From Methylocystis echinoides (GTDB lineage Bacteria; Pseudomonadota; Alphaproteobacteria; Rhizobiales; Beijerinckiaceae), in contig NZ_BSEC01000001.1 of NCBI RefSeq assembly GCF_027923385.1, positions 434,001-498,000 of the forward strand: 64,000 bases of DNA. The letters are read 5' to 3'. Below are positions 1 through 64,000 of this stretch, in pieces; the first letter of the stretch is position 1, and every line of letters begins with the position of its first letter. The position numbers and the translations under genes were made by a program. A model generated the notes under the pieces. That model was given only the letters and a program-made list of their open reading frames with translations, was not told where the DNA came from and ran no database searches.

Positions 1-44
1 CTATCGCCCCGAGAACCCTCGTACATTTCGACAATGTCCCGCAT
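1..44 (-). CDS. Possible 5' end of a leftward gene (partial, uncertain)
   Basis: An ATG at 44-42 on the minus strand opens a frame that stays open to the window edge (14 codons, beginning MRDIVEMYEG). A GAGGG purine run lies six bases before the ATG, and a promoter-like GGAAC-N16-GGTT sits just upstream. In alphaproteobacteria phyR is often divergent from nepR-ecfG, but these few residues do not identify the product. Too little sequence to be sure that it is a gene. Confidence 0.25.
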   Translation of the reverse strand, partial: MRDIVEMYEGSRGD

Positions 45-75
45 GCGCGCCCTCGCTCGAGGCGCCCAGATAGGC

Positions 76-100
76 AACCCCGGGACGGCGCAATCGTTCC
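76..100 (-). promoter_or_regulatory. Candidate EcfG-type promoter, pointing left
   Basis: Read on the minus strand the sequence is GGAAC, 16 bases, GGTT. The general stress sigma factor EcfG of alphaproteobacteria recognises GGAAC-N16/17-CGTT, so this has one mismatch. Its place, back to back with phyR, is where a PhyR-dependent nepR-ecfG promoter would be expected. That is inference: the downstream gene is outside the window. Confidence 0.35.
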
Positions 101-184
101 AGACGGAAAAGTTGGATTTCTAGCCCGAGGCGGCCTAATGCTCAATAACTCCCGCCGCCGACAACAGGACCGCAAGGTGTCGTC

Positions 185-973
185 ATGAACATCTCACGCG
201 AGATCGCACCCCATCTTCCCTATCTTCGCCGTTTCGCGCGCGCGCTCTGCGGGACGCAGAAGAGCGGCGACGCCTATGTCGTGGCCACGCTCGAGGCGCT
301 GGTCGCCGACATCGACGCCTTTCCGCCGAACATGTCGGCCAAGGTCGGGCTCTACCACCTCTTCATGCGCTGCTGGTCCTCCATCACGCTCAATGTCGAA
401 GAGCGGCCGGAGGACGAGCTGTCGCCGGCGGAGCGCAACGTCAGCCTGCTGACGCCGCGCTCGCGGCAGGCCTTTTTGCTGCGCACGGTCGAAGGCTTTT
501 CCGTCGAGGACGTCGCCGCCATCCTCGCGGTCACGCCGCATGAGGTCGACACGCTGATCGAGCAGGCCGGCCGCGAGATCGCCGAGCGGGTGGCGACCGA
601 TGTGCTCATCATCGAGGATGAGGCGCTGATCGCGCAGGACATCGAGTTCATCGCGCGCGACCTCGGCCACAATGTCATCGGCATCGCCCGCACGCACCGG
701 GAGGCGGTCGAGATCGCAAGCGGCCACCACCCGGGTCTGATCCTTGCCGACATCCAGCTCGCCGACGGCAGCTCCGGCCTCAACGCCGTCAACGAGCTGT
801 TGCAGACCTTCGACTGCCCGGTGATCTTCATCACCGCCTTCCCGGAGCGGCTCCTCACGGGCGAGCGGCCCGAGCCCGCCTTCCTCATCAGCAAGCCCTA
901 CAAGGTCGATACGGTGAAGGCGACGATTTCGCAGGCGCTGTTCTTCGAACGCAAGGCGACGCGGGTCGCGTGA
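185..973 (+). CDS. phyR: PhyR-type general stress response regulator
   Basis: This 262-residue protein has the PhyR layout: an ECF sigma-like N-terminal domain (about residues 1-125) and a C-terminal receiver (about 138-255). The receiver carries the acidic pair E144/D145, the phosphoacceptor D189 in the segment LILADI, T217 in VIFITAFPE and K237 in ISKPYK, with the PFxFxTG/A-type region typical of PhyR. In this family phosphorylated PhyR binds the anti-sigma factor NepR through its sigma-like domain and so releases EcfG. The start has AAGGTG upstream. The candidate leftward EcfG-type promoter upstream and the strong one before dps downstream fit the role. NepR and EcfG themselves are not in the window. 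Confidence 0.93.
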   Translation: MNISREIAPHLPYLRRFARALCGTQKSGDAYVVATLEALVADIDAFPPNMSAKVGLYHLFMRCWSSITLNVEERPEDELSPAERNVSLLTPRSRQAFLLRTVEGFSVEDVAAILAVTPHEVDTLIEQAGREIAERVATDVLIIEDEALIAQDIEFIARDLGHNVIGIARTHREAVEIASGHHPGLILADIQLADGSSGLNAVNELLQTFDCPVIFITAFPERLLTGERPEPAFLISKPYKVDTVKATISQALFFERKATRVA

Positions 974-1019
974 CGAAAACGGACGGCGCCTGTCGCGCGC
1001 CGTCCCGTCTCCTTTTGCC

Positions 1020-1045
1020 GGAACAAGACGGGCGAAACGCGCGTT
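1020..1045 (+). promoter_or_regulatory. EcfG-type general stress promoter of dps
   Basis: GGAAC at 1020-1024 and CGTT at 1042-1045 are separated by exactly 17 bases, a perfect match to the alphaproteobacterial EcfG consensus. It lies 33 bases before the dps ATG, which leaves a short leader containing the GAAGGAG ribosome binding site. Dps genes are commonly controlled by the PhyR-NepR-EcfG cascade, and phyR is the neighbouring gene. Confidence 0.8.
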
Positions 1046-1078
1046 GTCGCGTAACGCCAAAGGCCGAAGGAGCCCAAG

Positions 1079-1612
1079 ATGACCCATGTCTCGCAGAGCA
1101 GCGACACCGAGCGCGTGTCGCTCAACACGCCAAGCGACCTCTCCGATGAGGCCACGGCGCTGCTGGCGGAGCGGATCAACCGTCTCGTCGCCGACGCCTA
1201 TGTGCTCTATCTCAAGACCAAGAATTTCCACTGGCACGTCAGCGGGCCGAATTTCCGCGATTTTCACGAGATGCTCGACGAGCAGAGCGAGCAGATTCTC
1301 GACTCCATCGATCCGCTCGCGGAGCGCGCGCGCAAACTCGGCCAGCCGACGCTGCATTCACTGAGCGAAATCCTTCGGCTCGCGTCGCTCAGTGAAAACG
1401 AAAAGGATTTCGTTTCGCCCTACGAGATGCTGGTGGAGCTGATGAACGACAATGTCGCGATCGCCAAGGCCATGCGCGAGGCGCATGGGATTTGCGATGA
1501 CTGGGACGATGTCGCGACGGCGAGCCTGATCGAGCAATATCTCGACGAGACGGAGAAGCGCACCTGGTTCCTCTTCGAGGCCGCGCGCGCCGCGGACGCC
1601 GGCGGGCATTGA
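1079..1612 (+). CDS. dps: Dps-family ferritin-like DNA-protecting protein
   Basis: A 177-residue protein with the Dps ferroxidase signature: NFHWHVSGPNFRDFHEMLDE supplies the conserved His, Asp and Glu residues, followed by a long helix with IDPLAERARKLG. Family members form 12-subunit shells that oxidise ferrous iron with peroxide and bind DNA in starved or stressed cells. The N-terminal extension before the first helix (about 25 residues, Ser/Asp/Thr rich) is not lysine-rich, so DNA binding by a tail is not obvious. GAAGGAG precedes the ATG. It sits 106 bases after phyR and has its own EcfG-type promoter. A tandem repeat follows the stop codon. Confidence 0.93.
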   Translation: MTHVSQSSDTERVSLNTPSDLSDEATALLAERINRLVADAYVLYLKTKNFHWHVSGPNFRDFHEMLDEQSEQILDSIDPLAERARKLGQPTLHSLSEILRLASLSENEKDFVSPYEMLVELMNDNVAIAKAMREAHGICDDWDDVATASLIEQYLDETEKRTWFLFEAARAADAGGH

Positions 1613-1617
1613 CGCCG

Positions 1618-1703
1618 GCGCCGCACCTGACCGGGCGCAGGGCGCCGCACTTGACCGGGCGCAAGGCGCCGCACTTGACCAGGCGCAGGGCGCCGCACTT
1701 GCG
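1618..1703 (+). repeat. Tandem repeat, 24-bp unit, about 3.5 copies
   Basis: Units begin at 1618, 1642, 1666 and 1690, each reading GCGCCGCAC(T/C)TGACC(G/A)GGCGCA(G/A)G with only one or two changes; the last is partial. The array sits in the gap between the dps stop and the next gene. The period is a multiple of three, but no reading frame with a start crosses it convincingly. There are no spacers, so this is not CRISPR. Confidence 0.9.
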
Positions 1704-1782
1704 AAGACCGCGCAAAGCCGCATAATTTCCAGCGAGTCGCGCGCCGGCCGAAGCAGGGCCGGCGCAGCGCTGGAAGGGCAAG

Positions 1783-2568
1783 ATGGCGGAACCCGAAAAG
1801 CTCCTCGAGACGGTCACCTCGCATTACACGGCGGCGCGGGGGTTTCTGGCGCGGCTGTCGGCCTTCACCGCCCGCGTGACCTTCAAGATTCCCAAGGGCG
1901 CGACGCCCGGCGAGACGATCGACGAACTGGGCAGGCGCGCCGGGCTCAACGAGGAGGAGCGTCTGACGCTGCACGTTCTCGTGCGCACCAAACCCGGCGT
2001 CGCCTTTTTCGACGAGAAGATCCAGAGCATCAACCGCGCCGCCTTTCACCGCTCCGCCTTCGCGCTGAACGCGGCGACGCAGCTGCTGTTCGTCGACATG
2101 GCGGCGCAGTTCTACGTCTCGCTGCCCATGCTCAAGATCGCGCTTGTCGTCGCCAATCTGCTGTTGACCGCCGTCGCGCATTTCGAGATGCGGGCGCTCG
2201 TGCGGGCGCTGATCGCCGGCCCCAACGCATTGCCGCCCAAGCGGCGCTTCTTCAACATGTTCCCCAATCCGGACTACAACCGCGCGGTGAAGCGCAGCTC
2301 CCGCCACTACGCGCGCAGCGCCTGGAAAGAGAAATCGCTCTACCGCCCGGCCTATTTCATCAACGCCGCCTCGATCTTCATAGGCGCGCAATTCATCGTC
2401 CCGCCGGAGCGGATCATTTTTCCCTTCGGATTCATCCTGGCGAAGGTGACGGGGCTGTTCACGACGCTGGTGATGATCTTCGACATCTGGCGCGGCGTGC
2501 GCGCCGGCGAGGACGCGCGGGTCGCCCGCGAGCGGGAGATCGCGGTCTACCGCGACCTCGACATTTAA
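1783..2568 (+). CDS. Unknown membrane protein
   Basis: This 261-residue protein is not one I recognise. About residues 95-130 (TQLLFVDMAAQFYVS through IALVVANLLLTAVAHF) and 185-230 (AASIFIGAQFIV, FGFILAKVTGLFTTLVMIF) form hydrophobic stretches that look like membrane segments. The first 90 residues are polar, with an acidic helix-rich look. Between the membrane parts is a basic, aromatic stretch containing FFNMFPNPDYNRAVKRSSRHY. The ATG follows a weak GGGCAAG-type site. It stands alone between dps and a cyclase gene, so context gives no function. Confidence 0.75.
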   Translation: MAEPEKLLETVTSHYTAARGFLARLSAFTARVTFKIPKGATPGETIDELGRRAGLNEEERLTLHVLVRTKPGVAFFDEKIQSINRAAFHRSAFALNAATQLLFVDMAAQFYVSLPMLKIALVVANLLLTAVAHFEMRALVRALIAGPNALPPKRRFFNMFPNPDYNRAVKRSSRHYARSAWKEKSLYRPAYFINAASIFIGAQFIVPPERIIFPFGFILAKVTGLFTTLVMIFDIWRGVRAGEDARVAREREIAVYRDLDI

Positions 2569-2640
2569 CCTTCGGGAAGCCGGACCGGGGCGTTTGCACA
2601 GAGGGCGGACCCGGTTAAGCTGCCGGCCGCGGGCCATCCG

Positions 2641-2721
2641 GTCATTGCAAGGAGCGAAACGACGACGCACGCCAGAGCCGTGAGGGGGCTCTGGCGTGCG
2701 TCGCGCCGCGCGCAATGACGG
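2641..2721. repeat. Intergenic palindromic repeat, GTCATTGC family
   Basis: The ends are GTCATTGCAAGGAGCGA and GCGCAATGACGG, inverted with respect to each other. Inside is a perfect 15-bp inverted repeat (ACGCACGCCAGAGCC against GGCTCTGGCGTGCGT) around a short loop, so the whole element can form one long hairpin. Related ends (GTCATTGCGAGCGAAGC and its complement) occur at 21398-21427 and 23344-23439, with a fragment at 28978-28989, which indicates an interspersed repeat family in this genome. Confidence 0.85.
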
Positions 2722-2749
2722 AGGATCAGGCCCCGGAGGGACGCCGTCG

Positions 2750-4480
2750 ATGTTTTCCAATTCCATCAAACGCAAGATCATGGGCATCGCGCTGGCCCTG
2801 ATCGTCCTGATGGCGCTCACCTCTGTCCTGTCGCTCGTGATGGTGCGCCAGGTCGGCGCGCGCTTCGACGAGCTCACGTCGAGCCATGTGCCGGCCTATG
2901 GCAGTCTGGGGCGGGCGCATGTGCGCTCGCTGGAGCGGGCGCTGGCGCTGCGCCGCATGGTCATCGAGACATTTCGTCCCGATATGGAGCCGCAGCGGGC
3001 CGAGGACACAAGGAAGGTCTTCGTCGCCAAGGGGCAGGAGGTCGAGCGCGAAGTGGCGGCGGCGCGCGCCGCCATGGCGGGGCTGATCGCGAGCTCCGAG
3101 CGCGTCGAGGACCAGAAGGCTTTCGTGCGGCTCGACAGTCGCCTCGAGTCGCTGATGAGCGGCTCGCGCCACTTGCTCACCGAGGAAATCGCGCGGCTGC
3201 TCGCGGCGCTGGAGGCGAAGGACAAGGCCCGCGTCGCCGACTCTCTCTCGCGCGTCGATCGCCTGCGCGACGACGTGAATGGCGAGTTCGAAGATATTCG
3301 CACGGACATGCTGGCGTTGCTGACCGTGGACAGCGCGGCGGCGATGCAGACCCAGCAGCAGGTCATGCTGATCGCCGCGGTGTTGACCCTGCTGGCGGCG
3401 GCGCTCGGAGTCGTCTTCTCGACGCTCGTCAGCGATGGCGTCACCAGCCCCGTGCGCCGCCTGCTGGATGGCGCGCGCGCGGTGGAGGCGGGCCGGCTCG
3501 ATCACGAAATCGCGGTGACGACGCATGACGAGATCGGCGATCTGACAAAGGCATTCAACCGCATGGTCGAGCAATTGCGCCTCAAGGAGCGCATCCTCGA
3601 CACCTTCGGCCATTATGTCGATCCGCGCGTGGTGCAGGGGCTGATCGACAGGCCGTCGCTCGCCGTCGACGGCCAGCGCCGCGTCATGACCATTCTGTTC
3701 TGCGACGTCGCCGGATTCACCGCCGCGAGCGAGCGCATGACGCCGCAGGGCCTCGTCAAGATCCTCAACAGCTATTTCTCGACCATGTCGGCGCCGATCC
3801 GCGAGAATGACGGCATTCTCGACAAATATATCGGCGACGCGATCATGGCGTATTGGGGTCCGCCCTTCAACGACGCGGCGGCGCAGGAGCGTCTCGCCTG
3901 TCTCGCCGCGCTCGCCATGCTCGACCGTCTCGACGATCTGCGCGCGAGCTTTCCGGAACTCATCGGCGTGCGGACCGCGCCGATTTCCTTCGACCTGCGC
4001 ATCGGCGTGGCGACGGGCGAGGCGCTGGTCGGCAGCATCGGCTCCGAGCAGATGATGAATTACACGGTGATTGGCGACACGGTGAACCTCGCCTCGCGCC
4101 TCGAAGGCGCCTGCAAGCATTATGGCGTGCGCGCGCTGATCTCCGAGGCGACGGCGCGGGCGGCGGCGGATGTCGTGGAGACGCGCGAGATCGACCTCGT
4201 GGCCGTGGCCGGGGCGGAGAAGACGGAGCGCATCTTCGAGATCATGGGGCGCAAGGACACGCTTTCCGAACCGCGCCGCGCGCTGCGCAAGGCCTTTGGC
4301 GAAGGCCTCGCCTTTTATCGCGCCGGCGACTGGACGGCGGCGCGCACGGCCTTTTCGGAGGCGCTGGCGGCGGCGCCCGACGACGGCCCGACGCGCGTGT
4401 TCCTGCGCCGGCTGGACGAGCTGGAGACGGCGCCGGCGCAGGAGGGTTGGAACGGCGCCTGGCGATTCGCGGAGAAATAG
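2750..4480 (+). CDS. Membrane-bound class III adenylate cyclase with HAMP domain
   Basis: A 576-residue protein. A membrane segment at about 10-30 and another at about 205-228 bracket a helical periplasmic sensor region. A HAMP linker follows (about 229-281), then a class III cyclase domain from about 305. Metal-binding aspartates are in LFCDVAGFT (about 315-323) and KYIGDAIMAYWG (about 358-369). The Lys of DKYIGD and the Asp of VIGDTVNLASRLE are the pattern for ATP rather than GTP, so cAMP is the likely product. The C-terminus has a TPR-like helical stretch. The start at 2750 is preferred over an in-frame upstream ATG at 2696 because CGGAGGG lies 11 bases before it and the protein then begins directly with a membrane anchor. 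No cAMP receptor gene is nearby. Confidence 0.88.
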   Translation: MFSNSIKRKIMGIALALIVLMALTSVLSLVMVRQVGARFDELTSSHVPAYGSLGRAHVRSLERALALRRMVIETFRPDMEPQRAEDTRKVFVAKGQEVEREVAAARAAMAGLIASSERVEDQKAFVRLDSRLESLMSGSRHLLTEEIARLLAALEAKDKARVADSLSRVDRLRDDVNGEFEDIRTDMLALLTVDSAAAMQTQQQVMLIAAVLTLLAAALGVVFSTLVSDGVTSPVRRLLDGARAVEAGRLDHEIAVTTHDEIGDLTKAFNRMVEQLRLKERILDTFGHYVDPRVVQGLIDRPSLAVDGQRRVMTILFCDVAGFTAASERMTPQGLVKILNSYFSTMSAPIRENDGILDKYIGDAIMAYWGPPFNDAAAQERLACLAALAMLDRLDDLRASFPELIGVRTAPISFDLRIGVATGEALVGSIGSEQMMNYTVIGDTVNLASRLEGACKHYGVRALISEATARAAADVVETREIDLVAVAGAEKTERIFEIMGRKDTLSEPRRALRKAFGEGLAFYRAGDWTAARTAFSEALAAAPDDGPTRVFLRRLDELETAPAQEGWNGAWRFAEK

Positions 4481-4547
4481 GGCGCGGCGCCCTCTATACG
4501 GAGGAGGCGGACGGCTGTTGCAGATCAGCGGGAATTCATGCGCGAGG

Positions 4548-6239
4548 TCATATCAGGTTTGTGATGGTCGTTTTGTCCACGCCGAGGATTGCGGCGATTT
4601 CTGCGGCGGTGCGTATTCCCGACTTGCTGAGCGCCGTTATCGCAGCAATTTCCATCGCGGAAAATTGCCCGGAGTATTGAAGGGTTTTGCCTTTGGGGCA
4701 GTTGATGATGCGTTTTGCGTAAGCGAGCGCCTCCGGCTGATCCGCAAGCGCCGATTCCAGTTCCGGCAGCTTTTCGGCGTCGCGGGGATATTCCGGGATT
4801 CGGACGTCGTCCGTGACGTTTCCGGCGCCTTTCGTTGTGGGCGCAGCCTTCGTGGGCCTGCCGTCCGCAATGTTGTTGCGCTGGTCGTTGTTCCGTTTGG
4901 CAAGAGCGGCAGGCTTTCTGACGTAATTCCAAACGGTTCTCTGAGTGACGCCGAATGCCTTGCCGATCCGTTTATCGCTTATGTGCGCTTTGGCAAAGAA
5001 ACCCATGGCTTCGCTCTGAGCGGCGGTTACCACGGGCCCATCTTTTTGGCCCTCCAGATTTTCCCTTATGAGCGGGGCTTTCGTTATGACTACAGCCTGC
5101 GCCTCCGGGGAAAGTTTATAAAAGCCCCTGATCTTTGAGGGGTCTTGCGGGAAATCGTGGAGAAGAATCATCTCCTGGCCGAAACCGAACTGTATGAATT
5201 GCGGAGGCGCTGGCGCTCTGGGTCCAGCCTTGCCGCCTGTATTGTTGTTTGGCTGGCTGCTGATCCCTTTCCCCTGCAGTGCGAAGGATGCGCCGCCCTC
5301 GCCCCGAGGCGTGGTGTTACTCAGTGAAAACGGGTAGCCGGTCGAGGTGTTGGGGTTGTGTCTGTCCTGCAGACCGGGGCGAGAAGCCTCCACATGAGAG
5401 CCGCCGCCTGGCAGGCTCGACAAGCGAGGCTTTTTGGAGGGTTGCCCGGAAGGATCGAAGTCGGGCTTCCGGAGGTTCTGCGACGATGCGCCTGTAACGG
5501 ACCACTGTGTCGGCAAATCCCAGACCTTCACAATCCGGGTCCCGTTATCTGCGTGAAGAGGCGTCGCCGGTTCGACGCCGCTGCTGGCCGCGTGGACGGC
5601 ATTCTCCGGGAAGTTGTTGATCGTGATTTTGAAGTTGGTGGGTCCGAAGACGTTTATCTGGCCGGGTGTCTGCGCAGGCCCCTGCGGAAAGATGTTCGGA
5701 GGATTCTCGCCAGAGAGCGTATTCAAACCGGGGGGCGGTCCCGCAGGCTGTGGGTTCGGGAAAGGATCATTGTTCGAGAGAGGCGCGGGAGGGGGTGGAG
5801 CTGGCTGCGTGTGTTGCTGCCTTGGTCCCCCGAAGGCGCTCGGTCGGTTTGTCGTCGCACAATGGGCCGGAACCGGCGGCTGCTTGTCCTGTAATCCGGG
5901 CTCTCGCCCCACGTTCTGCGGTGACACATGCTCTGCAATCGAAAGCCCCCCGCGCGACTTCTGTGCAATCGGCAGAATCGGCGCCGAATGCTGTGCAGGC
6001 GCTAGGCCTCCGCCCGGCGCGGATGGGTTATTCGTCAGGCGCTCGTCGAAGTGTCGCTGCGCTTCCGTGTTGAAGAATTGTCCGACGCCGAGGTGAAAGC
6101 CGCCGCCGCCGATCTGAACCGTGTGGTTTTCAGGAAGGCGCTGTGCGCTGCCGACGTTCGACTCGTCCGAACCTTGTGTGCCCGGCGCGTTGATTGTGAC
6201 CGGCGTGTTTTGCACGGTTGGCAGCCGGTTATTGAACAT
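4548..6239 (-). CDS. Large orphan protein, disordered with helix-turn-helix segments
   Basis: A 563-residue protein I cannot assign to a family. Residues 1-350 are rich in Pro, Gly, Asn, Gln and Ser with little predicted order. The lysine-arginine cluster KKPRL at 269-273 resembles a monopartite nuclear localisation signal. From about 350 the protein looks folded: 373-445 contains a helix-turn-helix-like segment (DKRIGKAFGVTQRTVWNYV, 422-440) and the extreme C-terminus another (TAAEIAAILGVDKTTITNLI, 544-563), which ends with the recognition helix. GGGAG lies eight bases before the ATG. It is a lone leftward gene between unrelated genes. It could be a DNA-binding regulator or a phage or plasmid-type adaptor; an exported effector is only a guess. 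Confidence 0.8.
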   Translation of the reverse strand: MFNNRLPTVQNTPVTINAPGTQGSDESNVGSAQRLPENHTVQIGGGGFHLGVGQFFNTEAQRHFDERLTNNPSAPGGGLAPAQHSAPILPIAQKSRGGLSIAEHVSPQNVGREPGLQDKQPPVPAHCATTNRPSAFGGPRQQHTQPAPPPPAPLSNNDPFPNPQPAGPPPGLNTLSGENPPNIFPQGPAQTPGQINVFGPTNFKITINNFPENAVHAASSGVEPATPLHADNGTRIVKVWDLPTQWSVTGASSQNLRKPDFDPSGQPSKKPRLSSLPGGGSHVEASRPGLQDRHNPNTSTGYPFSLSNTTPRGEGGASFALQGKGISSQPNNNTGGKAGPRAPAPPQFIQFGFGQEMILLHDFPQDPSKIRGFYKLSPEAQAVVITKAPLIRENLEGQKDGPVVTAAQSEAMGFFAKAHISDKRIGKAFGVTQRTVWNYVRKPAALAKRNNDQRNNIADGRPTKAAPTTKGAGNVTDDVRIPEYPRDAEKLPELESALADQPEALAYAKRIINCPKGKTLQYSGQFSAMEIAAITALSKSGIRTAAEIAAILGVDKTTITNLI

Positions 6240-6517
6240 GCGCCAAGCTCCCGCCCGCTACACCGGGAAATCCGCCCCAAGGAATGCTTTTCATTCTACC
6301 GCTCCCGGCAGGCGCGCGACACTGGCCAGCGGTTGTGGCGCAGAGCGGCCTCGCGCGGGCGGCGCTTGGGGCGGGGCCGGAAGACGGATTGAGGCGCGCC
6401 TGTGTCGGCCGACGCGCCCGCCGAGAGACGGGCGACGCGCGGGACCGGGAGCCGCCCCTCTCCGATTCGGCCTTCCTCGCCTATCCTTCCGGCGCGGCGC
6501 CCTCGAATGCGGCGCCG

Positions 6518-6730
6518 TCAGGCGATGTCGAAGCGGGCAAAGCGCGCGCGGCGTTCGAGGTTGATGGGTCGCGCCCCGGCGCGCGGCAGGGTCCAGCCGG
6601 CCTGGCGCTCGAGCCCATATGCAGAAACGACAAATGCTTGCGTTTCCGGGTCGTTGCGGCCGGATTTCAGCCCGCCCTTGCGGGCGCGGGCGGGCGTGCT
6701 GAACGCGTCGCTCTTGCGCGTGTCGACCAT
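6518..6730 (-). CDS. Small basic protein of unknown function
   Basis: Starting at the ATG at 6730-6728 gives 70 residues, beginning MVDTRKSDAFSTPARARK and rich in Arg and Ala. The start is supported by GGGAGGG eight bases upstream; the longer open frame reaching further upstream has no such site. No membrane segment or signal peptide is visible. Family not recognised. It is followed by about 280 bases, to the start of the orphan gene at 6239, in which I see no gene. Confidence 0.5.
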   Translation of the reverse strand: MVDTRKSDAFSTPARARKGGLKSGRNDPETQAFVVSAYGLERQAGWTLPRAGARPINLERRARFARFDIA

Positions 6731-6881
6731 CTGTTTCCCTCCCGTTCGCCGTTTTCGACAGCGAACGTCCTTGCGCATCCCGTGCCAGACGCTTTTGACA
6801 GCATTGTCCGGGCTTGGCGGGGGTGCGGCAAAGGACCACGGGGCGCGAAAACCGATGGCGCCACTGTGATCGCGCTTCAGC

Positions 6882-7037
6882 TCACAGACGGCCGAGCAGC
6901 GCGAGCACGAGCACGATGGCGAGAATGGCGCCCACCGCGCCGCCGGGGCCATAGCCCCATTCGGCGCTGTAGGGCCAGGTCGGCAGCGAGCCGATCAGCA
7001 GCAAAATCAGCAGGACGACCAGAACGGTGGAGAGCAT
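6882..7037 (-). CDS. DUF3309-like small membrane protein
   Basis: Only 51 residues: MLSTVLVVLLILLLIGSLP, then WPYSAEWGYGPGGAVG, then AILAIVLVLALLGRL. Two hydrophobic helices flank a Trp/Tyr/Gly turn, the pattern of the DUF3309 family of tiny proteobacterial membrane proteins with unknown role. AAGAAGGAT nine bases before the ATG supports this start over the longer open frame. It is one of several very small proteins clustered between 6.5 and 8.4 kb. Confidence 0.8.
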   Translation of the reverse strand: MLSTVLVVLLILLLIGSLPTWPYSAEWGYGPGGAVGAILAIVLVLALLGRL

Positions 7038-7110
7038 GACGTCGATCCTTCTTCGCGGGTGCGTCAAAGTGGTGGATTGAATAACGGGGCGGCGTCGCCG
7101 ACCCTGCGGC

Positions 7111-7284
7111 ATGATCCGTCCGCAAGTCGCCAACGCCGTGCTCATGTCGATCCTGTTCGCGACGCTCGCGGGCGGGGCGATCCTGATGATCACCGGGGCG
7201 CCCGAATTGCGTCGTCACGTCGCCGCGGCGGTACGCAGTTGCGAGCTGAGCGCGCAGGCAGTCTTCGAAGCGCGGGCGCGCTAG
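7111..7284 (+). CDS. Possible 57-residue membrane protein
   Basis: An ATG at 7111 opens 57 codons ending TAG at 7282. The protein begins MIRPQVANAVLMSILFATLA, has one hydrophobic helix (about residues 9-29) and a polar C-terminal helix with one Cys. It is divergent from the DUF3309 gene and convergent with the next small gene, with a single base between the two stop codons. The ribosome binding site is weak (CTGCGGC), so this is a candidate only. Confidence 0.4.
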   Translation: MIRPQVANAVLMSILFATLAGGAILMITGAPELRRHVAAAVRSCELSAQAVFEARAR

Positions 7285-7285
7285 G

Positions 7286-7495
7286 TCAGCAGGTCCAAAC
7301 CCATTCGCCGCGCTGGTCGTTCCAGGCCCAGCAGACGCCCGGATTGGCATAGCCGTAGACATGGCTCCAGTCGCGCTTCTGGTAGCGCCAGAGGCCGCCG
7401 TAGCGCTGGATGTTGCCCAATTCCCTCTCCTGCGCCAGCGACGCTCCGCAAAACAGCAGCGGGACGAGCATGACGGCGATCGCAAGCTTGCGCAT
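7286..7495 (-). CDS. Small exported protein, Trp/Tyr rich
   Basis: Sixty-nine residues. Residues 1-22 (MRKLAIAVMLVPLLFCGASLAQ) form a clear signal peptide with a cleavage site near ASLAQE. The mature part of about 47 residues is dense in Trp, Tyr and Arg and contains GNIQRYGGLWRYQKRDWSHV and a C-terminal WVWTC. AAAGGAGG directly upstream fixes the start; the longer frame lacks a site. Probably periplasmic or secreted; function unknown. Confidence 0.7.
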   Translation of the reverse strand: MRKLAIAVMLVPLLFCGASLAQERELGNIQRYGGLWRYQKRDWSHVYGYANPGVCWAWNDQRGEWVWTC

Positions 7496-7590
7496 GACGC
7501 CTCCTTTGAAAGCCCTCCGCCCCACACGCCGGCCTTTTCGCATCCGGTAAGCCGTTCTATCTGGAGGAGACGAAGAGCGGAGCAAGGCCG

Positions 7591-8106
7591 ATGGCGGAGA
7601 AGCAGGATTTCGCGCCGGTGGAATGGCGGAAGGTGATTCAGTCGCCGCTGCTCGCGGGCTACGCCGTCAGCGCCGCCGATCCGAGCGGGTTCATCGGCCT
7701 GTTGCAGGAGGCCTTCGCCGCGGCGGGCATGGTCGCCGCGGGGCGCGCGCAGTCCGGCGATCAGCTGATCCGCCACGTCTGCGACGCGCTGGGGTCGTCG
7801 AGCGGCCGCGCCGAGGCGCGCGAAGGCGTGCGCAGCATCATACAGGGCGCCGGCCTCGACGAGATCAAGCAGCGCGCGCTTGCCGGTCTCGCAGAGGTCG
7901 CCGCGATCCTCGACGCAAAGGCCGGCGAACACGCCCTCCCGTTCAAGAACTGGCTGATGGCGGTCGCGCGCCAGGTTGCGGAAGCGGGGCTCGAGGACAC
8001 CTTCCTGGGCTTCGGCGGCATTCGCATGAGCGAGAAGGAAAAGGCGACGCTCCATGAGATCGCCGCCGCGCTCGGCCTGCCGGAGCCCGCCGCCGCGGAA
8101 ATATAA
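7591..8106 (+). CDS. Conserved-looking cytoplasmic protein of unknown function
   Basis: A 171-residue, largely helical acidic protein with no signal peptide or membrane segment. Features include IQSPLLAGYAVSAADPSGFI near residues 16-35 and LGFGGIRMSEKEKATLHEIA near 139-158, where the last part of the sequence looks like a defined helical hairpin. I do not recognise the family with certainty. The ATG follows AGGCCG. Two copies of a 28-bp repeat and a tiny gene follow. Confidence 0.7.
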   Translation: MAEKQDFAPVEWRKVIQSPLLAGYAVSAADPSGFIGLLQEAFAAAGMVAAGRAQSGDQLIRHVCDALGSSSGRAEAREGVRSIIQGAGLDEIKQRALAGLAEVAAILDAKAGEHALPFKNWLMAVARQVAEAGLEDTFLGFGGIRMSEKEKATLHEIAAALGLPEPAAAEI

Positions 8107-8170
8107 GCCGCCGCCGCGCTTGCCCGCGTTCGCTCGAGGCCGCAGTTCCCCTTCATGTCGGTCGCGCCGC

Positions 8171-8227
8171 GCCGCGCGGCCACGCGGCGCCAAGTGCGCG
8201 CCGCGCGGTCACGCCGCGCCAAGTGCG
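8171..8227 (+). repeat. Direct repeat, 28 bp, two copies
   Basis: Copies at 8171-8198 and 8200-8227 both read GCCGCGCGG(C/T)CACGC(G/C)GCGCCAAGTGCG, differing at two positions, one base apart. Each copy is itself partly palindromic. The CAAGTGCGGCGC core is related in reverse complement to the tandem repeat at 1618-1703, which may be a loose relationship of GC-rich sequence only. Confidence 0.75.
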
Positions 8228-8288
8228 TTCGCGCACATTCGGCGCGCGCGAAAGTCGTTAACAAAGAGTTAACGATGAGGAGGACGTC

Positions 8289-8420
8289 ATGAAAGCTGTC
8301 GTCGCCACCGGTGTGTTGGGAGCCGTCGCCATCGCCGTCATGACGGAGATCATGAGCGTTGTGATGACGCTCTCCGCCATGCATCATGTCGCCGCCTATA
8401 ATTCCTGGATGGGGATGTGA
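8289..8420 (+). CDS. Tiny Met/His-rich membrane peptide
   Basis: A 43-codon frame begins MKAVVATGVLGAVAIAVMTE and ends HHVAAYNSWMGM. It has seven methionines besides the start and a His pair, and reads as one hydrophobic helix with a polar tail. GAGGAGG lies six bases before the ATG, which makes translation likely. Met and His enrichment could mean copper contact, but nothing else supports that. It is followed closely by the exported protein at 8457, perhaps in one transcript. Confidence 0.55.
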   Translation: MKAVVATGVLGAVAIAVMTEIMSVVMTLSAMHHVAAYNSWMGM

Positions 8421-8456
8421 TAAAACCCCGTCCCGGCGCAACGGCGGGGCGGGAAG

Positions 8457-9134
8457 ATGACGAGAGCGGCTCTGTGGAAATGCGCCGTGGCGGTCGCGGC
8501 GGCGGCGCCTGCGGGCGCCCGCGCGGAGCCGGTCTGGTCGCAGGACTTCGTCTCGCGCGTCGAGGTTCTCGCGCTGATCCAGACGCTCAACGCGTCCCTG
8601 CTGGCCAGCCGCAGCGCCACCGCCACCCTCGAGAAATGGTGCGCCGATCATCATATGGCGGCGGAACCGAAAATCGTCGCCATCCGCAACGCCGGGCCCG
8701 AGCGGGAGCCGGCCGCCGAAACGCGCGCGCGCCTTGCGCTTGCGCCGGGCGAACCCGTGAAATACCGCCGCGTCGCGCTGCGTTGCGGCGGCCATGTCCT
8801 CTCCGAGGCGGATAACTGGTATGTGCCGGGCCGCCTCACCAGCGAGATGAACCGCGCGCTGGAGACGACCGACACGCCCTTCGGCAAGGCCGTCGCGCCC
8901 CTTCAGCCCTTTCGCCGCACCATCGAGATGACGATGCGCTGGTCGCCGCTGCCCGAGGGCTGGGAACTGTCGCCCCCAGCCGTGCCGACCCCGGGCGCGC
9001 TCGCCCTGCCGCATGAAATTTTCGAGCACAAGGCCGTTCTCTACACGGCCGACCAGAAGCCCTTCTCGGAAGTGCACGAGCATTATACAAGCGAAATCCT
9101 TGACTTCGCGGCGCCGGCGGCGGGCGCCAAATAG
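8457..9134 (+). CDS. Exported protein, possibly chorismate lyase-like fold
   Basis: A 225-residue protein. Residues 1-23 (MTRAALWKCAVAVAAAAPAGARA) are a signal peptide. The body contains YRRVALRCGGHVLSEADNWY and PGRLTSEMNRALETTDTPFG, a pattern reminiscent of the UbiC/UTRA chorismate lyase-like fold, in which an R-R...S-E-x-W-x-P core binds a small ligand. A periplasmic location makes a role in ubiquinone synthesis unlikely. The fold assignment is from pattern memory and is uncertain. The gene follows the 43-residue peptide by 36 bases. Confidence 0.65.
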   Translation: MTRAALWKCAVAVAAAAPAGARAEPVWSQDFVSRVEVLALIQTLNASLLASRSATATLEKWCADHHMAAEPKIVAIRNAGPEREPAAETRARLALAPGEPVKYRRVALRCGGHVLSEADNWYVPGRLTSEMNRALETTDTPFGKAVAPLQPFRRTIEMTMRWSPLPEGWELSPPAVPTPGALALPHEIFEHKAVLYTADQKPFSEVHEHYTSEILDFAAPAAGAK

Positions 9135-9222
9135 CGCCGGCCGGCCGCCCGCGCTGCGGGCTATGCTCGGCGGCGCTTTACGCTTATTCCTTTACCGGAC
9201 TAACGAAATGGGCGGGTGTTTC

Positions 9223-9999
9223 ATGGACGAATGGTATTACGCCGAGAATGGCGAGAGCGTCGGGCCGGTGGCGGCCGAGGTCGTGGCGCGGGCCGTTGCG
9301 GACGCAGGGGATCAGGCTGTGCTCGTCTGGTCGCCGGGAATGCCCGATTGGGTCGACGGCCGGGACCTCCCGCAATTCGCCGCCAAGGATGCGGCCGGCG
9401 CGGCCCCCGCGGCCCTGTTCGGCGCCGGGACGCGCATCGTCGCGGAGAAGCGCGCCGTGGCCGAGCCGACGACCGACTCCCGCGGCAAGACCCTCATCAA
9501 GCGCGCGCGCCACGAACTGCTCGCCTATGTGGGCATCGCGACCTATCTCTTCGTCTGGTTCTGCGCCCTGATGTTCTACAAGTCGACCGTCCTGAAAGGG
9601 GCCGGCGTCGATCTCGCGCCTTTTGGCGTCGCGGCGCTCGTCAAATCGCTCATCCTGGCGAAATTCATTCTGCTTCTGGAAGCGGTGCAGCTCGGCGCGC
9701 GGCGTGGCAAGGGCGCCATTCTCATCGTGCAGATTGCGCTGCGCGCGCTGATCTTCACCGTCGCTCTCGCGATCATGACCGTGATCGAGGAAATCGTCGT
9801 CGGCTATTTCCACGGACATGGCGCGAAAGAATCCCTGAGCGGCCTGATCACCGCGACGTCGCCGTCTCAGGTGCTGGCGACCGCCATTTTGATGTTCCTC
9901 GTGCTCGTTCCCTATCTCGCCTTCCGCCGCATCGCGCTGGAAGTCGGCCAACTGCCCGAGCTTTTGTTCACCCGTCGGGGAATAAAAGAGGCGGCCTGA
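9223..9999 (+). CDS. GYF_2-domain membrane protein
   Basis: 258 residues. The N-terminus MDEWYYAENGESVGPV, with WSPGMPDWVDG further on, is the GYF_2 (DUF4339) signature: W-x-Y...G-P followed by V-W-x-x-G-M-x-x-W. About residues 100-240 hold three or four membrane helices (LLAYVGIATYLFVWFCALMF, a segment near 145-165, ALIFTVALAIMTVIEEIVVG and ILMFLVLVPYLAF). GYF_2 domains are thought to be peptide-binding or sensor modules in membrane proteins. The ATG at 9223 is chosen because the family starts there; upstream in-frame starts add only arginine-rich non-family sequence. Confidence 0.75.
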   Translation: MDEWYYAENGESVGPVAAEVVARAVADAGDQAVLVWSPGMPDWVDGRDLPQFAAKDAAGAAPAALFGAGTRIVAEKRAVAEPTTDSRGKTLIKRARHELLAYVGIATYLFVWFCALMFYKSTVLKGAGVDLAPFGVAALVKSLILAKFILLLEAVQLGARRGKGAILIVQIALRALIFTVALAIMTVIEEIVVGYFHGHGAKESLSGLITATSPSQVLATAILMFLVLVPYLAFRRIALEVGQLPELLFTRRGIKEAA

Positions 10000-10053
10000 G
10001 GCCGCCTCGACAATCGGGACGCGGGACATATGGCGAGGCCGCTCTGAGCCCTT

Positions 10054-10608
10054 TCAGAGCGGCTTGCCCGCGCTCTTCGCCCAGTTGGGCATCATCTCAT
10101 TGCTTGGCAGCGTCTGATCGGTGAGCTTGCGCGCCTGCGCGACGCCGGCGATCGGCAGCGTTCCCGGCTCCAGCAGGCCGATCTGCACGAGCACCGAGGC
10201 CTGATCCCAGTAAATATGCTCATGCGCGAGTTTGCCGTCGCGAAACCGCGCAATGGCGACGAGGGGCACGTCGATCCGTCGTCCCGTTGGCGCGACGCCG
10301 GGCAGCATCCAGTCGACTTCATGCGTATGCGTGAAACTGAACAGCATTTCATCGACGACGCTCTCGGCGCCGACGGTGCGGCTGATGGAGGTGAGCGTCG
10401 TGTCGGGCGGATTGGCGCCGATGAAATGATATTTGTAAAAACGCTTCAGCTCGTCATGCCCGACGCCGCCGGTCATGGTCGGGATGTGGTTGACGTAAGG
10501 GGCGTCGACCATGGTCGCCATTGTGGCGTCGACATCGCGCGCTTCGAATTCGTAGCGGCAATGTTCGTCCCATAAGGCGGCGAGATCGTATTGCGCATCT
10601 TTCGACAT
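10054..10608 (-). CDS. NTF2/SnoaL-like protein
   Basis: A 184-residue protein beginning MSKDAQYDLAALWDEHCRYE. The pattern (residue blocks for VDAPYVNHIPTMTGGVGHDE, FIGANPPDTTLTSISRTVG and HEVDWMLPGVAPTGRRIDVP) is that of the cone-shaped SnoaL/NTF2 alpha+beta fold, used by small cyclases, isomerases and hydrolases. AAAGGGG before the ATG supports this start rather than an in-frame upstream one. It lies 47 bases downstream of the P450 gene on the same strand, so the two may act on one substrate; that substrate is unknown. Confidence 0.75.
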   Translation of the reverse strand: MSKDAQYDLAALWDEHCRYEFEARDVDATMATMVDAPYVNHIPTMTGGVGHDELKRFYKYHFIGANPPDTTLTSISRTVGAESVVDEMLFSFTHTHEVDWMLPGVAPTGRRIDVPLVAIARFRDGKLAHEHIYWDQASVLVQIGLLEPGTLPIAGVAQARKLTDQTLPSNEMMPNWAKSAGKPL

Positions 10609-10655
10609 GGTCGCCCCTTTGCTGTTTTGCGGCGAATGTGGTCGGCGCGTCGCCG

Positions 10656-12014
10656 CTAGGGCAAGGGCGCCAGCGTCACCCGCAGCCCGTCGCGCGGGCG
10701 CGGGATCGGCCAGTATTGCCATGCCGGCCTGTAATCAGGCGGCGCGACGAGCCGCGTCGTCGTGAGCAGATGATAGGCGAAACACTTCGCCTGCAAATAG
10801 GCGAAATGCAGGCCGAGGCACATATGCGCGCCGCCGCCGAAGGGCACATAAGCATATTTGTGACGCGCGCGCTGGGCCTCCGGCGTGAAGCGACGAGGAT
10901 CGAATGTCGCGGGCTCGGGCCAGTGCTGCGGCATGTGGTGCGTATAGAGCGGGTTGATCGCCACGCAGGCGCCCGCGGGAATCCGATAGCCGCCAAATTC
11001 CACCTCGCGCAGCGCGCAGCGCAGGACGGAGGGCGCCGGGGGAATGATGCGCATGGATTCGTTGAACGCCATTTCGACGAGCGGCAGATCGCGCAGCCGC
11101 TCGAAGGGCAGCGGCTCGCCTCTGGCGAGACCGAGCGCGAGAACCTCCTCGCGCAACTGCTCCTGCCATGCCGGATTGACGGAGAGAAAATAGACGAAGG
11201 ACGTGAGCGACGAGGCGAGCGTGTCATGCGCGGCCATCATCAGGAAATTCATGTGATCGGCGACTTCCTGCGCGGTCAGGAGCGCGCCGTCCTCCATCGT
11301 CGCCTTGCACAGTTCCGTGAACAGATCGGTCCCGTCGCCGCCGCGCCGCCGCTCCATCTCCCTTGTGAAATAGTCGACCATGTCGGCGCGCGCCTTCACG
11401 CCGCGATACATCTGCGTGCCCGGAATCGGCCGGCGCACGACGCTCACCGCGGCGGCGACCATCTCGATATACGCCTGCTTGATGCGGCTGATGTCGGCGC
11501 CGACGCCGGCGCCGAGAAAGGACATCGCCGCAAGGTCGAGCGTCATTTCCTTGATCGCCGGATAAAAGCGCAGATCGCGCGTCTGTTTCAGCCTGGCGAT
11601 CCCGGCCGCGACGCCGCTGTTGAGACTGTTGAGATAGGCTTGCAACGGCCCCGATTTGAAGGCGACGGACAGCGCCTTGCGATGCAGCCGATGCTCGTCG
11701 AAATCGAGCAGCATCAGCCCGCGCGGAAAGAGGCGATCGAGAATGATCCCCCAGCCGAGCGCGTTGGAAAGCGCCTTCGCTTCGTCGAGCAGCAGGAATT
11801 CATTGGCTTCGGGGCCAAGCAGCGTGACCGTATGCGCGCCCAGAATATAGCTGCGATAGACGGGGCCATATCGTTTGGCGAAGTCTTCGGTGGCGCCCTT
11901 GGGGTCGGCGAGAACCTTGAGCGTATGGCCGATGATGGGCCAGCCGCTCGAGCCGGGAATTCTCGCCAGCGCGGCGCGCGTCGGCGCGGGTATCGTCTCG
12001 GCGACAGCGGACAT
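10656..12014 (-). CDS. Cytochrome P450
   Basis: A 452-residue P450, normal length for the family. The haem-binding loop is FGGGAHMCLG with the axial Cys near residue 395, the I-helix oxygen-activation motif is AHDTLASS, and the K-helix ExxR is ESMR. No signal or membrane anchor is visible, so it is probably soluble and needs separate ferredoxin and reductase partners, none of which is adjacent. It resembles bacterial P450s of the CYP120/CYP26-like sort, which oxidise terpenoid or retinoid-like molecules; that is a tentative likeness. It probably shares a transcript with the NTF2-like gene downstream. Confidence 0.9.
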   Translation of the reverse strand: MSAVAETIPAPTRAALARIPGSSGWPIIGHTLKVLADPKGATEDFAKRYGPVYRSYILGAHTVTLLGPEANEFLLLDEAKALSNALGWGIILDRLFPRGLMLLDFDEHRLHRKALSVAFKSGPLQAYLNSLNSGVAAGIARLKQTRDLRFYPAIKEMTLDLAAMSFLGAGVGADISRIKQAYIEMVAAAVSVVRRPIPGTQMYRGVKARADMVDYFTREMERRRGGDGTDLFTELCKATMEDGALLTAQEVADHMNFLMMAAHDTLASSLTSFVYFLSVNPAWQEQLREEVLALGLARGEPLPFERLRDLPLVEMAFNESMRIIPPAPSVLRCALREVEFGGYRIPAGACVAINPLYTHHMPQHWPEPATFDPRRFTPEAQRARHKYAYVPFGGGAHMCLGLHFAYLQAKCFAYHLLTTTRLVAPPDYRPAWQYWPIPRPRDGLRVTLAPLP

Positions 12015-12161
12015 AATGAAATCTCGCTATAAATGCAGGAATAAGCCAAGCTTTCTCGCTCGAGACAAAATACGCCAGACGCGACGGCGCATCAACGCGC
12101 GCCGTTTGACGAAGCCGCTCTCGCGGCGGGCGCTCGATGCGATGATCAGGAAAGAAGAGGT

Positions 12162-12587
12162 TTACGACAGATTGGCCGGCGGGCGGATGTTGTTTGCCGG
12201 ATTGGTGTCATGTCTCGAAAGCCGCAGGATCAGGCCCTGGCCGACGAGTGGTTCGAGATCGGCCGCGAGCGCGTCGGCGACGGATTTCGGGTAGACCTCT
12301 TCTCCCGAAACGACGAGCGCGAAAGCCTTGAGATGTTTCGCGCGCTTTTCAGGATCGTCGATCGTCAGCTTCGTCCATTTGTAGAGCGGAAACGCCGCGA
12401 CGCCGGACTTCTCCGCCTCGGCAACATAGTCTTCGAAGGCCTGAAGCTGATTGCGCAAGGCGGCGTCATGTTTTTCGAGAATATGCGCGATCGGCCGCAG
12501 ACGCCCGTCTCCCGGGTCCCTGCGCGCAATTTCCGCATCCGCCGCGTCGAGATAAATTCGGACCTGATGTTGCCATTCACCGCTCAT
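12162..12587 (-). CDS. Hypothetical protein
   Basis: A 141-residue acidic, mostly helical protein that starts MSGEWQHQVRIYLDAADAEI. It contains LEKHDAALRNQLQAFEDYVA, which looks like a coiled helix, and FPLYKWTKLTIDDPEKRAKH. No signal peptide, membrane segment or catalytic motif is visible and I do not recognise the family. AAGGCGCC precedes the ATG. The gene stands alone between the P450 gene and a gene-poor stretch. Confidence 0.65.
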   Translation of the reverse strand: MSGEWQHQVRIYLDAADAEIARRDPGDGRLRPIAHILEKHDAALRNQLQAFEDYVAEAEKSGVAAFPLYKWTKLTIDDPEKRAKHLKAFALVVSGEEVYPKSVADALAADLEPLVGQGLILRLSRHDTNPANNIRPPANLS

Positions 12588-12899
12588 GACCGGGCGCCTT
12601 TTCAGTAATCGACACCAAGGTAGAGCGGCGGCGGCCAGTGGCCAGTCGCGGTCTGGAAGCTGGTTTGGGGAGCGGTCGCGTTCAAAGAAGAGTTTGCGAA
12701 TTTATCGCTTTCTTTGTTTCGCAGTCGCGAAGACGGCGACTGCGTTGCACAAGGAATACTGCTGTAATTAAGCAACAGGCAGGAAAAACACATGTTGTCG
12801 GCGTCGAGCTCTCTTGATTAATCGGCGAGATCGACCGACCCTTATCGTCAAGTAGTATCCATGCCCGCCTTCCTGAGAGGCGGGCCGAGGAGATCGACG
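12588..12899. other. Gene-poor, AT-richer stretch with two hairpins
   Basis: I see no convincing gene here. Two perfect inverted repeats stand out. GCAGTCGC at 12721-12728 pairs with GCGACTGC at 12736-12743. GCCCGCCT at 12863-12870 pairs with AGGCGGGC at 12878-12885, the latter just before the ribosome binding site of the gene at 12900. Neither has a T-run, so they are not classic terminators. The stretch probably holds the promoter and leader of that gene; a small RNA is possible but unsupported. Confidence 0.5.
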
Positions 12900-13085
12900 A
12901 TGAGGAAATCTCAAAACGATCGGGACCCCATCAAGGAGTTCATCAGAAGCATTGCGCCACGACTCGAACGCCTGACGTCCGGCGAGGCCAAATCCGGCCT
13001 TCCGGCGCGCAATCGCCCGGGTTTTTCGCAGGAGACCCGGTCGCGGCACGCGCGGCGCGTCGACACGGTTCTGGGAACCTCGTGA
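12900..13085 (+). CDS. Small basic protein of unknown function
   Basis: Sixty-one residues, from MRKSQNDRDPIKEFIRSIAP to a C-terminal RVDTVLGTS, rich in Arg, Lys and Ser. GAGGAG lies seven bases before the ATG. A stable hairpin sits immediately before that site and could hide or present it. No domain recognised. Confidence 0.5.
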   Translation: MRKSQNDRDPIKEFIRSIAPRLERLTSGEAKSGLPARNRPGFSQETRSRHARRVDTVLGTS

Positions 13086-13161
13086 GGGGGGTGGGGCGGC
13101 GGGGGAGAGGCGCGCGCCGGCGCCAATCGCGCATGCGCCGCCTTCCCGTCCCGGTCCCGGC

Positions 13162-13554
13162 TTATTGAGGCGCCGGGGACGCTCTGAGGATGAGTTTGGC
13201 TCCCTCGCATTCAGCGTAGCCGATCAGCCCCGCCTTCTGCGTGCTCGCGGCTGCGGGCGTATGACCGCTCCAGACACAGCTTTTCTTGCCATCCGTCCGG
13301 TCCGTCAGATTGAGCGTGTAAACGCCGTCGGTGATCGCACCGTCGATTTTGTAGGCGAGCGGCGCGCCCCTGCCCGACATCATGTCGGCCGTCCCGGAAA
13401 CTTTGCCTGCGACGACCTCCAGGGTCCATGTGCCCTGCGCCCCTTTGATGCCGGCGGTGTTCTCTTCGGTGACGAGCCATTTCTCGCTCGCCGCCAGCGC
13501 CGGCGACGCCATGGCAAGAATTGCAAGGATGGATGCAAGGGTCAGCTTGGACAT
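13162..13554 (-). CDS. Small exported protein
   Basis: 130 residues starting MSKLTLASILAILAMASPAL, a signal peptide cleaved near ALAAS. The mature part is a likely beta-rich domain with WTLEVVAGKVSGTADMMSG, LTDRTDGKKSCVWSG and a second Cys in IGYAECEGAK, so one disulphide is possible. GGAGGAGAT upstream fixes the start; the longer frame adds an arginine-rich, non-signal stretch. Function unknown; similar secreted beta proteins are common in Hyphomicrobiales. Confidence 0.72.
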   Translation of the reverse strand: MSKLTLASILAILAMASPALAASEKWLVTEENTAGIKGAQGTWTLEVVAGKVSGTADMMSGRGAPLAYKIDGAITDGVYTLNLTDRTDGKKSCVWSGHTPAAASTQKAGLIGYAECEGAKLILRASPAPQ

Positions 13555-13688
13555 GAATGATCTCCTCCGTTCGCGCGCCGGCTTGTCGCCGATCGTCGGG
13601 GAGCAGGGTCGCTCAACGCGCCGTCGCCCGCAACTGTGCAATCGCGCTGCGGCCGCCCGCATGGCGATCCTAAGGGCCGGATGTGGCG

Positions 13689-14627
13689 TCAGCGATCGAG
13701 ATTGAGCTTTGAGTCAGCCTTGTTCTCGATGGTCGGCTCGCTCGCGATCGCCCTGGGTTTCGGCGGGTTCGACGGCGCCGGAGTGTCCGGGGACGCGGCC
13801 GTGCTCTGGCGGTTCGGCGCCGGCGCTTTCCCGAGGACTGTCGGCGGCGCCGCCGGCGTCGCCGATGGCTTGGGGACGGGCTCGGGCGCCGGCGCGGCGG
13901 CGCGTTTCAGCGCGGGCGCGGGCGACGCTTTTGCCGAGGGCGGGGGCTCCTGCGCCGCGAGTGAACGGCGATCGGCGCGCAATTTGTGGTTTGTCGCGGG
14001 GAGACGGGCGAGGGCCGACTCGCTCCTTGCCGCCGGCTTCGAATGAAGGCCGGTCCTCGCCGGGTTTCCGGCGGGGATTGGCGTGGCTTTCTGCGGACCG
14101 CCGAGGGCGCGGCCGGACGGCGGATGCGGATCGAGGCGTGGGGCCTGACGGGGTTCCATGCGGCTCATCGGCGGCGGCGGCGATGACGCCGACATGGGGG
14201 GCATGGGCGGCATGGCTGGAATCGGCGCCAGTCGCGCCACCGGCGGCGGCAGCTCCCGTCTCTCGACGTCGGGCGGGTAGCCGCGCGCTTCCGGCGGCTC
14301 CATTTGCGGTCGGCGGGGGTAGGGCGGCTCATAGCCGTCGGGTTCACGCTGGCGGTATCGGTCCGATGGCTCATAGCGCTCGGCGAGGGCGTCGCGCGGG
14401 GGCGGGCCATAGCGGTAATCGGGAGGGCCGCGACGATACGGGCCGCCGGCGTCCGGCCCATCTTCCGGCGCGCCATATTCCTCGTCGGACTGGGCCTCGC
14501 CGTCAGGATAGGGAGGCGTGTCGTAGCTTTGGGCGCAGGAGGGGCCGAGCGCGGCGAGAAAAGCGAAAGCGGCGGCTGACGCGCGAAGATGGGCCAGGAG
14601 CGCCCGTGCATAACTGATGGCTGTCAT
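13689..14627 (-). CDS. Proline-rich exported protein
   Basis: 312 residues. A hydrophobic segment ending LGPSCAQSYD near residue 33 looks like a signal peptide. The rest is low-complexity: Pro/Tyr/Arg/Glu-rich to about residue 120 (for example PPDYRYGPPPRDALAERYEP), then Pro/Met-rich with MPPMPPM, then Ala/Pro/Lys-rich to the end. There is no folded domain that I can see. Such proteins can span or bind the cell envelope. Start is not firmly fixed; the ribosome binding site is weak. Confidence 0.6.
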   Translation of the reverse strand: MTAISYARALLAHLRASAAAFAFLAALGPSCAQSYDTPPYPDGEAQSDEEYGAPEDGPDAGGPYRRGPPDYRYGPPPRDALAERYEPSDRYRQREPDGYEPPYPRRPQMEPPEARGYPPDVERRELPPPVARLAPIPAMPPMPPMSASSPPPPMSRMEPRQAPRLDPHPPSGRALGGPQKATPIPAGNPARTGLHSKPAARSESALARLPATNHKLRADRRSLAAQEPPPSAKASPAPALKRAAAPAPEPVPKPSATPAAPPTVLGKAPAPNRQSTAASPDTPAPSNPPKPRAIASEPTIENKADSKLNLDR

Positions 14628-14897
14628 CGCGTCACAGGGTTGATCGCCGCTTGAAGTCTCGAGGCGGGAAGTGTCGACGAAGATTGCGGCGAGGTTTGGT
14701 CCGAAGGCGCATGCCGTTCAGCCAGTCTGATGGATGATTGCCGCCGTCGGCCCGGCGCGGTCGCTGTCCCGTTTCGGGATGCGGCAAAAGGCGATCTTGC
14801 GAAGTTTCGTATCTGTTCTAGCCTGTGCGAGTCGATCGCTACGGCGTGAGACGAAAATCCCTGATGTGGCGACGCCAGAGCAGCAAAGGGGGACGCG

Positions 14898-15107
14898 ATG
14901 ACGACGCAGGATTTTATTGTCACTGACCAGTCGAGCGTATGGTTGTTCGAGCCCCGCACGGAAGCCGCGCAGCGTTTCGTTCGCCAGCAGGTGGCGCTAG
15001 ACGAGTGGCTGTGGCTGGGCGAACGCTTCGCCGTTGATTATCTCGCGGCGGCGGCGCTGGCCGAGGATCTCGAAAACGAAGGCTTCATGGTTGAGACCCG
15101 GCACTGA
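14898..15107 (+). CDS. Small conserved-looking protein
   Basis: Sixty-nine residues, acidic and aromatic, from MTTQDFIVTDQSSVWLFEPR to ENEGFMVETRH, with LDEWLWLGERFAVDYLAAA in the middle. AAAGGGGG is placed ideally before the ATG and a strong terminator follows the stop, so this is a complete single-gene transcript. No family recognised with confidence. Confidence 0.7.
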   Translation: MTTQDFIVTDQSSVWLFEPRTEAAQRFVRQQVALDEWLWLGERFAVDYLAAAALAEDLENEGFMVETRH

Positions 15108-15130
15108 CCTGCCGGCCGAAGCTGACACCG

Positions 15131-15167
15131 CGCCTCGCGCATCAAAAGCGCGGGGCGTTCTGTTTTT
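15131..15167 (+). terminator. Rho-independent terminator
   Basis: CGCCTCGCGC and GCGCGGGGCG form a ten-pair stem with one G-T pair around ATCAAAA, followed by TTCTGTTTTT. It ends the transcript of the small gene at 14898. Confidence 0.85.
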
Positions 15168-15239
15168 CGACGGAGCAGCGGCCGGAAACGACGGCGGACG
15201 CCGTTTTCGGCCCCGGCGCGGCGCGACGGCCGCGCCGGA

Positions 15240-16310
<1,071 letters not shown>

Positions 16311-16393
16311 GGCTTGAAATTCCTTCTGGCACGATTTGAAGGCGACGGGCAACGGCTCAAGCAACATTGTGCATGATTTGTTCTCAAAGCCAA

Positions 16394-16408
16394 GTTCTTT
16401 TTTCGTTC
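16394..16408 (-). promoter_or_regulatory. LexA (SOS) box of recA
   Basis: GTTCTTTTTTCGTTC is a perfect GTTC-N7-GTTC, the alphaproteobacterial SOS box. A third GTTC lies ten bases to the left (16380-16383). The box is 84 bases before the recA GTG, in the promoter region, so LexA repression of recA is expected. Confidence 0.85.
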
Positions 16409-16890
16409 CTGTTCGCTCACCAATTGCGTGCGCGGATAAAGCAGTTGGCCGTTCCGTATGAACACCGTGTAGCGTCTGCCGTTAGCCGAAATTCTGGAGA
16501 CAGCTCTCCAAAGCGAGACAGATCCGCTCTTCCACGCGCGATAGGCGGGCGGCGAGCATGAATTTCAGGCGGCGTCCCGTCTTCTCGCGAACGAGGTCCG
16601 TCCTTGGTTCATCTTCGTCAGCAACATTCTTCGCTGCTTGATCGCCTTCATTTGTTATCTGCCGCGGCGGCCCCGCTCAGCGACGCAGGAAACCCGCCCC
16701 GGCAAATCCGATGGGACACGCGGGGCAGTATATTCTTTGTTTTCTCTTCTCCCCATTTTTGTTCCTGTCTGTATACAATCCCCCGGATCGGAGCCCTCTT
16801 CGTCACCCGGCGGATTTCGCGCGATTTTTCGGCCAGCGGGCGGGCGCGCCAAGCCGCGCCGCGCCTTATCCACAGGCGAGGAGGGCCCTT
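16409..16890. other. Intergenic stretch without a convincing gene
   Basis: Nearly 500 bases between the recA SOS box and the end of the pirin gene. Open frames here lack good starts or look like chance. An AT-richer patch at about 16725-16795 (with TTTGTTTTCTCTTC and TGTATACAATCCC) may hold a promoter or 3' regulatory sequence. I see no tRNA, hairpin terminator or repeat. Confidence 0.5.
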
Positions 16891-17595
16891 CTACAGGGGC
16901 AGGTCGAAAAGCAGCGCTTCCGCCTCGCTGGCGGTTTCGAGCACGACTTCCCCGGGGCCCGTCGCGGCGAGGCCGTCGCCGGCGCCCAGCTCCGCGCCAT
17001 TGACGGTGAGGCCGCCGCGCGCGACCTGTATCCAGACCCGGCGGCCCTCGGCCAGCGCCCGGCGGACCGTTTCGCCCGCCCCGAGCCGCGTCGCATAGAC
17101 CTCGGCGTCCTGATGGATGAGGAGGGCGCCGTCGCGCGCGTCGGGCGCGGCGATCAGGCGCAGCCGGCCGCGCATCTCCTCGGGCGAGAAGCGCTTCTGC
17201 TCATAGCCGGGCGCAAGGCCTGCGCGTTCCGGCACAATCCATATTTGCAGGAAATGGGCGGGCTCCGCGTCGGAAGCATTGTATTCGCTATGCCGCACGC
17301 CCGTTCCGGCGGTCATGCGCTGCACGTCGCCGCTCCGCACCACCCCGGCCGCGCCGGTGCTGTCCTTATGCGCCAGCGCGCCGTCGAGGACGTAGGAGAT
17401 GATCTCCATGTCTCGGTGCGGATGGGTCGGAAAGCCGCCGCCGGGCGCGACCCGATCCTCGTTGATCACGCGCAGCGGGCCGAAGCCCATATGCGCCGGA
17501 TCATAATAGTCGCCGAAAGAGAAGGTGTGGCGGCTGTCGAGCCAGCCAAGTTGGACCCCGCCGCGCTGATCGGCTTTGCGGATCGTCGTCTGCAT
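16891..17595 (-). CDS. Pirin-family cupin
   Basis: A 234-residue pirin, beginning MQTTIRKADQRGGVQLGWLD. The metal-binding His motif is FPTHPHRDMEIISYVLDGAL with a second pair in GTGVRHSEYN; pirins of the YhhW type bind Fe or Cu and several cleave quercetin-like flavonols. The C-terminal cupin has fewer metal ligands, as usual. GGGGGA six bases before the ATG at 17595 supports this start over the GTG at 17607. A possible EcfG-type promoter lies 150 bases upstream, but a hairpin intervenes. Confidence 0.88.
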   Translation of the reverse strand: MQTTIRKADQRGGVQLGWLDSRHTFSFGDYYDPAHMGFGPLRVINEDRVAPGGGFPTHPHRDMEIISYVLDGALAHKDSTGAAGVVRSGDVQRMTAGTGVRHSEYNASDAEPAHFLQIWIVPERAGLAPGYEQKRFSPEEMRGRLRLIAAPDARDGALLIHQDAEVYATRLGAGETVRRALAEGRRVWIQVARGGLTVNGAELGAGDGLAATGPGEVVLETASEAEALLFDLPL

Positions 17596-17675
17596 GCGAT
17601 CCCCCACTTTGCTCAGGACGGGGCCGACGGCCTGGCGCAGGGCTTCCGTCCGCCCGGCGCTGAACGACCGGGAAA

Positions 17676-17716
17676 AAGGAGAACCCGCCTCCCGGATTGC
17701 GTGCCTGGAGGCGGGT
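17676..17716 (-). terminator. Rho-independent terminator after the DUF1348 gene
   Basis: ACCCGCCTCC at 17683-17692 and GGAGGCGGGT at 17707-17716 form a perfect ten-pair stem. On the minus strand the stem is followed by TCTCCTTTTT, so it terminates leftward transcripts coming from the FemAB-like and DUF1348 genes. Confidence 0.65.
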
Positions 17717-17743
17717 CAAGGATTGCTCTCTGTGCGGCTGGAT

Positions 17744-17768
17744 AACGCGCAGGCGAAGATATGGTTCC
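17744..17768 (-). promoter_or_regulatory. Candidate EcfG-type promoter near pirin
   Basis: On the minus strand GGAAC (17768-17764), 16 bases, CGTT (17747-17744): a full consensus match for EcfG. It points towards the pirin gene, but the hairpin at 17683-17716 would lie about 30 bases into the transcript. It is therefore either a chance match or a promoter followed by an attenuating leader. Confidence 0.35.
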
Positions 17769-17812
17769 AAGAATTTTTGGCCTGGCGTCTCGCGGCGGAA
17801 CTGAAGGCCGGA

Positions 17813-18289
17813 TCAGAGCCCGAGCGCCGACAGGCCGGGGTGATCGGCCGGGCGCGGGCCGAGCGGCCAGCGGTATTTGCGGTCGGCTTCCGTGATCGGC
17901 TGATCGTTGATGCTGGCGAAGCGCAGCCGCATCAGCCCGTTCTCGTCGAATTCCCAATTCTCATTGCCATGGGAGCGGAACCAGCTGCCCGAATCATCGC
18001 GCCATTCGTAGGCGAAGCGGACGGCGATGCGGTTGTCCGTGAAAGCCCACATTTCCTTGATCAGCCGATACTCGATTTCGCGCGCCCATTTGCGCGTCAG
18101 GAAGGCGATGATCTCGGCGCGGCCGACAGGGAACTCGGCCCGATTGCGCCATCGGCTGTCCGGCGTATAGGCGAGCGCGACGCGCTCGGGATCGCGCGTG
18201 TTCCAGGCGTCCTCCGCCATGCGCACTTTCTGGATCGCCGTCTCGCGCGTGAAGGGCGGCAGCGGCGGGCGTGGCGCTTCGGTCATCAC
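17813..18289 (-). CDS. DUF1348 / NTF2-like protein
   Basis: A 158-residue protein with the DUF1348 pattern: [60 protein letters not shown] and [10 protein letters not shown]. The family has the NTF2-like fold; its reaction is unknown. Its ATG overlaps the stop codon of the FemAB-like gene upstream (ATGA), so the two are translationally coupled. A terminator follows. Confidence 0.88.
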
Positions 18290-19473
18290 ATCATCTCCTC
18301 ATGGCTGTTGCGGAAGGGCAGGGCGTCTTGCTGTTCGGCGATCACCGCATCCATCGCCGCGCGTTCGCGCCGGCAGTAGTCCGCGATCGCGGCGTGAAAG
18401 CCGGCATCCGCGAATTCATGCGCCGACCAGGTGAGGACGGGACGATAGCCGCGCGCGAGCTTGTGCTCGCCCTGCGCGCCAGCCTCCACGCGGCGGTAGC
18501 CGTGACGTATGGCGTAGTCGATCGCCTGATAATAACAGACCTCGAAATGCAGGAACGGCCGCTCGATCAGCGCCCCCCAGTTGCGGCCATAGATGGCGTC
18601 GTCGCCGAGAAAATTGATCGCCCCGGCGACATAGTCGTCGCCGCGTCGCGCCAACACGAGCAGAATGCGCGCCGGCATGGTCGCGCCGATGAGATCGAAG
18701 AAGGCGCGCGTGAGATAGGGGCGCCCCCATTTGCGCGCGCCCGTGTCCATGTAGAAAGCGAAGAAGGCGTCCCAATGGGCCGGTGCGATGTCGGCGCCGG
18801 TCAGCGTTTCGATTGTGAGATCGGGGCCGACGGCGTCGCGTCTTTCGCGACGGATCGCCTTGCGTTTGCGCGCGGCGAGCGCGTCGAGGAAATCGTCGAA
18901 GTCCCGATAGCCGTCGTTTTCGAAATGGAACTGCTGGCCGGCGCGCAGCGTGAAGCCCGCCGCCTCCAGCGCGCGGGCGTCGGTCGGCGTGGGGAAGGTC
19001 ACGTGAATCGAGGAGGCGTCCGCCGCTTCCCGCAAGCCGCGCAGCGCGCCGATCAGCGCCGCTTGCGCGCCGTCGGGCGCGTCGGCCCGCAGGAGCAGGC
19101 GGCGCCCCGTCACGGGCGTGAAGGGCGCCGCGATCTGGAGCTTGGGATAATAGCGCCCGCCCGCGCGCTCATAGGCCTGCGCCCAGTTCTGGTCGAAGAC
19201 ATATTCGCCGAGACTGTGCGATTTGAGATAGGCCGGCGCGCAGGCGACGAGGCCGGCGTTCGCGTCTTCCACCAGCACATGAAAGGGCGCCCAGCCGGTT
19301 CCGCGCCCGACCGAGCCGGACCGCTCCAGCGCGGAAAGGAAGGCGTGCGATACGAAAGGATTGAAACGTTCGGCGGCGTCTTGCGCGGGCTGGGGATTGG
19401 CGCAGGCGTCCCATTGCGCGGCGTCGACGCTGTCGAGCGACTGGATGATGCGCGCCGAGAATGTCGAGGCCAT
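18286..19473 (-). CDS. FemAB/GNAT-like protein (DUF482)
   Basis: A 395-residue protein of the DUF482 (FemAB-like) family, recognised from [60 protein letters not shown] and [20 protein letters not shown]. The fold is a double GNAT domain; family members are often annotated as peptidoglycan-related acyl or aminoacyl transferases, but the substrate is not established. No signal peptide. It is coupled to the DUF1348 gene by a four-base overlap. The start at 19473 lacks a strong ribosome binding site. Confidence 0.85.
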
Positions 19474-19563
19474 GAGCGCCCGCAGACCCTTTCCTGTTGC
19501 GCCGCGCCCTCGCGGGATCGGCAGGGCCCCCTCTTCCCGCCCGGGGGCCGGTTCGGGGCGCGT

Positions 19564-20832
19564 TCAATGCCCCCAGTAAATAGGAAAAGCGCGGCAAAGC
19601 GCCAGCACTTCCGCGCGCGCCTGCGCGATCGTCGCGTCGTCGGCGGGCGCGCGCGCGACATCCGCAATCCAGTCGCCGATCCTTTCGAACGCCTCGACGT
19701 CGAAACCGCGCGTTGTTCCGGCGTTGCTCGATAGGCGCAGGCCCGAGGGCGCTTCCGGCGGGCGCGGGTCGAAGGGGATCATGTTCTTGTTGACGGCGAG
19801 GCCGGCCCTCTCCAGCGCCTTTGCGGCGACGTCGCCGGTGACGCCCGTCGCGGTCAGATCGACGAGCATCAGCCCCATGTCCGTGCCGCCGGAGACGATG
19901 CGCAGCCCTTTCTCCTGCAGCCGCCGCGCGAGCGCGCGGGCGTTGGCGAGAACGGCTTCGTTATAAGCCCGAAACCCGGGGCGCAGCGCCTCGCCGAGAC
20001 AGGCGGCCTTGCCGGCGACGGCGTGCAGCATCACCGAGCCCTGCACGCCCGGAAAAATGCCGGCGTTGATGCGCTTCGAGAGGGCGTCATCGTTCCACAG
20101 GACCAGCCCGCCGCGCGCGCCGCGCAGGGATTTGTAGGTCGTGGTGGTGACGATATGGGCGTGGGGGAAAGGATCGGGATAAAGCCCCGTCGCGACCAGA
20201 CCGGCGAAATGCGCCATGTCGACGAGAAGGAAGGCGTCGATCTCATCCGCAATGGCGCGCAACGCGGCGAAGGGAAGGGCGCGCGGATAGGCCGAGCCGC
20301 CCGCGATGATCATCTTCGGTCTCGCCGCGCGGGCGAGGTCGCGGATGTCGTCGAGATTGATTGTTTCGGTCTCGCGGCTGACGCCGTAGGTCGTGATCTG
20401 GTAATCGCGGCCGGTCAGCGTCGCGGGATGGCCGTGGCTGATATGGCCGCCGGCGGCGACATTCATGGAAAGAACGCCGTCGCCGAGTTTCAACAGGCCA
20501 AGAAACACGCCGGCGTTGGCGTTTGAGCCCGAATGCGGCTGCACATTGGCGAAGCGGCAGCCAAAGAGCTTTTTGGCGCGTTCAATGGCGAGGCTCTCGA
20601 CCGCGTCGGCGAATTGCGCGCCGCCATAGTAGCGCGCGAAGGCGGCGCCCTCGACGGTCTTGTTGGTGAGCACGGAGCCCTGCGCCGCGAGAACGCAACG
20701 CGAGACGATATTTTCGGACGCGATGAGTTCGATCCCGTCGCGCTGGCGCGCCAGTTCGCCGTCGATGGCGGCGGCGAGCTCGGGGTCGGCGTCGAGCCCT
20801 TGCGTGAAATAGCCCTCGGGCGGGTGCGGCAT
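19564..20832 (-). CDS. Serine hydroxymethyltransferase, divergent paralogue
   Basis: A 422-residue PLP enzyme of the SHMT family, full length. The family normally moves a one-carbon unit between serine and tetrahydrofolate. Conserved parts include ELIASENIVS, NVQPHSGSNAN, VDMAHFAGLVA and the PLP lysine K234. Several positions depart from housekeeping GlyA: TTTTYKSLRGARGG instead of TTTTHKTLRGPRGG, NKTVEGAAFARYYGG instead of NKYAEGYPGKRYYGG, and SGLRLSSNAGTTRG instead of SGIRLGTPAGTTRG. A changed substrate, for example an alpha-substituted serine, is possible, so I give no symbol. AAGGAG precedes the ATG; it lies nine bases after msrB in one operon. Confidence 0.85.
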   Translation of the reverse strand: MPHPPEGYFTQGLDADPELAAAIDGELARQRDGIELIASENIVSRCVLAAQGSVLTNKTVEGAAFARYYGGAQFADAVESLAIERAKKLFGCRFANVQPHSGSNANAGVFLGLLKLGDGVLSMNVAAGGHISHGHPATLTGRDYQITTYGVSRETETINLDDIRDLARAARPKMIIAGGSAYPRALPFAALRAIADEIDAFLLVDMAHFAGLVATGLYPDPFPHAHIVTTTTYKSLRGARGGLVLWNDDALSKRINAGIFPGVQGSVMLHAVAGKAACLGEALRPGFRAYNEAVLANARALARRLQEKGLRIVSGGTDMGLMLVDLTATGVTGDVAAKALERAGLAVNKNMIPFDPRPPEAPSGLRLSSNAGTTRGFDVEAFERIGDWIADVARAPADDATIAQARAEVLALCRAFPIYWGH

Positions 20833-20841
20833 GAGGGCTCC

Positions 20842-21363
20842 TTACCCGCGCGGGACAAAACGCAGGGCGACGCCGTCCATGCAGTAGCGCAGGCCGGTCG
20901 GCTTCGGCCCGTCGGTGAAGACATGGCCGAGATGCGCGTCGCAGCGCGCGCAGGACACGGCGACGCGTCGCATGCCGAAGGACGTATCGGCGTGCTCGAC
21001 GACATTGGCTTTCGAGATCGGCGCGTAAAAGCTCGGCCAGCCGGTGCCGGAGTCATATTTGGTTTTCGAGTCGAAGAGCGCGGTGTCGCAGCCGACGCAG
21101 CGGAAGAGGCCGTCGTCATGCGCGTCCCAATAGGGGCCGGTGAAGGCGCGCTCGGTGCCGTCCTGGCGGGTGACGTCATAGGCCAGTGCGGAAAGCTGCG
21201 CGCGCCATTCGGCGTCGGTCTTGACGACCTTTGCGACCCTGCTCACGCCGAGGCTCTTGCCGGCGGCGTCGAAGGCTTCGATGTCGACGCTCTCGGCGGC
21301 GCGGGCGCGCCACGGCAAGAAGACGAAAGCGGCGGCGCTGCTCATCAGGACGCGTCTGTTCAC
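20842..21363 (-). CDS. msrB: Exported methionine-R-sulfoxide reductase MsrB
   Basis: A 173-residue MsrB. The N-terminus MNRRVLMSSAAAFVFLPWRA looks like a signal sequence, possibly Tat type because of the RR pair, ending near ARAAES. The catalytic core has the zinc ligands CVGC and CARCDAHLGHVF, the segment SGTGWPSFY, and the nucleophilic Cys in RYCMDGVALRF. It repairs R-oxidised methionine in exported proteins and needs an electron donor that is not encoded next to it. Translation starts at GTG, with AAAGGAG well placed upstream. The divergent SHMT gene follows after nine bases. Confidence 0.92.
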   Translation of the reverse strand: MNRRVLMSSAAAFVFLPWRARAAESVDIEAFDAAGKSLGVSRVAKVVKTDAEWRAQLSALAYDVTRQDGTERAFTGPYWDAHDDGLFRCVGCDTALFDSKTKYDSGTGWPSFYAPISKANVVEHADTSFGMRRVAVSCARCDAHLGHVFTDGPKPTGLRYCMDGVALRFVPRG

Positions 21364-21397
21364 GGCGGCTCCTTTCGCGATACGGCTGGCGCGGCCC

Positions 21398-21427
21398 CTG
21401 GATTGCTTCGCGTCGCTCGCAATGACG
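21398..21427. repeat. Half copy of the GTCATTGC palindromic repeat
   Basis: CTGGATTGCTTCGCGTCGC followed by TCGCAATGACGG is the right-hand half of the element seen complete at 23344-23439. It lies between msrB and mutL, just outside both genes. Confidence 0.8.
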
Positions 21428-21483
21428 GAAGCAATCGAGAGGCCGCAGCCCGATAGATATGCGCCAGCGCGCGGCGCTCAAGC

Positions 21484-23277
21484 TCACTTTCGGCCAAAGA
21501 GTTTCTCGATGTCGGACAGCTTCAGCTCGACATAGGTCGGCCGGCCGTGATTGCATTGCGCGGCGCCCGGCGTCGTTTCCATCTCGCGCAGCAGCGCGTT
21601 CATCTCCTGCGCGCCGAGCCGCCGGCCGGCGCGCACCGAATGATGGCAGGCGCAGGTCGCCAGCACGTGATCGAGCCGGCGCGACAGGCCGCGCGCATCG
21701 CCGTCCTCGGCCAAAAGATCGGCGATGTCTTCGACGAGCCGCTTGTGATTGACCTCGCCCAGAACGGCGGGCGCCTCGCGCACCAGAACCGCGCCGGGGC
21801 CGAAGGGTTCGAGCACGAGGCCGAGCGCGGCGAGTTCGTCGAAGGCGCCGGCGAGGGCGGTCATGCGCGTCTCGTCGAGATCGACGACGACGGGAATGAG
21901 CAACAACTGCCGCTCGACGCCGGCGGCTTCGCGCTGCTTCTTGAGTTTCTCATAGACGAGCCGCTCATGCGCGGCGTGCTGATCGACGATGACGAGACCA
22001 TCCTGCGTCTGCGCGATGATGTAGGTTTCATGCAGTTGCGCGCGGGCGGCGCCGAGCGGGGCGTCGAAAGAACTCTCCGCCGCCGTCTCATGCGCGCGCG
22101 CATCGGCGACGGGCGCGCCGGTGGAGAAGGCCTGCTGGCCGGATTCCGCGAAACCCGCCGGCGCGAAGGGCGAGCGCGCGACGTCCCAGTTCGCCGGCGG
22201 CGGCGCGCGATAGGCCGAGGCGCCCTGCGGGCCGTTGTAGCGCGCCAGCATGTCGATCGCGGTGCGGGCGTTGGTGCTGGCGCTGCGATGGCTCTTCTCG
22301 GCAAGCGCCTGTTTCAGCGCGCCGACGACGAGGCCGCGCACGAGACCGGGATCGGCGAAACGCACTTCGGCCTTGGCGGGATGCACATTCACATCGACGA
22401 TGCGCGGGTCGCAGTCGACGAAGAGCGCGACGACCGGATGGCGGTCATGGGCGAGAAAATCGAGGTAAGCCGCGCGAATGGCGCCGGCGAAGAGCTTGTC
22501 GCGCACCGGCCGGCCGTTGACATAGACATATTGCAATTGCGCATTGCCGCGATTGTAGGTCGGCAGGCTCGCAAGCCCCGTGAGCCGCACGCCCGCGCGT
22601 TCGGCCTTCAGTTCGAAAGCGTTGGCGCGAAACTCCTCGCCCAGCACCTGCGCGATGCGCCGCGCGGAGTCGCCGCCGCAGGCGGGATAATCGAAGAGCT
22701 GGCCGTTATCGGCGGAGAGCGAGAAGCGCACGTCCGGATGCGCCATGGCGAGGCGCTTCACCACATCGACGACGGCGGCCGTCTCGGCGCGTTCGCTCTT
22801 GAGAAATTTCAACCGCGCCGGCGTCGCGGCGAACAGCGCCCGCGCCTCGATGCGCGTGCCGCGCGGCCAGTTGGAGGCGGCGAGGCCGCGCCGGTCGCCG
22901 GCGTCGACGCGGATCGAAAACCCATGCGGCGCGTCTTTCGCGCGCGTGTCGATGGTGAGATCGGCGACGGCGGCGATGGAGGGCAGCGCCTCGCCGCGAA
23001 AGCCGAGCGTGGCGATTTGGGTGAGATCGCCGTCGGGAATCTTGGAGGTGGCGTGGCGCTCCACCGCCAGCGCCAGATCGCCCTCATCCATGCCGCAGCC
23101 GTCGTCGATGACGCGAATGAGCCCGCGCCCGCCCTCCTCTATGGCGACGTCGATGCGCGCGGCGCCGGCGTCGAGCGCGTTTTCGACGAGTTCCTTCACG
23201 GCCGAGGCCGGCCGCTCCACCACCTCGCCGGCGGCGATGCGGTCGACGAGAATGGGATCGAGGCGGCGGACGGGCAT
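21484..23277 (-). CDS. mutL: DNA mismatch repair protein MutL (endonuclease type)
   Basis: A 597-residue MutL. The GHKL ATPase part starts at once (LDPILVDRIAAGEVVERPAS) with DDGCGMDEGDLALAVERHAT and TLGFRGEALPSI. The C-terminal domain carries DQHAAHERLVYE, which fits DQHA-x2-E-x4-E, plus ACHHSVRAG and CNHGRPT, the metal sites of the nicking MutL class. It therefore probably cuts the daughter strand itself, as expected where MutH is absent. The ATG at 23277 is chosen because homology begins there; upstream in-frame sequence is translated repeat element. Confidence 0.95.
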   Translation of the reverse strand: MPVRRLDPILVDRIAAGEVVERPASAVKELVENALDAGAARIDVAIEEGGRGLIRVIDDGCGMDEGDLALAVERHATSKIPDGDLTQIATLGFRGEALPSIAAVADLTIDTRAKDAPHGFSIRVDAGDRRGLAASNWPRGTRIEARALFAATPARLKFLKSERAETAAVVDVVKRLAMAHPDVRFSLSADNGQLFDYPACGGDSARRIAQVLGEEFRANAFELKAERAGVRLTGLASLPTYNRGNAQLQYVYVNGRPVRDKLFAGAIRAAYLDFLAHDRHPVVALFVDCDPRIVDVNVHPAKAEVRFADPGLVRGLVVGALKQALAEKSHRSASTNARTAIDMLARYNGPQGASAYRAPPPANWDVARSPFAPAGFAESGQQAFSTGAPVADARAHETAAESSFDAPLGAARAQLHETYIIAQTQDGLVIVDQHAAHERLVYEKLKKQREAAGVERQLLLIPVVVDLDETRMTALAGAFDELAALGLVLEPFGPGAVLVREAPAVLGEVNHKRLVEDIADLLAEDGDARGLSRRLDHVLATCACHHSVRAGRRLGAQEMNALLREMETTPGAAQCNHGRPTYVELKLSDIEKLFGRK

Positions 23278-23343
23278 GGGTTCCGACTTTTCGCAAAAAT
23301 CACGAGAGTTGAAGGGGCTTTCGCCACGTTGTTCGATAAACCA

Positions 23344-23439
23344 AGCCCCCGTCATTGCGAGCGAAGCGAAGCAATCCAGTGTCGCGAGAACGGCGCTGGA
23401 TTGCGTCGTCGGCTGCGCCTCCTCGCAATGACGGGGGCT
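23344..23439. repeat. Complete GTCATTGC palindromic repeat
   Basis: AGCCCCCGTCATTGCGAG at the left and CTCGCAATGACGGGGGCT at the right are exact inverted ends; CAATCCAG and CTGGATTG form inner arms. The 96-bp element sits between the mutL and NfeD genes. As RNA it would form a long hairpin, which could act as a transcript boundary or stabiliser. Related copies occur at 2641, 21398 and 28978. Confidence 0.9.
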
Positions 23440-23469
23440 TTGCGTGCTTCCGTCAGGACCGAACACACT

Positions 23470-23943
23470 CTAGAGGCTCCTGTCGAGCGGCTCCAGCACC
23501 AGCACCAGATTCTCCACCCGCGCCACCCGCACATGGGCGCCGGGGGCGAGGCTGTCGACGGCGGCCTCGGGCGTGAGCCTGGCCTCCCAGTCGAGCCCCG
23601 ACCAGTGGACGCGGCCGCCGCTTTTCGTCACCTCATGCGTCGTCGTCAGCGTGCGGCCGATGAGATCGCTGCTCTGGTCTTCGCGCACATCGGCGCTCTG
23701 GAAGCGTTGCAGCGGCTTGCGGCCGATGAGCGCGATGACGAGGCTCGCGCCGGCCGCGATGGCCGCCGTCTCGACCAGCCCCGGCCGCGCGCCGGTCGCA
23801 TAAAGCGCGGCGCTCGTGGCCAGCGCGCCGACGGCGACGAACATGACCGGCGACAGGCCCACCACCACAATATCGAAGCCGAGCAGAGCGAGGCCGACGA
23901 TCAGGCTCAGATTGGCGGGGTCGGTGAAAAAGGCCGGGTCCAT
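23470..23943 (-). CDS. NfeD-like membrane protein
   Basis: A 157-residue protein. Residues 12-75 form two or three membrane helices (LSLIVGLALLGFDIVVVGLS, MFVAVGALATSAALY, TAAIAAGASLVIALIG). A C-terminal OB-like domain has LIGRTLTTTHEVTKSGGRVH and WSGLDWEARL. This is the short NfeD form, which works with SPFH proteins in membrane quality control or lipid microdomains. Its gene starts nine bases after the SPFH gene, matching that partnership. Confidence 0.88.
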   Translation of the reverse strand: MDPAFFTDPANLSLIVGLALLGFDIVVVGLSPVMFVAVGALATSAALYATGARPGLVETAAIAAGASLVIALIGRKPLQRFQSADVREDQSSDLIGRTLTTTHEVTKSGGRVHWSGLDWEARLTPEAAVDSLAPGAHVRVARVENLVLVLEPLDRSL

Positions 23944-23952
23944 TCGCCGCTC

Positions 23953-24933
23953 CTATTCCGCCTGGCCCCAGGGCGCGGGTTTGCGCGTCTCGGGCGGCGC
24001 GCCCTTGGCGTTCACCGCGTTCAGCACCGCCATCGCCCGGGCGATCCAGCCGGCGGGATCGGCGCCGTCGCCCATCAGCACCAGCGCGTTTCCGGCCTTG
24101 GCGAGCCGGCCATATTGCTCGATCGCCGATTTCGCGACTTCGAGCTGAACCGCCTGATCGCCGCCGATCTCCGTGATCTGCTGGCGCACCAGTTCGATCG
24201 CCCGCGCCTGGCCTTCGGCGCGCAGGATCGCGGCCTGTTTCTCGCCCTCGGCGCGGTTGATCTCGGATTGCTTGACGCCTTCCGACTCCAGCACGGCGGC
24301 GCGCTTGTCGCGCTCGGCCTTCATCTGCCGCTCCATGGACTGGCGCAGCGACTCGGGCATCTTGATGTCCTTGATTTCGTAGCGCGTCACGAAGGCGCCC
24401 CAGAGCTGGGCGGCGTCGGAGACGGCGCGCACGACCCGTTCGTTGATCTCGCTTCTGTTCTCGAAGGTGCGGTCGAGCTCCATCGAGCCGATCGCCGAGC
24501 GCATGGAGGTCTGCGCGAGATTGACGATGGCGCGCTGAATGTCCTCGGCGCCATAGGCGGCGTCCTTGGCGTTGATGATCTTGTAATAGAGAATGCCGTC
24601 GATGGTGACGGTGGCGTTGTCCTTGGTGATGGCGTCCTGCGCCGGCACGTCGATCACCTGCTCGCGCAGATCGAACGTATAGGCGACGCGCTCAACGATT
24701 GGATAGACGAAGTTCACGCCGGCGGTCAGGGTGCGGTTGTAGCGACCGAGCCGCTCCACGACGAGCACGCTCTGCTGACGTACGAAACGCACCATGCCGG
24801 CGAGCGCGAGCAGCGCGACATAGGCGAACCAGAACAGCGGATTGTGCACGGCCGTCAGTCCAAGCCCGGCGTTCTGGTCGAGGATCAGCAGGCCGAGCGC
24901 CAGCACGCCGATGACGAAAACGGGAAAGCCCAT
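23953..24933 (-). CDS. SPFH/stomatin-family membrane protein
   Basis: A 326-residue protein with one or two N-terminal membrane segments (to about residue 45) and an SPFH domain containing VRQQSVLVVERLGRYNRTLT, FDLREQVIDVPAQDAITKDN and ITKDNATVTIDGILYYKI. A coiled helix rich in Glu, Arg and Ala follows (KAERDKRAAVLESEGVKQ, RAEGEKQAAILRAEGQARA). Such proteins assemble into ring scaffolds at the membrane and modulate proteases. GGAGG before the ATG at 24933 fixes the start. Next to NfeD, its usual partner. Confidence 0.92.
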   Translation of the reverse strand: MGFPVFVIGVLALGLLILDQNAGLGLTAVHNPLFWFAYVALLALAGMVRFVRQQSVLVVERLGRYNRTLTAGVNFVYPIVERVAYTFDLREQVIDVPAQDAITKDNATVTIDGILYYKIINAKDAAYGAEDIQRAIVNLAQTSMRSAIGSMELDRTFENRSEINERVVRAVSDAAQLWGAFVTRYEIKDIKMPESLRQSMERQMKAERDKRAAVLESEGVKQSEINRAEGEKQAAILRAEGQARAIELVRQQITEIGGDQAVQLEVAKSAIEQYGRLAKAGNALVLMGDGADPAGWIARAMAVLNAVNAKGAPPETRKPAPWGQAE

Positions 24934-24979
24934 GGTTTCCTCCCTGCGCGACCGAGGGCCGCCGATCATTTCGCCGCGA

Positions 24980-26035
24980 TCATTCCGCCGCAACCCTGGC
25001 GCCGACAGGCGCCGCATGGCTTTCCACGCGCAGCGCGACTGTTCCGTCGGTCAGGCGCAGCGAGACGACCGGGCAGGCGGCTTCGGGGATCGCCGCCACC
25101 ACCTCGCCGATCGCCACGACCCCGACCAGCGCGCCATTGGTGAGGAGCCCTGCGCGGGCGAGATCGGAGAGCACGGCGGCGGGCGCGACGAGGCGGGCGG
25201 CGCGAAGCGAGTCGAGCATGGCGAGGAACCGCTCCGACGAGAAAGGCGCCAGCGAATAAAGCGGCGCGCCGCCGATGAGCGCCGCGAGCGGCCCGCCGAC
25301 GAGCGCCTCGGGCGAACTCGGCGCGCAGAGCGAGAGAATCGGCGTCGCGCGCGTCAGCCGCGTCGCCCGCAGCAGATCCAGCGTCGCGGCGATCAGGGCG
25401 CCCTGCGTCACGTAGCGGATCTCGCCCGATGGACCGAGCGCGCCAATGCGGGGCGTATCGTCGGCTCCCCAGTCGTCGGAAATGCGCAGGCGCGGCGCCG
25501 GCCGCGCAGTGAGCGCGCGCAGGGAAAAATCCACCGCGCCGTCGAGCGCGCCGTCGAGCGTCCCGATCTGGCGGATCGAGGGCGTCTGCGCGGCAAGATC
25601 GAGCAGCGCCGCCTCGAAATCGACGCCGCAGAATTGCGCCGGCGCGAACAGGGCCGAGACGGACAGGTTCTTCGCCGCGCGCGCGATCGCCGCGCAGGAG
25701 AGCGGCAAGGGCAGGGGCGCCAGCACGGGATCGAGCCCTTCGGCGAGCGCCGCCGTCAGCAGCGCGAATCCGCTCGCGCCCGGCGGCGCGCAGACCATGA
25801 TCTTCTCGCCGCGCGACAGGCCCAGTTCCCGCAACTGGGCGAGGCCGGCGGCGACGCCGCCATAGAGGTCGGCGTAAGTGAGAACGTCCGTCGTCTCCGC
25901 CTGCGCGTCGTGGAAGGCGTTGGCGCCGGGACGCGGCCGCGCGGCGCCCGCGACGAGCGCGTCGAAGCCGAAGAGGGTCAGCGGATGCGGCTCCGTCGCG
26001 CTTTCGGGCTGGGAGAGGGCGGCTTGAGCGGTCAT
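24980..26035 (-). CDS. Degenerate AMP-binding (acyl-CoA synthetase-like) protein
   Basis: A 351-residue protein that resembles the N-terminal part of ANL-family adenylating enzymes: LTYADLYGGVAAGLAQLREL and LSRGEKIMVCAPPGASGFAL match the start of the fold. The nucleotide P-loop normally reading YTSGTTGxPKG is missing; the place is occupied by PSGEIRYVTQGALIAATLDL. The C-terminal lid domain is also absent, since the family is usually 500-600 residues. It is thus probably inactive in adenylation, a regulator, binding protein or decaying gene. Its ATG overlaps the stop of the upstream transport gene (ATGA), with GGAGG in good position. Confidence 0.7.
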   Translation of the reverse strand: MTAQAALSQPESATEPHPLTLFGFDALVAGAARPRPGANAFHDAQAETTDVLTYADLYGGVAAGLAQLRELGLSRGEKIMVCAPPGASGFALLTAALAEGLDPVLAPLPLPLSCAAIARAAKNLSVSALFAPAQFCGVDFEAALLDLAAQTPSIRQIGTLDGALDGAVDFSLRALTARPAPRLRISDDWGADDTPRIGALGPSGEIRYVTQGALIAATLDLLRATRLTRATPILSLCAPSSPEALVGGPLAALIGGAPLYSLAPFSSERFLAMLDSLRAARLVAPAAVLSDLARAGLLTNGALVGVVAIGEVVAAIPEAACPVVSLRLTDGTVALRVESHAAPVGARVAAE

Positions 26036-27891
26036 TTGGGGTCTTTCCTCCACCAGCTTTCGAGCGTCGTCGAGAACATCGGCGACCCGTAGCGCGGCAG
26101 GCGCTGCGGGCGTTCGATCTCCGCCGAATGCGCGATCCATTGTTCCGACGCGTGAAACAGGGGCACGACATAAAAGCCCGACAGCAGCACGCGATCATAG
26201 GCGCGCACCGCCGTCGTGAAATCCTCCTCGCTCTCCGCCGCGACCATGGCGGCGATGAGCCCGTCGATGGCGGGCGAGGCGGCGCCGGCGAGATTGAAGG
26301 AGGCTTCCTGCGCGGCGCTTGCCGAGCCCCAGCGCATGCGCTGCTCATTGCCGGGCGAGGCCGAGGCGACATACTGGCCAATCATCATGTCGAAATCGAA
26401 TTTCTGGCGCCGCCGCTGATATTGCACCTCGTCGACGAGCCGCACGCGGGCGTCGACGCCGATGCGCGCCAGCGACGAGGCGTAGCTCAGGGCGAGGCGC
26501 TCCTGATCGCGGTCCTTCACCATGATCTCGAAGGCGGCCGCCTCGCCGTCCTTCATCAGCCGGCCGCCCTCGAGTTTCCAGCCGGCGGCGGCGAGGAGAT
26601 CCAGCGCGCGTTTCGCCATCTCGCGGTCGCGGCCCGTGCCGTCATTCACCGGCGGGCGCCATTGTCCGTCGAGAATGTCGGTGCGCACGGCGTTCGGGTA
26701 GGGGGCGAGCAGCGCGCGCTCCTTCGCGCTCGCGGGCCGCCCGGAGGAGGAGAGGACCGATTCGTCGAAGAAGCTTTTCGTGCGCGTATACAGTCCGGCG
26801 TAATAATTGGCGTTGACCCATTCGAAGTCGAACATCATGCCGAGCGCTTCGCGCAGCCGGATGTCCGCAAAGAGCGGGCGTCGCGTGTTGAAGACGAAAC
26901 CGCTCAGCCCTTTCGGACTCTCGTTCTTCAGCGCCTCCTTCACGACCCGGCCGTCGCGCAGCGCGGGGAAGTCGTAGCCCGTCGACCAGCGCGTCGTGCT
27001 GGTCTCGTCGCGATAATCGACGAGTCCCGCCTTGAAGGCCTCGAACAGCGAATTGCCGTCGCGGAAATACTGAATGTCGATCTCGTCGAAATTGTAGAAG
27101 CCGCGCTGGCTGGGAAGGTCGACGCCCCAATATTTGGGATCGCGCCGCAGCAGCACGCGCGCTCCGGGCTCGACGGTCTCCACCACATAGGGCCCGGAGC
27201 CGATGGGCTTTGCGAGGGTGGCGTCCGAAAAGGTCTCGGCGCGCGTCGCATGTTTCGGCAGGACCGGCATGATGGCCAGAATCAGCGGCAGTTCGCGGTC
27301 GCTCGGGCCGGCGAGGTCATAGCTCACGGTATGGGCGTCCGGCGCGCGAATGGACTTGACCAGACCGTAGGCGATCCGCTGCTGCGGCCGGCCCTTCGAT
27401 TTCAGCAGATCGAAGGAGAACAGCACATCCTCGGCGGTGATCGGCGTCCCGTCGGAAAAATGCGCGCGCGGGTCGAGATGGAAGGTCACATGGGTCCGGG
27501 CGGGATCGACCTCGACCGATTGCGCGATCAGCGGATAGAGCGTGAAGGGCTCGTCCTGCGCGCGCGCCATCAGCGTCTGGTAGACATTGCCGACGAGGCC
27601 CTGCGCCGCGGTGCCGGATTTCACATTGAAGGGATTGAGGCTGTCGAAGGTGCCGGGAAGCCCCACGCGCAGGCGCCCGCCTTTTTTCGCGTCCGGGTCA
27701 GCATAGGGGAAATGGTCGAAATTGGCGGGCAGCGCCGGCGCGCCATGCACCGCGAGGCCGTGAACCGGCTGGGCGGCGGCGGGCGCGCAGGCGGCCAGAA
27801 GCGCCATGACCGCGCGCGCGGCCAGGCGGCGGAGCGGGCCGGCCGACCTGGCGCGGGCGCGAATCGCAAACAATGTCATGGACCCAACCAT
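26032..27891 (-). CDS. Family 5 extracellular solute-binding protein (oligopeptide type)
   Basis: A 619-residue periplasmic binding protein. An N-terminal signal sequence ends near PAAAQPVHG. The family 5 signature is clear: GTFDSLNPFNVKSGTA, LDPRAHFSDGTPITAEDVLF, KPIGSGPYVVETVEPGARV and GFVFNTRRPLFADIRLREAL. Length and the pattern GYDFPALRDGRV are like YejA-type binding proteins, which take up peptides or microcin-like molecules. No permease or ATPase gene is next to it, so the transporter is elsewhere. Start codon is at 27891 or 27879; neither has a strong site. Overlaps the AMP-binding-like gene by four bases. Confidence 0.9.
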   Translation of the reverse strand: MVGSMTLFAIRARARSAGPLRRLAARAVMALLAACAPAAAQPVHGLAVHGAPALPANFDHFPYADPDAKKGGRLRVGLPGTFDSLNPFNVKSGTAAQGLVGNVYQTLMARAQDEPFTLYPLIAQSVEVDPARTHVTFHLDPRAHFSDGTPITAEDVLFSFDLLKSKGRPQQRIAYGLVKSIRAPDAHTVSYDLAGPSDRELPLILAIMPVLPKHATRAETFSDATLAKPIGSGPYVVETVEPGARVLLRRDPKYWGVDLPSQRGFYNFDEIDIQYFRDGNSLFEAFKAGLVDYRDETSTTRWSTGYDFPALRDGRVVKEALKNESPKGLSGFVFNTRRPLFADIRLREALGMMFDFEWVNANYYAGLYTRTKSFFDESVLSSSGRPASAKERALLAPYPNAVRTDILDGQWRPPVNDGTGRDREMAKRALDLLAAAGWKLEGGRLMKDGEAAAFEIMVKDRDQERLALSYASSLARIGVDARVRLVDEVQYQRRRQKFDFDMMIGQYVASASPGNEQRMRWGSASAAQEASFNLAGAASPAIDGLIAAMVAAESEEDFTTAVRAYDRVLLSGFYVVPLFHASEQWIAHSAEIERPQRLPRYGSPMFSTTLESWWRKDPK

Positions 27892-28194
27892 AGCCGAACC
27901 GATGGCGGCTTAAAGTCGCCCGCGGGCTTCAATCCGCCGCATTTTGCAAATTTTACCTGAAGCTGGCCGCGCTGGCGGCGTGGATCGTCACGGCGCTGGA
28001 AATCGGCGTCGTGACAAGGTAAAGAGCTTTGCCGTCGACTCGGCGCGGCTCGCTGCTGCGATCGGGCCGGGACGAGGGCAAGGGTTTTCACGGCGCAGTT
28101 TTTCAGCGGCGTCCGCTCGCGGCTCTCGCGACCAAACAACTCTATGCGAGCCGGAATGGCGCCGGCTAAGCAGACAAGCGAAAGGGACTTCCGA
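27892..28194. other. Divergent intergenic region
   Basis: About 300 bases between the leftward binding-protein gene and the rightward ialB-like gene. I see no gene, RNA or repeat; it should hold both promoters. AT-richer patches lie at 27938-27960 (ATTTTGCAAATTTTACCTG). Confidence 0.5.
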
Positions 28195-28899
28195 ATGTCG
28201 ATCCTCTTCCCGCGGTCCGCCGCGGTCGCGCTGGCGGGCGCTTTCCTGCTCGCGGGCGCTACGGCGCAGGCCCAGCAGGCTCCGGCTGCGGGCGGCGCGC
28301 CCGCCCAGCAGCAGCCGGCCGGCCCGATCACGGCCAATCTGCAGCCGGTCCAGCCCGACTGGACCAAGGTCTGCGGCACCGATCCGGCCTCCAAGAAGGA
28401 AATCTGCTACACGACCCGCGACTTCGGCGCCGCCGCCAAGGAAGGCGACGCGCCGCAGCCGCTGCTCGCGCTCGCCGTCTATGATCCCAAGGCCGACGAC
28501 ACCAAGATCATCCGCCTGCTGCTGCCGCCGGGCCTGATGCTGAAGCCGGGCTTCCGCTTCTCGATCGACAAGGGCGCCGTCGAGACAGGCGCCTTCGAGA
28601 TCTGCTTCCCGAACGGCTGTTTCGCCGAGGCCAAGGTCAAGAAGGCCACGGTCGACGGCATGAAGAAGGCCGAGAAGATGATGGTCGTGGTCAAGAACCA
28701 GGCCAACTCCGAGGTCACCTTCTATCTGCCGCTTGCGAATTTCGGCAAGGCCTTCGACGGCCCGGCGATCGACCCCAAGGTTCTCGAGGAGCAGCAGAAA
28801 AAGCTCCAGGAAGAGCTGCAGAAGAAGGCCGAGGAAGAGCGCAAGAAGCTCCAGGCCAAGGGCGCCGCGCCCGCCGCCGCTCCCGCCGAAAAGAAGTAA
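28195..28899 (+). CDS. IalB-family exported protein
   Basis: A 234-residue protein. Signal peptide to about residue 25 (AGAFLLAGATAQAQQ), then an Ala/Gln/Pro linker and an IalB (invasion-associated locus B) domain with WTKVCGTDPASKKEICYTTR, LPPGLMLKPGFRFSIDKG and FEICFPNGCFAEAKVKK, including the four conserved Cys. The C-terminus is a charged coiled coil (QQKKLQEELQKKAEEERKKL) and an Ala/Pro tail. In free-living alphaproteobacteria the role is unknown; the name comes from Bartonella. A terminator follows 24 bases after the stop. Confidence 0.9.
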   Translation: MSILFPRSAAVALAGAFLLAGATAQAQQAPAAGGAPAQQQPAGPITANLQPVQPDWTKVCGTDPASKKEICYTTRDFGAAAKEGDAPQPLLALAVYDPKADDTKIIRLLLPPGLMLKPGFRFSIDKGAVETGAFEICFPNGCFAEAKVKKATVDGMKKAEKMMVVVKNQANSEVTFYLPLANFGKAFDGPAIDPKVLEEQQKKLQEELQKKAEEERKKLQAKGAAPAAAPAEKK

Positions 28900-28921
28900 G
28901 ACGGTCGAAAGATCGAAAAAG

Positions 28922-28955
28922 AAACGCCCGCGTGACGAACGCGGGCGTTTTTTTA
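28922..28955 (+). terminator. Rho-independent terminator
   Basis: AACGCCCGCG and CGCGGGCGTT form a perfect ten-pair stem around TGACGAA, followed by seven T. It ends the ialB-like transcript. Confidence 0.95.
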
Positions 28956-28977
28956 TGGCGATGGCGACCCGTCAGCG

Positions 28978-28989
28978 CGCGCAATGACG
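28978..28989. repeat. Fragment of the GTCATTGC repeat
   Basis: GCGCAATGACGG matches the right end of the palindromic repeats at 2641 and 23344. Only this end is present, just after the terminator and before the dnaN stop. Confidence 0.5.
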
Positions 28990-29003
28990 GGAAGGACGTT
29001 CCC

Positions 29004-30119
29004 TCACACCCGCATCGGCATGAGCACATAAAGGGCGCTGGCGCCGTCGCGGTCCTGGATCAGCGTCGGCGAGCCGGGATCGGCGAGTTTGAACAGCGCC
29101 GTGTCGCTGTCGAGCTGCTGGGTGATGTCGAGCAGGTAGCGGGCGTTGAAGCCGACGTCGAGCGGCGCGCCGTCGTAATCGGCCTCGATCTCCTCCACCG
29201 CCGAGCCCTGATCGGGATTGGTGACGGACAGAACGAGCTTGCCCTCGGTCAGGGCGAGCTTCACCGCCCGGCCGCGCTCCGATGAAATGGTGGACACGCG
29301 GTCGACCGCCCGGGCGAAGACGTCGCGCTCCACCGTGAGGCGCTTGTCGTTGCCCGCCGGAATCACGCGCGCGTAATCGGGGAAGGTGCCGTCGATGAGC
29401 TTCGTCGTCAGCAGCGCCTCGCCGAAGGAGAAGCGCATCTTGTTGGCCGAGAGTTCGACCTGCACGTCGGTCTGCACGTCCTCGATCAGGCGCAGCACCT
29501 CCTGCACCGCCTTGCGCGGCAGGATGACGCCTGGCATGCCGGCGGCGCCCTCGGGGGCGGGCAGTTCGAGACGGGCGAGGCGATGGCCGTCGGTGGCGAC
29601 GGCGCGCAGCATCATCTGCCCCTCGACCTCCATCGCGTGGAAGTAGATGCCGTTCAGATAATAGCGGGTCTCTTCGCTGGAGATCGCGAACTGCGTCTTT
29701 TCGATCAGCCGCTTGAGGTCGGCCGGCGGCACATGGAAGCGATGGCTGAACTCGCCGGAGGTGACGTCGGGGAAATCGCTCTCCGGCAGGGTCGAGAGAT
29801 TGAAGCGCGAGCGGCCGGAGCGCAGGGTCAGCTGGCCGTCGCCGGTCTCGTCGAGCGAGACCTGCGCGCCCTCGGGGAGCTTGCGGACGATGTCGTAGAG
29901 CGTATGCGCCGGCAGCGTGGTCGCGCCGGCCTGTCCGACGTCGGCGGGCGCCTTCTCGGTGATTTCGAGGTCGAGATCGGTGGCTTTCAGCGTCAGGACG
30001 CCGTCGCGGGCGTCGATGAGCACATTGGCGAGGATCGGAATGGTCGTTCGGCGCTCGACGACCCGGTGGACATGGCCGAGCGCCCGAAGCAGCGCCGCTC
30101 TCTCGATCGTAACCTTCAT
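29004..30119 (-). CDS. dnaN: DNA polymerase III beta subunit (sliding clamp)
   Basis: A 371-residue clamp protein, standard length, starting MKVTIERAALLRALGHVHRV and ending LYVLMPMRV, both typical ends of DnaN. Three clamp domains follow one another; segments include VERRTTIPILANVLI, SRFNLSTLPESDFPD and SVTNPDQGSAVEEIE. Dimers encircle DNA and tether the polymerase. The start at 30119 is chosen by homology; an in-frame upstream ATG adds unrelated sequence. It is not next to dnaA or recF, so the classic replication cluster is split here. It is divergent from the penicillin-binding protein gene. Confidence 0.96.
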   Translation of the reverse strand: MKVTIERAALLRALGHVHRVVERRTTIPILANVLIDARDGVLTLKATDLDLEITEKAPADVGQAGATTLPAHTLYDIVRKLPEGAQVSLDETGDGQLTLRSGRSRFNLSTLPESDFPDVTSGEFSHRFHVPPADLKRLIEKTQFAISSEETRYYLNGIYFHAMEVEGQMMLRAVATDGHRLARLELPAPEGAAGMPGVILPRKAVQEVLRLIEDVQTDVQVELSANKMRFSFGEALLTTKLIDGTFPDYARVIPAGNDKRLTVERDVFARAVDRVSTISSERGRAVKLALTEGKLVLSVTNPDQGSAVEEIEADYDGAPLDVGFNARYLLDITQQLDSDTALFKLADPGSPTLIQDRDGASALYVLMPMRV

Positions 30120-30318
30120 CGCCGGAAAACCATCTGCGTCTTCTTGGGCGCCGCAGGGGCGCCGGGGGCGGAGACTTTGGCAAGTCAACGCCCAAATCGC
30201 AAGTAGCTCGCCTTAAGCTACTGTGGAAATGAGCGCTTAACCAGCCTTTAAACCGCCTTTCTTAAGGTGAATCGGAGAGGCCGGAGGCTCGAGGCGGCAG
30301 CCTCGGGGCGGGAGCGCC

Positions 30319-32586
30319 ATGGCGAAAAGCGGCAATCGCCGGGAACCAAGGTTCGACGACGACGATGACGACGACCTCCGGGCGGAGCCGCGCCCGTCGC
30401 GGTCGCGCGCCAGAAAGCAGCCGCGGCGGCGTTCCGGTTCGCTGATCGGCGGGCTCTTCTACTGGGGTCTGACATTCGCTGTCTGGGGCGTGATCGGCGG
30501 CGGCGCGCTGATGGTCTATTACGGCTCGCAACTGCCGCCCATCGATCAGCTTTCCGTGCCCAAGCGGCCGCCCAACATCGCCATCCTTGGCGTCGATGGC
30601 GCGGCGCTGGCCAATCGCGGCGACACCGGCGGCGCCGCGATCCGCATCGCGGACCTGCCGCCCTATGTGCCCAAGGCCTTCGTCGCCATCGAGGACCGCC
30701 GCTTCTACTCGCACTGGGGCGTCGATCCGCAGGGCATCGGCCGCGCGCTGTTGCGCAATGTCGCGGGGCGCGGCGGCATGCAGGGCGGCTCGACGCTCAC
30801 GCAGCAGCTCGCCAAGAATCTGTTCCTGACCCAGGAGCGCACCATCTCGCGCAAGATTCAGGAGGCGATCCTCGCCGTCTGGCTGGAGCACAAATACAGC
30901 AAGGACCAGATCCTCGAACTTTATCTCAATCGCGTCTATTTCGGCTCCGGCGCCTATGGCGTCGAGGCGGCGACGCAGCGTTACTTCGGCCACGGCGCCA
31001 AGACCGCGACGCTCTCCGAGGCGGCGGTGCTGGCGGGGCTGATGAAGGCGCCGAGCAAGCTCGCGCCGGACCGCAACCCGGACGGCGCGACCGAGCGCGC
31101 GGCGCAGGTCATTACGGCGATGGCGCAGGAAGGCTTCATCTCCGAAAAGATGGCCAAGGGCGCGCTCGCCAATCCCGCCCAGACGCAGAAGGAGACGGGC
31201 GGCGGCTCGATCAATTACGCGGCCGATTATGTGATGGACGTGCTCGACGACACGGTCGGGGCGATCGACGAAGACATCGTCGTGACGACGACCATCGATC
31301 AACGGCTGCAGACCGTCGCCGAAGGCGCGCTGAAGGAAGAGCTCGACAGGAAGGGCGCGAAATTCGGCGTCACCCAGGGCGCCATTGTCTCGCTCGATCC
31401 CACCGGCGCCATTCGCGCGCTTGTCGGCGGGCGCGACTATTCCGAAAGTCAGTTCAACCGCGCCGTTTCGGCGAAGCGCCAGCCGGGTTCGGCCTTCAAG
31501 CCCTTCGTCTATCTCGCCGGCGTCGAGCATGGGCTGACGCCGGAGACGGTGCGCGAGGACGGCCCGCTCAACATCAAGGGCTGGACGCCGGAAAACTACA
31601 GCCATGAATATTTCGGCCCGGTGACGCTCACCAAGGCGCTGGCGCTGTCGCTCAATACGGTGGCGGTGCGCGTCGGCATGGAGGTCGGGCCGAAGACGGT
31701 GGTGAAGACCGCGCATCGGCTCGGCATTCAGTCCGATCTTCAGCCCAACGCCTCCATCGCGCTCGGCACGTCGGAAGTCACGCCGCTCGAGCTCGTCTCG
31801 GCCTATGCGCCCTTCGCCAACGGCGGCTTTGGCGTGCAGCCCTATATCATCACGCGCGTGAAGACCGCCGGCGGCAAGACGCTCTACAGCCGCAAGACGC
31901 CGTCGCCCGCGCGCGCCATCGATCCGCAATATGTCGGCATGATGAACGACATGATGCAGGAGACGCTGCTCACCGGCACGGCGCGCAAGGCGGAGCTTCC
32001 CGGCTGGCCGGCGGCCGGCAAGACCGGCACCAGCCAGGATTTCCGCGACGCCTGGTTCATCGGCTACACGAGCCGGCTCGTCACCGGCGTCTGGCTCGGC
32101 AACGACGACAGTTCGCCAACGAAAAAGGCGTCGGGCGGCAATCTGCCGGTCGAGATCTGGAGCCGCTACATGAGCATCGCCCATAAGGGCGTCGCGGTCG
32201 CCGGCCTGCCGACGAATGGCTGGCGTTCGCAGGGCGGCGTCGACGAGGTCGTTGCGAAGCCGCTCGACGATCTCATCGGTCTCTTCACCGGCGGCTCCGC
32301 GCCGGCTCCCGCGGCTCCTCCCCCTTCGCCCGCTCGCCCGCGCCCGGCGGCGCCCCGCCCGCAACAGGAGCAGGCCATGCCGGCGCAGGACGCGGCGCCG
32401 GACGACCAGACCGCGACCATTCCAAGGCCGCCGGCAGAGCGCCCCCGCGCGGCGCCGCGCATGGAAGATGATTTCCTGCCGCCCGAGGACATCCCCGACG
32501 CGGGCGCGCCGCCGCCGCCGCCGCGTGGACGCCGGCAGGCCGGCCGGGACAAAAGCATCTTCGAGGATCTTTTCGGCGGTCAGTAA
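30319..32586 (+). CDS. Class A penicillin-binding protein (glycosyltransferase-transpeptidase)
   Basis: A 755-residue bifunctional cell-wall enzyme. A basic, Asp-run-containing cytoplasmic tail leads to a membrane anchor at about 40-68. The GT51 glycosyltransferase has EDRRFYSHWG near 124 and QGGSTLTQQLAKNLF. The transpeptidase has SAFK (about 389), SLN (about 444) and KTGTS (about 567). The C-terminal 110 residues are a Pro/Ala-rich tail ending RDKSIFEDLFGGQ. It polymerises and cross-links peptidoglycan. GGGAG precedes the ATG. Pieces of its 3' end are repeated downstream at 33279 and 34066. Confidence 0.93.
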   Translation: MAKSGNRREPRFDDDDDDDLRAEPRPSRSRARKQPRRRSGSLIGGLFYWGLTFAVWGVIGGGALMVYYGSQLPPIDQLSVPKRPPNIAILGVDGAALANRGDTGGAAIRIADLPPYVPKAFVAIEDRRFYSHWGVDPQGIGRALLRNVAGRGGMQGGSTLTQQLAKNLFLTQERTISRKIQEAILAVWLEHKYSKDQILELYLNRVYFGSGAYGVEAATQRYFGHGAKTATLSEAAVLAGLMKAPSKLAPDRNPDGATERAAQVITAMAQEGFISEKMAKGALANPAQTQKETGGGSINYAADYVMDVLDDTVGAIDEDIVVTTTIDQRLQTVAEGALKEELDRKGAKFGVTQGAIVSLDPTGAIRALVGGRDYSESQFNRAVSAKRQPGSAFKPFVYLAGVEHGLTPETVREDGPLNIKGWTPENYSHEYFGPVTLTKALALSLNTVAVRVGMEVGPKTVVKTAHRLGIQSDLQPNASIALGTSEVTPLELVSAYAPFANGGFGVQPYIITRVKTAGGKTLYSRKTPSPARAIDPQYVGMMNDMMQETLLTGTARKAELPGWPAAGKTGTSQDFRDAWFIGYTSRLVTGVWLGNDDSSPTKKASGGNLPVEIWSRYMSIAHKGVAVAGLPTNGWRSQGGVDEVVAKPLDDLIGLFTGGSAPAPAAPPPSPARPRPAAPRPQQEQAMPAQDAAPDDQTATIPRPPAERPRAAPRMEDDFLPPEDIPDAGAPPPPPRGRRQAGRDKSIFEDLFGGQ

Positions 32587-32682
32587 TCGTAAACTGTAAA
32601 GCGGCTGAAAGGCAGAGTTTAAGCTTCCTGTTAGGGTCTCCAGCCGAAACTCCACGGTGCAAGAAGCCTCAGGAGATTGTTC

Positions 32683-33237
32683 GTGCTGGTCAAAATTCTC
32701 GCCGTCGCCGTTGTTTCGGTCCTCGCCTACGCGGCCTTCGACTACGTCTATTTCGGTCCCACCATCATCAGCCTCTCCGGGTCGAGCCTGGTCATCGAAA
32801 ACAATCGCGTCAAGGTTGACTTCGCCCTTGGCGGCGCCTCCTCCTTCGGCGGCGTGCTGATCGCGACCGAAGAGGGGCAGGGCGGCGGCGTCCAGAAGTC
32901 GCTGGATTATTTCGACGAGTCGGGCGCTGCCGAATTCCTGCGCACGCAGCAGCCCGGCCATTGCTCCGCGGAGTTCTATGACGCGCACGCGCGGCACAAG
33001 GAGCTGATCCCGGCGACGCCGGCGGTGCGCGCGGCGCTCGCCGCCCTGGACTTCAGCGATCACGACGACACCGCGAGCTGGCGGCGCTTCACCGTGAACG
33101 GCCGCTGCGTCAGCCACCTGAAATCCCTCACCATCAACGGTCAGCCGGCAGGCGGCCCGTCCGAACTCGACGGCATTTGCATGACCATGGTCGTCACCGA
33201 CATCTCCGTGCAGGACAAGCCGATCCAGGCCTTCTGA
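32683..33237 (+). CDS. Exported protein of unknown family, tandem paralogue A
   Basis: A 184-residue protein with an N-terminal membrane anchor or uncleaved signal (LVKILAVAVVSVLAYAAF), then LSGSSLVIENNRVKVDFALG and conserved QQPGHCSAEFYDAHARH, TASWRRFTVNGRC and MVVTDISVQDKPIQAF. Three Cys recur in all copies (GHC, GRC, and the Cys before TMVV), so disulphides are likely outside the cytoplasm. The GTG at 32683 is chosen because copies B and C begin at the same place and AGGAGA lies seven bases ahead; a TTG at 32677 is the alternative. The most diverged of three tandem copies. Function unknown. Confidence 0.72.
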   Translation: MLVKILAVAVVSVLAYAAFDYVYFGPTIISLSGSSLVIENNRVKVDFALGGASSFGGVLIATEEGQGGGVQKSLDYFDESGAAEFLRTQQPGHCSAEFYDAHARHKELIPATPAVRAALAALDFSDHDDTASWRRFTVNGRCVSHLKSLTINGQPAGGPSELDGICMTMVVTDISVQDKPIQAF

Positions 33238-33278
33238 AAAACTCAAACGCCGCTCGATCCGCAGCGCGTCCGTGGCCG

Positions 33279-33306
33279 CCGGTGAAGAGATTTTCGGCGG
33301 TCTGTG
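33279..33306 (+). pseudogene. Remnant of the penicillin-binding protein 3' end, copy 1
   Basis: GTGAAGAGATTTTCGGCGG followed by TCTGTGATTGTAAACC parallels the end of the penicillin-binding protein gene (GAGGATCTTTTCGGCGGTC, a stop, then TCGTAAACTG) and encodes EEIFGGL in the matching frame. It sits before paralogue B at the same relative place that the intact gene end has before paralogue A. Confidence 0.6.
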
Positions 33307-33394
33307 ATTGTAAACCTTGCCGCTCTTTAGTCCGCCCTTCACGCACCCGGTCCATATTCGCCAGCACTGCAGTAGTGCTCAGGGAGACCCCGTC

Positions 33395-33958
33395 ATGCTG
33401 ACCAAGATAATCGGCGCCGTCGCAATTTCGATGATCGCCTATAGCGCCTATACGAAAATGGATGGCGGCCCCGCGAAGACGAGTCTCTCCGGCTCGGCCC
33501 TCGTCGTGGAAAACCAGCGATACAAATTTGACTATGCCCTTGCGGGTCCGTCTTCACTCGGCGGCGTGCTGATCGCCACGGGTCGCCAGAGGGGCGTCTC
33601 CCAGGGGGGCGTCGAGATGGCGCTTCATTATTTCGATGAGTCGAGCGCGGCGGAATTCGTGCGCACGCAGCAGCCCGGTCATTGCTCCGCCGAGTTCTAC
33701 AACGAGCACGCCCTGCACAAGCTGCTGATACCGGCGACGCCGGCGGTGCGCGAGATGCTTGCCGACCTGGACTTCAGCGACCATGAGGACACCGCGAGCT
33801 GGCGGCGCTTCACGCTGAACGGTCGCTGCGTCAATTACGCGAAATCCATCACCATTGACGATCACCCGGCGGCCGGCCCGTCCAACCTCTTCGATAATTG
33901 CACGACCATGGTCGTCACCGACATTTCCGTGCAGGACAAGCCGATCCAGGGCCTCTGA
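33395..33958 (+). CDS. Exported protein of unknown family, tandem paralogue B
   Basis: 187 residues, beginning MLTKIIGAVAISMIAYSAYT (anchor or signal) and sharing with copy A the blocks QQPGHCSAEFYNEHALHKLL, TASWRRFTLNGRC and TTMVVTDISVQDKPI. The first 118 or so codons are almost base-for-base identical to copy C; after that the two drift apart, with the B tail closer to copy A. AGGGAG before the ATG. The mosaic pattern suggests recent duplication or gene conversion. Probably periplasmic or membrane-tethered; no function known. Confidence 0.75.
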   Translation: MLTKIIGAVAISMIAYSAYTKMDGGPAKTSLSGSALVVENQRYKFDYALAGPSSLGGVLIATGRQRGVSQGGVEMALHYFDESSAAEFVRTQQPGHCSAEFYNEHALHKLLIPATPAVREMLADLDFSDHEDTASWRRFTLNGRCVNYAKSITIDDHPAAGPSNLFDNCTTMVVTDISVQDKPIQGL

Positions 33959-33997
33959 AGACGTCGAACGCCGTTCGATCTGCAGCGCGTCGCTGGC

Positions 33998-34110
33998 CGC
34001 CCGTGAAGAGATTTTCGGCGGTCAGCGCGACGCGCCAGTCACGCCGGCGCGGGCGATGGCAGGCGCGACGCGACGCAAACATCTTCGGGCAACTGTTCGG
34101 CGGTCAGTGA
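33998..34110 (+). pseudogene. Remnants of the penicillin-binding protein 3' end, copy 2
   Basis: Two adjacent pieces. GTGAAGAGATTTTCGGCGG at 34002-34020 repeats copy 1. Then 34066-34110 encodes RRDANIFGQLFGGQ and a stop, against GRDKSIFEDLFGGQ and a stop in the intact gene. The sequence after the stop (TTGTAAACCTTG) also matches the other remnant. No start or remaining enzyme part is present. Confidence 0.7.
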
Positions 34111-34208
34111 TTGTAAACCTTGCGAGGCGGAATAGCCGCGCTTTAGTCCGTCCTTCACGCGCCCGGCCCATATTCGCCAGCACTCCGGTAGTGCTCAGGG
34201 AAACCTCC

Positions 34209-34781
34209 ATGCTGACCAAGATAATCGGCGCCGTCGCAATTTCGATGATCGCCTATAGCGCCTATACGAAAATGGATGGCGGCCCCGCGAAGACGAGTCT
34301 CTCCGGCTCGGCCCTCGTCGTGGAAAACCAGCGATACAAATTTGACTATGCCCTTGCGGGTCCGTCTTCACTCGGCGGCGTCCTGATCGCCACGGGTCGC
34401 CAGAGGGGCGTCTCCCAGGGGGGCGTCGAGATGGCGCTTCATTATTTCGATGAGTCGAGCGCGGCGGAATTCGTGCGCACGCAGCAGCCCGGTCATTGCT
34501 CCGCCGAGTTCTACAACGCGCACGCCCTGCACAAGCTGCTGATCCCCGCCACGCCAGCCGCGAAAGAGAGCCTCGCCAAACTGAGTTTCAGCGATCACGC
34601 CGACACGTCAAGTTGGCGGCGCTTCACCCTGAACGGACGCTGCATCAGTCACGCGAACGCCATGACCATCGAAGGCGAGCCCGTGACCGCGTCGACCAAC
34701 TTGTTCGAGAATTGCACGACCATCGCGGTGACCGGCATCGACGTGCAGGACAAGCCCATCGAGGCCTTCATCCGCAATTGA
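34209..34781 (+). CDS. Exported protein of unknown family, tandem paralogue C
   Basis: 190 residues with the same anchor (MLTKIIGAVAISMIAYSAYT), the same QQPGHCSAEFYNAHALHKLL and a diverged end (TSSWRRFTLNGRC, TTIAVTGIDVQDKPIEAF). DNA identity with copy B over the first about 350 bases is close to complete, including the leader from CATATTCGCCAGCACT to the ATG. Identity falls off sharply near the codons after PATPA. The nSTAND gene follows 212 bases downstream on the same strand. Confidence 0.75.
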   Translation: MLTKIIGAVAISMIAYSAYTKMDGGPAKTSLSGSALVVENQRYKFDYALAGPSSLGGVLIATGRQRGVSQGGVEMALHYFDESSAAEFVRTQQPGHCSAEFYNAHALHKLLIPATPAAKESLAKLSFSDHADTSSWRRFTLNGRCISHANAMTIEGEPVTASTNLFENCTTIAVTGIDVQDKPIEAFIRN

Positions 34782-34993
34782 GTTCCGCCCGGAGGCGTTG
34801 ACGACACGACCCGCCCGCCGAGCGCGGGTCGTGCGCAATCGGATGCGTCATGCGCGCCTGCAAAAGCCCGTCGCCGAAAGCAAAGCTGAGGGCTGACCCT
34901 TAACCTTGATGAAAACCGTCCTAATCACGCCGCCTCTTCGCCATTGTTGTGTTTTCAATTGCGCGTGCCGCACGCGTCCAGACGAGGCACGAG

Positions 34994-37567
34994 ATGGACT
35001 TGCTGTTTCCTACAGGCCCGGGCGATCAGCCCCGCGTCGATGCGCTCTCCTTCGACTGGCCGCCCGCGCAGGCGCGCGATCGCAGTTGCTATCGAGGGCT
35101 CACGCCGCTCGACGCGCATGACGCAGGCGTTTTCTTCGGGCGCGACGCTGCGCTGGGCGAAGCGCTCGACGCGCTGCGCGGCGTAAAGGCGCGTGGCGGC
35201 GTTTTCATCCTGCTGGGGGGCGAAGGCGCCGGGAAGACGTCATTTCTCTGCGCCGGCCTTGCGCCCCGGCTTGCGCGCGAGGGGCTGGCGCCGCTGATCC
35301 TGCGGCGTGCGGAAGACGGCGGCCTCGACGCGCTCGCCTCTGCGATCGCCGCCCGCAGCGCGGCGCCGGCGCCGCAGATCAGGGCGGCAATCGACAGTGG
35401 CGCGGATGCGCTGCGGCCGCTGCTGAAGACGCTCGCGGAAAAAGACGGCGCGCCGCTCGTCATCGCCATCGATCAGGCGGAAGATCTGTTCTCCGACAAG
35501 CATCGCGCGGACAGCAGGAAACTGCTGTCGCTCCTCAACGCCCTCGTGGACGGCGGCGATCCGGCCGTGGTCGTGCTCTACGCCATTCGCCCGAGCGCTT
35601 TGGAGAAGCTTCAGCGCGACGCCGCCTCGACGCAGACGGGCGCGCGGCTCTATGCGCTGCCGGCGCTTTCGCGCGCGGATCTGCGCGCCATCATCGAAGG
35701 TCCGCTGCAAAGACTGCCGTCCGGTGGGCTTCGGATCGAGCCCGATCTTGTCGACGCGATGCTCGACGACGCCGAGGCCGCCGCCGCGCCGCCGCTGCCG
35801 CTGCTCGCCTTCGCGCTCGACCAGCTTCTGCGCCTGCGTCGCCCGGACAGCGCGCTTTGCCTGAGCGATTACGAGAGGATCGGGCGGCTTTCGGGATGTC
35901 TCGACGCCGCGGGCGACCGCGTGCTGGGCGTCGGCGCCGAGGGGCGGCCGCCGGATTACGAGGTGCGTCTCAGTCTGCTCAAGCGCGGACTCATTCCCTG
36001 GCTCGCAGGCTGCGACGCGCAGGACGGCGCGGCGCGGCGGCGCGTCGCGACGGAGAAGGAAATCCCGGCCACCTCGCTTCCGCTCATCGAGCGCCTCGCG
36101 CAGGAAGGCCTTGTCCGCCGCCTGACCGAGACGGCCGAACCGTCCTTCGAGCTCGTGCACGACGCGGTGTTCACTTACTGGAAACTGCTCCGCAACCTGC
36201 TCGCCGACGCGCCAAGGCCGGGCCCCGCGATGGAGCGCCTCAAGCAGGCGTCGAGCGATTGGGACAGGAATGCGCGCGCGCCCGAACGCGTCACGCATGC
36301 GGGTAGCCTGCTCGAACAGGCGGAACAGCTCTACGCCCAGCCGGACGCGCTGGCGCTTCTGGATTCGACCGACCGCGCCTATCTCGTCGCCTGCCGCGAA
36401 CGCGAAAACAGGGAGAAGGACAAAACGCCCCTCGTCCCCAGGGTCGAGGTGGAGCCGCGCCGCCGCGAGCTGGTCGCCGAAAGGCGCGAGCGCACGGCGC
36501 GCGGCGGGGGCCTCGCTTGGGTCGGCATGGTCGCGGCTTTGGCGCTTGCGGGCTTCGCCGGCTGGAAATGGCAGATGCTCGAGCAGCAACAGCGCGCGGG
36601 TGACGCGCGCCTCGCGCGGGCGGAGAACGCCATTGAAGCCGCCATCCTCTCTGGCGACAAGCTCCTTGGCGAGCTTGCGCAGAATCTTGCGACAGCCAAT
36701 GGCGCGGAGGCGCGTTCGATGCGCGACGCCGTCACGAAGCTCGCCGATCAGCAGGAACGCCTTGCCGATGAACCGGCCGTCGGCGCGCGGCTGCGCCGGA
36801 CGCAATCGGTCGGGCTCAATGTCGTCGCGGGCGCCCGGCTGATGACGGGGGATCATTCGCGCGCGCTAGCCGCCGCGCAGAAATCCGTGCTGCTCATGCA
36901 GGCGCTGACCACCTCCGACGCGAGCAATGTTGGCTGGCGGCGCGATCTCTCGGTGAGTTACGAGACGCTCGGCGACGCGCAGCTTGCGGCGAGGGACACG
37001 GACGGCGCCATTGCCTCCTATCGCTCCGATCTGACGATTGCGAAGACCCTCGCCTCGGCCGCCCCGGATAATGCGCAATGGCGCTGGGACATGTCGGTTT
37101 CCCAGGAAAAGCTTGGCGACGCGCAGCTCGCCAGGGGCGAGCTGCAAAAGGCGCTGGAGTCCTATGGCGAGTCGCGCGCGACCCGCGAAGCCCTGCTCGC
37201 GGCCGAGCCAAAGAACCGCAAGTGGGAGCGCGCGCTGGCGCGCAGCTATGAACGCATCGGCGCGGCGCTTGCGCAAAAGCACGATACCGCCGGCGCCACG
37301 GCCGCCTTCGAGGGCGCGCTGGAGATTTACCAGAGAATGGCGCGCGCCGATCCCGCCGACGCGCAGACGCTTTTGTCCTCCATCGTGCCGCGCTGGCGCC
37401 TTGCCGGACTCGACCGGCCGCGCGCCCGCGCGCTGCTCGGTCCGGCGCTCGAAATATTGGAGAAGCTCGCGGCGGAGGGGCGGCTCGCCGAGGACAAGCG
37501 CGAGTGGCTCGACCGCGTGAAATCGGAGCTGGCCGCGCTCGACCCGCCCTCGACCCCGACGCAATGA
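34994..37567 (+). CDS. nSTAND-type NTPase with membrane segment and helical repeats
   Basis: An 857-residue protein. Residues 33-55 (YRGLTPLDAHDAGVFFGRD) are the entry signature of the nSTAND1 family of signal-transducing NTPases; Walker A is GGEGAGKTS (75-83) and the Walker B region LVIAIDQAEDLF (154-165). A helical winged region ends in FELVHDAVFTYWKLL. One membrane helix lies at 505-525 (GLAWVGMVAALALAGFAGWK). The C-terminal part (about 600-790) has TPR-like repeats with LGDAQLA-type turns. There is no N-terminal protease, CHAT or TIR effector as in many relatives. STAND proteins usually switch on when a ligand binds the repeats. GAGGCACGAG precedes the ATG. It lies between the triplicated exported genes and an RsbW-STAS pair. 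Confidence 0.85.
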   Translation: MDLLFPTGPGDQPRVDALSFDWPPAQARDRSCYRGLTPLDAHDAGVFFGRDAALGEALDALRGVKARGGVFILLGGEGAGKTSFLCAGLAPRLAREGLAPLILRRAEDGGLDALASAIAARSAAPAPQIRAAIDSGADALRPLLKTLAEKDGAPLVIAIDQAEDLFSDKHRADSRKLLSLLNALVDGGDPAVVVLYAIRPSALEKLQRDAASTQTGARLYALPALSRADLRAIIEGPLQRLPSGGLRIEPDLVDAMLDDAEAAAAPPLPLLAFALDQLLRLRRPDSALCLSDYERIGRLSGCLDAAGDRVLGVGAEGRPPDYEVRLSLLKRGLIPWLAGCDAQDGAARRRVATEKEIPATSLPLIERLAQEGLVRRLTETAEPSFELVHDAVFTYWKLLRNLLADAPRPGPAMERLKQASSDWDRNARAPERVTHAGSLLEQAEQLYAQPDALALLDSTDRAYLVACRERENREKDKTPLVPRVEVEPRRRELVAERRERTARGGGLAWVGMVAALALAGFAGWKWQMLEQQQRAGDARLARAENAIEAAILSGDKLLGELAQNLATANGAEARSMRDAVTKLADQQERLADEPAVGARLRRTQSVGLNVVAGARLMTGDHSRALAAAQKSVLLMQALTTSDASNVGWRRDLSVSYETLGDAQLAARDTDGAIASYRSDLTIAKTLASAAPDNAQWRWDMSVSQEKLGDAQLARGELQKALESYGESRATREALLAAEPKNRKWERALARSYERIGAALAQKHDTAGATAAFEGALEIYQRMARADPADAQTLLSSIVPRWRLAGLDRPRARALLGPALEILEKLAAEGRLAEDKREWLDRVKSELAALDPPSTPTQ

Positions 37568-37607
37568 GCGCGCGCATCCGCGACGGCGCTTCGCGTCGCG
37601 GCGGGAA

Positions 37608-38060
37608 TCACGGCGGCCTGTAAAAAGCCGCGACGACCTTGTTGCCGAATTCCGTCTGCGCATAGTCGAGACGGCTGGCGAAACGTTTGACCAGACCCAC
37701 GCCGAGGCCGCCCGGCTGAAGCTGGTCGAGCGGCTGATCCGCGGTTTTTGCCGGCGCGCTGACGATGTCGAAATAGGCGCCATTGTCCTCGACGGTCAGC
37801 GCGACCCGGTCGGCCTGCGCCGCGAGCGTCAGACGTAAGTGCAGGCGGTCGCCGTTGCGGGCGCGCCCGGCGTTGTGGAGCACGCTATTGGTGATCAGCT
37901 CTTCCGCGCAGAGCCGCAGCGCATAGAACTGGTCTTCAGCAAGATCGAGCCCCTGCGCGATCTCCTCGATCCAGGCGAGCGAGAGGCGAATCCCTTCCCG
38001 CTCGCCGTCGAAGGTCCGGCGCCACTCCCCTCCGGAAGGGTCGGGGCCCGCAATCGTCAC
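37608..38060 (-). CDS. RsbW-like anti-sigma serine kinase
   Basis: A 150-residue single-domain HATPase_c_2 protein. The N box is LRLCAEELITNSVLHN with the metal-binding Asn, followed by VEDNGAYFDI (G1) and the glycine-rich lid LQPGGLGVGLVKRFA. In partner-switch systems such kinases bind a sigma factor or other target and phosphorylate a STAS antagonist. Its ATG overlaps the stop of the STAS gene upstream (ATGA), so the pair is made together. It is convergent with the nSTAND gene, 40 bases apart. The target is not evident. Confidence 0.9.
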   Translation of the reverse strand: MTIAGPDPSGGEWRRTFDGEREGIRLSLAWIEEIAQGLDLAEDQFYALRLCAEELITNSVLHNAGRARNGDRLHLRLTLAAQADRVALTVEDNGAYFDIVSAPAKTADQPLDQLQPGGLGVGLVKRFASRLDYAQTEFGNKVVAAFYRPP

Positions 38061-38395
38061 AGGCCGAAAACCAGATCGACTTCCGCGATGTCGCGGATGA
38101 TCGGAATGAGCGTGTCGATATTGCTCTCGCGAAGGACTTTCTCCACGTTGCGCTGGGGCGCCAGGACGACAAGCTTGCCGCCGATGCCCGCCGCCATTTT
38201 CGCGCCGGAGACCAATGTGCGGATTCCAAGAGAGGCGAGATAGTCCACGCCCGCTAGATCGACGACGATCCGCCGCTTGCCGGCCACGGCGTCCTTGAAT
38301 TCCGCGTCGATCGCCAGCGCGCCGTCGAGGTCGAGACGGCCGTCGAGCAGGATTTTGGAAATCCCGTGGTCGAGCTCGGCAATTTGAAGTTTCAT
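38057..38395 (-). CDS. STAS-domain anti-sigma factor antagonist
   Basis: A 112-residue STAS protein: LDGRLDLDGALAIDAEFKD, RRIVVDLAGVDYLASLGIRT and GGKLVVLAPQRNVEKVL. The Ser of DYLASLGIRT is at the position phosphorylated in SpoIIAA/RsbV. It should bind and neutralise the adjacent RsbW-like kinase when unphosphorylated. AGAGGGAC supports the ATG at 38395 over an in-frame upstream start. No PP2C phosphatase, the third usual partner, is in the window. Confidence 0.9.
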   Translation of the reverse strand: MKLQIAELDHGISKILLDGRLDLDGALAIDAEFKDAVAGKRRIVVDLAGVDYLASLGIRTLVSGAKMAAGIGGKLVVLAPQRNVEKVLRESNIDTLIPIIRDIAEVDLVFGL

Positions 38396-38577
38396 GAAGT
38401 CCCTCTCCCGCAATGGCCGCCGCGTCGCAAGCGTGGCTGTAAGCTGTTTATGCGCCTGCAACAAATCGCCCCGATGTGTCACTGCGGTGACAGTGCGTCG
38501 CCGCTAGGGAAACCCGAGCGTCGCGGCGGGGTCAAGGAGGCTTTTGGCGCGGGAGGAGGGCCGGGGGCCGGCGTTGG

Positions 38578-39597
38578 TCACGCCGGCGCGAACTGCTCGC
38601 AGAAGACGCGCCCCGCCCCCCCGGCGGCCGCGCGGGTGACGGCGTCGATCAGCGCCGGCGGACCGCAGACATAAATGTCGGGTTGCTCCGTCGTCCCGGC
38701 GAGCGCCTGCGCCATCGCCTCGGCCGGGGTCCCGGTAAAGCCGCGCCAGTCGCTTTCCGGCTTCCAGACGCAGAGCGTGACGGAGAGTTGCGGCAGCGCC
38801 GCCTGAAGCGCGTCGATGGCGTCGCGGGCGAAGACTTCCTCTACGCGGTTGACGCCGAAGAACAGCCGGCAGGCGCGCGCATCCGCGAATTCCGCCATCT
38901 GCCGCAGCATGGAGAGCGCCGGCGCGAGACCCGTGCCGCCGCAAACGAACCAGCGCGGCGCCAGGCTGGCGTCGTCGAGGGTGAATTGTCCCTTCGGGCC
39001 ATGCACGATGAGTTCGTCGCCGGGCGCGGCGCGTTCCCTGAGATAGGTCGAGAACGCGCCCTGCGGCTGCAGGCGGACGAGGAACTCGAGCGCGCCGTCC
39101 CAATTGGGCGTCGAGGCGATGGAATAGGCGCGTTTCACGCCTGCGCCGGGGAGTTCGAGCTCGGCGAATTGCCCGGCGAGAAACTGCGCGGCGCGGCCAT
39201 GCTCGGGATCGTCCTGATACTGCAACTGTAGCCGCATCGCCGAAGCGCCCGCTGGCTCCAGCGCGACGAGGGTCGCGCGCCGCACGGGCTCGGGCGCGAA
39301 GGCCACGGCCTGCTGATCATAGGGCGCGTGCAGCGTGACATCGCTTTGCGCATGGGCGCAGCAGAGCAGCGTTTCGCCCGCCGCCCGCGCGCTCTCGCTC
39401 AGGGCGGCTTCGCTGTAGGCGTCGAGCGTGATGTCGCCCGAAACGGCGGTGACGCGGCAGACGCCGCAGCCGCCCTGGCGGCAGGACGACGGCGGGTAGA
39501 TATTGGCGCGCTCGGCGGCGGCGAGCAGCGTTTCCTCAGGCTCCGCGTCGAAGGCGATCGTGGCGCCGTCGCGTGTGAGCAGATTGACCTTGTACAT
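38578..39597 (-). CDS. hcr: NADH oxidoreductase for hybrid cluster protein (Hcr-like)
   Basis: A 339-residue flavoprotein reductase. A plant-type [2Fe-2S] domain has CRQGGCGVC and a fourth Cys in LLCCAH. The FAD part has RAYSIAST and the NAD part CGGTGLAPALSML, with FVVC-like end CEQFAPA. The layout is also that of monooxygenase reductases such as MmoC or BenC. It directly follows hcp (65-base gap), so passing electrons from NADH to Hcp is the better reading. GGGAG precedes the ATG. Confidence 0.85.
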   Translation of the reverse strand: MYKVNLLTRDGATIAFDAEPEETLLAAAERANIYPPSSCRQGGCGVCRVTAVSGDITLDAYSEAALSESARAAGETLLCCAHAQSDVTLHAPYDQQAVAFAPEPVRRATLVALEPAGASAMRLQLQYQDDPEHGRAAQFLAGQFAELELPGAGVKRAYSIASTPNWDGALEFLVRLQPQGAFSTYLRERAAPGDELIVHGPKGQFTLDDASLAPRWFVCGGTGLAPALSMLRQMAEFADARACRLFFGVNRVEEVFARDAIDALQAALPQLSVTLCVWKPESDWRGFTGTPAEAMAQALAGTTEQPDIYVCGPPALIDAVTRAAAGGAGRVFCEQFAPA

Positions 39598-39662
39598 TTG
39601 ACTTGCTCCCGGGATGGCGCGGCGAAGCGCCGGAGCGCTTCGCCTCTTGCAGACGCCAGGCC

Positions 39663-41327
39663 TTACGCGGCGCGCGCGAGCGCGGCGTCGATATCGGCTT
39701 GCGCCTCGCCCACCGGCAGCACGCCGAATTTCCCGACCAGCACATCGACCAGCGCCGGCGTGAGGAAGGCGGGCAGCGTCGGGCCGAGGCGCACATTGCG
39801 CACGCCCAGCGCCAGCAGGGTCAGCAGCACGGCGGCGGCCTTCTGCTCGAACCAGGAGACGATGAGCGACAGCGGCAGCTCATTGACGCCGACGCCAAAG
39901 GCCTCCGACAGTTTCGTGGCGACGACGAGCGCCGAATAGGCGTCGTTGCACTGGCCCATGTCGAGCAGGCGCGGCAGGCCGCCGACCGTGCCGAAGTCAT
40001 GTTTGTTGAACCTGTATTTGCCGCAGCCCAGCGTCAGGATCACCGTGTCGTCCGGCGTCGCGTCGGCGAAGTCGGAATAGTAATTGCGACCCGGCGCGGC
40101 GCCGTCGCAGCCGCCGATCATGAAGAAATGGCGGATGGCGCCGCTCTTCACCGCGTCGATCACCTTGTCGGCGACGCCAAGCACCGCCGCGCGGCCGAAG
40201 CCGACAGTGATGCGCTTCTCTTCGGCGTCCGCCGTAAAGCCCGGCAGCGCCAGCGCCGCCTGCACGACCTGCGAGAAATCTTCATCGGCGATGTGGCGCA
40301 CGCCCGCCCAGCCGACCGGGCCGGCGGTGAAGATGCGCCCGCGATAACGCGGCTGCGGCTCGATCAGGCAGTTGGAGGTCATCACGATCGGGCCGGGGAA
40401 TTCCGCGAATTCCTTCTGCTGATCCTGCCAGGCGCCGCCGTAATTGCCGGCGAGATGCGGATAGGCCTTGAGCTTCGGATAGGAATGCGCCGGCAGCAGT
40501 TCGCCATGCGTATAGACGTTGACGCCCGTGCCCTTCGTCGCTTCGAGAATGGCGTGGAGATCCTTCATGTCGTGGCCCGAGACGAGGATCGCCTTGCCCT
40601 TGATCGGCGTGACCCGCACGTTCGTCGGCTCCGGCATGCCGAAAGCGCCGGTGTTCGCCGCGTCGAGCGCCTCCATGGCGGCGAAATTGGCGTGACCGAG
40701 CGCCAGCGCCTCGTCGAGCAGCGGGCCAAGTTCTTTGGGATTGCGCGCCAGCAGATCGAGCGCATGTTCGACGGCGGCGTAAATGGCGTCGCGCTCCTCG
40801 CCGAGCACGCGCGCATGATGCGCATAGGCGCAGACGCCCTTCAGCCCGTAAAGCACCAGCGCGCGCAGGCCGACGACGTCGTCGCCGAGGATCGCGGCGT
40901 CCTTGCGGACGGCCGCCTCGCCGGCCTGAGCGAGAAGTCCGTTCATGTCGGCGGCGGGGACGAAAGCCGCGGGGCCGTGCAGCGTCTCGGGAAGTTTGGC
41001 GGCGTCCCGCGCGGCCTTTTCGTAAAGCGCCCGGGCGCGATCGCGAATCTGCGCCGCCTCTTGGATGAGCTGCACGAATTTGGCGGCGTTGAAATTGACG
41101 TTGGTCAGGGTGGTGAAGAAGGCGAAGAGGATGAAGCGGTCGGCTTCCGCGTCGGTCGCGCTGAGCGCGCGGGCGCGGGTGAGATATTGGCCGATTCCCT
41201 CGCACACATGCAGGAGAATGTCCTGAAGATCGGCGGTTGCGGCGTCCTTCCCGCACATGCCTTTGGCGCTCGCGCAGCCCGCGCCTTCCTCAGAGCGGTA
41301 GGTTTGCTCGCATTGATAACAGAACAT
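39663..41327 (-). CDS. hcp: Hybrid cluster protein (hydroxylamine/NO reductase)
   Basis: A 554-residue Hcp. The N-terminal motif [18 protein letters not shown], then ASAKGMC, fits C-x2-C-x11-C-x6-C, the class II ([2Fe-2S]-containing) form as in E. coli. Hybrid-cluster ligands lie in the C-terminal half ([28 protein letters not shown]). It reduces nitric oxide or hydroxylamine and is linked to S-nitrosylation control. The ATG at 41327 has GGGAG upstream; an in-frame start further out adds an arginine-rich tail. Flanked by hcr and an NsrR-type regulator, so probably induced by NO. Confidence 0.95.
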
Positions 41328-41395
41328 GATGGCTCCCTGCCTGGCGCTGTGCCGTGAAAATCGACGCTCGCGCCGGGAGGGGCGCCGATATCGGT

Positions 41396-41407
41396 ATCTA
41401 GAATGCG
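41396..41407. promoter_or_regulatory. Candidate NsrR half-site before hcp
   Basis: ATCTAGAATGCG lies about 70 bases before the hcp ATG. A close copy, ATCCAGAATACG, lies before nsrR itself at 41946. The shared ATC(T/C)AGAAT(G/A)CG core next to AT-rich sequence is suggestive of a common operator. It does not match the textbook NsrR palindrome well, so the link to NsrR is inference. Confidence 0.35.
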
Positions 41408-41485
41408 TAATTAACCGGGAGAGAGTCAAGCCTGGACGCGCCCGGGGGCAGGCGCGTCAGGCGGGCGTTTCGGGATTTGGCGTGC

Positions 41486-41917
41486 TTATTCCGCGAGATC
41501 GAGGGCGGGCGTCGCGCCCGGTTTCTCCAAGCAATCCGCAAGGGTGAAGCGATCCAGCTCGCGCAGGAAGCCCAGTTGCGCGCGACCCAGCATGCCTTTC
41601 AGCCGGCATCGCGGCAAAAGCGCGCAGTTGCTGCCCTGCGGACTGAAACATTCCACTAATGGCTGGTCATCGAGCCGGCGCACGACCTCGCCGATGCGAA
41701 TGTCGCGCGGATCGCGGGCAAGTCGCACGCCGCCCTGCGCGCCGCGCAGGCTGGTCAGATATCCTGCCGCCGTCAGCTCCTGCAGCACCTTCGCCATATG
41801 ATGGCGCGAGACCTGAAAATGATCGGCGATGTCCGACGCCGACAGCGTCTCGCCTTCCCGGCTGGCGAGAAGGATGAGGGCCCGCAGGCCGAAATCGGTA
41901 AAATTGGTCAGCCGCAT
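41486..41917 (-). CDS. nsrR: NsrR-type Rrf2-family nitric oxide sensor
   Basis: A 143-residue Rrf2 regulator. The winged helix-turn-helix has LSASDIADHFQVSRHHMAKV and LTSLRGAQGGVRLAR. Cys90, Cys98 and Cys104 (ECFSPQGSNCALLPRCRL) have the exact spacing that holds the NsrR iron-sulphur cluster; nitric oxide destroys the cluster and lifts repression. It is upstream of hcp on the same strand (158-base gap) with its own promoter region. AAGGAG precedes the ATG. Confidence 0.92.
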   Translation of the reverse strand: MRLTNFTDFGLRALILLASREGETLSASDIADHFQVSRHHMAKVLQELTAAGYLTSLRGAQGGVRLARDPRDIRIGEVVRRLDDQPLVECFSPQGSNCALLPRCRLKGMLGRAQLGFLRELDRFTLADCLEKPGATPALDLAE

Positions 41918-41945
41918 GACAAGGAGTTTATCACCTTAAATCAGA

Positions 41946-41957
41946 ATCCAGAATACG
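41946..41957. promoter_or_regulatory. Candidate NsrR half-site before nsrR
   Basis: ATCCAGAATACG lies 29-40 bases before the nsrR ATG and matches the site before hcp at ten of twelve positions. It may mark autoregulation. See the caution at 41396. Confidence 0.35.
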
Positions 41958-42007
41958 GCGTTACGCCGCAACCGGGCAGCCGCGGCCTTGCAGGCGATCC
42001 CGCCGGT

Positions 42008-42436
42008 TCAGTCCGAGGTGATCATGATCTGCGGCATCTCATCCGTCTCGGCGCGGTCGAGCCCGTCCTCCTCGGCCAGTTCGACGCCCGTGATGCAGAC
42101 GTCCTCGCCGTCGATCACGACGGCGATCTTCTCCAGCGACGCGCCGGCGCAGGGCCCGTCGTAGCATTTGCCGGTGGCGATCTCGAACAGGGCGCCGTGC
42201 TTGCCGCAGACGATCGCGCGATGCCCCTGGTCGAGAAAATGCCCGGGCTGGAAGTCGATCCGCGCACCCTGATGGGGGCAGCGGTTGACATAGGCGTAGT
42301 AGTGCTTCCCCTGCCGGACCACCATGATGGGGAAGGGCACGGTCTTGTCGCCCTCGCGACGGGCGAGCACAAATCCCACGGCGCCGCGCTTGGCGACGTC
42401 GTTGATGTGGCAGACGGCGAAAACTTCCTGATCCAT
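42008..42436 (-). CDS. Rieske [2Fe-2S] ferredoxin-like protein
   Basis: A 142-residue Rieske protein. The two cluster motifs are CPHQGARI and CGKHGALFE, which give the 2-Cys, 2-His ligands; the middle region AVVIDGEDVCITGVE and an acidic tail follow. No signal peptide, so cytoplasmic. Such proteins serve as ferredoxins or as nitrite reductase small-subunit-like electron carriers. GGGAGG precedes the ATG. It lies 90 bases upstream of nsrR, on the same strand, and may belong to the same stress unit. Confidence 0.88.
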   Translation of the reverse strand: MDQEVFAVCHINDVAKRGAVGFVLARREGDKTVPFPIMVVRQGKHYYAYVNRCPHQGARIDFQPGHFLDQGHRAIVCGKHGALFEIATGKCYDGPCAGASLEKIAVVIDGEDVCITGVELAEEDGLDRAETDEMPQIMITSD

Positions 42437-42535
42437 CGGGCGCCTCCCGCGCGTAGCTGTCGCAAGCGGGAAGCAATTTCCTTGCCCTTTCAGGAAGGCG
42501 GGGCCCGGCCGCGCCCCGAAGGACGCGCCCGCGCT

Positions 42536-42805
42536 TTAGTGCAGGCTGACCATGGTCAGATCGTTTTCGCGCGCATTGCCGATCGCGCCCTCTTCGGAAT
42601 CCGCCAGCACGATCGGCGTCCCGTCGGCCGCGAGCAGCACGAAGATGGTGAGTCCCGGCTCGATCTGCGGCGCCTGCGGATACAGACGATTCACGTCCTC
42701 CGACCGCATTTCCCGGACATAGGCGATCATGCCCTCGCCCAGATTGGCGAACTGCTCCGGCGTCAGCAGAGGCGCGCGGCGTGTTTCTATGCCTTGTTTC
42801 TGCAT
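42536..42805 (-). CDS. DUF1150 family protein
   Basis: Eighty-nine residues with the DUF1150 pattern: LTPEQFANLGEGMIAYVREM, VNRLYPQAPQIEPGLTIFVL and LLAADGTPIVLADSEEGAIG. In many alphaproteobacteria it lies next to an Hsp20 gene; here the Hsp20 gene is 12.6 kb away at 55408. GAGGAG sits well before the ATG. Function unknown. Confidence 0.9.
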   Translation of the reverse strand: MQKQGIETRRAPLLTPEQFANLGEGMIAYVREMRSEDVNRLYPQAPQIEPGLTIFVLLAADGTPIVLADSEEGAIGNARENDLTMVSLH

Positions 42806-42942
42806 TTGCTCCTCCTCGGCGTCCGTTAAAGACCCGCCCGTCGGCGCCTGCTCCGGCAGCGCGCCTTGGAAAGTAAATTTGTGCGCTTTGGAGCAGTTTT
42901 AAAGAGGAGGTCGGTGCAAATCTGCGGCCAGGGCTGGGGTTG

Positions 42943-43068
42943 GCGGAGGGTCCCGCCCCAACCCTTCCCTGCTGCGTGGGTGAGGGCGCAGACGGGCGCC
43001 CTCACCACCCAGGCTGATCGCGCGCGTCGCCTCTCCCGCGCAAGCGGTCGAGGGTTGGGGAGGGGGGC
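42943..43068. repeat. Degenerate intergenic repeat with strong hairpin
   Basis: GGTGAGGGCGC at 42979-42989 and GCGCCCTCACC at 42996-43006 make a perfect eleven-pair stem with a six-base loop. Outer parts (CCCCAACCCTTCCC and GGGTTGGGGAGGGGGGC) are inverted copies of one another. It lies directly after the sucB stop and before DUF1150, and may act as a 3' end for the suc transcript, although there is no T-run. Similar to the element between sucB and sucA. Confidence 0.7.
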
Positions 43069-43069
43069 T

Positions 43070-44314
43070 TTACAGCCCGAGCGCCAGCCGGCCGGGGTCC
43101 TCCAGCGTCTCCTTGACGCGCACGAGGAAGGTCACCGCCTCCTTGCCGTCGACGATGCGGTGGTCGTAGCTCAGCGCCAGATACATCATCGGGCGGATCT
43201 CGACCTTGCCGTCGATGGCCACCGGGCGCTCCTGGATCTTGTGCATGCCGAGAATGCCCGACTGCGGCGCGTTGAGGATCGGCGTCGACATCAGCGAGCC
43301 ATAGACGCCGCCATTGGAGATGGTGAAGGTGCCGCCCTGAAGATCGGCGATGTCGAGCGTCCCCTCGCGCGCCTTCTTGCCGAGCGCGGCGATGCCCTTC
43401 TCGATCTCGGCGACGCTCATGCGGTCGGCGTCGCGCAGCACCGGCACGACGAGGCCCTTTTCCGTGCCCACGGCGACGCCGATGTGGCAATAGCGCTTGT
43501 AGACGATGTCGGTCCCGTCGATCTCGGCGTTGACGGCGGGAATCTCTTCCAGCGCCTGACAGCAGGCCTTCACGAAATAGCCCATGAAGCCGAGCTTGGC
43601 GCCGTGCTTCTTCTCGAACAGCTCCTTGTATTTCGCCCGTTGCGCGATCAGCGCCGACATGTCGACCTCGTTGAAGGTCGTCAGCATGGCGGCGACGTTC
43701 TGCGCCTCCTTGAGGCGGCGCGCGATGGTCTGGCGCAGGCGCGTCATCTTCACGCGCTCTTCGCGCGCGGCGTCCTCCTGCGGCGCGCGCGCGGCCGGGG
43801 CTGGAACGGCGGTCGGGGCGGGCGCCTCGACCGGCGCGGGCGCCGCAGGCGGGCGGGCGGCGAGGTCGATGACGTCCGATTTCAGCGCCTGTCCGCGCTT
43901 GCCGGAACCGGCGATCTGGGAAACGTCGATCCCCTTGTCGGCCGCGATCTTGGCGGCGGCCGGAGACGGCGGCATGGCGCTCGCCGGGGCGGCGGGCGCT
44001 GACGCCGGAGCGGCTGCCGGCGCCGCCGGCGCTGGTTTCGCAGCGGGCGCGGGCGCCGTCGCTTCGGCGGTCGCGGCGCCGCCCGGCGTGATCTGCCCGA
44101 GCAGCGCGCCGGGCTGCACGGTTTCGCCTTCCTTGGCGACGATCTCCGCCAGCACGCCGGCGGCCGGCGCGTTGACTTCCAGAGTCACCTTGTCGGTTTC
44201 GAGTTCGGCGAGCGTTTCGTCGGCGCGCACGACGTCGCCCGCCTTCTTGAACCAGCGGCCGATGGTCGCCTCGGTGACGGATTCGCCGAGAGTCGGAACG
44301 CGAATGTCAGTCAT
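43070..44314 (-). CDS. sucB: 2-oxoglutarate dehydrogenase E2 (dihydrolipoyl succinyltransferase)
   Basis: A 414-residue E2. One lipoyl domain (residues 1-77, lipoyl Lys in [11 protein letters not shown]), an Ala/Pro-rich linker, the E3-binding domain ([20 protein letters not shown]) and the catalytic domain with [17 protein letters not shown], where His and Asp act in transfer of succinyl to CoA. The ATG at 44314 matches the usual start [16 protein letters not shown]; an ATG four codons earlier is the alternative. The sucA gene lies upstream; lpd is not adjacent. Confidence 0.95.
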
Positions 44315-44340
44315 ATTGGCCTTCATCCTTCGTCGCTGCC

Positions 44341-44486
44341 CCCTCTCCCCGCCAAGCGGGGAGAGGGCTGGGGTGAGGGGCAGGCAAGTTCACGAGAGTT
44401 GATTGAAGAGATGCTATTCATTCCAACATTGGGTGAAGCGGCCTCGCCCCTCACCCTGACCCTCTCCCCGCTTGGCGGGGAGAGGG
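44341..44486. repeat. Paired inverted hairpins, CCCTCTCCCCGC family
   Basis: 44341-44367 is CCCTCTCCCCGC, CAAGC, GGGGAGAGGG, a self-complementary hairpin, followed by CTGGGGTGAGGGGC. 44446-44486 is the same element in inverted order (GCCCCTCACCCTGACC, then the hairpin). The two copies face each other across 63 bases. The family is common in proteobacterial intergenic regions. It sits in the sucA-sucB gap and may shape messenger processing there. Confidence 0.9.
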
Positions 44487-44492
44487 AAGTCG

Positions 44493-47477
44493 TCACGCCG
44501 AGAAAGCGTCATCCAGAAAGGCCTTCAGCTGCGCGAGATGCTTGGACATGGTGCCGGCGGCCGTCGAGGCGGAGGCCGGGCGGCCCACATAGCGGGCGCG
44601 CTTCGACTTGCCGCCGACCTGGCCGAGCACCCATTCCAGATAGGGCTCGACGAAGAACCAGGCGCCCATGTTCTTGGGCTCCTCCTGGCACCAGACGACA
44701 TCGGCGTTCTTGAAGCGCGCCATCAGCGTGACAAGGCCCTTCAGCGGGAAGGGATAAAGCTGCTCGACGCGCAGCAGATAGACATCGTCGATCCCGCGCT
44801 TCTCGCGATCTTCGAGAAGATCGTAATAAACCTTGCCGGAGCACAGGACGACGCGGCGGATGGCGTCGTCGCCTTTCAGCATCGCCTGTTCCGGCGTCGC
44901 CGTCTCGGCGTCGTCTAGCAGGATGCGCTGGAAGCTGGAGGCCATGCCCATTTCGCCGAGACGCGACACGCAGCGCTTGTTGCGCAGCAGTGATTTCGGC
45001 GTCATCAGCACCAGCGGCTTGCGCATGTTGCGATGCAGCTGACGGCGCAGGATGTGATAATAATTCGCCGGCGTCGAGCAGTTCGCGACCTGCATGTTGT
45101 CTTCGGCGCAAAGTTGCAGATAGCGCTCGAGACGGGCCGAGGAATGTTCCGGCCCCTGTCCCTCATAGCCATGCGGCAGCAGGCAGACGAGGCCGGACAT
45201 GCGCAGCCATTTGCGCTCGCCAGCCGAGAGGAACTGGTCGAAGATGACCTGCGCGCCATTGGCGAAATCGCCGAACTGCGCCTCCCACAGAACGAGCGCG
45301 TCGGGCTCGGCGAGCGAATAGCCATATTCGAAGCCGAGCACCGCCTCTTCCGAGAGCATCGAATTGATGACCTCGAAACGCCCCTGTTTCGGTCCGATGT
45401 GATCCAGGGGAATGTAGCGGGCCTCGGTCTCCTGATCGATCAGCACGGCGTGACGCTGCGAGAAGGTGCCGCGCTCGACGTCCTGTCCGGACAGCCGCAC
45501 ATTATAGCCTTCCGCGAGCAGCGTGCCGAAGGCCAGCGCCTCGGCCGTCGCCCAGTCGATCGCGACGCCCTCGTCAATGGCGTTGCGGCGGTTGTCGAGA
45601 AAACGCTGGATGGTGCGATGGAGCCGGAACTCCGGGGGAACCGTCGTCAGCCGCGCGCCCAGTTCCTTCAGCGATTCCAGCGGCGCGCCGGTCTTGCCGC
45701 GACGCTCGTCCTCGGAGGCCTGATAGCCGGGCTTCAATCCCGCCCAGCGGCCATCGAGCCAGTCGGCCTTGTTGGGCTTGTAGCTCTGCCCCGCCTCGAA
45801 TTCCGCTTCGAGACGCGCGCGCCAGGCCTCCTTCATCCCGTCGGCCTGCGCCTGGGTCATCTGACCCTCGGCGACGAGCTTCTCGCCGTAAATATCCAGC
45901 GTCGTGCGATGGGCGCGGATCTTTTTATACATCAGCGGCTGGGTGAAGCCCGGCTCGTCGCCTTCATTATGGCCGAAGCGGCGGTAGCACCACATGTCGA
46001 TGACGACCGGCTTCTGGAACTGCTGGCGGAACTCGGTCGCGACGCGCGCCGCGAACACCACGGCTTCGGGGTCGTCGCCATTCACGTGGAAGATCGGCGC
46101 CTCGACCATCTTCGCCACATCGGACGGATAGGGCGAGGAGCGCGAGAAGCGCGGATAGGTGGTGAAGCCGATCTGATTGTTGATGATGAAATGCAGCGAG
46201 CCGCCGGTGCGATGGCCCTTCAGCCCGGAGAGGCCGAAACATTCCGCCACCACGCCTTGACCCGCGAAGGCCGCGTCGCCGTGGATGAGCAGCGGCAGCA
46301 CGGAACGGCGGTCGCCGCCATGCTGGTCCTGCTTGGCGCGCACCTTGCCGAGCACCACGGGGTCGACGATCTCGAGATGCGACGGATTGGCGGTGAGCGA
46401 CAGATGCACCTTGTTGCCGTCGAACTCGCGATCCGAGGAGGCGCCGAGGTGATATTTCACGTCGCCCGAGCCTTCCACCTCGTCGGGCAGGAAGGAGCCG
46501 CCCTTGAATTCGTGGAACAGCGCGCGATGCGGCTTGGCCATCACCTGGCAGAGCACGTTGAGCCGGCCGCGATGGGCCATGCCGAGCACGATCTCCTGCA
46601 CGCCGAGCGCGCCGCCGCGCTTGATGATCTGCTCCAGCGCCGGGACGATGGATTCGCCGCCGTCGAGGCCGAAGCGCTTGGTGCCCGTATATTTGACGTC
46701 GATGAATTTCTCGAAGCCTTCGGCCTCGACGAGCTTGTTGTAGATCGCGCGCTTGCCTTCCGCCGTGAAGACAATCTCCTTTTGCGGGCCCTCGATGCGC
46801 GCCTGCAGCCAGGCTTTCTCCTCGGGGCTGGAGATATGCATGAATTCGAAGCCGATCGAGCCGCAATAGGTGCGGCGCAGGATCGTCACCATCTCGAAGA
46901 CGCTGGCGTATTGAAGGCCGAGCACGCCGTCGATGAAGATCTTGCGGTCGTAGTCCTCGTCCTTGAAACCATAGCTCTCGGGATGCAGCTCGCCGTGGTC
47001 GTGGCGCTGTTCGAGGCCGAGCGGATCGAGATTGGCGTGGAGATGGCCGCGCATGCGATAGGCGCGGATCATCATCAGGGCGCGCACGGAGTCGCGCGTC
47101 GCGCGGCGGACGTCCTCGGCGGTGACGGCCGTGGGCGGAGGAACGGGCGCGCCCTTCGGCGCGGGCTTGGCGGGCGCCGCCTCGTCGCCGGTGAGCGCGC
47201 TCACCCATTCGCCGTTCGCCGTCGGCGGCCAGTCGCTGCGCGCCCAGCTCGGGCCGTTCGGCGCGGCGCCGGGAATGACGCCCATCTCGGCAAAAAACTT
47301 CGCCCACTCGGGCTTCACAGAGGCCGGGTCGGCCTCATAGGCGTCGAGCAGCCCCTCGAGATAGGCCGCATTGGCGCCCTGAAGGAAGGAGGTGGTTGCG
47401 AAGCCCTGGTTTTGCGCCGTGCGGGGGCCGCCGGGAGCGGCGGGGCCGCCGACGCCATCAGTCTCTAGTCGCGCCAT
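44493..47477 (-). CDS. sucA: 2-oxoglutarate dehydrogenase E1
   Basis: A 994-residue E1, standard length. The N-terminal segment (GANAAYLEGLLDAYEADPAS) is the part that docks to E2. Thiamine diphosphate-domain segments include GMAHRGRLNVL, HLGASSDREFD, LLIHGDAAFAGQG and FGHNEGDEPGFTQP; the C-terminus has LPHGYEGQGPEHSSARLERY and ALVLWEAQFGDFANGAQ. It decarboxylates 2-oxoglutarate and passes succinyl to SucB. AGAGAAGCGAG precedes the ATG. A hairpin lies between it and sucD upstream. Confidence 0.97.
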   Translation of the reverse strand: MARLETDGVGGPAAPGGPRTAQNQGFATTSFLQGANAAYLEGLLDAYEADPASVKPEWAKFFAEMGVIPGAAPNGPSWARSDWPPTANGEWVSALTGDEAAPAKPAPKGAPVPPPTAVTAEDVRRATRDSVRALMMIRAYRMRGHLHANLDPLGLEQRHDHGELHPESYGFKDEDYDRKIFIDGVLGLQYASVFEMVTILRRTYCGSIGFEFMHISSPEEKAWLQARIEGPQKEIVFTAEGKRAIYNKLVEAEGFEKFIDVKYTGTKRFGLDGGESIVPALEQIIKRGGALGVQEIVLGMAHRGRLNVLCQVMAKPHRALFHEFKGGSFLPDEVEGSGDVKYHLGASSDREFDGNKVHLSLTANPSHLEIVDPVVLGKVRAKQDQHGGDRRSVLPLLIHGDAAFAGQGVVAECFGLSGLKGHRTGGSLHFIINNQIGFTTYPRFSRSSPYPSDVAKMVEAPIFHVNGDDPEAVVFAARVATEFRQQFQKPVVIDMWCYRRFGHNEGDEPGFTQPLMYKKIRAHRTTLDIYGEKLVAEGQMTQAQADGMKEAWRARLEAEFEAGQSYKPNKADWLDGRWAGLKPGYQASEDERRGKTGAPLESLKELGARLTTVPPEFRLHRTIQRFLDNRRNAIDEGVAIDWATAEALAFGTLLAEGYNVRLSGQDVERGTFSQRHAVLIDQETEARYIPLDHIGPKQGRFEVINSMLSEEAVLGFEYGYSLAEPDALVLWEAQFGDFANGAQVIFDQFLSAGERKWLRMSGLVCLLPHGYEGQGPEHSSARLERYLQLCAEDNMQVANCSTPANYYHILRRQLHRNMRKPLVLMTPKSLLRNKRCVSRLGEMGMASSFQRILLDDAETATPEQAMLKGDDAIRRVVLCSGKVYYDLLEDREKRGIDDVYLLRVEQLYPFPLKGLVTLMARFKNADVVWCQEEPKNMGAWFFVEPYLEWVLGQVGGKSKRARYVGRPASASTAAGTMSKHLAQLKAFLDDAFSA

Positions 47478-47557
47478 TTAACTCGCTTCTCTTGAAGCCT
47501 TAAACGGCGCCGGTCAGGCTCGCTGCCTGAAGCCGCCGTCGAAGGCTTAGTTTTCAG

Positions 47558-47581
47558 GGCGCCGCCTTTTTAAGCGGCGTC
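47558..47581. other. Hairpin between sucD and sucA
   Basis: GGCGCCGC at 47558-47565 pairs with GCGGCGTC at 47574-47581 (eight pairs, one G-T) around CTTTTTAA. There is no T-run after it on either strand, so it is not a classic terminator. It could be a processing or stability element in the leftward suc messenger. Confidence 0.45.
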
Positions 47582-47629
47582 GCCCCTCATTTAAGTTCTC
47601 CGAGGCGGTAAAGAAGGGCGCGGCTGCGC

Positions 47630-48514
47630 CTAACCTTTCAGCACCTCGACCAATGTCTTGCCCAGACGCGCCGGAGAGGGCGAAACCCTGATCCCAGCCG
47701 CTTCCATTGCCGCGATCTTGCTCTCGGCGTCGCCCTTGCCGCCCGAAATAATGGCGCCGGCATGGCCCATGCGGCGTCCGGGAGGGGCCGTGCGGCCGGC
47801 GATGAAGCCCACCATGGGCTTTTTGCGGCCGCGCTTGGCCTCGTCTTTCAAGAACTGGGCCGCTTCCTCCTCGGCCGAGCCGCCGATCTCGCCGATCATG
47901 ATGATCGACTTCGTCGCCTCGTCGGCGAGGAACAGCTCCAGAACCTCGATGAAGTCCGTGCCCTTGACCGGATCGCCGCCGATGCCGACGGCCGTGGTCT
48001 GGCCGAGACCCTCGCGGGTCGTCTGGAAGACCGCCTCATAGGTCAGCGTGCCGGAGCGCGACACGACGCCCACCGAACCGCGGGAGAAGATGTTCCCCGG
48101 CATAATACCGATCTTGCTTTCCCCAGCCGTGACGACGCCCGGGCAGTTCGGCCCGATGAGGCGCGACTTGGAGCCCGACAGCGAGCGCTTGACGCGGATC
48201 ATGTCCTGAACCGGCACGCCCTCGGTGATGCAGACGATCAGCGGGATCTCGGCGTCGATGGCCTCGCAAATGGCGTCAGCCGCGCCCGGCGGCGGCACAT
48301 AGACGACCGAGGCCTCGGCCCCCGTCCTCGCGCGCGCTTCGGCGACCGTGTCGAAGACCGGCAGGCCGAGATGGGTGGAGCCGCCTTTGCCCGGGGAGAC
48401 GCCGCCAACCATCTTGGTTCCGTAGGCGATCGCCTGTTCCGAGTGGAAGGTGGCGGTCTTGCCGGTGAACCCCTGGGTGATGACTTTGGTGGACTTGTCG
48501 ATCAGCACGGACAT
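47630..48514 (-). CDS. sucD: Succinyl-CoA synthetase alpha subunit
   Basis: A 294-residue alpha subunit. The CoA-binding part opens [20 protein letters not shown], with [19 protein letters not shown] and the phosphohistidine in [16 protein letters not shown]. With SucC it makes ATP or GTP from succinyl-CoA. The ATG at 48514 is chosen by homology and AGGAAT upstream; the open frame continues much further without family likeness. The beta-subunit gene sucC, normally just upstream, is absent: a rightward lipoprotein gene is there instead. In serine-cycle methylotrophs the related malate thiokinase MtkB is an alternative identity, but the location before sucA-sucB favours SucD. Confidence 0.9.
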
Positions 48515-48865
48515 GCAGCGATTCCTAAAGAGAACGGGCGCGCGGTGAAGCGCGAACACCCGGCGCCCCGTAAACGGCGGCCCGGCCCTCGCGCGGCGAA
48601 TATCGCGGGGCCAAACTATTGGCAAGAGCGCCCGCGCACAAGGCGGAAAGCGCCCGGAAAAGGCGCATGCGGCAAGGGGACGCGAGGGGGCGGGGACAAC
48701 CCCTGTTGCTGGGCGAACAAAGCCCTGTAACCGGGAGTAGATTTGCTGTTGCGGTTGGGCAACAGCCGAGAAAAGGCTTGGTCCTGGACTCAATGGGCGT
48801 GTTGACGCGCTTTAGGGCGCAGCTAAAGCTTAACCTATTGCAAACATCATGGATAGGATTGAGCT
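48515..48865. other. Divergent intergenic region
   Basis: About 350 bases between sucD and the rightward lipoprotein gene. No gene or RNA seen. An AT-richer part at 48800-48860 with TTGACG (48803-48808) probably holds the promoter of the lipoprotein gene. Confidence 0.5.
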
Positions 48866-49828
48866 ATGTGTCGCGCCGCGCCGAAGAGCCTCTGGGCCAT
48901 CACCGTTTTTGCCGCATCCGTCGGGCTGTCGTCATGCGGCGGCGACCTGGCGAAAATATTGCCGCTGGCGCCTGGCGCTTTGGCCACAGGCGTTTCGCGG
49001 TTTCAGGACACTGAAAGCAACCTGATCGCCGAATTCCAGAATGATGACCGGACGCTCAGATATCTTTCTCAGGGAAGGTATAGCTGCGGCTATCCAACTG
49101 ACCCCGAAGTAAAGAAAACCACACGCATCAAAAACCCCAAGCGGTACGTCGTCCAAAGGTACGAGGCCAATAGCGTTTGGACCGCCAGCGTCGCCGTCAT
49201 CAAGGCCTATTCAGACTATCTCCAGGAAATCGTTAACTCCGACACCGCCGACCAGGCCACCATCAAGGAGCTTGCCGGAGCCGTCAGCGCCGTCGTGACC
49301 AAGGTTCCGGCGACGGCGCCCTATGGACCGGCAGTGGCGCCGGTCGGAACGCTGATCGGAGATTTCCGGAGGTACGCCACCTTTGGACAACTGGGCGAAA
49401 CGGCGAAAATCATGGATCGACCGCTGCGAATTGCGGTCGCCCGGCTCGAGAGCGAATATCCGACGCTCCAGGGCGGCCAGCAGGCCGCATTCCGCCTCTG
49501 GGACGAGTGCGCCGTCGACAAGCTCAACTATCTCCTGCAGGTCTCGAATCCCTCCTTCGCGGCCACCTATGGCCCGAACGTCGGTCAATCGTCAGGCATT
49601 GAGCTCGCCAAAGCCTATGAGGCCTATCAGGTCAAACGCCACGAATTCCGCCAAACCCCTGACATCAAGCAGCTCCTCGACGATATCCTGACCCAGAACG
49701 AGAAGCTTCAGAAGGATTCGAGCAAGGTGACGGCCCAGTCGCTCTTCAATGCGGGCAAGGATGTCGTCGCCGCGGCTGAAGCCGCTTATGGCGTGGCGAG
49801 CAAGCCCGCCGCGAGCGCGTCACGTTAG
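48866..49828 (+). CDS. Predicted lipoprotein of unknown function
   Basis: A 320-residue protein. The N-terminus carries a lipoprotein signal with lipobox LSSC (Cys about residue 24), followed by Gly-Gly-Asp; Asp soon after the Cys could favour inner-membrane retention. The body is helical and contains VQRYEANSVWTASVAVIKAY, LGETAKIMDRPLRIAVARLE and a Lys/Ser-rich end with SLFNAGKDVVAAAEAAYG. Not recognised. It replaces the place where sucC would be expected and is convergent with rplA. Confidence 0.72.
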   Translation: MCRAAPKSLWAITVFAASVGLSSCGGDLAKILPLAPGALATGVSRFQDTESNLIAEFQNDDRTLRYLSQGRYSCGYPTDPEVKKTTRIKNPKRYVVQRYEANSVWTASVAVIKAYSDYLQEIVNSDTADQATIKELAGAVSAVVTKVPATAPYGPAVAPVGTLIGDFRRYATFGQLGETAKIMDRPLRIAVARLESEYPTLQGGQQAAFRLWDECAVDKLNYLLQVSNPSFAATYGPNVGQSSGIELAKAYEAYQVKRHEFRQTPDIKQLLDDILTQNEKLQKDSSKVTAQSLFNAGKDVVAAAEAAYGVASKPAASASR

Positions 49829-49874
49829 ACGTCGGCCGGTACAAGCGCTGGCGGGGCTCCCGCCCGCGCGTAGA

Positions 49875-49910
49875 AAAAGAAAAGCCGGCGGTTTTCCCGC
49901 CGGCTTCAAA
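49875..49910 (-). terminator. Rho-independent terminator of rplA
   Basis: AAGCCGGCGG (49882-49891) and CCGCCGGCTT (49897-49906) form a perfect ten-pair stem around TTTTC. On the minus strand it is followed by TTTCTTTTTC, so it ends the leftward rpl transcript; on the plus strand the tail is CAAAA, so it is one-sided. Confidence 0.88.
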
Positions 49911-49932
49911 ATCTCGAGGCTCCTGAAAGCCC

Positions 49933-50637
49933 TTACGCGGTCGTCGCGCCCAGCGAGCCGACTTCCACCTTCACGCCCGGACCCTGGGTCGAGCTGATGG
50001 CGACGCGCTGGATGTAGGTGCCCTTGGCGCCCTGCGGCTTGGCCTTGGCCACCGCGTCGACGAAAGCCTTGATGTTCTCGACGAGCTTGTCGTCGTTGAA
50101 CGAGGCCTTGCCGACCGTGCCCTGAATGATGCCGGCCTTCTCGACGCGGAACTCGACCGCGCCGCCCTTCGAGGCCTTCACCGCGCCGGCGACGTCCATG
50201 GTCACCGTGCCGACCTTCGGGTTCGGCATCATGCCGCGCGGGCCGAGCACCTTACCGAGACGGCCGACCAGCGGCATCATGTCCGGCGTGGCGATACAGC
50301 GATCGAAGTCGATCGTGCCGCCCTGAACGATGGTGACGAGATCCTCGGCGCCCACAACGTCCGCGCCCGCCGCCTTGGCTTCATCCGCCTTGGCGCCGCG
50401 CGCGAAGACGCCGACGCGCAGGACGCGGCCGGTGCCGTTCGGCAGATTGACGACGCCGCGGACCATCTGGTCAGCGTGCTTGGGGTCGACGCCAAGATTC
50501 ATGGCGATCTCGACCGATTCGTCAAACTTGGCCGTGGCGCGGCTGCGCACGAGCTTCACGGCTTCGTCGATCGGGTAGAGCTTGGTGCGCTCGATGCCCT
50601 CGCGGGCCTTCTGGATGCGTTTTCCGACATGCGCCAT
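49933..50637 (-). CDS. rplA: 50S ribosomal protein L1
   Basis: A 234-residue L1, from [20 protein letters not shown] to [16 protein letters not shown], with [20 protein letters not shown] and [21 protein letters not shown]1 forms the mobile stalk of the large subunit and often represses its own operon by binding the messenger. It follows rplK by four bases. A terminator follows, so rplJ and rplL are not in the same unit here. Confidence 0.97.
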
Positions 50638-50641
50638 GATC

Positions 50642-51088
50642 TTACTCCACCACCTCGAGGCCCATCGCGCGGGCGGAGCCTTGTATCATCGACATTGCCG
50701 ACTCGACCGACGCGCAGTTCAGATCGACCATCTTCTTTTCAGCGATGTCGCGAATCTGCGCCTTGGTGATCTTGCCGACGACGTTACGGCCGGGGGTCTT
50801 CGAGCCCGAAGCCGGCTTCTTGCCGATCTTCAGACCAACCGCCTTCTTCAGGAAGAAGGAGACCGGCGGCTGCTTCATCTCAAAGGTGAAGGAGCGGTCC
50901 TGATAGGCGGTGATGATGACGGGGATCGGCGTCCCCTTCTCGATCTGCGCCGTCTTGGCGTTGAACGCCTTGCAGAATTCCATGATGTTCAGGCCGCGCT
51001 GACCGAGCGCGGGACCAATCGGCGGCGAGGGGTTCGCCGCGCCGGCCGGCACCTGCAGCTTTATGTAGCCGGCAATTTTCTTCGCCAT
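50642..51088 (-). CDS. rplK: 50S ribosomal protein L11
   Basis: A 148-residue L11 that starts [20 protein letters not shown] with [20 protein letters not shown], and has [16 protein letters not shown] and the C-terminal RNA-binding part. It lies at the factor-binding centre of the ribosome and is needed for the RelA response. It is separated from nusG by a coiled-coil gene, an unusual gap in this otherwise fixed order. Confidence 0.97.
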
Positions 51089-51293
51089 TTACGTTCTCCA
51101 ACGAGTGACGGCGCGCGACGCTTCAGGAGCGCCCGCTTCCGCCGGTTGCAGTTCGTGGTCTGGTCCGTGGTCCCCGATGGCGTTCGGAGCGGGCCCGCCA
51201 CGTATGATGCCCCGGACAGCGAGGCCATCCGGGGGTCGGGCCACTTTTAGGGGAAGGAAGAAGAAAGCGCAAGCGCCAGGAGCGCCGATCGCC

Positions 51294-51641
51294 TCAATGC
51301 CCCTCTGGCGAAAAGCGCGCTTGCTGCTCGAGTCGGCGGACGCGCTCCTCTAGTTCCGTGAGCAGGACGCCATGGCCGATGACGGAGGAGTGATACTCCA
51401 TCACCGAGCGGCGCAGACCGACGATCTGGTCGCCGAGGCGCTTTTCGAGATTTATCATGTCGGAGGCGACATCAGCGCGGAGCGAGGTCATCTCCGAGCG
51501 CACCGAGTTGAGTTCGATGCGCAATTCGTCCTTGGTGACCATGACTTCGCGCATGGCCGACACCTCGTCACGAAGGTTGTCAACCTTCGCATCGATCTTG
51601 CGCAGCAGCGCCAATGTGAAATTTTCGGGCTCGTCGCTCAC
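51294..51641 (-). CDS. Coiled-coil protein of unknown function
   Basis: About 115 residues, mostly one long coiled helix: LLRKIDAKVDNLRDEVSAMR, KDELRIELNSVRSEMTSLRA and LLTELEERVRRLEQQARF show regular heptads. No membrane or catalytic part. The GTG at 51641 is chosen because GGGAG lies six bases before it; an ATG at 51653 is the alternative. It is inserted between nusG and rplK, which are normally adjacent, on the same strand. Confidence 0.7.
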   Translation of the reverse strand: MSDEPENFTLALLRKIDAKVDNLRDEVSAMREVMVTKDELRIELNSVRSEMTSLRADVASDMINLEKRLGDQIVGLRRSVMEYHSSVIGHGVLLTELEERVRRLEQQARFSPEGH

Positions 51642-51715
51642 CGCGGCTCCCATCGGACCACCAAAACGTGGTCAAGCTCTATAACACAAATCCCTGAAAA
51701 ATCCGCAGAGGCACG

Positions 51716-51738
51716 CCTCCCCCCAAAAATGGGGGAGG
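51716..51738 (-). terminator. Possible terminator after nusG
   Basis: CCTCCCCC and GGGGGAGG form a stem around CAAAAAT just after the nusG stop. On the minus strand a T-run (GGATTTTT) comes only about 15 bases further, so it is a weak or non-classic terminator, or a repeat hairpin. Confidence 0.4.
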
Positions 51739-51740
51739 GA

Positions 51741-52274
51741 TCACCCCATTTTCTCGACCTGGCCAAATTCCAGCTCGACCGGCGTCGGGCGGCCGAAGAT
51801 CGAGACGGCGACTTTGAGGCGCGAGCGGGCTTCGTCGACTTCCTCGACGAGACCGTTGAAGGAGGCGAAGGGGCCGTCGGCGACGCGCACCGTCTCGCCC
51901 ACCTCGAAGCTGACCGTGGGCTTGGGACGCTCGACGCCCTCGGCCACCTGGCCCTTGATGCGCATCGCCTCGTCTTCGGAGATGGGCATGGGCTTGTTGT
52001 CGGCGCCGAGGAATCCCGTGACTTTCGGCGTGTTCTTGATGAGCGAGAACACGGGGTCCGTGAGATTGCACTTCACCAGCACATAGCCCGGGAAGAACTT
52101 GCGCTCGGTGGAGACCTTGCGGCCGCGGCGGACCTCGACGACCTGCTCGGTCGGCACGAGGATTTCCTCGAACGCCTCGCCAAGGCCACGCTGCGCCGCG
52201 CCTTCGCGGATCGACTCGGCGACCTTCTTCTCGAAGTTCGAATAGGCGTGGACGATGTACCAGCGCATGCTCAT
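51741..52274 (-). CDS. nusG: Transcription antitermination protein NusG
   Basis: A 177-residue NusG. The N-terminal NGN domain has MRWYIVHAYSNFEKKVAESI and the site FFPGYVLVKCNL; the C-terminal KOW domain has VRVADGPFASFNGLVEEVDE. It binds RNA polymerase and links it to Rho or the ribosome. A start two codons later (MRWYIV) is equally possible. It follows secE by 31 bases. Confidence 0.96.
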   Translation of the reverse strand: MSMRWYIVHAYSNFEKKVAESIREGAAQRGLGEAFEEILVPTEQVVEVRRGRKVSTERKFFPGYVLVKCNLTDPVFSLIKNTPKVTGFLGADNKPMPISEDEAMRIKGQVAEGVERPKPTVSFEVGETVRVADGPFASFNGLVEEVDEARSRLKVAVSIFGRPTPVELEFGQVEKMG

Positions 52275-52305
52275 GTCGGCGCGCCCAGCTCCTGAAAATG
52301 GGATG

Positions 52306-52497
52306 TTACTGGCCGACCCGCAGCAGCAGGCCGACGAGGAAACGCAGCGCCGAGTCGACGAGAACGAAGAACAGGCTGGCGAAGAGCACCATCAGGATGA
52401 CGAGACCGGTCGTGATCATCGTCTCCCGGCGCGAGGGCCAGGTGACCTTGTTCGCCTCGGCGCGAACTTCCTGCAGGAACGTGAACGGGTTGACCAT
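52306..52497 (-). CDS. secE: Preprotein translocase subunit SecE
   Basis: A 63-residue SecE of the short alphaproteobacterial form: MVNPFTFLQEVRAEANKVTW, PSRRETMITTGLVILMVLFA and one membrane helix. It clamps SecY in the translocon. The ATG at 52497 is chosen by homology; the longer frame upstream is unrelated. Next to nusG, the usual order. The tRNA-Trp gene commonly upstream of secE is not visible here. Confidence 0.95.
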   Translation of the reverse strand: MVNPFTFLQEVRAEANKVTWPSRRETMITTGLVILMVLFASLFFVLVDSALRFLVGLLLRVGQ

Positions 52498-52718
52498 GCG
52501 CTTGCCCGATTTTTGATCGAAAACGGGGCCCTGAAGGACGCCCGCCGTAAAACAGTCGCGGCGCGGGACCTTCCGGCCACGCGCCACGTTCCCGCGCCTT
52601 ATAGCGGTCCGCGCCCCGCTCGCCAAGGGGAATTTGAATGTAGGCGGGCGCGCGGCCATTGCCCAGCGCGGCGCACGGCTTTTAAGAAAGGGGCGGGAGT
52701 CCTGATTTGGAGGAAAAA

Positions 52719-53063
52719 ATGCGCCTTTCGGCTTGCCTCGCCGCCGTCCTCGCGGGCGCCGCGCTTTCCGGCTGCAATGCGCCGCGCCAGACCGGCCCGG
52801 TGATCGACCCGACGGGACCGCAGCGCCCGGCGCCCGCGAGCCAGCAGCCGCTCCCGGAAGGCGCGGGCTGCTCGGCCGCCATCGCGCGCTACCGCTCCGT
52901 CATGGAGAACGATCTCTCGATGGGCCACGTCAATCAGAGTGTGTACGGTCAAATCCAGGGGGAGATTTCCGAGGCCGCCAGCGCCTGCGCCGCCGGGCAG
53001 GATGCGAAGGCGACGTCGCTGGTGCGGGCCTCCAAGGCGCGGCACGGCTATCCGGGCGGCTGA
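52719..53063 (+). CDS. Small lipoprotein
   Basis: A 114-residue protein with a clear lipoprotein signal (MRLSACLAAVLAGAALSGCN, lipobox LSGC). The mature part has a Pro/Gln linker and a helical domain with AIARYRSVMENDLSMGHVNQ and two Cys (GCSA, ACAA). GGAGG sits before the ATG at 52719, four codons inside the longest frame. Function not known. Confidence 0.8.
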   Translation: MRLSACLAAVLAGAALSGCNAPRQTGPVIDPTGPQRPAPASQQPLPEGAGCSAAIARYRSVMENDLSMGHVNQSVYGQIQGEISEAASACAAGQDAKATSLVRASKARHGYPGG

Positions 53064-53140
53064 GCGTCGCAAAGGCGACAATGGAAAGGCGACAGGGAGG
53101 CCAACGGGAAGACGCTCGCGCGCCTTTTGTCGCAGACGAT

Positions 53141-53157
53141 TCTGGAAGAAATCCAGA
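53141..53157. promoter_or_regulatory. Palindrome before the iron uptake genes
   Basis: TCTGGA, AGAAA, TCCAGA: a perfect six-base inverted repeat with a five-base spacer, 75-91 bases before the cupredoxin ATG. A place and shape suited to an iron-responsive repressor. It does not clearly match the Fur or Irr consensus, so its ligand is unknown. Confidence 0.4.
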
Positions 53158-53231
53158 CTACTTCCTTTGACGGCCGCGCTGCTGGTCCCTACGTTGCATG
53201 CAATGGGTATCGCTCCGGAAAAGAGGCGTGC

Positions 53232-53555
53232 ATGAACAGGTTTGCGGCGGCGGTTTTCTTTCTGGTCACGGGTTTCGCGGGCGCGGCGGCGGCGGAGACC
53301 TACACGCTCACCATCAAGGACCATAAATTCGATCCCGCCGAGCTGAAGATCCCGGCCGAAAAGGCGGCGACGCTCGTCGTCAAAAATCTGGACGCCACGC
53401 CGGAGGAATTCGAGTCGAAGCCGCTGCGCATCGAAAAGGTCGTGCCGGCGAATAGCGAGGCGACCTTCCAGCTTCGGGCGCTGAAACCCGGTCGCTACAA
53501 ATTCTTCGGCGAGTTCCACGAGGACAGCGCAAAGGGCGAGGTCATCGTCGAGTAA
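53232..53555 (+). CDS. Periplasmic cupredoxin-like iron uptake protein
   Basis: A 107-residue exported protein. Signal peptide to about residue 21 (AAVFFLVTGFAGAAAAETY), then one cupredoxin domain: YTLTIKDHKFDPAELKIPAE, VVKNLDATPEEFESKPLRIE and LKPGRYKFFGEFHEDSAKGE. This matches the EfeO cupredoxin domain alone, without the M75 peptidase-like part. It probably binds or oxidises ferrous iron for the permease whose ATG overlaps its stop codon (TAATG). Confidence 0.85.
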   Translation: MNRFAAAVFFLVTGFAGAAAAETYTLTIKDHKFDPAELKIPAEKAATLVVKNLDATPEEFESKPLRIEKVVPANSEATFQLRALKPGRYKFFGEFHEDSAKGEVIVE

Positions 53556-54385
53556 TGCTGGGCGCGCTGATCATCGTCTTCCGCGAGGCCATCGAGGCGG
53601 GCCTCATCATCGGTATTGTCGCCGCGGTGACGCGCGGCGTGGAGGGGTCGCGCGCGCATATCGCGGGCGGCGTCGCGGCCGGCGTGTTTGGCGCGCTGAT
53701 CGTGGCGGCCTTCGCCGAGCAGCTCTCCAAAGCCTTCGCGGGCGCCGGTCAGGAGCTCTTCAACGCGGCGGTGCTGATGATCGCCGTCGTGATGCTTGCG
53801 TGGCACAATATCTGGATGGCCCGCCACGGACGTGAACTGGCCCAGGAGCTCTCCGACGTCGGCCGCGCGGTGGCGCGGGGCGACCGCACGCTGTTCGCGC
53901 TCGCGACGGTCGTCGGCCTCGCCGTGCTGCGCGAGGGCTCGGAAGTCGCGCTGTTTCTCTATGGCGTGCTGGCGTCCGGCGAGTCGGCGGGCAGCGTGCT
54001 CGTCGGCGGGCTCGCCGGCCTCGCGCTCGGCGCCGCGACGAGCCTTGCGACCTTCTACGGCCTCGTCTCCATTCCGCCGAAACGCCTTTTCGCGGTGACG
54101 ACCTGGCTCATCACCTTTCTTGCGGCGGGGCTTGCGGCGCAGGCCGTCGCCTTTCTGCAGCAGGCGGGGACGATCACCGCGCTCACCGACACGCTTTGGG
54201 ACACGTCCTGGATTCTCTCCGACAAGAGCATTCCCGGCCGCGTGCTGCATACGCTGATCGGCTATGCCGACCAGCCGTCGCAGATGCAGGTCGTCGCTTA
54301 CATCGCGACCATCGCCGCAATCGTCGCCGCGACGAAACTCACTTCCATGACCGCGCATGCGCCGGCGCAGGCGCCGGCGGAATAG
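53555..54385 (+). CDS. FTR1-family iron permease
   Basis: A 276-residue permease with seven predicted membrane helices. The iron-ligand motifs are REAIEAGLIIGI near residue 10 and REGSEVALFLYG near 130, both of the R-E-x-x-E type that passes iron in FTR1/EfeU. It should import iron together with the cupredoxin protein, forming a minimal two-gene system without EfeB peroxidase. Start overlaps the upstream stop. Its last 47 bases overlap the 3' end of the convergent DUF1259 gene. Confidence 0.9.
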   Translation: MLGALIIVFREAIEAGLIIGIVAAVTRGVEGSRAHIAGGVAAGVFGALIVAAFAEQLSKAFAGAGQELFNAAVLMIAVVMLAWHNIWMARHGRELAQELSDVGRAVARGDRTLFALATVVGLAVLREGSEVALFLYGVLASGESAGSVLVGGLAGLALGAATSLATFYGLVSIPPKRLFAVTTWLITFLAAGLAAQAVAFLQQAGTITALTDTLWDTSWILSDKSIPGRVLHTLIGYADQPSQMQVVAYIATIAAIVAATKLTSMTAHAPAQAPAE

Positions 54386-55265
54386 CGGACTGGTCCGAGC
54401 CGATCACGTCGAGACCCGCCCGCAGCGACCGGGCGAGTTTCAGGGCGTCGTCCTGCGCGAAGACATGGACGAAGAAGAGACGCGGCTCGTCGCTCACCAT
54501 ATGATTGTGCAGGGCGGTCACCGCGACGCCGTTCGATTGCAACGTCTTCAGAAGCGGGGCCGTCTCGCGGCCAAGCACGACGAAATCGCCGGCGACCGCC
54601 GCCTTTCCGTTCCCTGTCGGCTGGAAATTCAGCGTGATCGCCATGCCCATGGCCGGCGGCGCGGCCATGCCGGCGATCCGCGCCTCGTCGGGGCGCGGAA
54701 TGCTGAACTGGATGACGCCGCCGCCGCTCTTTCCCTTCGCGCCGAGAATGGCGTCGAGTTCGGCGGCGTCGAAGCCAGGCTGTGGCGGCTCCGACGCGGC
54801 CTTCACCGGCACGCCGAATGGGGTCTTCGTCTCGGCCAGCGCCTCGCGAATGGCGCGGGCGAGCACGACCGGATCGCCAAAGCCCGAGACATGCATGTAG
54901 ACCGTCGCCGGCGCCGCCCGCAGCAGATGATTATGCAGGCCGGTGACGCCGACGCCGTCGGCGAGCAGCGACCGCAGCACCGGCTGCGTCTCGGCCTCGG
55001 TCAGCACGAGATCGCCCATCATCATGGCCTGCGCGCCGATCTGCTCGAAGGCGATCCAGCCGGTGAGCGCGAGCGCGGGGCGGATGTCGACCTCGTCCAG
55101 CGTCACGTGGAGATCGCCGCGCGGCAGGGGGTATTTGTGAACCGCGCCGATGACGGCGGCTTCCCTGTCCATCACGGCGTCGACGCGCGACCAGTCGACT
55201 TCCGCGCGCGCGGGCGTGGTGAGCAGGAGGCCCGCCAAGGCGAGCGTGACGGGGGCGTATCGCAT
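54339..55265 (-). CDS. DUF1259 (LppY/LpqO-like) exported protein
   Basis: A 308-residue protein with signal peptide (MRYAPVTLALAGLLLTTPAR). Two similar halves each contain a His pair: VGVTGLHNHLLRAAPATVYM and VAVTALHNHMVSDEPRLFFV, the DUF1259 hallmark, which could bind metal. AAAGGGA is correctly placed before the ATG. Its 3' end overlaps the permease gene on the other strand. Function unknown. Confidence 0.9.
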   Translation of the reverse strand: MRYAPVTLALAGLLLTTPARAEVDWSRVDAVMDREAAVIGAVHKYPLPRGDLHVTLDEVDIRPALALTGWIAFEQIGAQAMMMGDLVLTEAETQPVLRSLLADGVGVTGLHNHLLRAAPATVYMHVSGFGDPVVLARAIREALAETKTPFGVPVKAASEPPQPGFDAAELDAILGAKGKSGGGVIQFSIPRPDEARIAGMAAPPAMGMAITLNFQPTGNGKAAVAGDFVVLGRETAPLLKTLQSNGVAVTALHNHMVSDEPRLFFVHVFAQDDALKLARSLRAGLDVIGSDQSAIPPAPAPAHARSWK

Positions 55266-55407
55266 GAGCTGTCCCTTTCGGCATGCGGCCGCAGCGGCCT
55301 GTGCCAGAAATGGCGCGGCGAATGGGGCAGGACAGCTCTGCCGGAAAAGCGGCTTTGCCCTTCCTCCACCAGAGGGGGGCTTTAGCCGACCGTCTGCGTC
55401 GGGCGGC

Positions 55408-55833
55408 TCAATCCCGGGCGACGATGTTGATTCTCTTGATGACCCTCTCCGGCTCCGGCCGCACCAGATCGACGGAGAGCAGGCCGTTCACCAGATCCGC
55501 GCCCATCACCTGCATGCCCTCGGCGAGGAGAAAGGCGCGCTGGAACTGGCGGGCGGCGATGCCGCGATGCAGGAAATGCCGCTCGCGCTCGTCGACCTGG
55601 CGCCCACGGATCACGAGCTGGTTTTCCTCGAGCGACACATCGAGCTGGTCGCGGGTGAAGCCGGCGACGGCGAGGGTGATGCGCAGCCGTTCGGGTTCGT
55701 CCTCCGTGCGCGGCAGGCGCTCGATGTTATAGGGCGGATAGCCGTCCGAGCCGCTGCGGGTGACACGGTCGAGCGCGCGCTCGATTTCATCGAAGCCGAG
55801 CAGGAACGGCGAGTTGAGAGGGGGACGCGACAT
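55408..55833 (-). CDS. Hsp20 small heat-shock protein
   Basis: A 141-residue alpha-crystallin-type chaperone of the IbpA class: PPYNIERLPRTEDEPERLRI, LAVAGFTRDQLDVSLEENQL and the conserved FLHRGIAARQFQRAFLLAEG. It holds unfolding proteins. AAAGGG before the ATG. No ROSE-type thermometer is obvious in the short leader. The DUF1150 gene that is often its neighbour is at 42536. Confidence 0.93.
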   Translation of the reverse strand: MSRPPLNSPFLLGFDEIERALDRVTRSGSDGYPPYNIERLPRTEDEPERLRITLAVAGFTRDQLDVSLEENQLVIRGRQVDERERHFLHRGIAARQFQRAFLLAEGMQVMGADLVNGLLSVDLVRPEPERVIKRINIVARD

Positions 55834-56006
55834 TGCAGTGAAGCCCTTTTGGCGCCTCGTTTCACGGGACCCGTCTGGCGTCCCGGCTGCATCAATTTAC
55901 GCCAGGCGCGCCCGCGCGATCAAGCGGGCTCTCGGGCTCGCGCGCCATTGACGCCAGTGGCGCGGGTCCCCATCTGCGGCTAATCTTTTCTCGCGCCGGG
56001 GCCGAC

Positions 56007-56414
56007 ATGCGGCAACTCAAACTCAGATTGCCGCTCCTGCTTCTCGCGCTCGCGTCGGCGCCGGCCCTCGCCGAAGAGACGCCGTCCATCATCTCGCCGG
56101 AGGGCGAGCATTTCACGCTCACGCCCGTCGAGGGTGGCTTCATGCGTCTCGACAAGCGGTCCGGCGCCGTCTCCTTCTGCACGGCGAAGGAGGGCGTGTC
56201 CGTCTGCCGGCTCGGCGCCGACGAGCGCGCCGCGCTGGAAGCCGAGATCGAGCGCCTGCGCGCCGAGAACGCCCGGCTGAAGACCGCCGCCGCGCCGCCC
56301 TCCACCCTGCCGCGCGAGGAGGATTTCGAACGGGCGCTGTCCTTTACCGAGCGCTTTCTGCGACGCATAATGCGGCTTTTCAGGGAAGAATCGTCGAATG
56401 ACGGCAAGCTTTGA
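56007..56414 (+). CDS. Exported coiled-coil protein
   Basis: A 135-residue protein. Signal peptide to about residue 22 (LPLLLLALASAPALAEE), a short beta region with EGEHFTLTPVEGGFMRLDKR and two Cys, then a coiled coil (LEAEIERLRAENARLKTA) and a basic amphipathic end (RFLRRIMRLF). The next gene overlaps its end or starts soon after. Function unknown; it looks like an envelope-associated protein. Confidence 0.72.
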   Translation: MRQLKLRLPLLLLALASAPALAEETPSIISPEGEHFTLTPVEGGFMRLDKRSGAVSFCTAKEGVSVCRLGADERAALEAEIERLRAENARLKTAAAPPSTLPREEDFERALSFTERFLRRIMRLFREESSNDGKL

Positions 56415-56443
56415 TCCCGCCGCCGCGACAAACGGGGGCGCCC

Positions 56444-56836
56444 ATGGCGGAGAATGAACCTTTCGCCAATTGGCCGCATCTTGACAGGCCCGCGCCGCCG
56501 GCCGACCGGCGCGATTATCTGATCCTTCCCGGCTCACCTGAAACGGAATCACAGCACATGGCGTCACGGAACGCGCTTGAAAATTTTCTCGGCGGCTCGC
56601 CGCTCTATGTCGCGGTTCGACTGTTTTTCGTCTCTCTGGTCGTTGGCGCGCTGCTCATGTGGCTGGAGTTGCGGCCGGCCGATATTCTGCGCGGGGTGCA
56701 GGCTTTCTTCGACCGGATCTATCAGCTCGGCTTCGGCGCGGTGCGCGAGCTCGTCAGCTATGTGCTCGCCGGCGCGGTCTTCGTGGTGCCGGCCTGGCTG
56801 GTGCTGCGGCTGATGAGCGTGGGCGGCCGCAAGTGA
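56444..56836 (+). CDS. DUF6460-like membrane protein
   Basis: A 130-residue protein with a polar start and two membrane helices: YVAVRLFFVSLVVGALLMWL and LVSYVLAGAVFVVPAWLVLR around an amphipathic segment with LRPADILRGVQAFFDRIYQL. It resembles DUF6460 proteins of Hyphomicrobiales. The ATG at 56444 is preferred over a TTG at 56411. It is coupled to the following gene by a GTGA overlap. Confidence 0.72.
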   Translation: MAENEPFANWPHLDRPAPPADRRDYLILPGSPETESQHMASRNALENFLGGSPLYVAVRLFFVSLVVGALLMWLELRPADILRGVQAFFDRIYQLGFGAVRELVSYVLAGAVFVVPAWLVLRLMSVGGRK

Positions 56837-57120
56837 GCCGCGCCGTCTTCGCCGCCCTCCTGCTCGCGACGACGCCCGCGCTGGCGTCGAGCGAGGACGC
56901 CTGGAAAGAGTTCCGGGAGAATGTGCGGACCGCCTGCGCCAAAGCGGTGGCGGAGCGCCTCAAGGACGCGAAGATCGACGTCGATCCCTTCGGCAGCGAG
57001 TCCTATGGCGTCGCGATCGCGCGGGGCGTCTCGACAGACGCGAAGGCGCCGCGCGCCATCGTCTGCATCTTCGACAAGCGCTCCAAGGCGGTGGAGACCA
57101 GCGGCGAACTGACGCCCTGA
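56833..57120 (+). CDS. Small exported protein
   Basis: A 95-residue protein from a GTG that overlaps the stop of the preceding gene. Residues 1-17 are a signal peptide (VSRAVFAALLLATTPALASS). The rest contains EDAWKEFRENVRTACAKAVA and VDPFGSESYGVAIARG, with two Cys. It completes a three-gene envelope cluster. Function unknown. Confidence 0.7.
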   Translation: MSRAVFAALLLATTPALASSEDAWKEFRENVRTACAKAVAERLKDAKIDVDPFGSESYGVAIARGVSTDAKAPRAIVCIFDKRSKAVETSGELTP

Positions 57121-57163
57121 ACCTCCGCCCGCGCAGAAAGGCGTCCGTGCGCGCTTCCGCGTT

Positions 57164-58042
57164 CTAGCGGCGTCTGATCGACGAGGTCAGATCGCCGGCG
57201 CCGGCGGCGGGGTCGATGGGGCCGAAATTGTCGCCGCCCTCATAGGCCGCGGCGGGCGGGCGGCCAGTCGCGTCATTATCGGTTTCATCCGCAGCGGCGG
57301 GACGCGCGTTGCGCATGGCGACGAGCGGCGATTCCTCCGGCGGCGGCAGCGTCTCCTGCGGCGCGGGCTTGCAGATCGTGCGGCCGGAACGGCCGTGCAT
57401 GGCGAGATCGACGTGAATGTGATTGTAGTGGAAGGCGTTGGAGCCCGGCGACAAGACGGTGCTGAAATGCTCGCAGGAGCCGCGATGCACGTCCATCAGG
57501 AAGGCGCGCGTCTGCTCGTCGCCGCGCCACCAGTCCTGAACCAGCGTGATCCTGCGCCCGTCCTCGAGCACGAAGCCGCCGATGTCGAGCGCATTGCCGA
57601 AGGAATGTTCGGAGAGCTGCGCGCCGCTCTGGTTGTTCATGCCCCGGCAGGCGTAGGAGCCCATTGAATCGATGCGCACGACGCGCTGGCCGAAGCGCGC
57701 CTGCGCGGCCGGCTGCACCGTGTCGCCGAGCCACTGTTCGAGCTCCGCCACCATGGAGCAGTCGAGCGTCGCCGTGGCGTTGAAGGCGACCGCGCCGCCC
57801 TGCAGGGCGGTGACCTTGAAGGGTTTCGTCAGCCCGCAAATGCCCGGGCCGTCCACCTCATTGGCCAGCGCGATGAAGTCGGAGGGCTGCACCTTGCGCT
57901 GCGCGATGCAGGCGTTCTCGGCCTGCGTCCGCCAGGCCGGCCGCGTCGGCTTGAACGGCCCCGCGCATCCCGCGAGCGTCGCGACGGCGAGAAGAAGGAG
58001 GAGCGTGACGCGGCGGGACATGCCGCGCAGCTTGGTCGACAA
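57164..58042 (-). CDS. Extensin-like lipoprotein (LAS/peptidase M15-like fold)
   Basis: A 292-residue protein. A lipobox lies at LAGC after a leader helix. The extensin-like domain has VTALQGGAVAFNATATLDCS, RIDSMGSYACRGMNN, LSEHSFGNALDIGGF and HYNHIHVDLAMHG. The two His motifs are those of a metal-binding D-Ala-D-Ala carboxypeptidase-like fold, so a role in peptidoglycan trimming is likely, at the outer membrane. An acidic, Pro-rich C-terminal tail follows. Either of two close ATGs could be the start. Confidence 0.88.
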   Translation of the reverse strand: MSTKLRGMSRRVTLLLLLAVATLAGCAGPFKPTRPAWRTQAENACIAQRKVQPSDFIALANEVDGPGICGLTKPFKVTALQGGAVAFNATATLDCSMVAELEQWLGDTVQPAAQARFGQRVVRIDSMGSYACRGMNNQSGAQLSEHSFGNALDIGGFVLEDGRRITLVQDWWRGDEQTRAFLMDVHRGSCEHFSTVLSPGSNAFHYNHIHVDLAMHGRSGRTICKPAPQETLPPPEESPLVAMRNARPAAADETDNDATGRPPAAAYEGGDNFGPIDPAAGAGDLTSSIRRR

Positions 58043-58169
58043 TCCGTTAACCGAGCGTCGAAAAGTTTAGTTAATGTCAGGAAAATCGCGGCCTGTTGCG
58101 CAATAACAACGAGGACTTCGGTCTTCCTAAATTACGCCAAGGCCTGCTCCGTATTATGCTTAAGTTATG

Positions 58170-58187
58170 GCTGGTAGCTAGACCAGC
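58170..58187. promoter_or_regulatory. Small palindrome before the nuclease-like gene
   Basis: GCTGGT, AGCTAG, ACCAGC: a perfect six-base inverted repeat with a six-base centre, 30-47 bases before the ATG of the nuclease-like gene. Its position fits an operator or a leader hairpin. No regulator gene is adjacent. Confidence 0.35.
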
Positions 58188-58216
58188 TTGCCCGGATTGT
58201 GCGCAAGGAGGAGATT

Positions 58217-58813
58217 ATGAGCGTTAACCAACTTGCCGCGAACATTTTTCAGGACCTGATAGGCGAGCTTTTTGACCGGAAAGTCATGGGTAATTTATAT
58301 CGTCCGCACTATGTCGAGCGTCTTGTTGTCAAAGGGCTCGGCGAAGGTTTCAGCCTTACGAGCGCGGATTGGTCAGGGTGGGATATTGAGCACTCATGCG
58401 GCGTTCGGATAGAGGTCAAGCAGTCCGCAGCGCTACAAACGTGGACAGGCCGAGAATCTGTCAACGGACGCACAACGCCGGGCTCGTTCGATATTGCTCC
58501 ACGAACCGGCTATTTCGATGGGGGCAGCACGCTCTGGGTGAAGCATCCCGGCCGACCTGCGCAGATTTACATCTTCGCGTGGCACCCGATCACGGAACTC
58601 GATGTCTGTGATCAGCGGGACCCAGCGCAATGGCGTTTTTTCGTCACTCCGGCTTGCGAGCTCCCAGAGAAGCAAAAAACGATTTCGAGACGAGTTGTAG
58701 AAACCAGATGGTCCGCTGTCGGTTTCGACGAGTTGCGGAACGCTCTACTCGGCGCTATCGACGCACTGAAACACAGCCACCCCATTTCTGGTTCGGAGGG
58801 CTCATTGCTCTGA
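58217..58813 (+). CDS. Possible PD-(D/E)XK nuclease-like protein, lone
   Basis: A 198-residue soluble protein. The segment DWSGWDIEHSCGVRIEVKQS (about 52-71) has the order Asp, then E-V-K on a strand, as in PD-(D/E)XK nucleases and restriction endonucleases. It continues with QTWTGRESVNGRTTPGSFDI and IYIFAWHPITELDV. AGGAGG before the ATG. Base composition is lower in GC than its neighbours. No methyltransferase or partner gene is next to it, so if it cuts DNA its control is unclear. It could also be a non-catalytic relative. Family not certain. Confidence 0.65.
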   Translation: MSVNQLAANIFQDLIGELFDRKVMGNLYRPHYVERLVVKGLGEGFSLTSADWSGWDIEHSCGVRIEVKQSAALQTWTGRESVNGRTTPGSFDIAPRTGYFDGGSTLWVKHPGRPAQIYIFAWHPITELDVCDQRDPAQWRFFVTPACELPEKQKTISRRVVETRWSAVGFDELRNALLGAIDALKHSHPISGSEGSLL

Positions 58814-58850
58814 TTGCATTAAACCATCGGTATCGGTCCGCAAAAAGTTC

Positions 58851-58874
58851 ATCCCCGGCCTGAGGGCCGGGGAT
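58851..58874 (-). terminator. Hairpin terminator after the DUF2852 gene
   Basis: ATCCCCGGCC and GGCCGGGGAT form a perfect ten-pair stem with a TGAG loop. On the minus strand it is followed by GAACTTTTTG, so it can end the leftward transcript of the DUF2852 gene; it may also serve the rightward gene before it. Confidence 0.65.
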
Positions 58875-58894
58875 TTGTGCACTCTCTCGTTAGC

Positions 58895-59347
58895 TTACTG
58901 CCCTTTTCTCGCGCGCATGAAGGAGTCGAACTCCTCGCGGTCGCGGGCGCGGCGCAGTTCGTCGATATGCTCGGCGAATGCGCGTTCGGCTTCGGCGAGC
59001 TTGCGGCGCTCTTCCTCGAGCCGGGCGAGTTCGCCCTCGCGCCATTCGTCGAAGGCGACATTGCCGGTCGAGCGCATGAAGGAGGGGCCGGCCCAGCCCG
59101 CCTCGCGCGACGCGTCGCCGAAAGCGGTTTTGACCTTCGCGCCCTGCTCGGCGGCGAAGGAGAAGAAATCGCCCTCATAGCCGAAGCTCTTGCCCCACAG
59201 CTTCAGGAACAGCAGGGCGAGGCCGATCGGCCAGAAGATGAAGAAGCCCAGAACGACGGCCGCGACTTCGAACGGCCTCCAATGCGCGCACCCGCCCTGA
59301 CGCCCCCAGGGGGAAGCGGACACTCGGGAATAACGATCGCAGCTCAT
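58895..59347 (-). CDS. DUF2852 membrane protein
   Basis: A 150-residue protein of the DUF2852 family. One membrane helix (EVAAVVLGFFIFWPIGLALL) precedes FLKLWGKSFGYEGDFFSFAA and the typical GNVAFDEWREGELARLEEER, then a coiled end (LAEAERAFAEHIDELRRA). Function unknown; widespread in Hyphomicrobiales. A strong promoter with an overlapping palindrome lies just upstream. Confidence 0.85.
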   Translation of the reverse strand: MSCDRYSRVSASPWGRQGGCAHWRPFEVAAVVLGFFIFWPIGLALLFLKLWGKSFGYEGDFFSFAAEQGAKVKTAFGDASREAGWAGPSFMRSTGNVAFDEWREGELARLEEERRKLAEAERAFAEHIDELRRARDREEFDSFMRARKGQ

Positions 59348-59390
59348 GTTTGGCTCCAGTTTGTGCTCGGCCCCGGTCTCCGGTCGCCGA

Positions 59391-59426
59391 TGTCAATGTT
59401 ATAAACATTAACATGGGTTTTGACAA
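59391..59426 (-). promoter_or_regulatory. Sigma-70 promoter with overlapping operator
   Basis: On the minus strand TTGTCA (59426-59421), 17 bases, TATAAC (59403-59398): a near-consensus promoter for the DUF2852 gene. A palindrome covers the -10 box: TGTCAATGTT (59391-59400), ATA, AACATTAACA (59404-59413), ten-base arms with one mismatch. That is a classic repressor arrangement; the regulator is unknown. Confidence 0.75.
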
Positions 59427-59497
59427 GGAGCGGGGCCTTGGGCGCTCGCGGGACGCGCCCGCCAGCCGCAGAGATGTCGGGGGCGCAGCCCCGCCTT

Positions 59498-59938
59498 TCA
59501 AGACGCTTCGGGCGACGCGCTCAAAATCCAGGTGCGGTCGCAGAAGGCGACATAAAGGCGCTCCTGCCCCAGCGCCGCGCCCAGTTCGACGGCAAGGTCG
59601 TTGAGCATGGCTTCGATCTCGTCATCTGGCAGATGGCCGAGATAGGCGTGGACGGCCTCGCCGGTGAAAATGGCGACGGGCTCGCGGTCGGAGCCGGCGC
59701 CGCCGCCCTCTTTCGGCCAGGCGTAGGTGACTTCGGCGCGGGTGAACATGCCGGAGAGGGCGGGCTTTCCCGCCTCGACCCGGGCCCGCATCCAGCGCCG
59801 CGCCGTGCGCACCGCCTCGGAGACGTCGAAGACGCGCCCCTCGGGGTCCCATCCCTCGCGCAGGCCGACGGTGATGCGAAAATCCCGGCGCGGCCCGCGC
59901 GAGCCGGGGACGATGCGGTACTTTTCAGATTCGTCCAT
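59498..59938 (-). CDS. Conserved-looking hypothetical protein
   Basis: A 146-residue alpha/beta protein, beginning MDESEKYRIVPGSRGPRRDF. It has RITVGLREGWDPEGRVFDVS, AVHAYLGHLPDDEIEAMLND and LGQERLYVAFCDRTWIL near the end. No signal peptide or membrane part. I do not recognise the family. Lies alone between the DUF2852 promoter and a large unknown gene. Confidence 0.65.
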   Translation of the reverse strand: MDESEKYRIVPGSRGPRRDFRITVGLREGWDPEGRVFDVSEAVRTARRWMRARVEAGKPALSGMFTRAEVTYAWPKEGGGAGSDREPVAIFTGEAVHAYLGHLPDDEIEAMLNDLAVELGAALGQERLYVAFCDRTWILSASPEAS

Positions 59939-60011
59939 GGGCGGAAGATAGGCCTCCGGGCTTGCGCGGATGAAACGATTTGCGCTGAAGGCGGGCGCGC
60001 GCGAGTGCGCC

Positions 60012-62027
60012 TTACCCGCCGAGCAGCCGTCTCAGGAATCCTTTCGGCTTCTCGACGGATGCCGTCGGCGCCGCCGGCGCGGGCTGGGCGGCGGCGGTCA
60101 TGCCGGTGGCGACGCGCGTCTGTTCGGCCGCCGCCTCGACGCCCGCGCGGGAGAGCAGCGCCGCGAGCGGCGGGGCCGAACTGGCCGAGACCCAGCGGCC
60201 AGCGCGGCGGGCGGCGAGATAATCGGTGAGCGCGGCCACGCTCTGCGCGTCGCGACTGCGCTCGAAATGATGCATGGCGCGCTCGACCGCGCCGGCGTCG
60301 GCGAGCATTCGCGCGGCGCGGGCGGCGTCGCGCCGCAGGAGGGGATCGGGCGAGAGGCCGATGCGCGCCTCGCACAGGATGCGCGCATCGTCTTCCTGCA
60401 TGAGCGCGCCAAGCACGGCGATCTGCGCCGCTGCGTCGAGGCCGGGCGGGGCGATCCCCTCGGCGCCGCAGGCGGCGGCGTAGCGGGCGGGCAGCGGCGC
60501 CCCGCTCCGGCCTTCGGCGACGATGCGCGATTCAGTCGCGAGACCCGCGAGCGGACCGCCCTTTGCGAGCGCCGCGGCGACGGCCGGATCGGCCGCATAG
60601 GCGCCGTAGCCGCCGATCGCCTGAAGCGCCGGCGCGGCGTCGCGGGCCAGCGCCACGAAGCTCGCCTGTTGCAGCGGCTCGAACAGATCCCAAAGACCCA
60701 CGGCCGAAAAGCGCCCCGGCAGGCCCGCGCGAGTCAGCGCCTCGTTGAACAGCGAGACGAGCTTTTCGCGCCGGCCCTTGAGTCCGGCGGCGCGTTCGGC
60801 GAAGGCGCGGGCGGCGGCGCCCGTGCCGATCCGCGCGCCGGCCGCCTCGGCGCGTCGCATCAGTTCGTCGAGAAGAAGATCGTCGTCGAGCCGACGCGGC
60901 GTCAGCCCATCCGCCTCCACGCGGAACAGCCGCACGAAAGGCGGCCCGCCCGGATCGGCGCCCGCGACGCCGAGATCGCCGGCGCGGGCGGCGGGGCAGA
61001 CGAGACCGACGTCGTCGCCAAGCGCGGCGCCGTAGAAATCGATCTCGATCGTCTCGCCCATCCCCGCGGCGTTGCGGTCGACGCCGCGCCGCACGGCGAC
61101 GCCATCGGCTTCGGCGGAGTCGGGGTCGAGCAGCAGATTGAGGAGATTGGCGACGACGACGGCGTCGGTCGCCTCGACCGCGTCGGGGTGTTCGGCGGAA
61201 TCGCCAATCGCCTGGCGAATGTCGTCGAAGGTCAGCGGGTCGATCACCGGCTCGCCGGCGGCCTTTTGCTCCTGCATCCAGCCGCGCAGGCGGCGCCGCT
61301 GATTGAGCGCCATGGCGACGCAGCTTCGGCTGAGAAGCGTCGCGCTCTCTTCCAGCGAGTCTGTCAGCCGCAGGCGCAAGGCCGCGCGCGGCGCGCCATT
61401 CTCGCCGAGCCATTGCTGCATGATCGCGAAGGGGGCGTGGCGCGTGTCGGCGGCCGCCTCGCTCTCGAGCGCGCGCGCTTCGAGCAGCAGCCTGCTCTGC
61501 CAGGCGGGAAAGATGCGTCGCGCTGGCGACAGACGCAGCACCGGCGCGCCGCCCGGCCCCTGCTCGAAGGCGCGGCGCTGGCCAAACGCCCACACGAGCC
61601 GCACGCCGGCCGCGACGGTCTGCTCGCGCGCCAGCCGTTCGACGTCGCCGCGCGCCGGCAGCGGGACAAGACGAAACTGCGCCGTTTCGGACCCATTGCC
61701 CTCGGGCAGCAGCGTCATCAGCAGGCGATAGTCGCCGCCCGCGGGGAGATCGCGCTCGGCGCAAAGATGCAGCGTCAGCGCGTCGCCGTTCGCATCGGTC
61801 AGGCGCAGGTAGCGGTGCTCGGCGGGAATGTCGAACATCGCGACGCCCGCGCGCCAGCGGGGCGCGTCGATGACGTCGACGAGCGTCGGCTCTGTCGTGA
61901 AGGCGTCGTCCTGCGCCGAGACGACGGTGAGCGCCGGACGCGCCGGCGCGCGCTCGGCGCCGTCGAAGCCGCCAATGACGAGACGGCGTCCGCCGCCCCA
62001 GAAATAATCCAGTTGTTCCTGCCACAT
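60012..62027 (-). CDS. Large protein of unknown function
   Basis: With a start at 62027 (MWQEQLDYFWGGGRRLVIGG) this is a 671-residue protein; the open frame continues to 62174 but its extra 49 residues are basic, without homology features, and run towards the riboswitch. The first 200 residues appear beta-rich (FDIPAEHRYLRLTDANGDAL, GDYRLLMTLLPEGNGSETAQ); the rest is helical with Ala- and Arg-rich repeats. It ends with an amphipathic KPKGFLRRLLGG. No membrane helix, signal or catalytic motif recognised. Divergent from the glycine cleavage operon. Confidence 0.68.
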   Translation of the reverse strand: MWQEQLDYFWGGGRRLVIGGFDGAERAPARPALTVVSAQDDAFTTEPTLVDVIDAPRWRAGVAMFDIPAEHRYLRLTDANGDALTLHLCAERDLPAGGDYRLLMTLLPEGNGSETAQFRLVPLPARGDVERLAREQTVAAGVRLVWAFGQRRAFEQGPGGAPVLRLSPARRIFPAWQSRLLLEARALESEAAADTRHAPFAIMQQWLGENGAPRAALRLRLTDSLEESATLLSRSCVAMALNQRRRLRGWMQEQKAAGEPVIDPLTFDDIRQAIGDSAEHPDAVEATDAVVVANLLNLLLDPDSAEADGVAVRRGVDRNAAGMGETIEIDFYGAALGDDVGLVCPAARAGDLGVAGADPGGPPFVRLFRVEADGLTPRRLDDDLLLDELMRRAEAAGARIGTGAAARAFAERAAGLKGRREKLVSLFNEALTRAGLPGRFSAVGLWDLFEPLQQASFVALARDAAPALQAIGGYGAYAADPAVAAALAKGGPLAGLATESRIVAEGRSGAPLPARYAAACGAEGIAPPGLDAAAQIAVLGALMQEDDARILCEARIGLSPDPLLRRDAARAARMLADAGAVERAMHHFERSRDAQSVAALTDYLAARRAGRWVSASSAPPLAALLSRAGVEAAAEQTRVATGMTAAAQPAPAAPTASVEKPKGFLRRLLGG

Positions 62028-62190
62028 TCGCCGTAGCGCCCGGGTGATGAGTCTGCCGAATGCATGGCGCCACGGTCCATGCGCGAAGAAACGCCGGCGG
62101 CAGGATAACCGGGCGCGCCCCGGCCGCGCAAATGCGCGCAAAAGCGGCTTGACGCGCATTTGATACAGGCCCATCTTCCAGTTGTGGACT

Positions 62191-62391
62191 TCCTCGCGGG
62201 AGAGACCGGCCGCACGCCGGCGCCGAAGGCGAAACCGCCCCGGAAACGCTCAGGCAAAAGGACCGCGTGGATAAAGGACTCTGGAAAGCGACGCGGCGCT
62301 CTCATGCGCTTCGTCCACCGAAGGGCGTAACCCGAACCCGTCTGTAAAGGCGGTCGAGGGGAAATCTCTCAGGTCACCGGACAGAGGGGGC
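62191..62391 (+). ncRNA. Tandem glycine riboswitch
   Basis: Two glycine aptamers in a row. The first (about 62196-62290) has GCGGGAGAGACC, CGCCGAAGGCGAAACCGCCC, AAACGCTCAGGCAAAAGGAC and ACTCTGGAAAGCG. The second (about 62291-62390) has CACCGAAGGGCGTAACCC, AAATCTCTCAGGTCACCGGA and CAGAGGGG. These conserved cores are diagnostic. It lies 58 bases before gcvT and should switch on the glycine cleavage genes when glycine is high. The part after it (to 62448) is the expression platform. Confidence 0.95.
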
Positions 62392-62448
62392 GCGCGGGAC
62401 GCGGGAGTCCGCAAGCTGCGCTTGACGCCCAACGCCGGAGAGTCTCTC

Positions 62449-63588
62449 GTGACCGCTCAGCCCAACCCAGAAAACGCGCCCCTCAGCGCCTTGCCGCTCG
62501 ATGCGCTGCACCGCGCGCGCGGCGCGCGCATGGCTCCCTTCGCGGGCTATGACATGCCGCTGCAATACGCCGCCGGCATTGTCTCCGAGACGCTGCACAC
62601 GCGCCAGAAAGCAGGGCTTTTCGACGTGTCTCACATGGGCCAGGCGATCCTTGCCGGCGCCGGCGCCGCGCGGGCGCTGGAGTCGCTGGCGCCGGCCGAT
62701 CTTGTCGGCCTTGCGCCCGGCCGCACCCGCTACACCCAGCTTCTCAATGACAAGGGCGGCATTCTCGACGATCTGATGGTGACGCGCCTGCCCGGCGTCG
62801 AGGAGCGGCTGCTGCTTGTCGTCAATGCGTCGCGCAAGGCGGATGACTTCGCGCTCATTCGCGAACGTCTGCCGCAATTCGATCTTCTGGTCTTGAACCG
62901 CGCGCTGATCGCTGTGCAGGGCCCGCGCGCGGCCTCCGTCCTCGGCGCCCTGCTCCCGGGCGCCGAGGACCTTCCCTTCCTGGCCTGGCAGGCCTTCGAG
63001 CAGGGCCCGGCCAGCGTTTTCGTGTCGCGCAGCGGCTACACCGGCGAGGATGGTTTCGAGATTTCGCTGCGGCCGGAGAACGCCGAGGGCTTCGTGACGG
63101 CGCTGCTGGACAATGGCGACGTCGGGCTGGCCGGACTCGGCGCGCGCGACGCGCTGCGGCTCGAAGCGGGCCTGCCGCTTTACGGCCACGACCTCGACGA
63201 AACCACCGATCCGGTCGAGGCCGGCCTCGCCTGGTCCATCGGCAAGCGGCGGCGCGCGGAAGGGGGCTTCCCCGGCTTCGCGCGCATCTCCGCCGGCCTG
63301 CGCGACGGTCCCGCGCGACTGCGCGTGGGCCTGCTGCCGATGTCGAAGGCGCCGGTGCGCGAAGGCGCGATGCTCATCACGCCAAACGGCGAGGTCGTCG
63401 GCCATGTCACTTCCGGCGGCTTCTCGCCGACGCTGCAGCGGCCGATCGCCATGGGCTATGTCGCGCGCAGCCACGCCCAGACCGGCGCGCAGCTGGCGAC
63501 GGATCTGCGCGGAACCCGCGTACAGCTCGACGTCGCGCGCCTGCCATTCGTCGCGCATCGCTATTTCAAACCAAGGGAGGCGGCATGA
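62449..63588 (+). CDS. gcvT: Glycine cleavage system aminomethyltransferase (T protein)
   Basis: A 379-residue T protein with the folate-binding core: ARMAPFAGYDMPLQYAAGIV, LFDVSHMGQAILAG, RTRYTQLLNDKGGILDDLMV and SRSGYTGEDGFEISL. It moves the methylene group of glycine from lipoyl-H protein to tetrahydrofolate with release of ammonia. The GTG at 62449 is chosen because GGAGAG lies six bases upstream; an in-frame TTG nine codons earlier lacks a site. It overlaps gcvH by four bases (ATGA). Confidence 0.95.
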   Translation: MTAQPNPENAPLSALPLDALHRARGARMAPFAGYDMPLQYAAGIVSETLHTRQKAGLFDVSHMGQAILAGAGAARALESLAPADLVGLAPGRTRYTQLLNDKGGILDDLMVTRLPGVEERLLLVVNASRKADDFALIRERLPQFDLLVLNRALIAVQGPRAASVLGALLPGAEDLPFLAWQAFEQGPASVFVSRSGYTGEDGFEISLRPENAEGFVTALLDNGDVGLAGLGARDALRLEAGLPLYGHDLDETTDPVEAGLAWSIGKRRRAEGGFPGFARISAGLRDGPARLRVGLLPMSKAPVREGAMLITPNGEVVGHVTSGGFSPTLQRPIAMGYVARSHAQTGAQLATDLRGTRVQLDVARLPFVAHRYFKPREAA

Positions 63589-63959
63589 CCGGCCTGCGTT
63601 TCACAAAGGATCACGAATATCTGCGGATCGAGGGCGACACGGCGGTGGTCGGCATCACTGACTTCGCGCAGCAGCAGCTCGGCGACATTGTCTTCGTGGA
63701 CCTGCCGAAGGTCGGCAAGAAGGTGACGAAAGGCTCCGAGCTCGCCGTCATCGAGAGCGTGAAAGCGGCGAGCGAAGTCTATGCGCCCGTCACCGGCGAA
63801 GTGATCGAGGTGAACGCCGAACTCGGCGAGAAGCCCGCGCTCGTCAATGAGTCGCCGCTCGACGGCGGCTGGCTGGTGAAGCTGCGCGTCGCGACGCCCG
63901 ACGAGACCGCGTCGCTCATGGATGAAGACGGTTATGCGAGCTTCCTGAAGACACTCTGA
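63585..63959 (+). CDS. gcvH: Glycine cleavage system H protein
   Basis: A 124-residue H protein, starting MTGLRFTKDHEYLRIEGDTA. The lipoylated Lys lies in AVIESVKAASEVYAPVTGEV; GITDFAQQQLGDIVFVDLP is also standard. It shuttles the aminomethyl group between P, T and L proteins. Coupled to gcvT by overlap, and followed after nine bases by gcvPA. Confidence 0.97.
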   Translation: MTGLRFTKDHEYLRIEGDTAVVGITDFAQQQLGDIVFVDLPKVGKKVTKGSELAVIESVKAASEVYAPVTGEVIEVNAELGEKPALVNESPLDGGWLVKLRVATPDETASLMDEDGYASFLKTL

Positions 63960-63968
63960 GGATGCAAG

Positions 63969-64000
63969 ATGCGCTACCACCCGCTGTCCGACGTTGACAG
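63969..64000 (+). CDS. gcvPA: Glycine dehydrogenase subunit 1, 5' end only
   Basis: Ten codons are visible (MRYHPLSDVD), cut by the window edge. GAGG precedes the ATG. The opening and its position after gcvT-gcvH fit the alpha part of the split, PLP-dependent P protein; the single-chain GcvP has a different start. Identity rests mostly on context. Confidence 0.7.
   Translation, partial: MRYHPLSDVD

Follow-up and report, generated by a model that had tools for sequence, protein, structure and literature searches.

Tandem gene duplication by recombination at short direct repeats is a known general process, as is gene conversion between tandem paralogues. The locus described here resembles the first in its head-to-tail gene copies, in the copied pieces of the upstream gene found where the units meet, and in the short repeats at the joints, and it does not differ from it in kind; what is unusual is that a scar is still legible, at about 75% identity. 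It resembles the second in the sharp switch, inside one gene, from near identity to a 27% difference, synonymous sites included, and here too nothing differs in kind, the conversion being restricted to the 5′ 335 nt. The locus is an unusually clear but ordinary case of bacterial gene family growth, in which 2.2 kb record a first breakpoint, the repeat that resulted from it, a second joint, and a subsequent conversion along with its likely donor and recipient.

Gene order and remnants of the upstream gene

The window, that is, the whole 64-kb stretch of DNA analysed, probably comes from a methane-eating bacterium. It contains three genes, A, B, and C, located in tandem 3′ of a class A penicillin-binding protein (PBP) gene (Table 1). 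All three frames are open and in the same orientation, which confirms the arrangement described in an earlier, sequence-only reading of the DNA. In their own genome, A, B, and C were the sole family members at an E-value of 0.001, and at an E-value of 1 there was one extra match of 37 residues (E = 0.21). The PBP gene was present in 35 of the 39 genomes of the genus (own genome included) at an E-value of 1e-150.

Table 1. Features of the array and its surroundings (positions in the window).
Feature	Position	Strand	Evidence
Class A PBP gene, transglycosylase and transpeptidase; its 3′ end was copied	30319..32586	+	Pfam PF00912, E 1.1e-63; PF00905, E 8e-37
Source stretch: final codons of the PBP gene with the stop and the following 8 nt (RGRRQAGRDKSIFEDLFGGQ, stop)	32523..32594	+	
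Copy A, 184 aa, starting with GTG (or possibly with TTG at 32677)	32683..33237	+	
A–B spacer, probable joint GAAGAGATTTTCGGCGGTC/TGTGATTGTAAAC, containing EEIFGGL	33284..33315	+	
Copy B, 187 aa, mosaic gene	33395..33958	+	
Converted tract of B, matching C over 335 nt with 2 mismatches	33395..33729	+	
First PBP-tail-like piece of the B–C spacer (GAAGAGATTTTCGGCGGTCAG)	34005..34025	+	
Main PBP-tail fossil of the B–C spacer (RGRWQARRDANIFGQLFGGQ, stop, and 8 nt)	34047..34118	+	Matches the source at 76% of 72 nt
Copy C, 190 aa, likely donor of the converted tract	34209..34781	+	
Stretch of 9.4 kb between the PBP and Rieske genes; contains A, B, C, an nSTAND1 gene, and others	32587..42010		

The earlier reading had also proposed that remnants of the 3′ end of the PBP gene precede B and C. 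A fragment of this end was indeed found before each of the two copies at a level better than chance, strong for C and weaker for B taken alone. In the B–C spacer, the fossil comprises 20 PBP codons and a stop (34047–34110) and matches the source at 48 of 64 nt. A second, shorter tail piece in this spacer had been missed, and the TTCGGCGGTCAG repeats of the two pieces are 82 bp apart. When 101 nt from the PBP end were used as a query against the own genome, positions 34042–34118 formed the best non-self match (E = 1.1e-8; next, elsewhere, 4.6e-4), and the A–B piece (33291–33315) reached only an E-value of 0.07, with four matches elsewhere ranking above it. The pattern TTCGGCGGTCNGTRATYGTAAAC, with up to 3 mismatches, occurred three times in the 5.3-Mb genome, all at this locus (0 for the reversed-pattern control), this degenerate pattern having itself been designed on those three sites. 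For the plain PBP version of the 23-mer, with 3 mismatches, these sites were again the only ones in the window, and 100 shuffles gave none. In DNA comparisons with 2000 shuffled spacers, the score of the B–C spacer (65) was never reached (maximum, 40), and that of the A–B spacer (35) was matched once; with a profile of the PBP tails of 20 relatives, the corresponding counts were 0 and 21 of 2000. On both strands of the window, this profile ranked the source first (37.5) and the B–C fossil second (28.65; next, 25.7), with the A–B piece (14.3) outside the best 14 listed. At the protein level, the A–B piece taken alone is a weak PBP remnant.

The EEIFGGL motif of this piece, which had been placed at 33279, starts five bases further on and looks like a joint, because the A–B spacer lacks the 82 bp between two TTCGGCGGTC repeats; 13-bp and 2-bp gaps are also present in its alignment with the B–C spacer. 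The A–B piece is probably a joint between the two B–C tail pieces, formed by deletion or crossover. With the A–B remnant refined in this way, the proposal that the duplicated unit consisted of the PBP gene end, the gap, and the gene is supported. The 3′ flanks of A and B align with each other; that of C shows no clear homology to either, which leaves the unit without a defined 3′ limit.

The copied end appears to have arisen within this lineage, because the fossil is nearest to the own PBP tail: in an ungapped comparison starting at the stop codon, they agree at 33 of 42 nt (at most 29 of 42 for the 20 relatives) and have in common a GGQ end that was found in none of the 20 relatives read, 16 of which carry I/V-F-x-x-LFGG near the PBP end. 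This argues against import of the array ready-made with a flanking PBP end, through homologous recombination in the PBP gene, in which case the tails would be donor PBP ends. Such an import would fit the absence of the family gene from all 38 other genomes of the genus examined, the direct adjacency of the PBP and Rieske genes, without the 9.4-kb stretch, in 6 of the 20 relatives read, and the presence of B-type and C-type proteins in metagenomes. However, the base composition of the 9.4-kb stretch is near that of its surroundings (with a slight drop across B and C), ARAGORN found no tRNA genes within the window, and no integrase was identified among the eight scanned genes of the stretch, and we consider import unlikely.

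The tail segment might also have been kept because it serves every copy as a promoter or another signal, rather than as a passive scar, as 23 nt of it are retained at three places, 79–90 nt before each start codon. This is improbable: a sigma-70 consensus scan, which does not cover other promoter types, detected no site there, a 13-bp indel makes the spacing from the start codon unequal among the copies, and recombination at the repeats would likewise keep the copies alike. Chance resemblance of the tails to the PBP end is ruled out by the genome search, the uniqueness of the pattern, and the shuffles.

The mosaic structure of copy B

Near identity of B and C had been noted over the leader and about 350 bases. 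From the start codon, this was borne out, as the tract of 335 nt is the longest between B and C with no more than 2 mismatches (the largest in 20000 permutations was 132), whereas the non-coding leader shows 90% identity across 71 nt, and the 5′ edge of the tract is thus less sharp. Within the first 334 nt, B and C agree against A at 92 sites, A and B against C at one, and A and C against B at one. In the last 227 nt, B and C differ at 61 sites (27%) and B is closer to A, with 44 sites at which A and B agree, 14 for A and C, 18 for B and C, and three at which all differ. The dS between B and C is 0.01 in codons 1–111 and 0.70 thereafter, and in the 3′ part, it is 0.24 between A and B and 0.53 between A and C, from which A and B are probably the younger pair. 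The tract and the contrast in dS support the gene conversion between B and C that had been suspected.

The direction of the transfer is indicated by two metagenomic proteins, P0002 and P0003, which point to C as the donor and B as the recipient. The C-terminal half of P0002 is 97% identical to B, and its N-terminal half is 73% identical to B, 75% to A, and 72% to C; P0003 is 97% identical to C in both halves. P0002 thus has the form of an unconverted B-type allele, seen as protein only. It could be an assembly chimera (its contigs are at most 1779 bases long, and those of P0003 reach 38313), though in its N-terminal half it has no close match among the other members seen. A very recent duplication of the 5′ part of C, instead of conversion into an existing B, would also leave 335 nt with 2 mismatches, but it is very unlikely, because B is nearer to A in its 3′ half, can be aligned with A in its 3′ flank, and has a B-type counterpart, P0002, with an N-terminal half of its own, all of which imply that B existed before the transfer. 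Purifying selection is ruled out as the cause of the B–C identity, because synonymous sites are identical too.

Proposed history of the array

We regard it as highly probable that the array grew by tandem duplications that carried the PBP end, followed by recombination at short repeats and conversion of B by C. At the start, a rare accessory gene would have stood directly 3′ of the class A PBP gene. Duplication of a unit running from inside the last PBP codons through the gap and the gene would first have produced C and the ancestor of A and B, with the PBP-tail fossil between them; this fossil and the similar 21-bp piece upstream would have supplied the TTCGGCGGTCAG repeats. A second, younger duplication may then have given A and B, and recombination between short repeats, either by unequal exchange or by later deletion of one repeat and the sequence up to the next, would have left the short A–B joint. 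Later, the first 335 nt of B would have been overwritten from C. Because no array of one or two copies was found at this locus in any genome examined, the order of the duplications is read from divergence only.

There is a small chance that the array acts as an active diversifying cassette, in which the fossil repeats promote changes in copy number and conversion exchanges the anchor and N-terminal half between copies, with the C-terminal halves remaining distinct, generating mosaic envelope variants of a new periplasmic family with an undescribed fold.

Distribution and predicted location of the proteins

The protein family is rare. Among 396 other genomes of the taxonomic family, one relative (G1163) carries the family gene, as a single copy, whereas it is triplicated here; no PBP-like frame was seen by eye among the listed neighbours of that gene. 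At least 23 protein clusters (P0001–P0023, the window's own included) were found in 5.8 billion, part of the searches having scored the best 8000 candidates. Scans of GTDB r220 contigs and IMG/VR with back-translated patterns, which can miss members and missed that of G1163, revealed no relatives, nor did tblastn searches of PLSDB plasmids. The paper titles and abstract openings surveyed contained nothing on this locus. No recognised family was identified: the best E-values were 0.14 in Pfam (none at 1 for A, B, and C), 0.027 in NCBIfam, and 0.011 in PHROGs, and PDB sequences gave a best E-value of 0.12 with an alignment of 11 rows and none at 1 with 24 rows. PADLOC returned no match at 0.01 for A, B, or C or for the nSTAND1, HATPase, and STAS neighbours, and membership of a defence system was rejected. 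The searched libraries leave this rare family unclassified, and the array is therefore an obvious site at which to seek its role, perhaps in the cell envelope.

The proteins had been described as exported, and this is likely, judging from their N-terminal hydrophobic segment and from lipobox-like cysteines in three homologues. The segment spans residues 1–17 of A, B, and C, with nothing comparable later; hydropathy over these 17 residues is 2.49 in A and 1.61 in B and C, and it is at most 1.28 after residue 50. A lipobox pattern flagged five of the 23 clusters; P0005 and P0009 were discarded because of the position of the match, and in the three retained, P0014, P0016, and P0019, the cysteine is located where the N-terminal hydrophobic stretch ends. 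The predicted structure has a helix at residues 2–23, at low confidence (block means 61, 67, and 78). The proteins are probably periplasmic and tethered to the inner membrane by this one N-terminal helix.

Foldseek found no match at an E-value of 0.001 in either PDB or BFVD; a poor structure model may be responsible, because 14 sequences were used and only one of the five models was confident (85.7 versus 40–53). The best PDB match by E-value (0.07) had a probability of 0.12. Weak leads were the OB-fold proteins PriB and mtSSB in PDB (probability 0.66 and 0.60; E 0.5–0.8) and an uncharacterised podovirus protein in BFVD (E = 0.055, probability 0.96, query TM-score 0.31). The majority motifs of the 24-row alignment are GVLTMTG-Q-GVSEGGA, PFFNAHA, ILIPATP, WRRF-L-GYC, and NMFDNC, and three cysteines, which would lie in the periplasmic domain, are conserved in 25 of 26 alignment rows.

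The array of three copies and the mosaic structure of copy B

Three tandem copies (A, B, and C) of a rare gene lie 3′ of a class A penicillin-binding protein (PBP) gene in the window, which covers bases 434001–498000 of contig 1 of the 5.3-Mb host genome; the host genus, Methylocystis, consists of methane oxidisers. The tandem arrangement described in the sequence-only reading was confirmed, all three copies having open frames in one direction, and they are the only members of the family found in the host genome at E 0.001. At the protein level, A and B are 66% identical, and B and C 84%. The processes behind such an array are textbook ones, and their record in A, B, and C is unusually clear.

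Features in and beside the array (window positions)
Feature	Position	Direction	Remarks
Copy A	32683-33237	same as B and C	184 aa, open frame
Copy B	33395-33958	same as A and C	187 aa, open frame
Copy C	34209-34781	same as A and B	190 aa, open frame
nSTAND1 NTPase with TPRs	34994-37567		adjoins the array; transmembrane-like stretch (by eye)
Hybrid-cluster protein and flavin/2Fe-2S reductase	38578-42010		
Rieske gene	42011-42535		

Counted from the start codon of B, copies B and C differ at 2 of 335 nt and then at 61 of the last 227 nt, which bears out the near identity and abrupt divergence noted earlier; these 335 nt form the longest B–C tract with no more than two mismatches, against a maximum of 132 in 20,000 permutations. 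In codons 1–111 and in the codons thereafter, dS was 0.01 and 0.70 for B–C, 0.61 and 0.24 for A–B, and 0.64 and 0.53 for A–C, respectively. Because the last 227 nt contain 44 sites at which A equals B, compared with 18 for B and C and 14 for A and C (all different at 3), A and B were taken as the younger pair. Among the protein clusters of the family, P0002 closely resembles B in its C-terminal half (97% identity), and its N-terminal half is 73% identical to B, 75% to A, and 72% to C, whereas each half of P0003 shows 97% identity to C. That P0002 is B-like only in its C-terminal half and P0003 is C-like throughout indicates that the 5′ half of B has been replaced, with C the likely donor, so that gene conversion, one of the two options raised from the sequence, is upheld and given a likely direction, from C to B. 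In the 3′ part of the comparisons among the copies, dN/dS values of 0.36–0.65 point to weak constraint. By eye, the leaders of B (33363–33379) and C (34179–34195) each carry an inverted repeat, AGCACT-N5-AGTGCT, directly before the ribosome-binding site, with the same arms and a different loop.

PBP gene ends in the spacers

The spacers carry PBP tails, in agreement with the earlier proposal that the duplicated unit comprised the PBP gene end, the gap, and the gene. The 72 nt at 34047–34118, between B and C, match the PBP end (32523–32594) at 76%, and the peptide of this fossil, RGRWQARRDANIFGQLFGGQ-stop, shares 14 of 20 residues (48 of 64 nt) with RGRRQAGRDKSIFEDLFGGQ-stop. When the whole genome was searched with the 101-nt PBP end, the fossil was the top non-self match (E 1.1e-8); the second (E 4.6e-4), on another contig, aligns with an upstream part of the query, and the A–B piece reached just E 0.07, below four matches elsewhere in the genome. 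The real tail score was reached by none of 2,000 shuffled B–C spacers, and the real A–B score by 1 of 2,000 shuffled A–B spacers at the DNA level and 21 of 2,000 at the protein level. A 23-mer spanning the stop codon occurs in the genome at only three places: the PBP end, A–B, and B–C. The claim that PBP remnants precede both B and C is thus strong for the B–C spacer and weaker for the A–B spacer.

In an ungapped comparison from the stop codon, the fossil matches the resident PBP gene at 33 of 42 nt and those of 20 relatives at 29 or fewer. The fossil and the resident PBP also share a GGQ end, found in 0 of the 20 relatives, and copying within the host's own lineage is therefore the most likely origin. 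Of the 20 relatives read, 16 retain the C-terminal pattern I/V-F-x-x-LFGG of the PBP and 19 retain LFGG.

A further tail-like piece, GAAGAGATTTTCGGCGGTCAG, is located at 34005 in the B–C spacer. With up to three mismatches, a 19-nt PBP stretch occurs at four places in the window (0.06 expected), namely the source, 33284, 34005, and, outside the array, 15273. The two spacers can be aligned along their length except at three indels: relative to B–C, the A–B spacer lacks 82 bp, a gap that ends inside two TTCGGCGGTC repeats, lacks 13 bp farther along, and has 2 additional bases ahead of the start codon. This alignment suggests that EEIFGGL, previously read as a PBP remnant, probably combines the left half of one TTCGGCGGTC repeat with the other repeat's right half; the peptide does contain PBP-tail-like sequence (at 33284), but is better described as a probable joint. 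Such a joint would arise by unequal exchange or by deletion at a 12-bp repeat.

Distribution of the family and the encoded protein

The libraries searched contain no entry for this family, which is without a known function. No member was found in the 38 other genomes of the genus at E 1 (completeness was 90% or more and contamination 5% or less in 30 of the 39 genomes sampled), where the search gave partial matches of 27–47 residues in four of these 38 (best E 0.0139); the host's own genome had a further one, of 37 residues. Likewise, none was found in 100 relatives (E 0.001), nor among up to eight scored candidates per genome in 396 other genomes of the order (E 0.01), 397 of the phylum, and 384 of the class (both E 0.001), these samples being overlapping. 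With the same number of candidates, one of 396 other genomes of the taxonomic family, G1163, had a single copy, which adjoins frames resembling a glycine-cleavage cluster (by eye). This member, from another genus, is divergent (L157:7200-7781), and an IalB-like frame lies three genes beyond it (by eye); the window also has an IalB gene (28144–28899), possibly by coincidence. Protein searches yielded at least 23 clusters, with precomputed Pfam domains in none of the 23. The N-terminus of one metagenomic cluster, P0018, is similar to part of an FKBP domain (PF00254, E 0.01, under the cut-off), and P0018 could be an assembly chimera.

The A, B, and C proteins are most hydrophobic at the N-terminus, and a lipobox-like pattern occurs within the first 40 residues in 5 of 23 clusters, at a fitting position in three of these (P0014, P0016, and P0019), which fits a predicted periplasmic-side domain held at the membrane. 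All but one of the 26 alignment rows have the same three cysteines (97, 145, and 169 in B); the exception, P0021, lacks the first. The best structure model (mean pLDDT 85.7; 40–53 for the remaining four) consists of an N-terminal helix and a mixed alpha–beta domain with long strands; fold comparison of this model gave no significant match, and a podovirus protein and single-strand-binding proteins with an OB fold are weak leads only. Given the likely location and the PBP neighbour, an envelope role is a guess.

Gene order behind the PBP gene

The locus behind the PBP gene varies between groups in the genus. In 6 of the 20 relatives read, the Rieske gene follows the PBP gene after 7–118 nt; in the window, about 9.4 kb separates the two genes. 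A match to the window frame at 53456–54382 lies next to the PBP gene in nine relatives, with gene order reversed across the roughly 11 kb read; one relative has a single match behind the gene, to the frame at 12165–12701, and in four, matches to window frames are absent from the stretch read there. As judged from sequence, the place behind the PBP gene is rearrangement-prone. The 9.4-kb stretch is rearranged and is not necessarily one imported island.

Besides A, B, and C, this stretch contains nSTAND1-TPR, HATPase, STAS, flavin/2Fe-2S reductase, and hybrid-cluster protein genes. The HATPase/STAS pair adjoins the nSTAND1 gene on the opposite strand. The nSTAND1 gene had no PADLOC match; of the 38 other genomes of the genus, 5 encode relatives of its protein. 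Together with an Rrf2-type regulator frame seen by eye (about 41490–41920), the hybrid-cluster protein and reductase genes resemble a nitric oxide or nitrosative stress set. Of the 38 other genomes of the genus, 21 have the hybrid-cluster protein, but it was absent from the sequence read beyond the PBP gene in the relatives; a second hybrid-cluster gene (83%) is located on contig 4 of the host genome.
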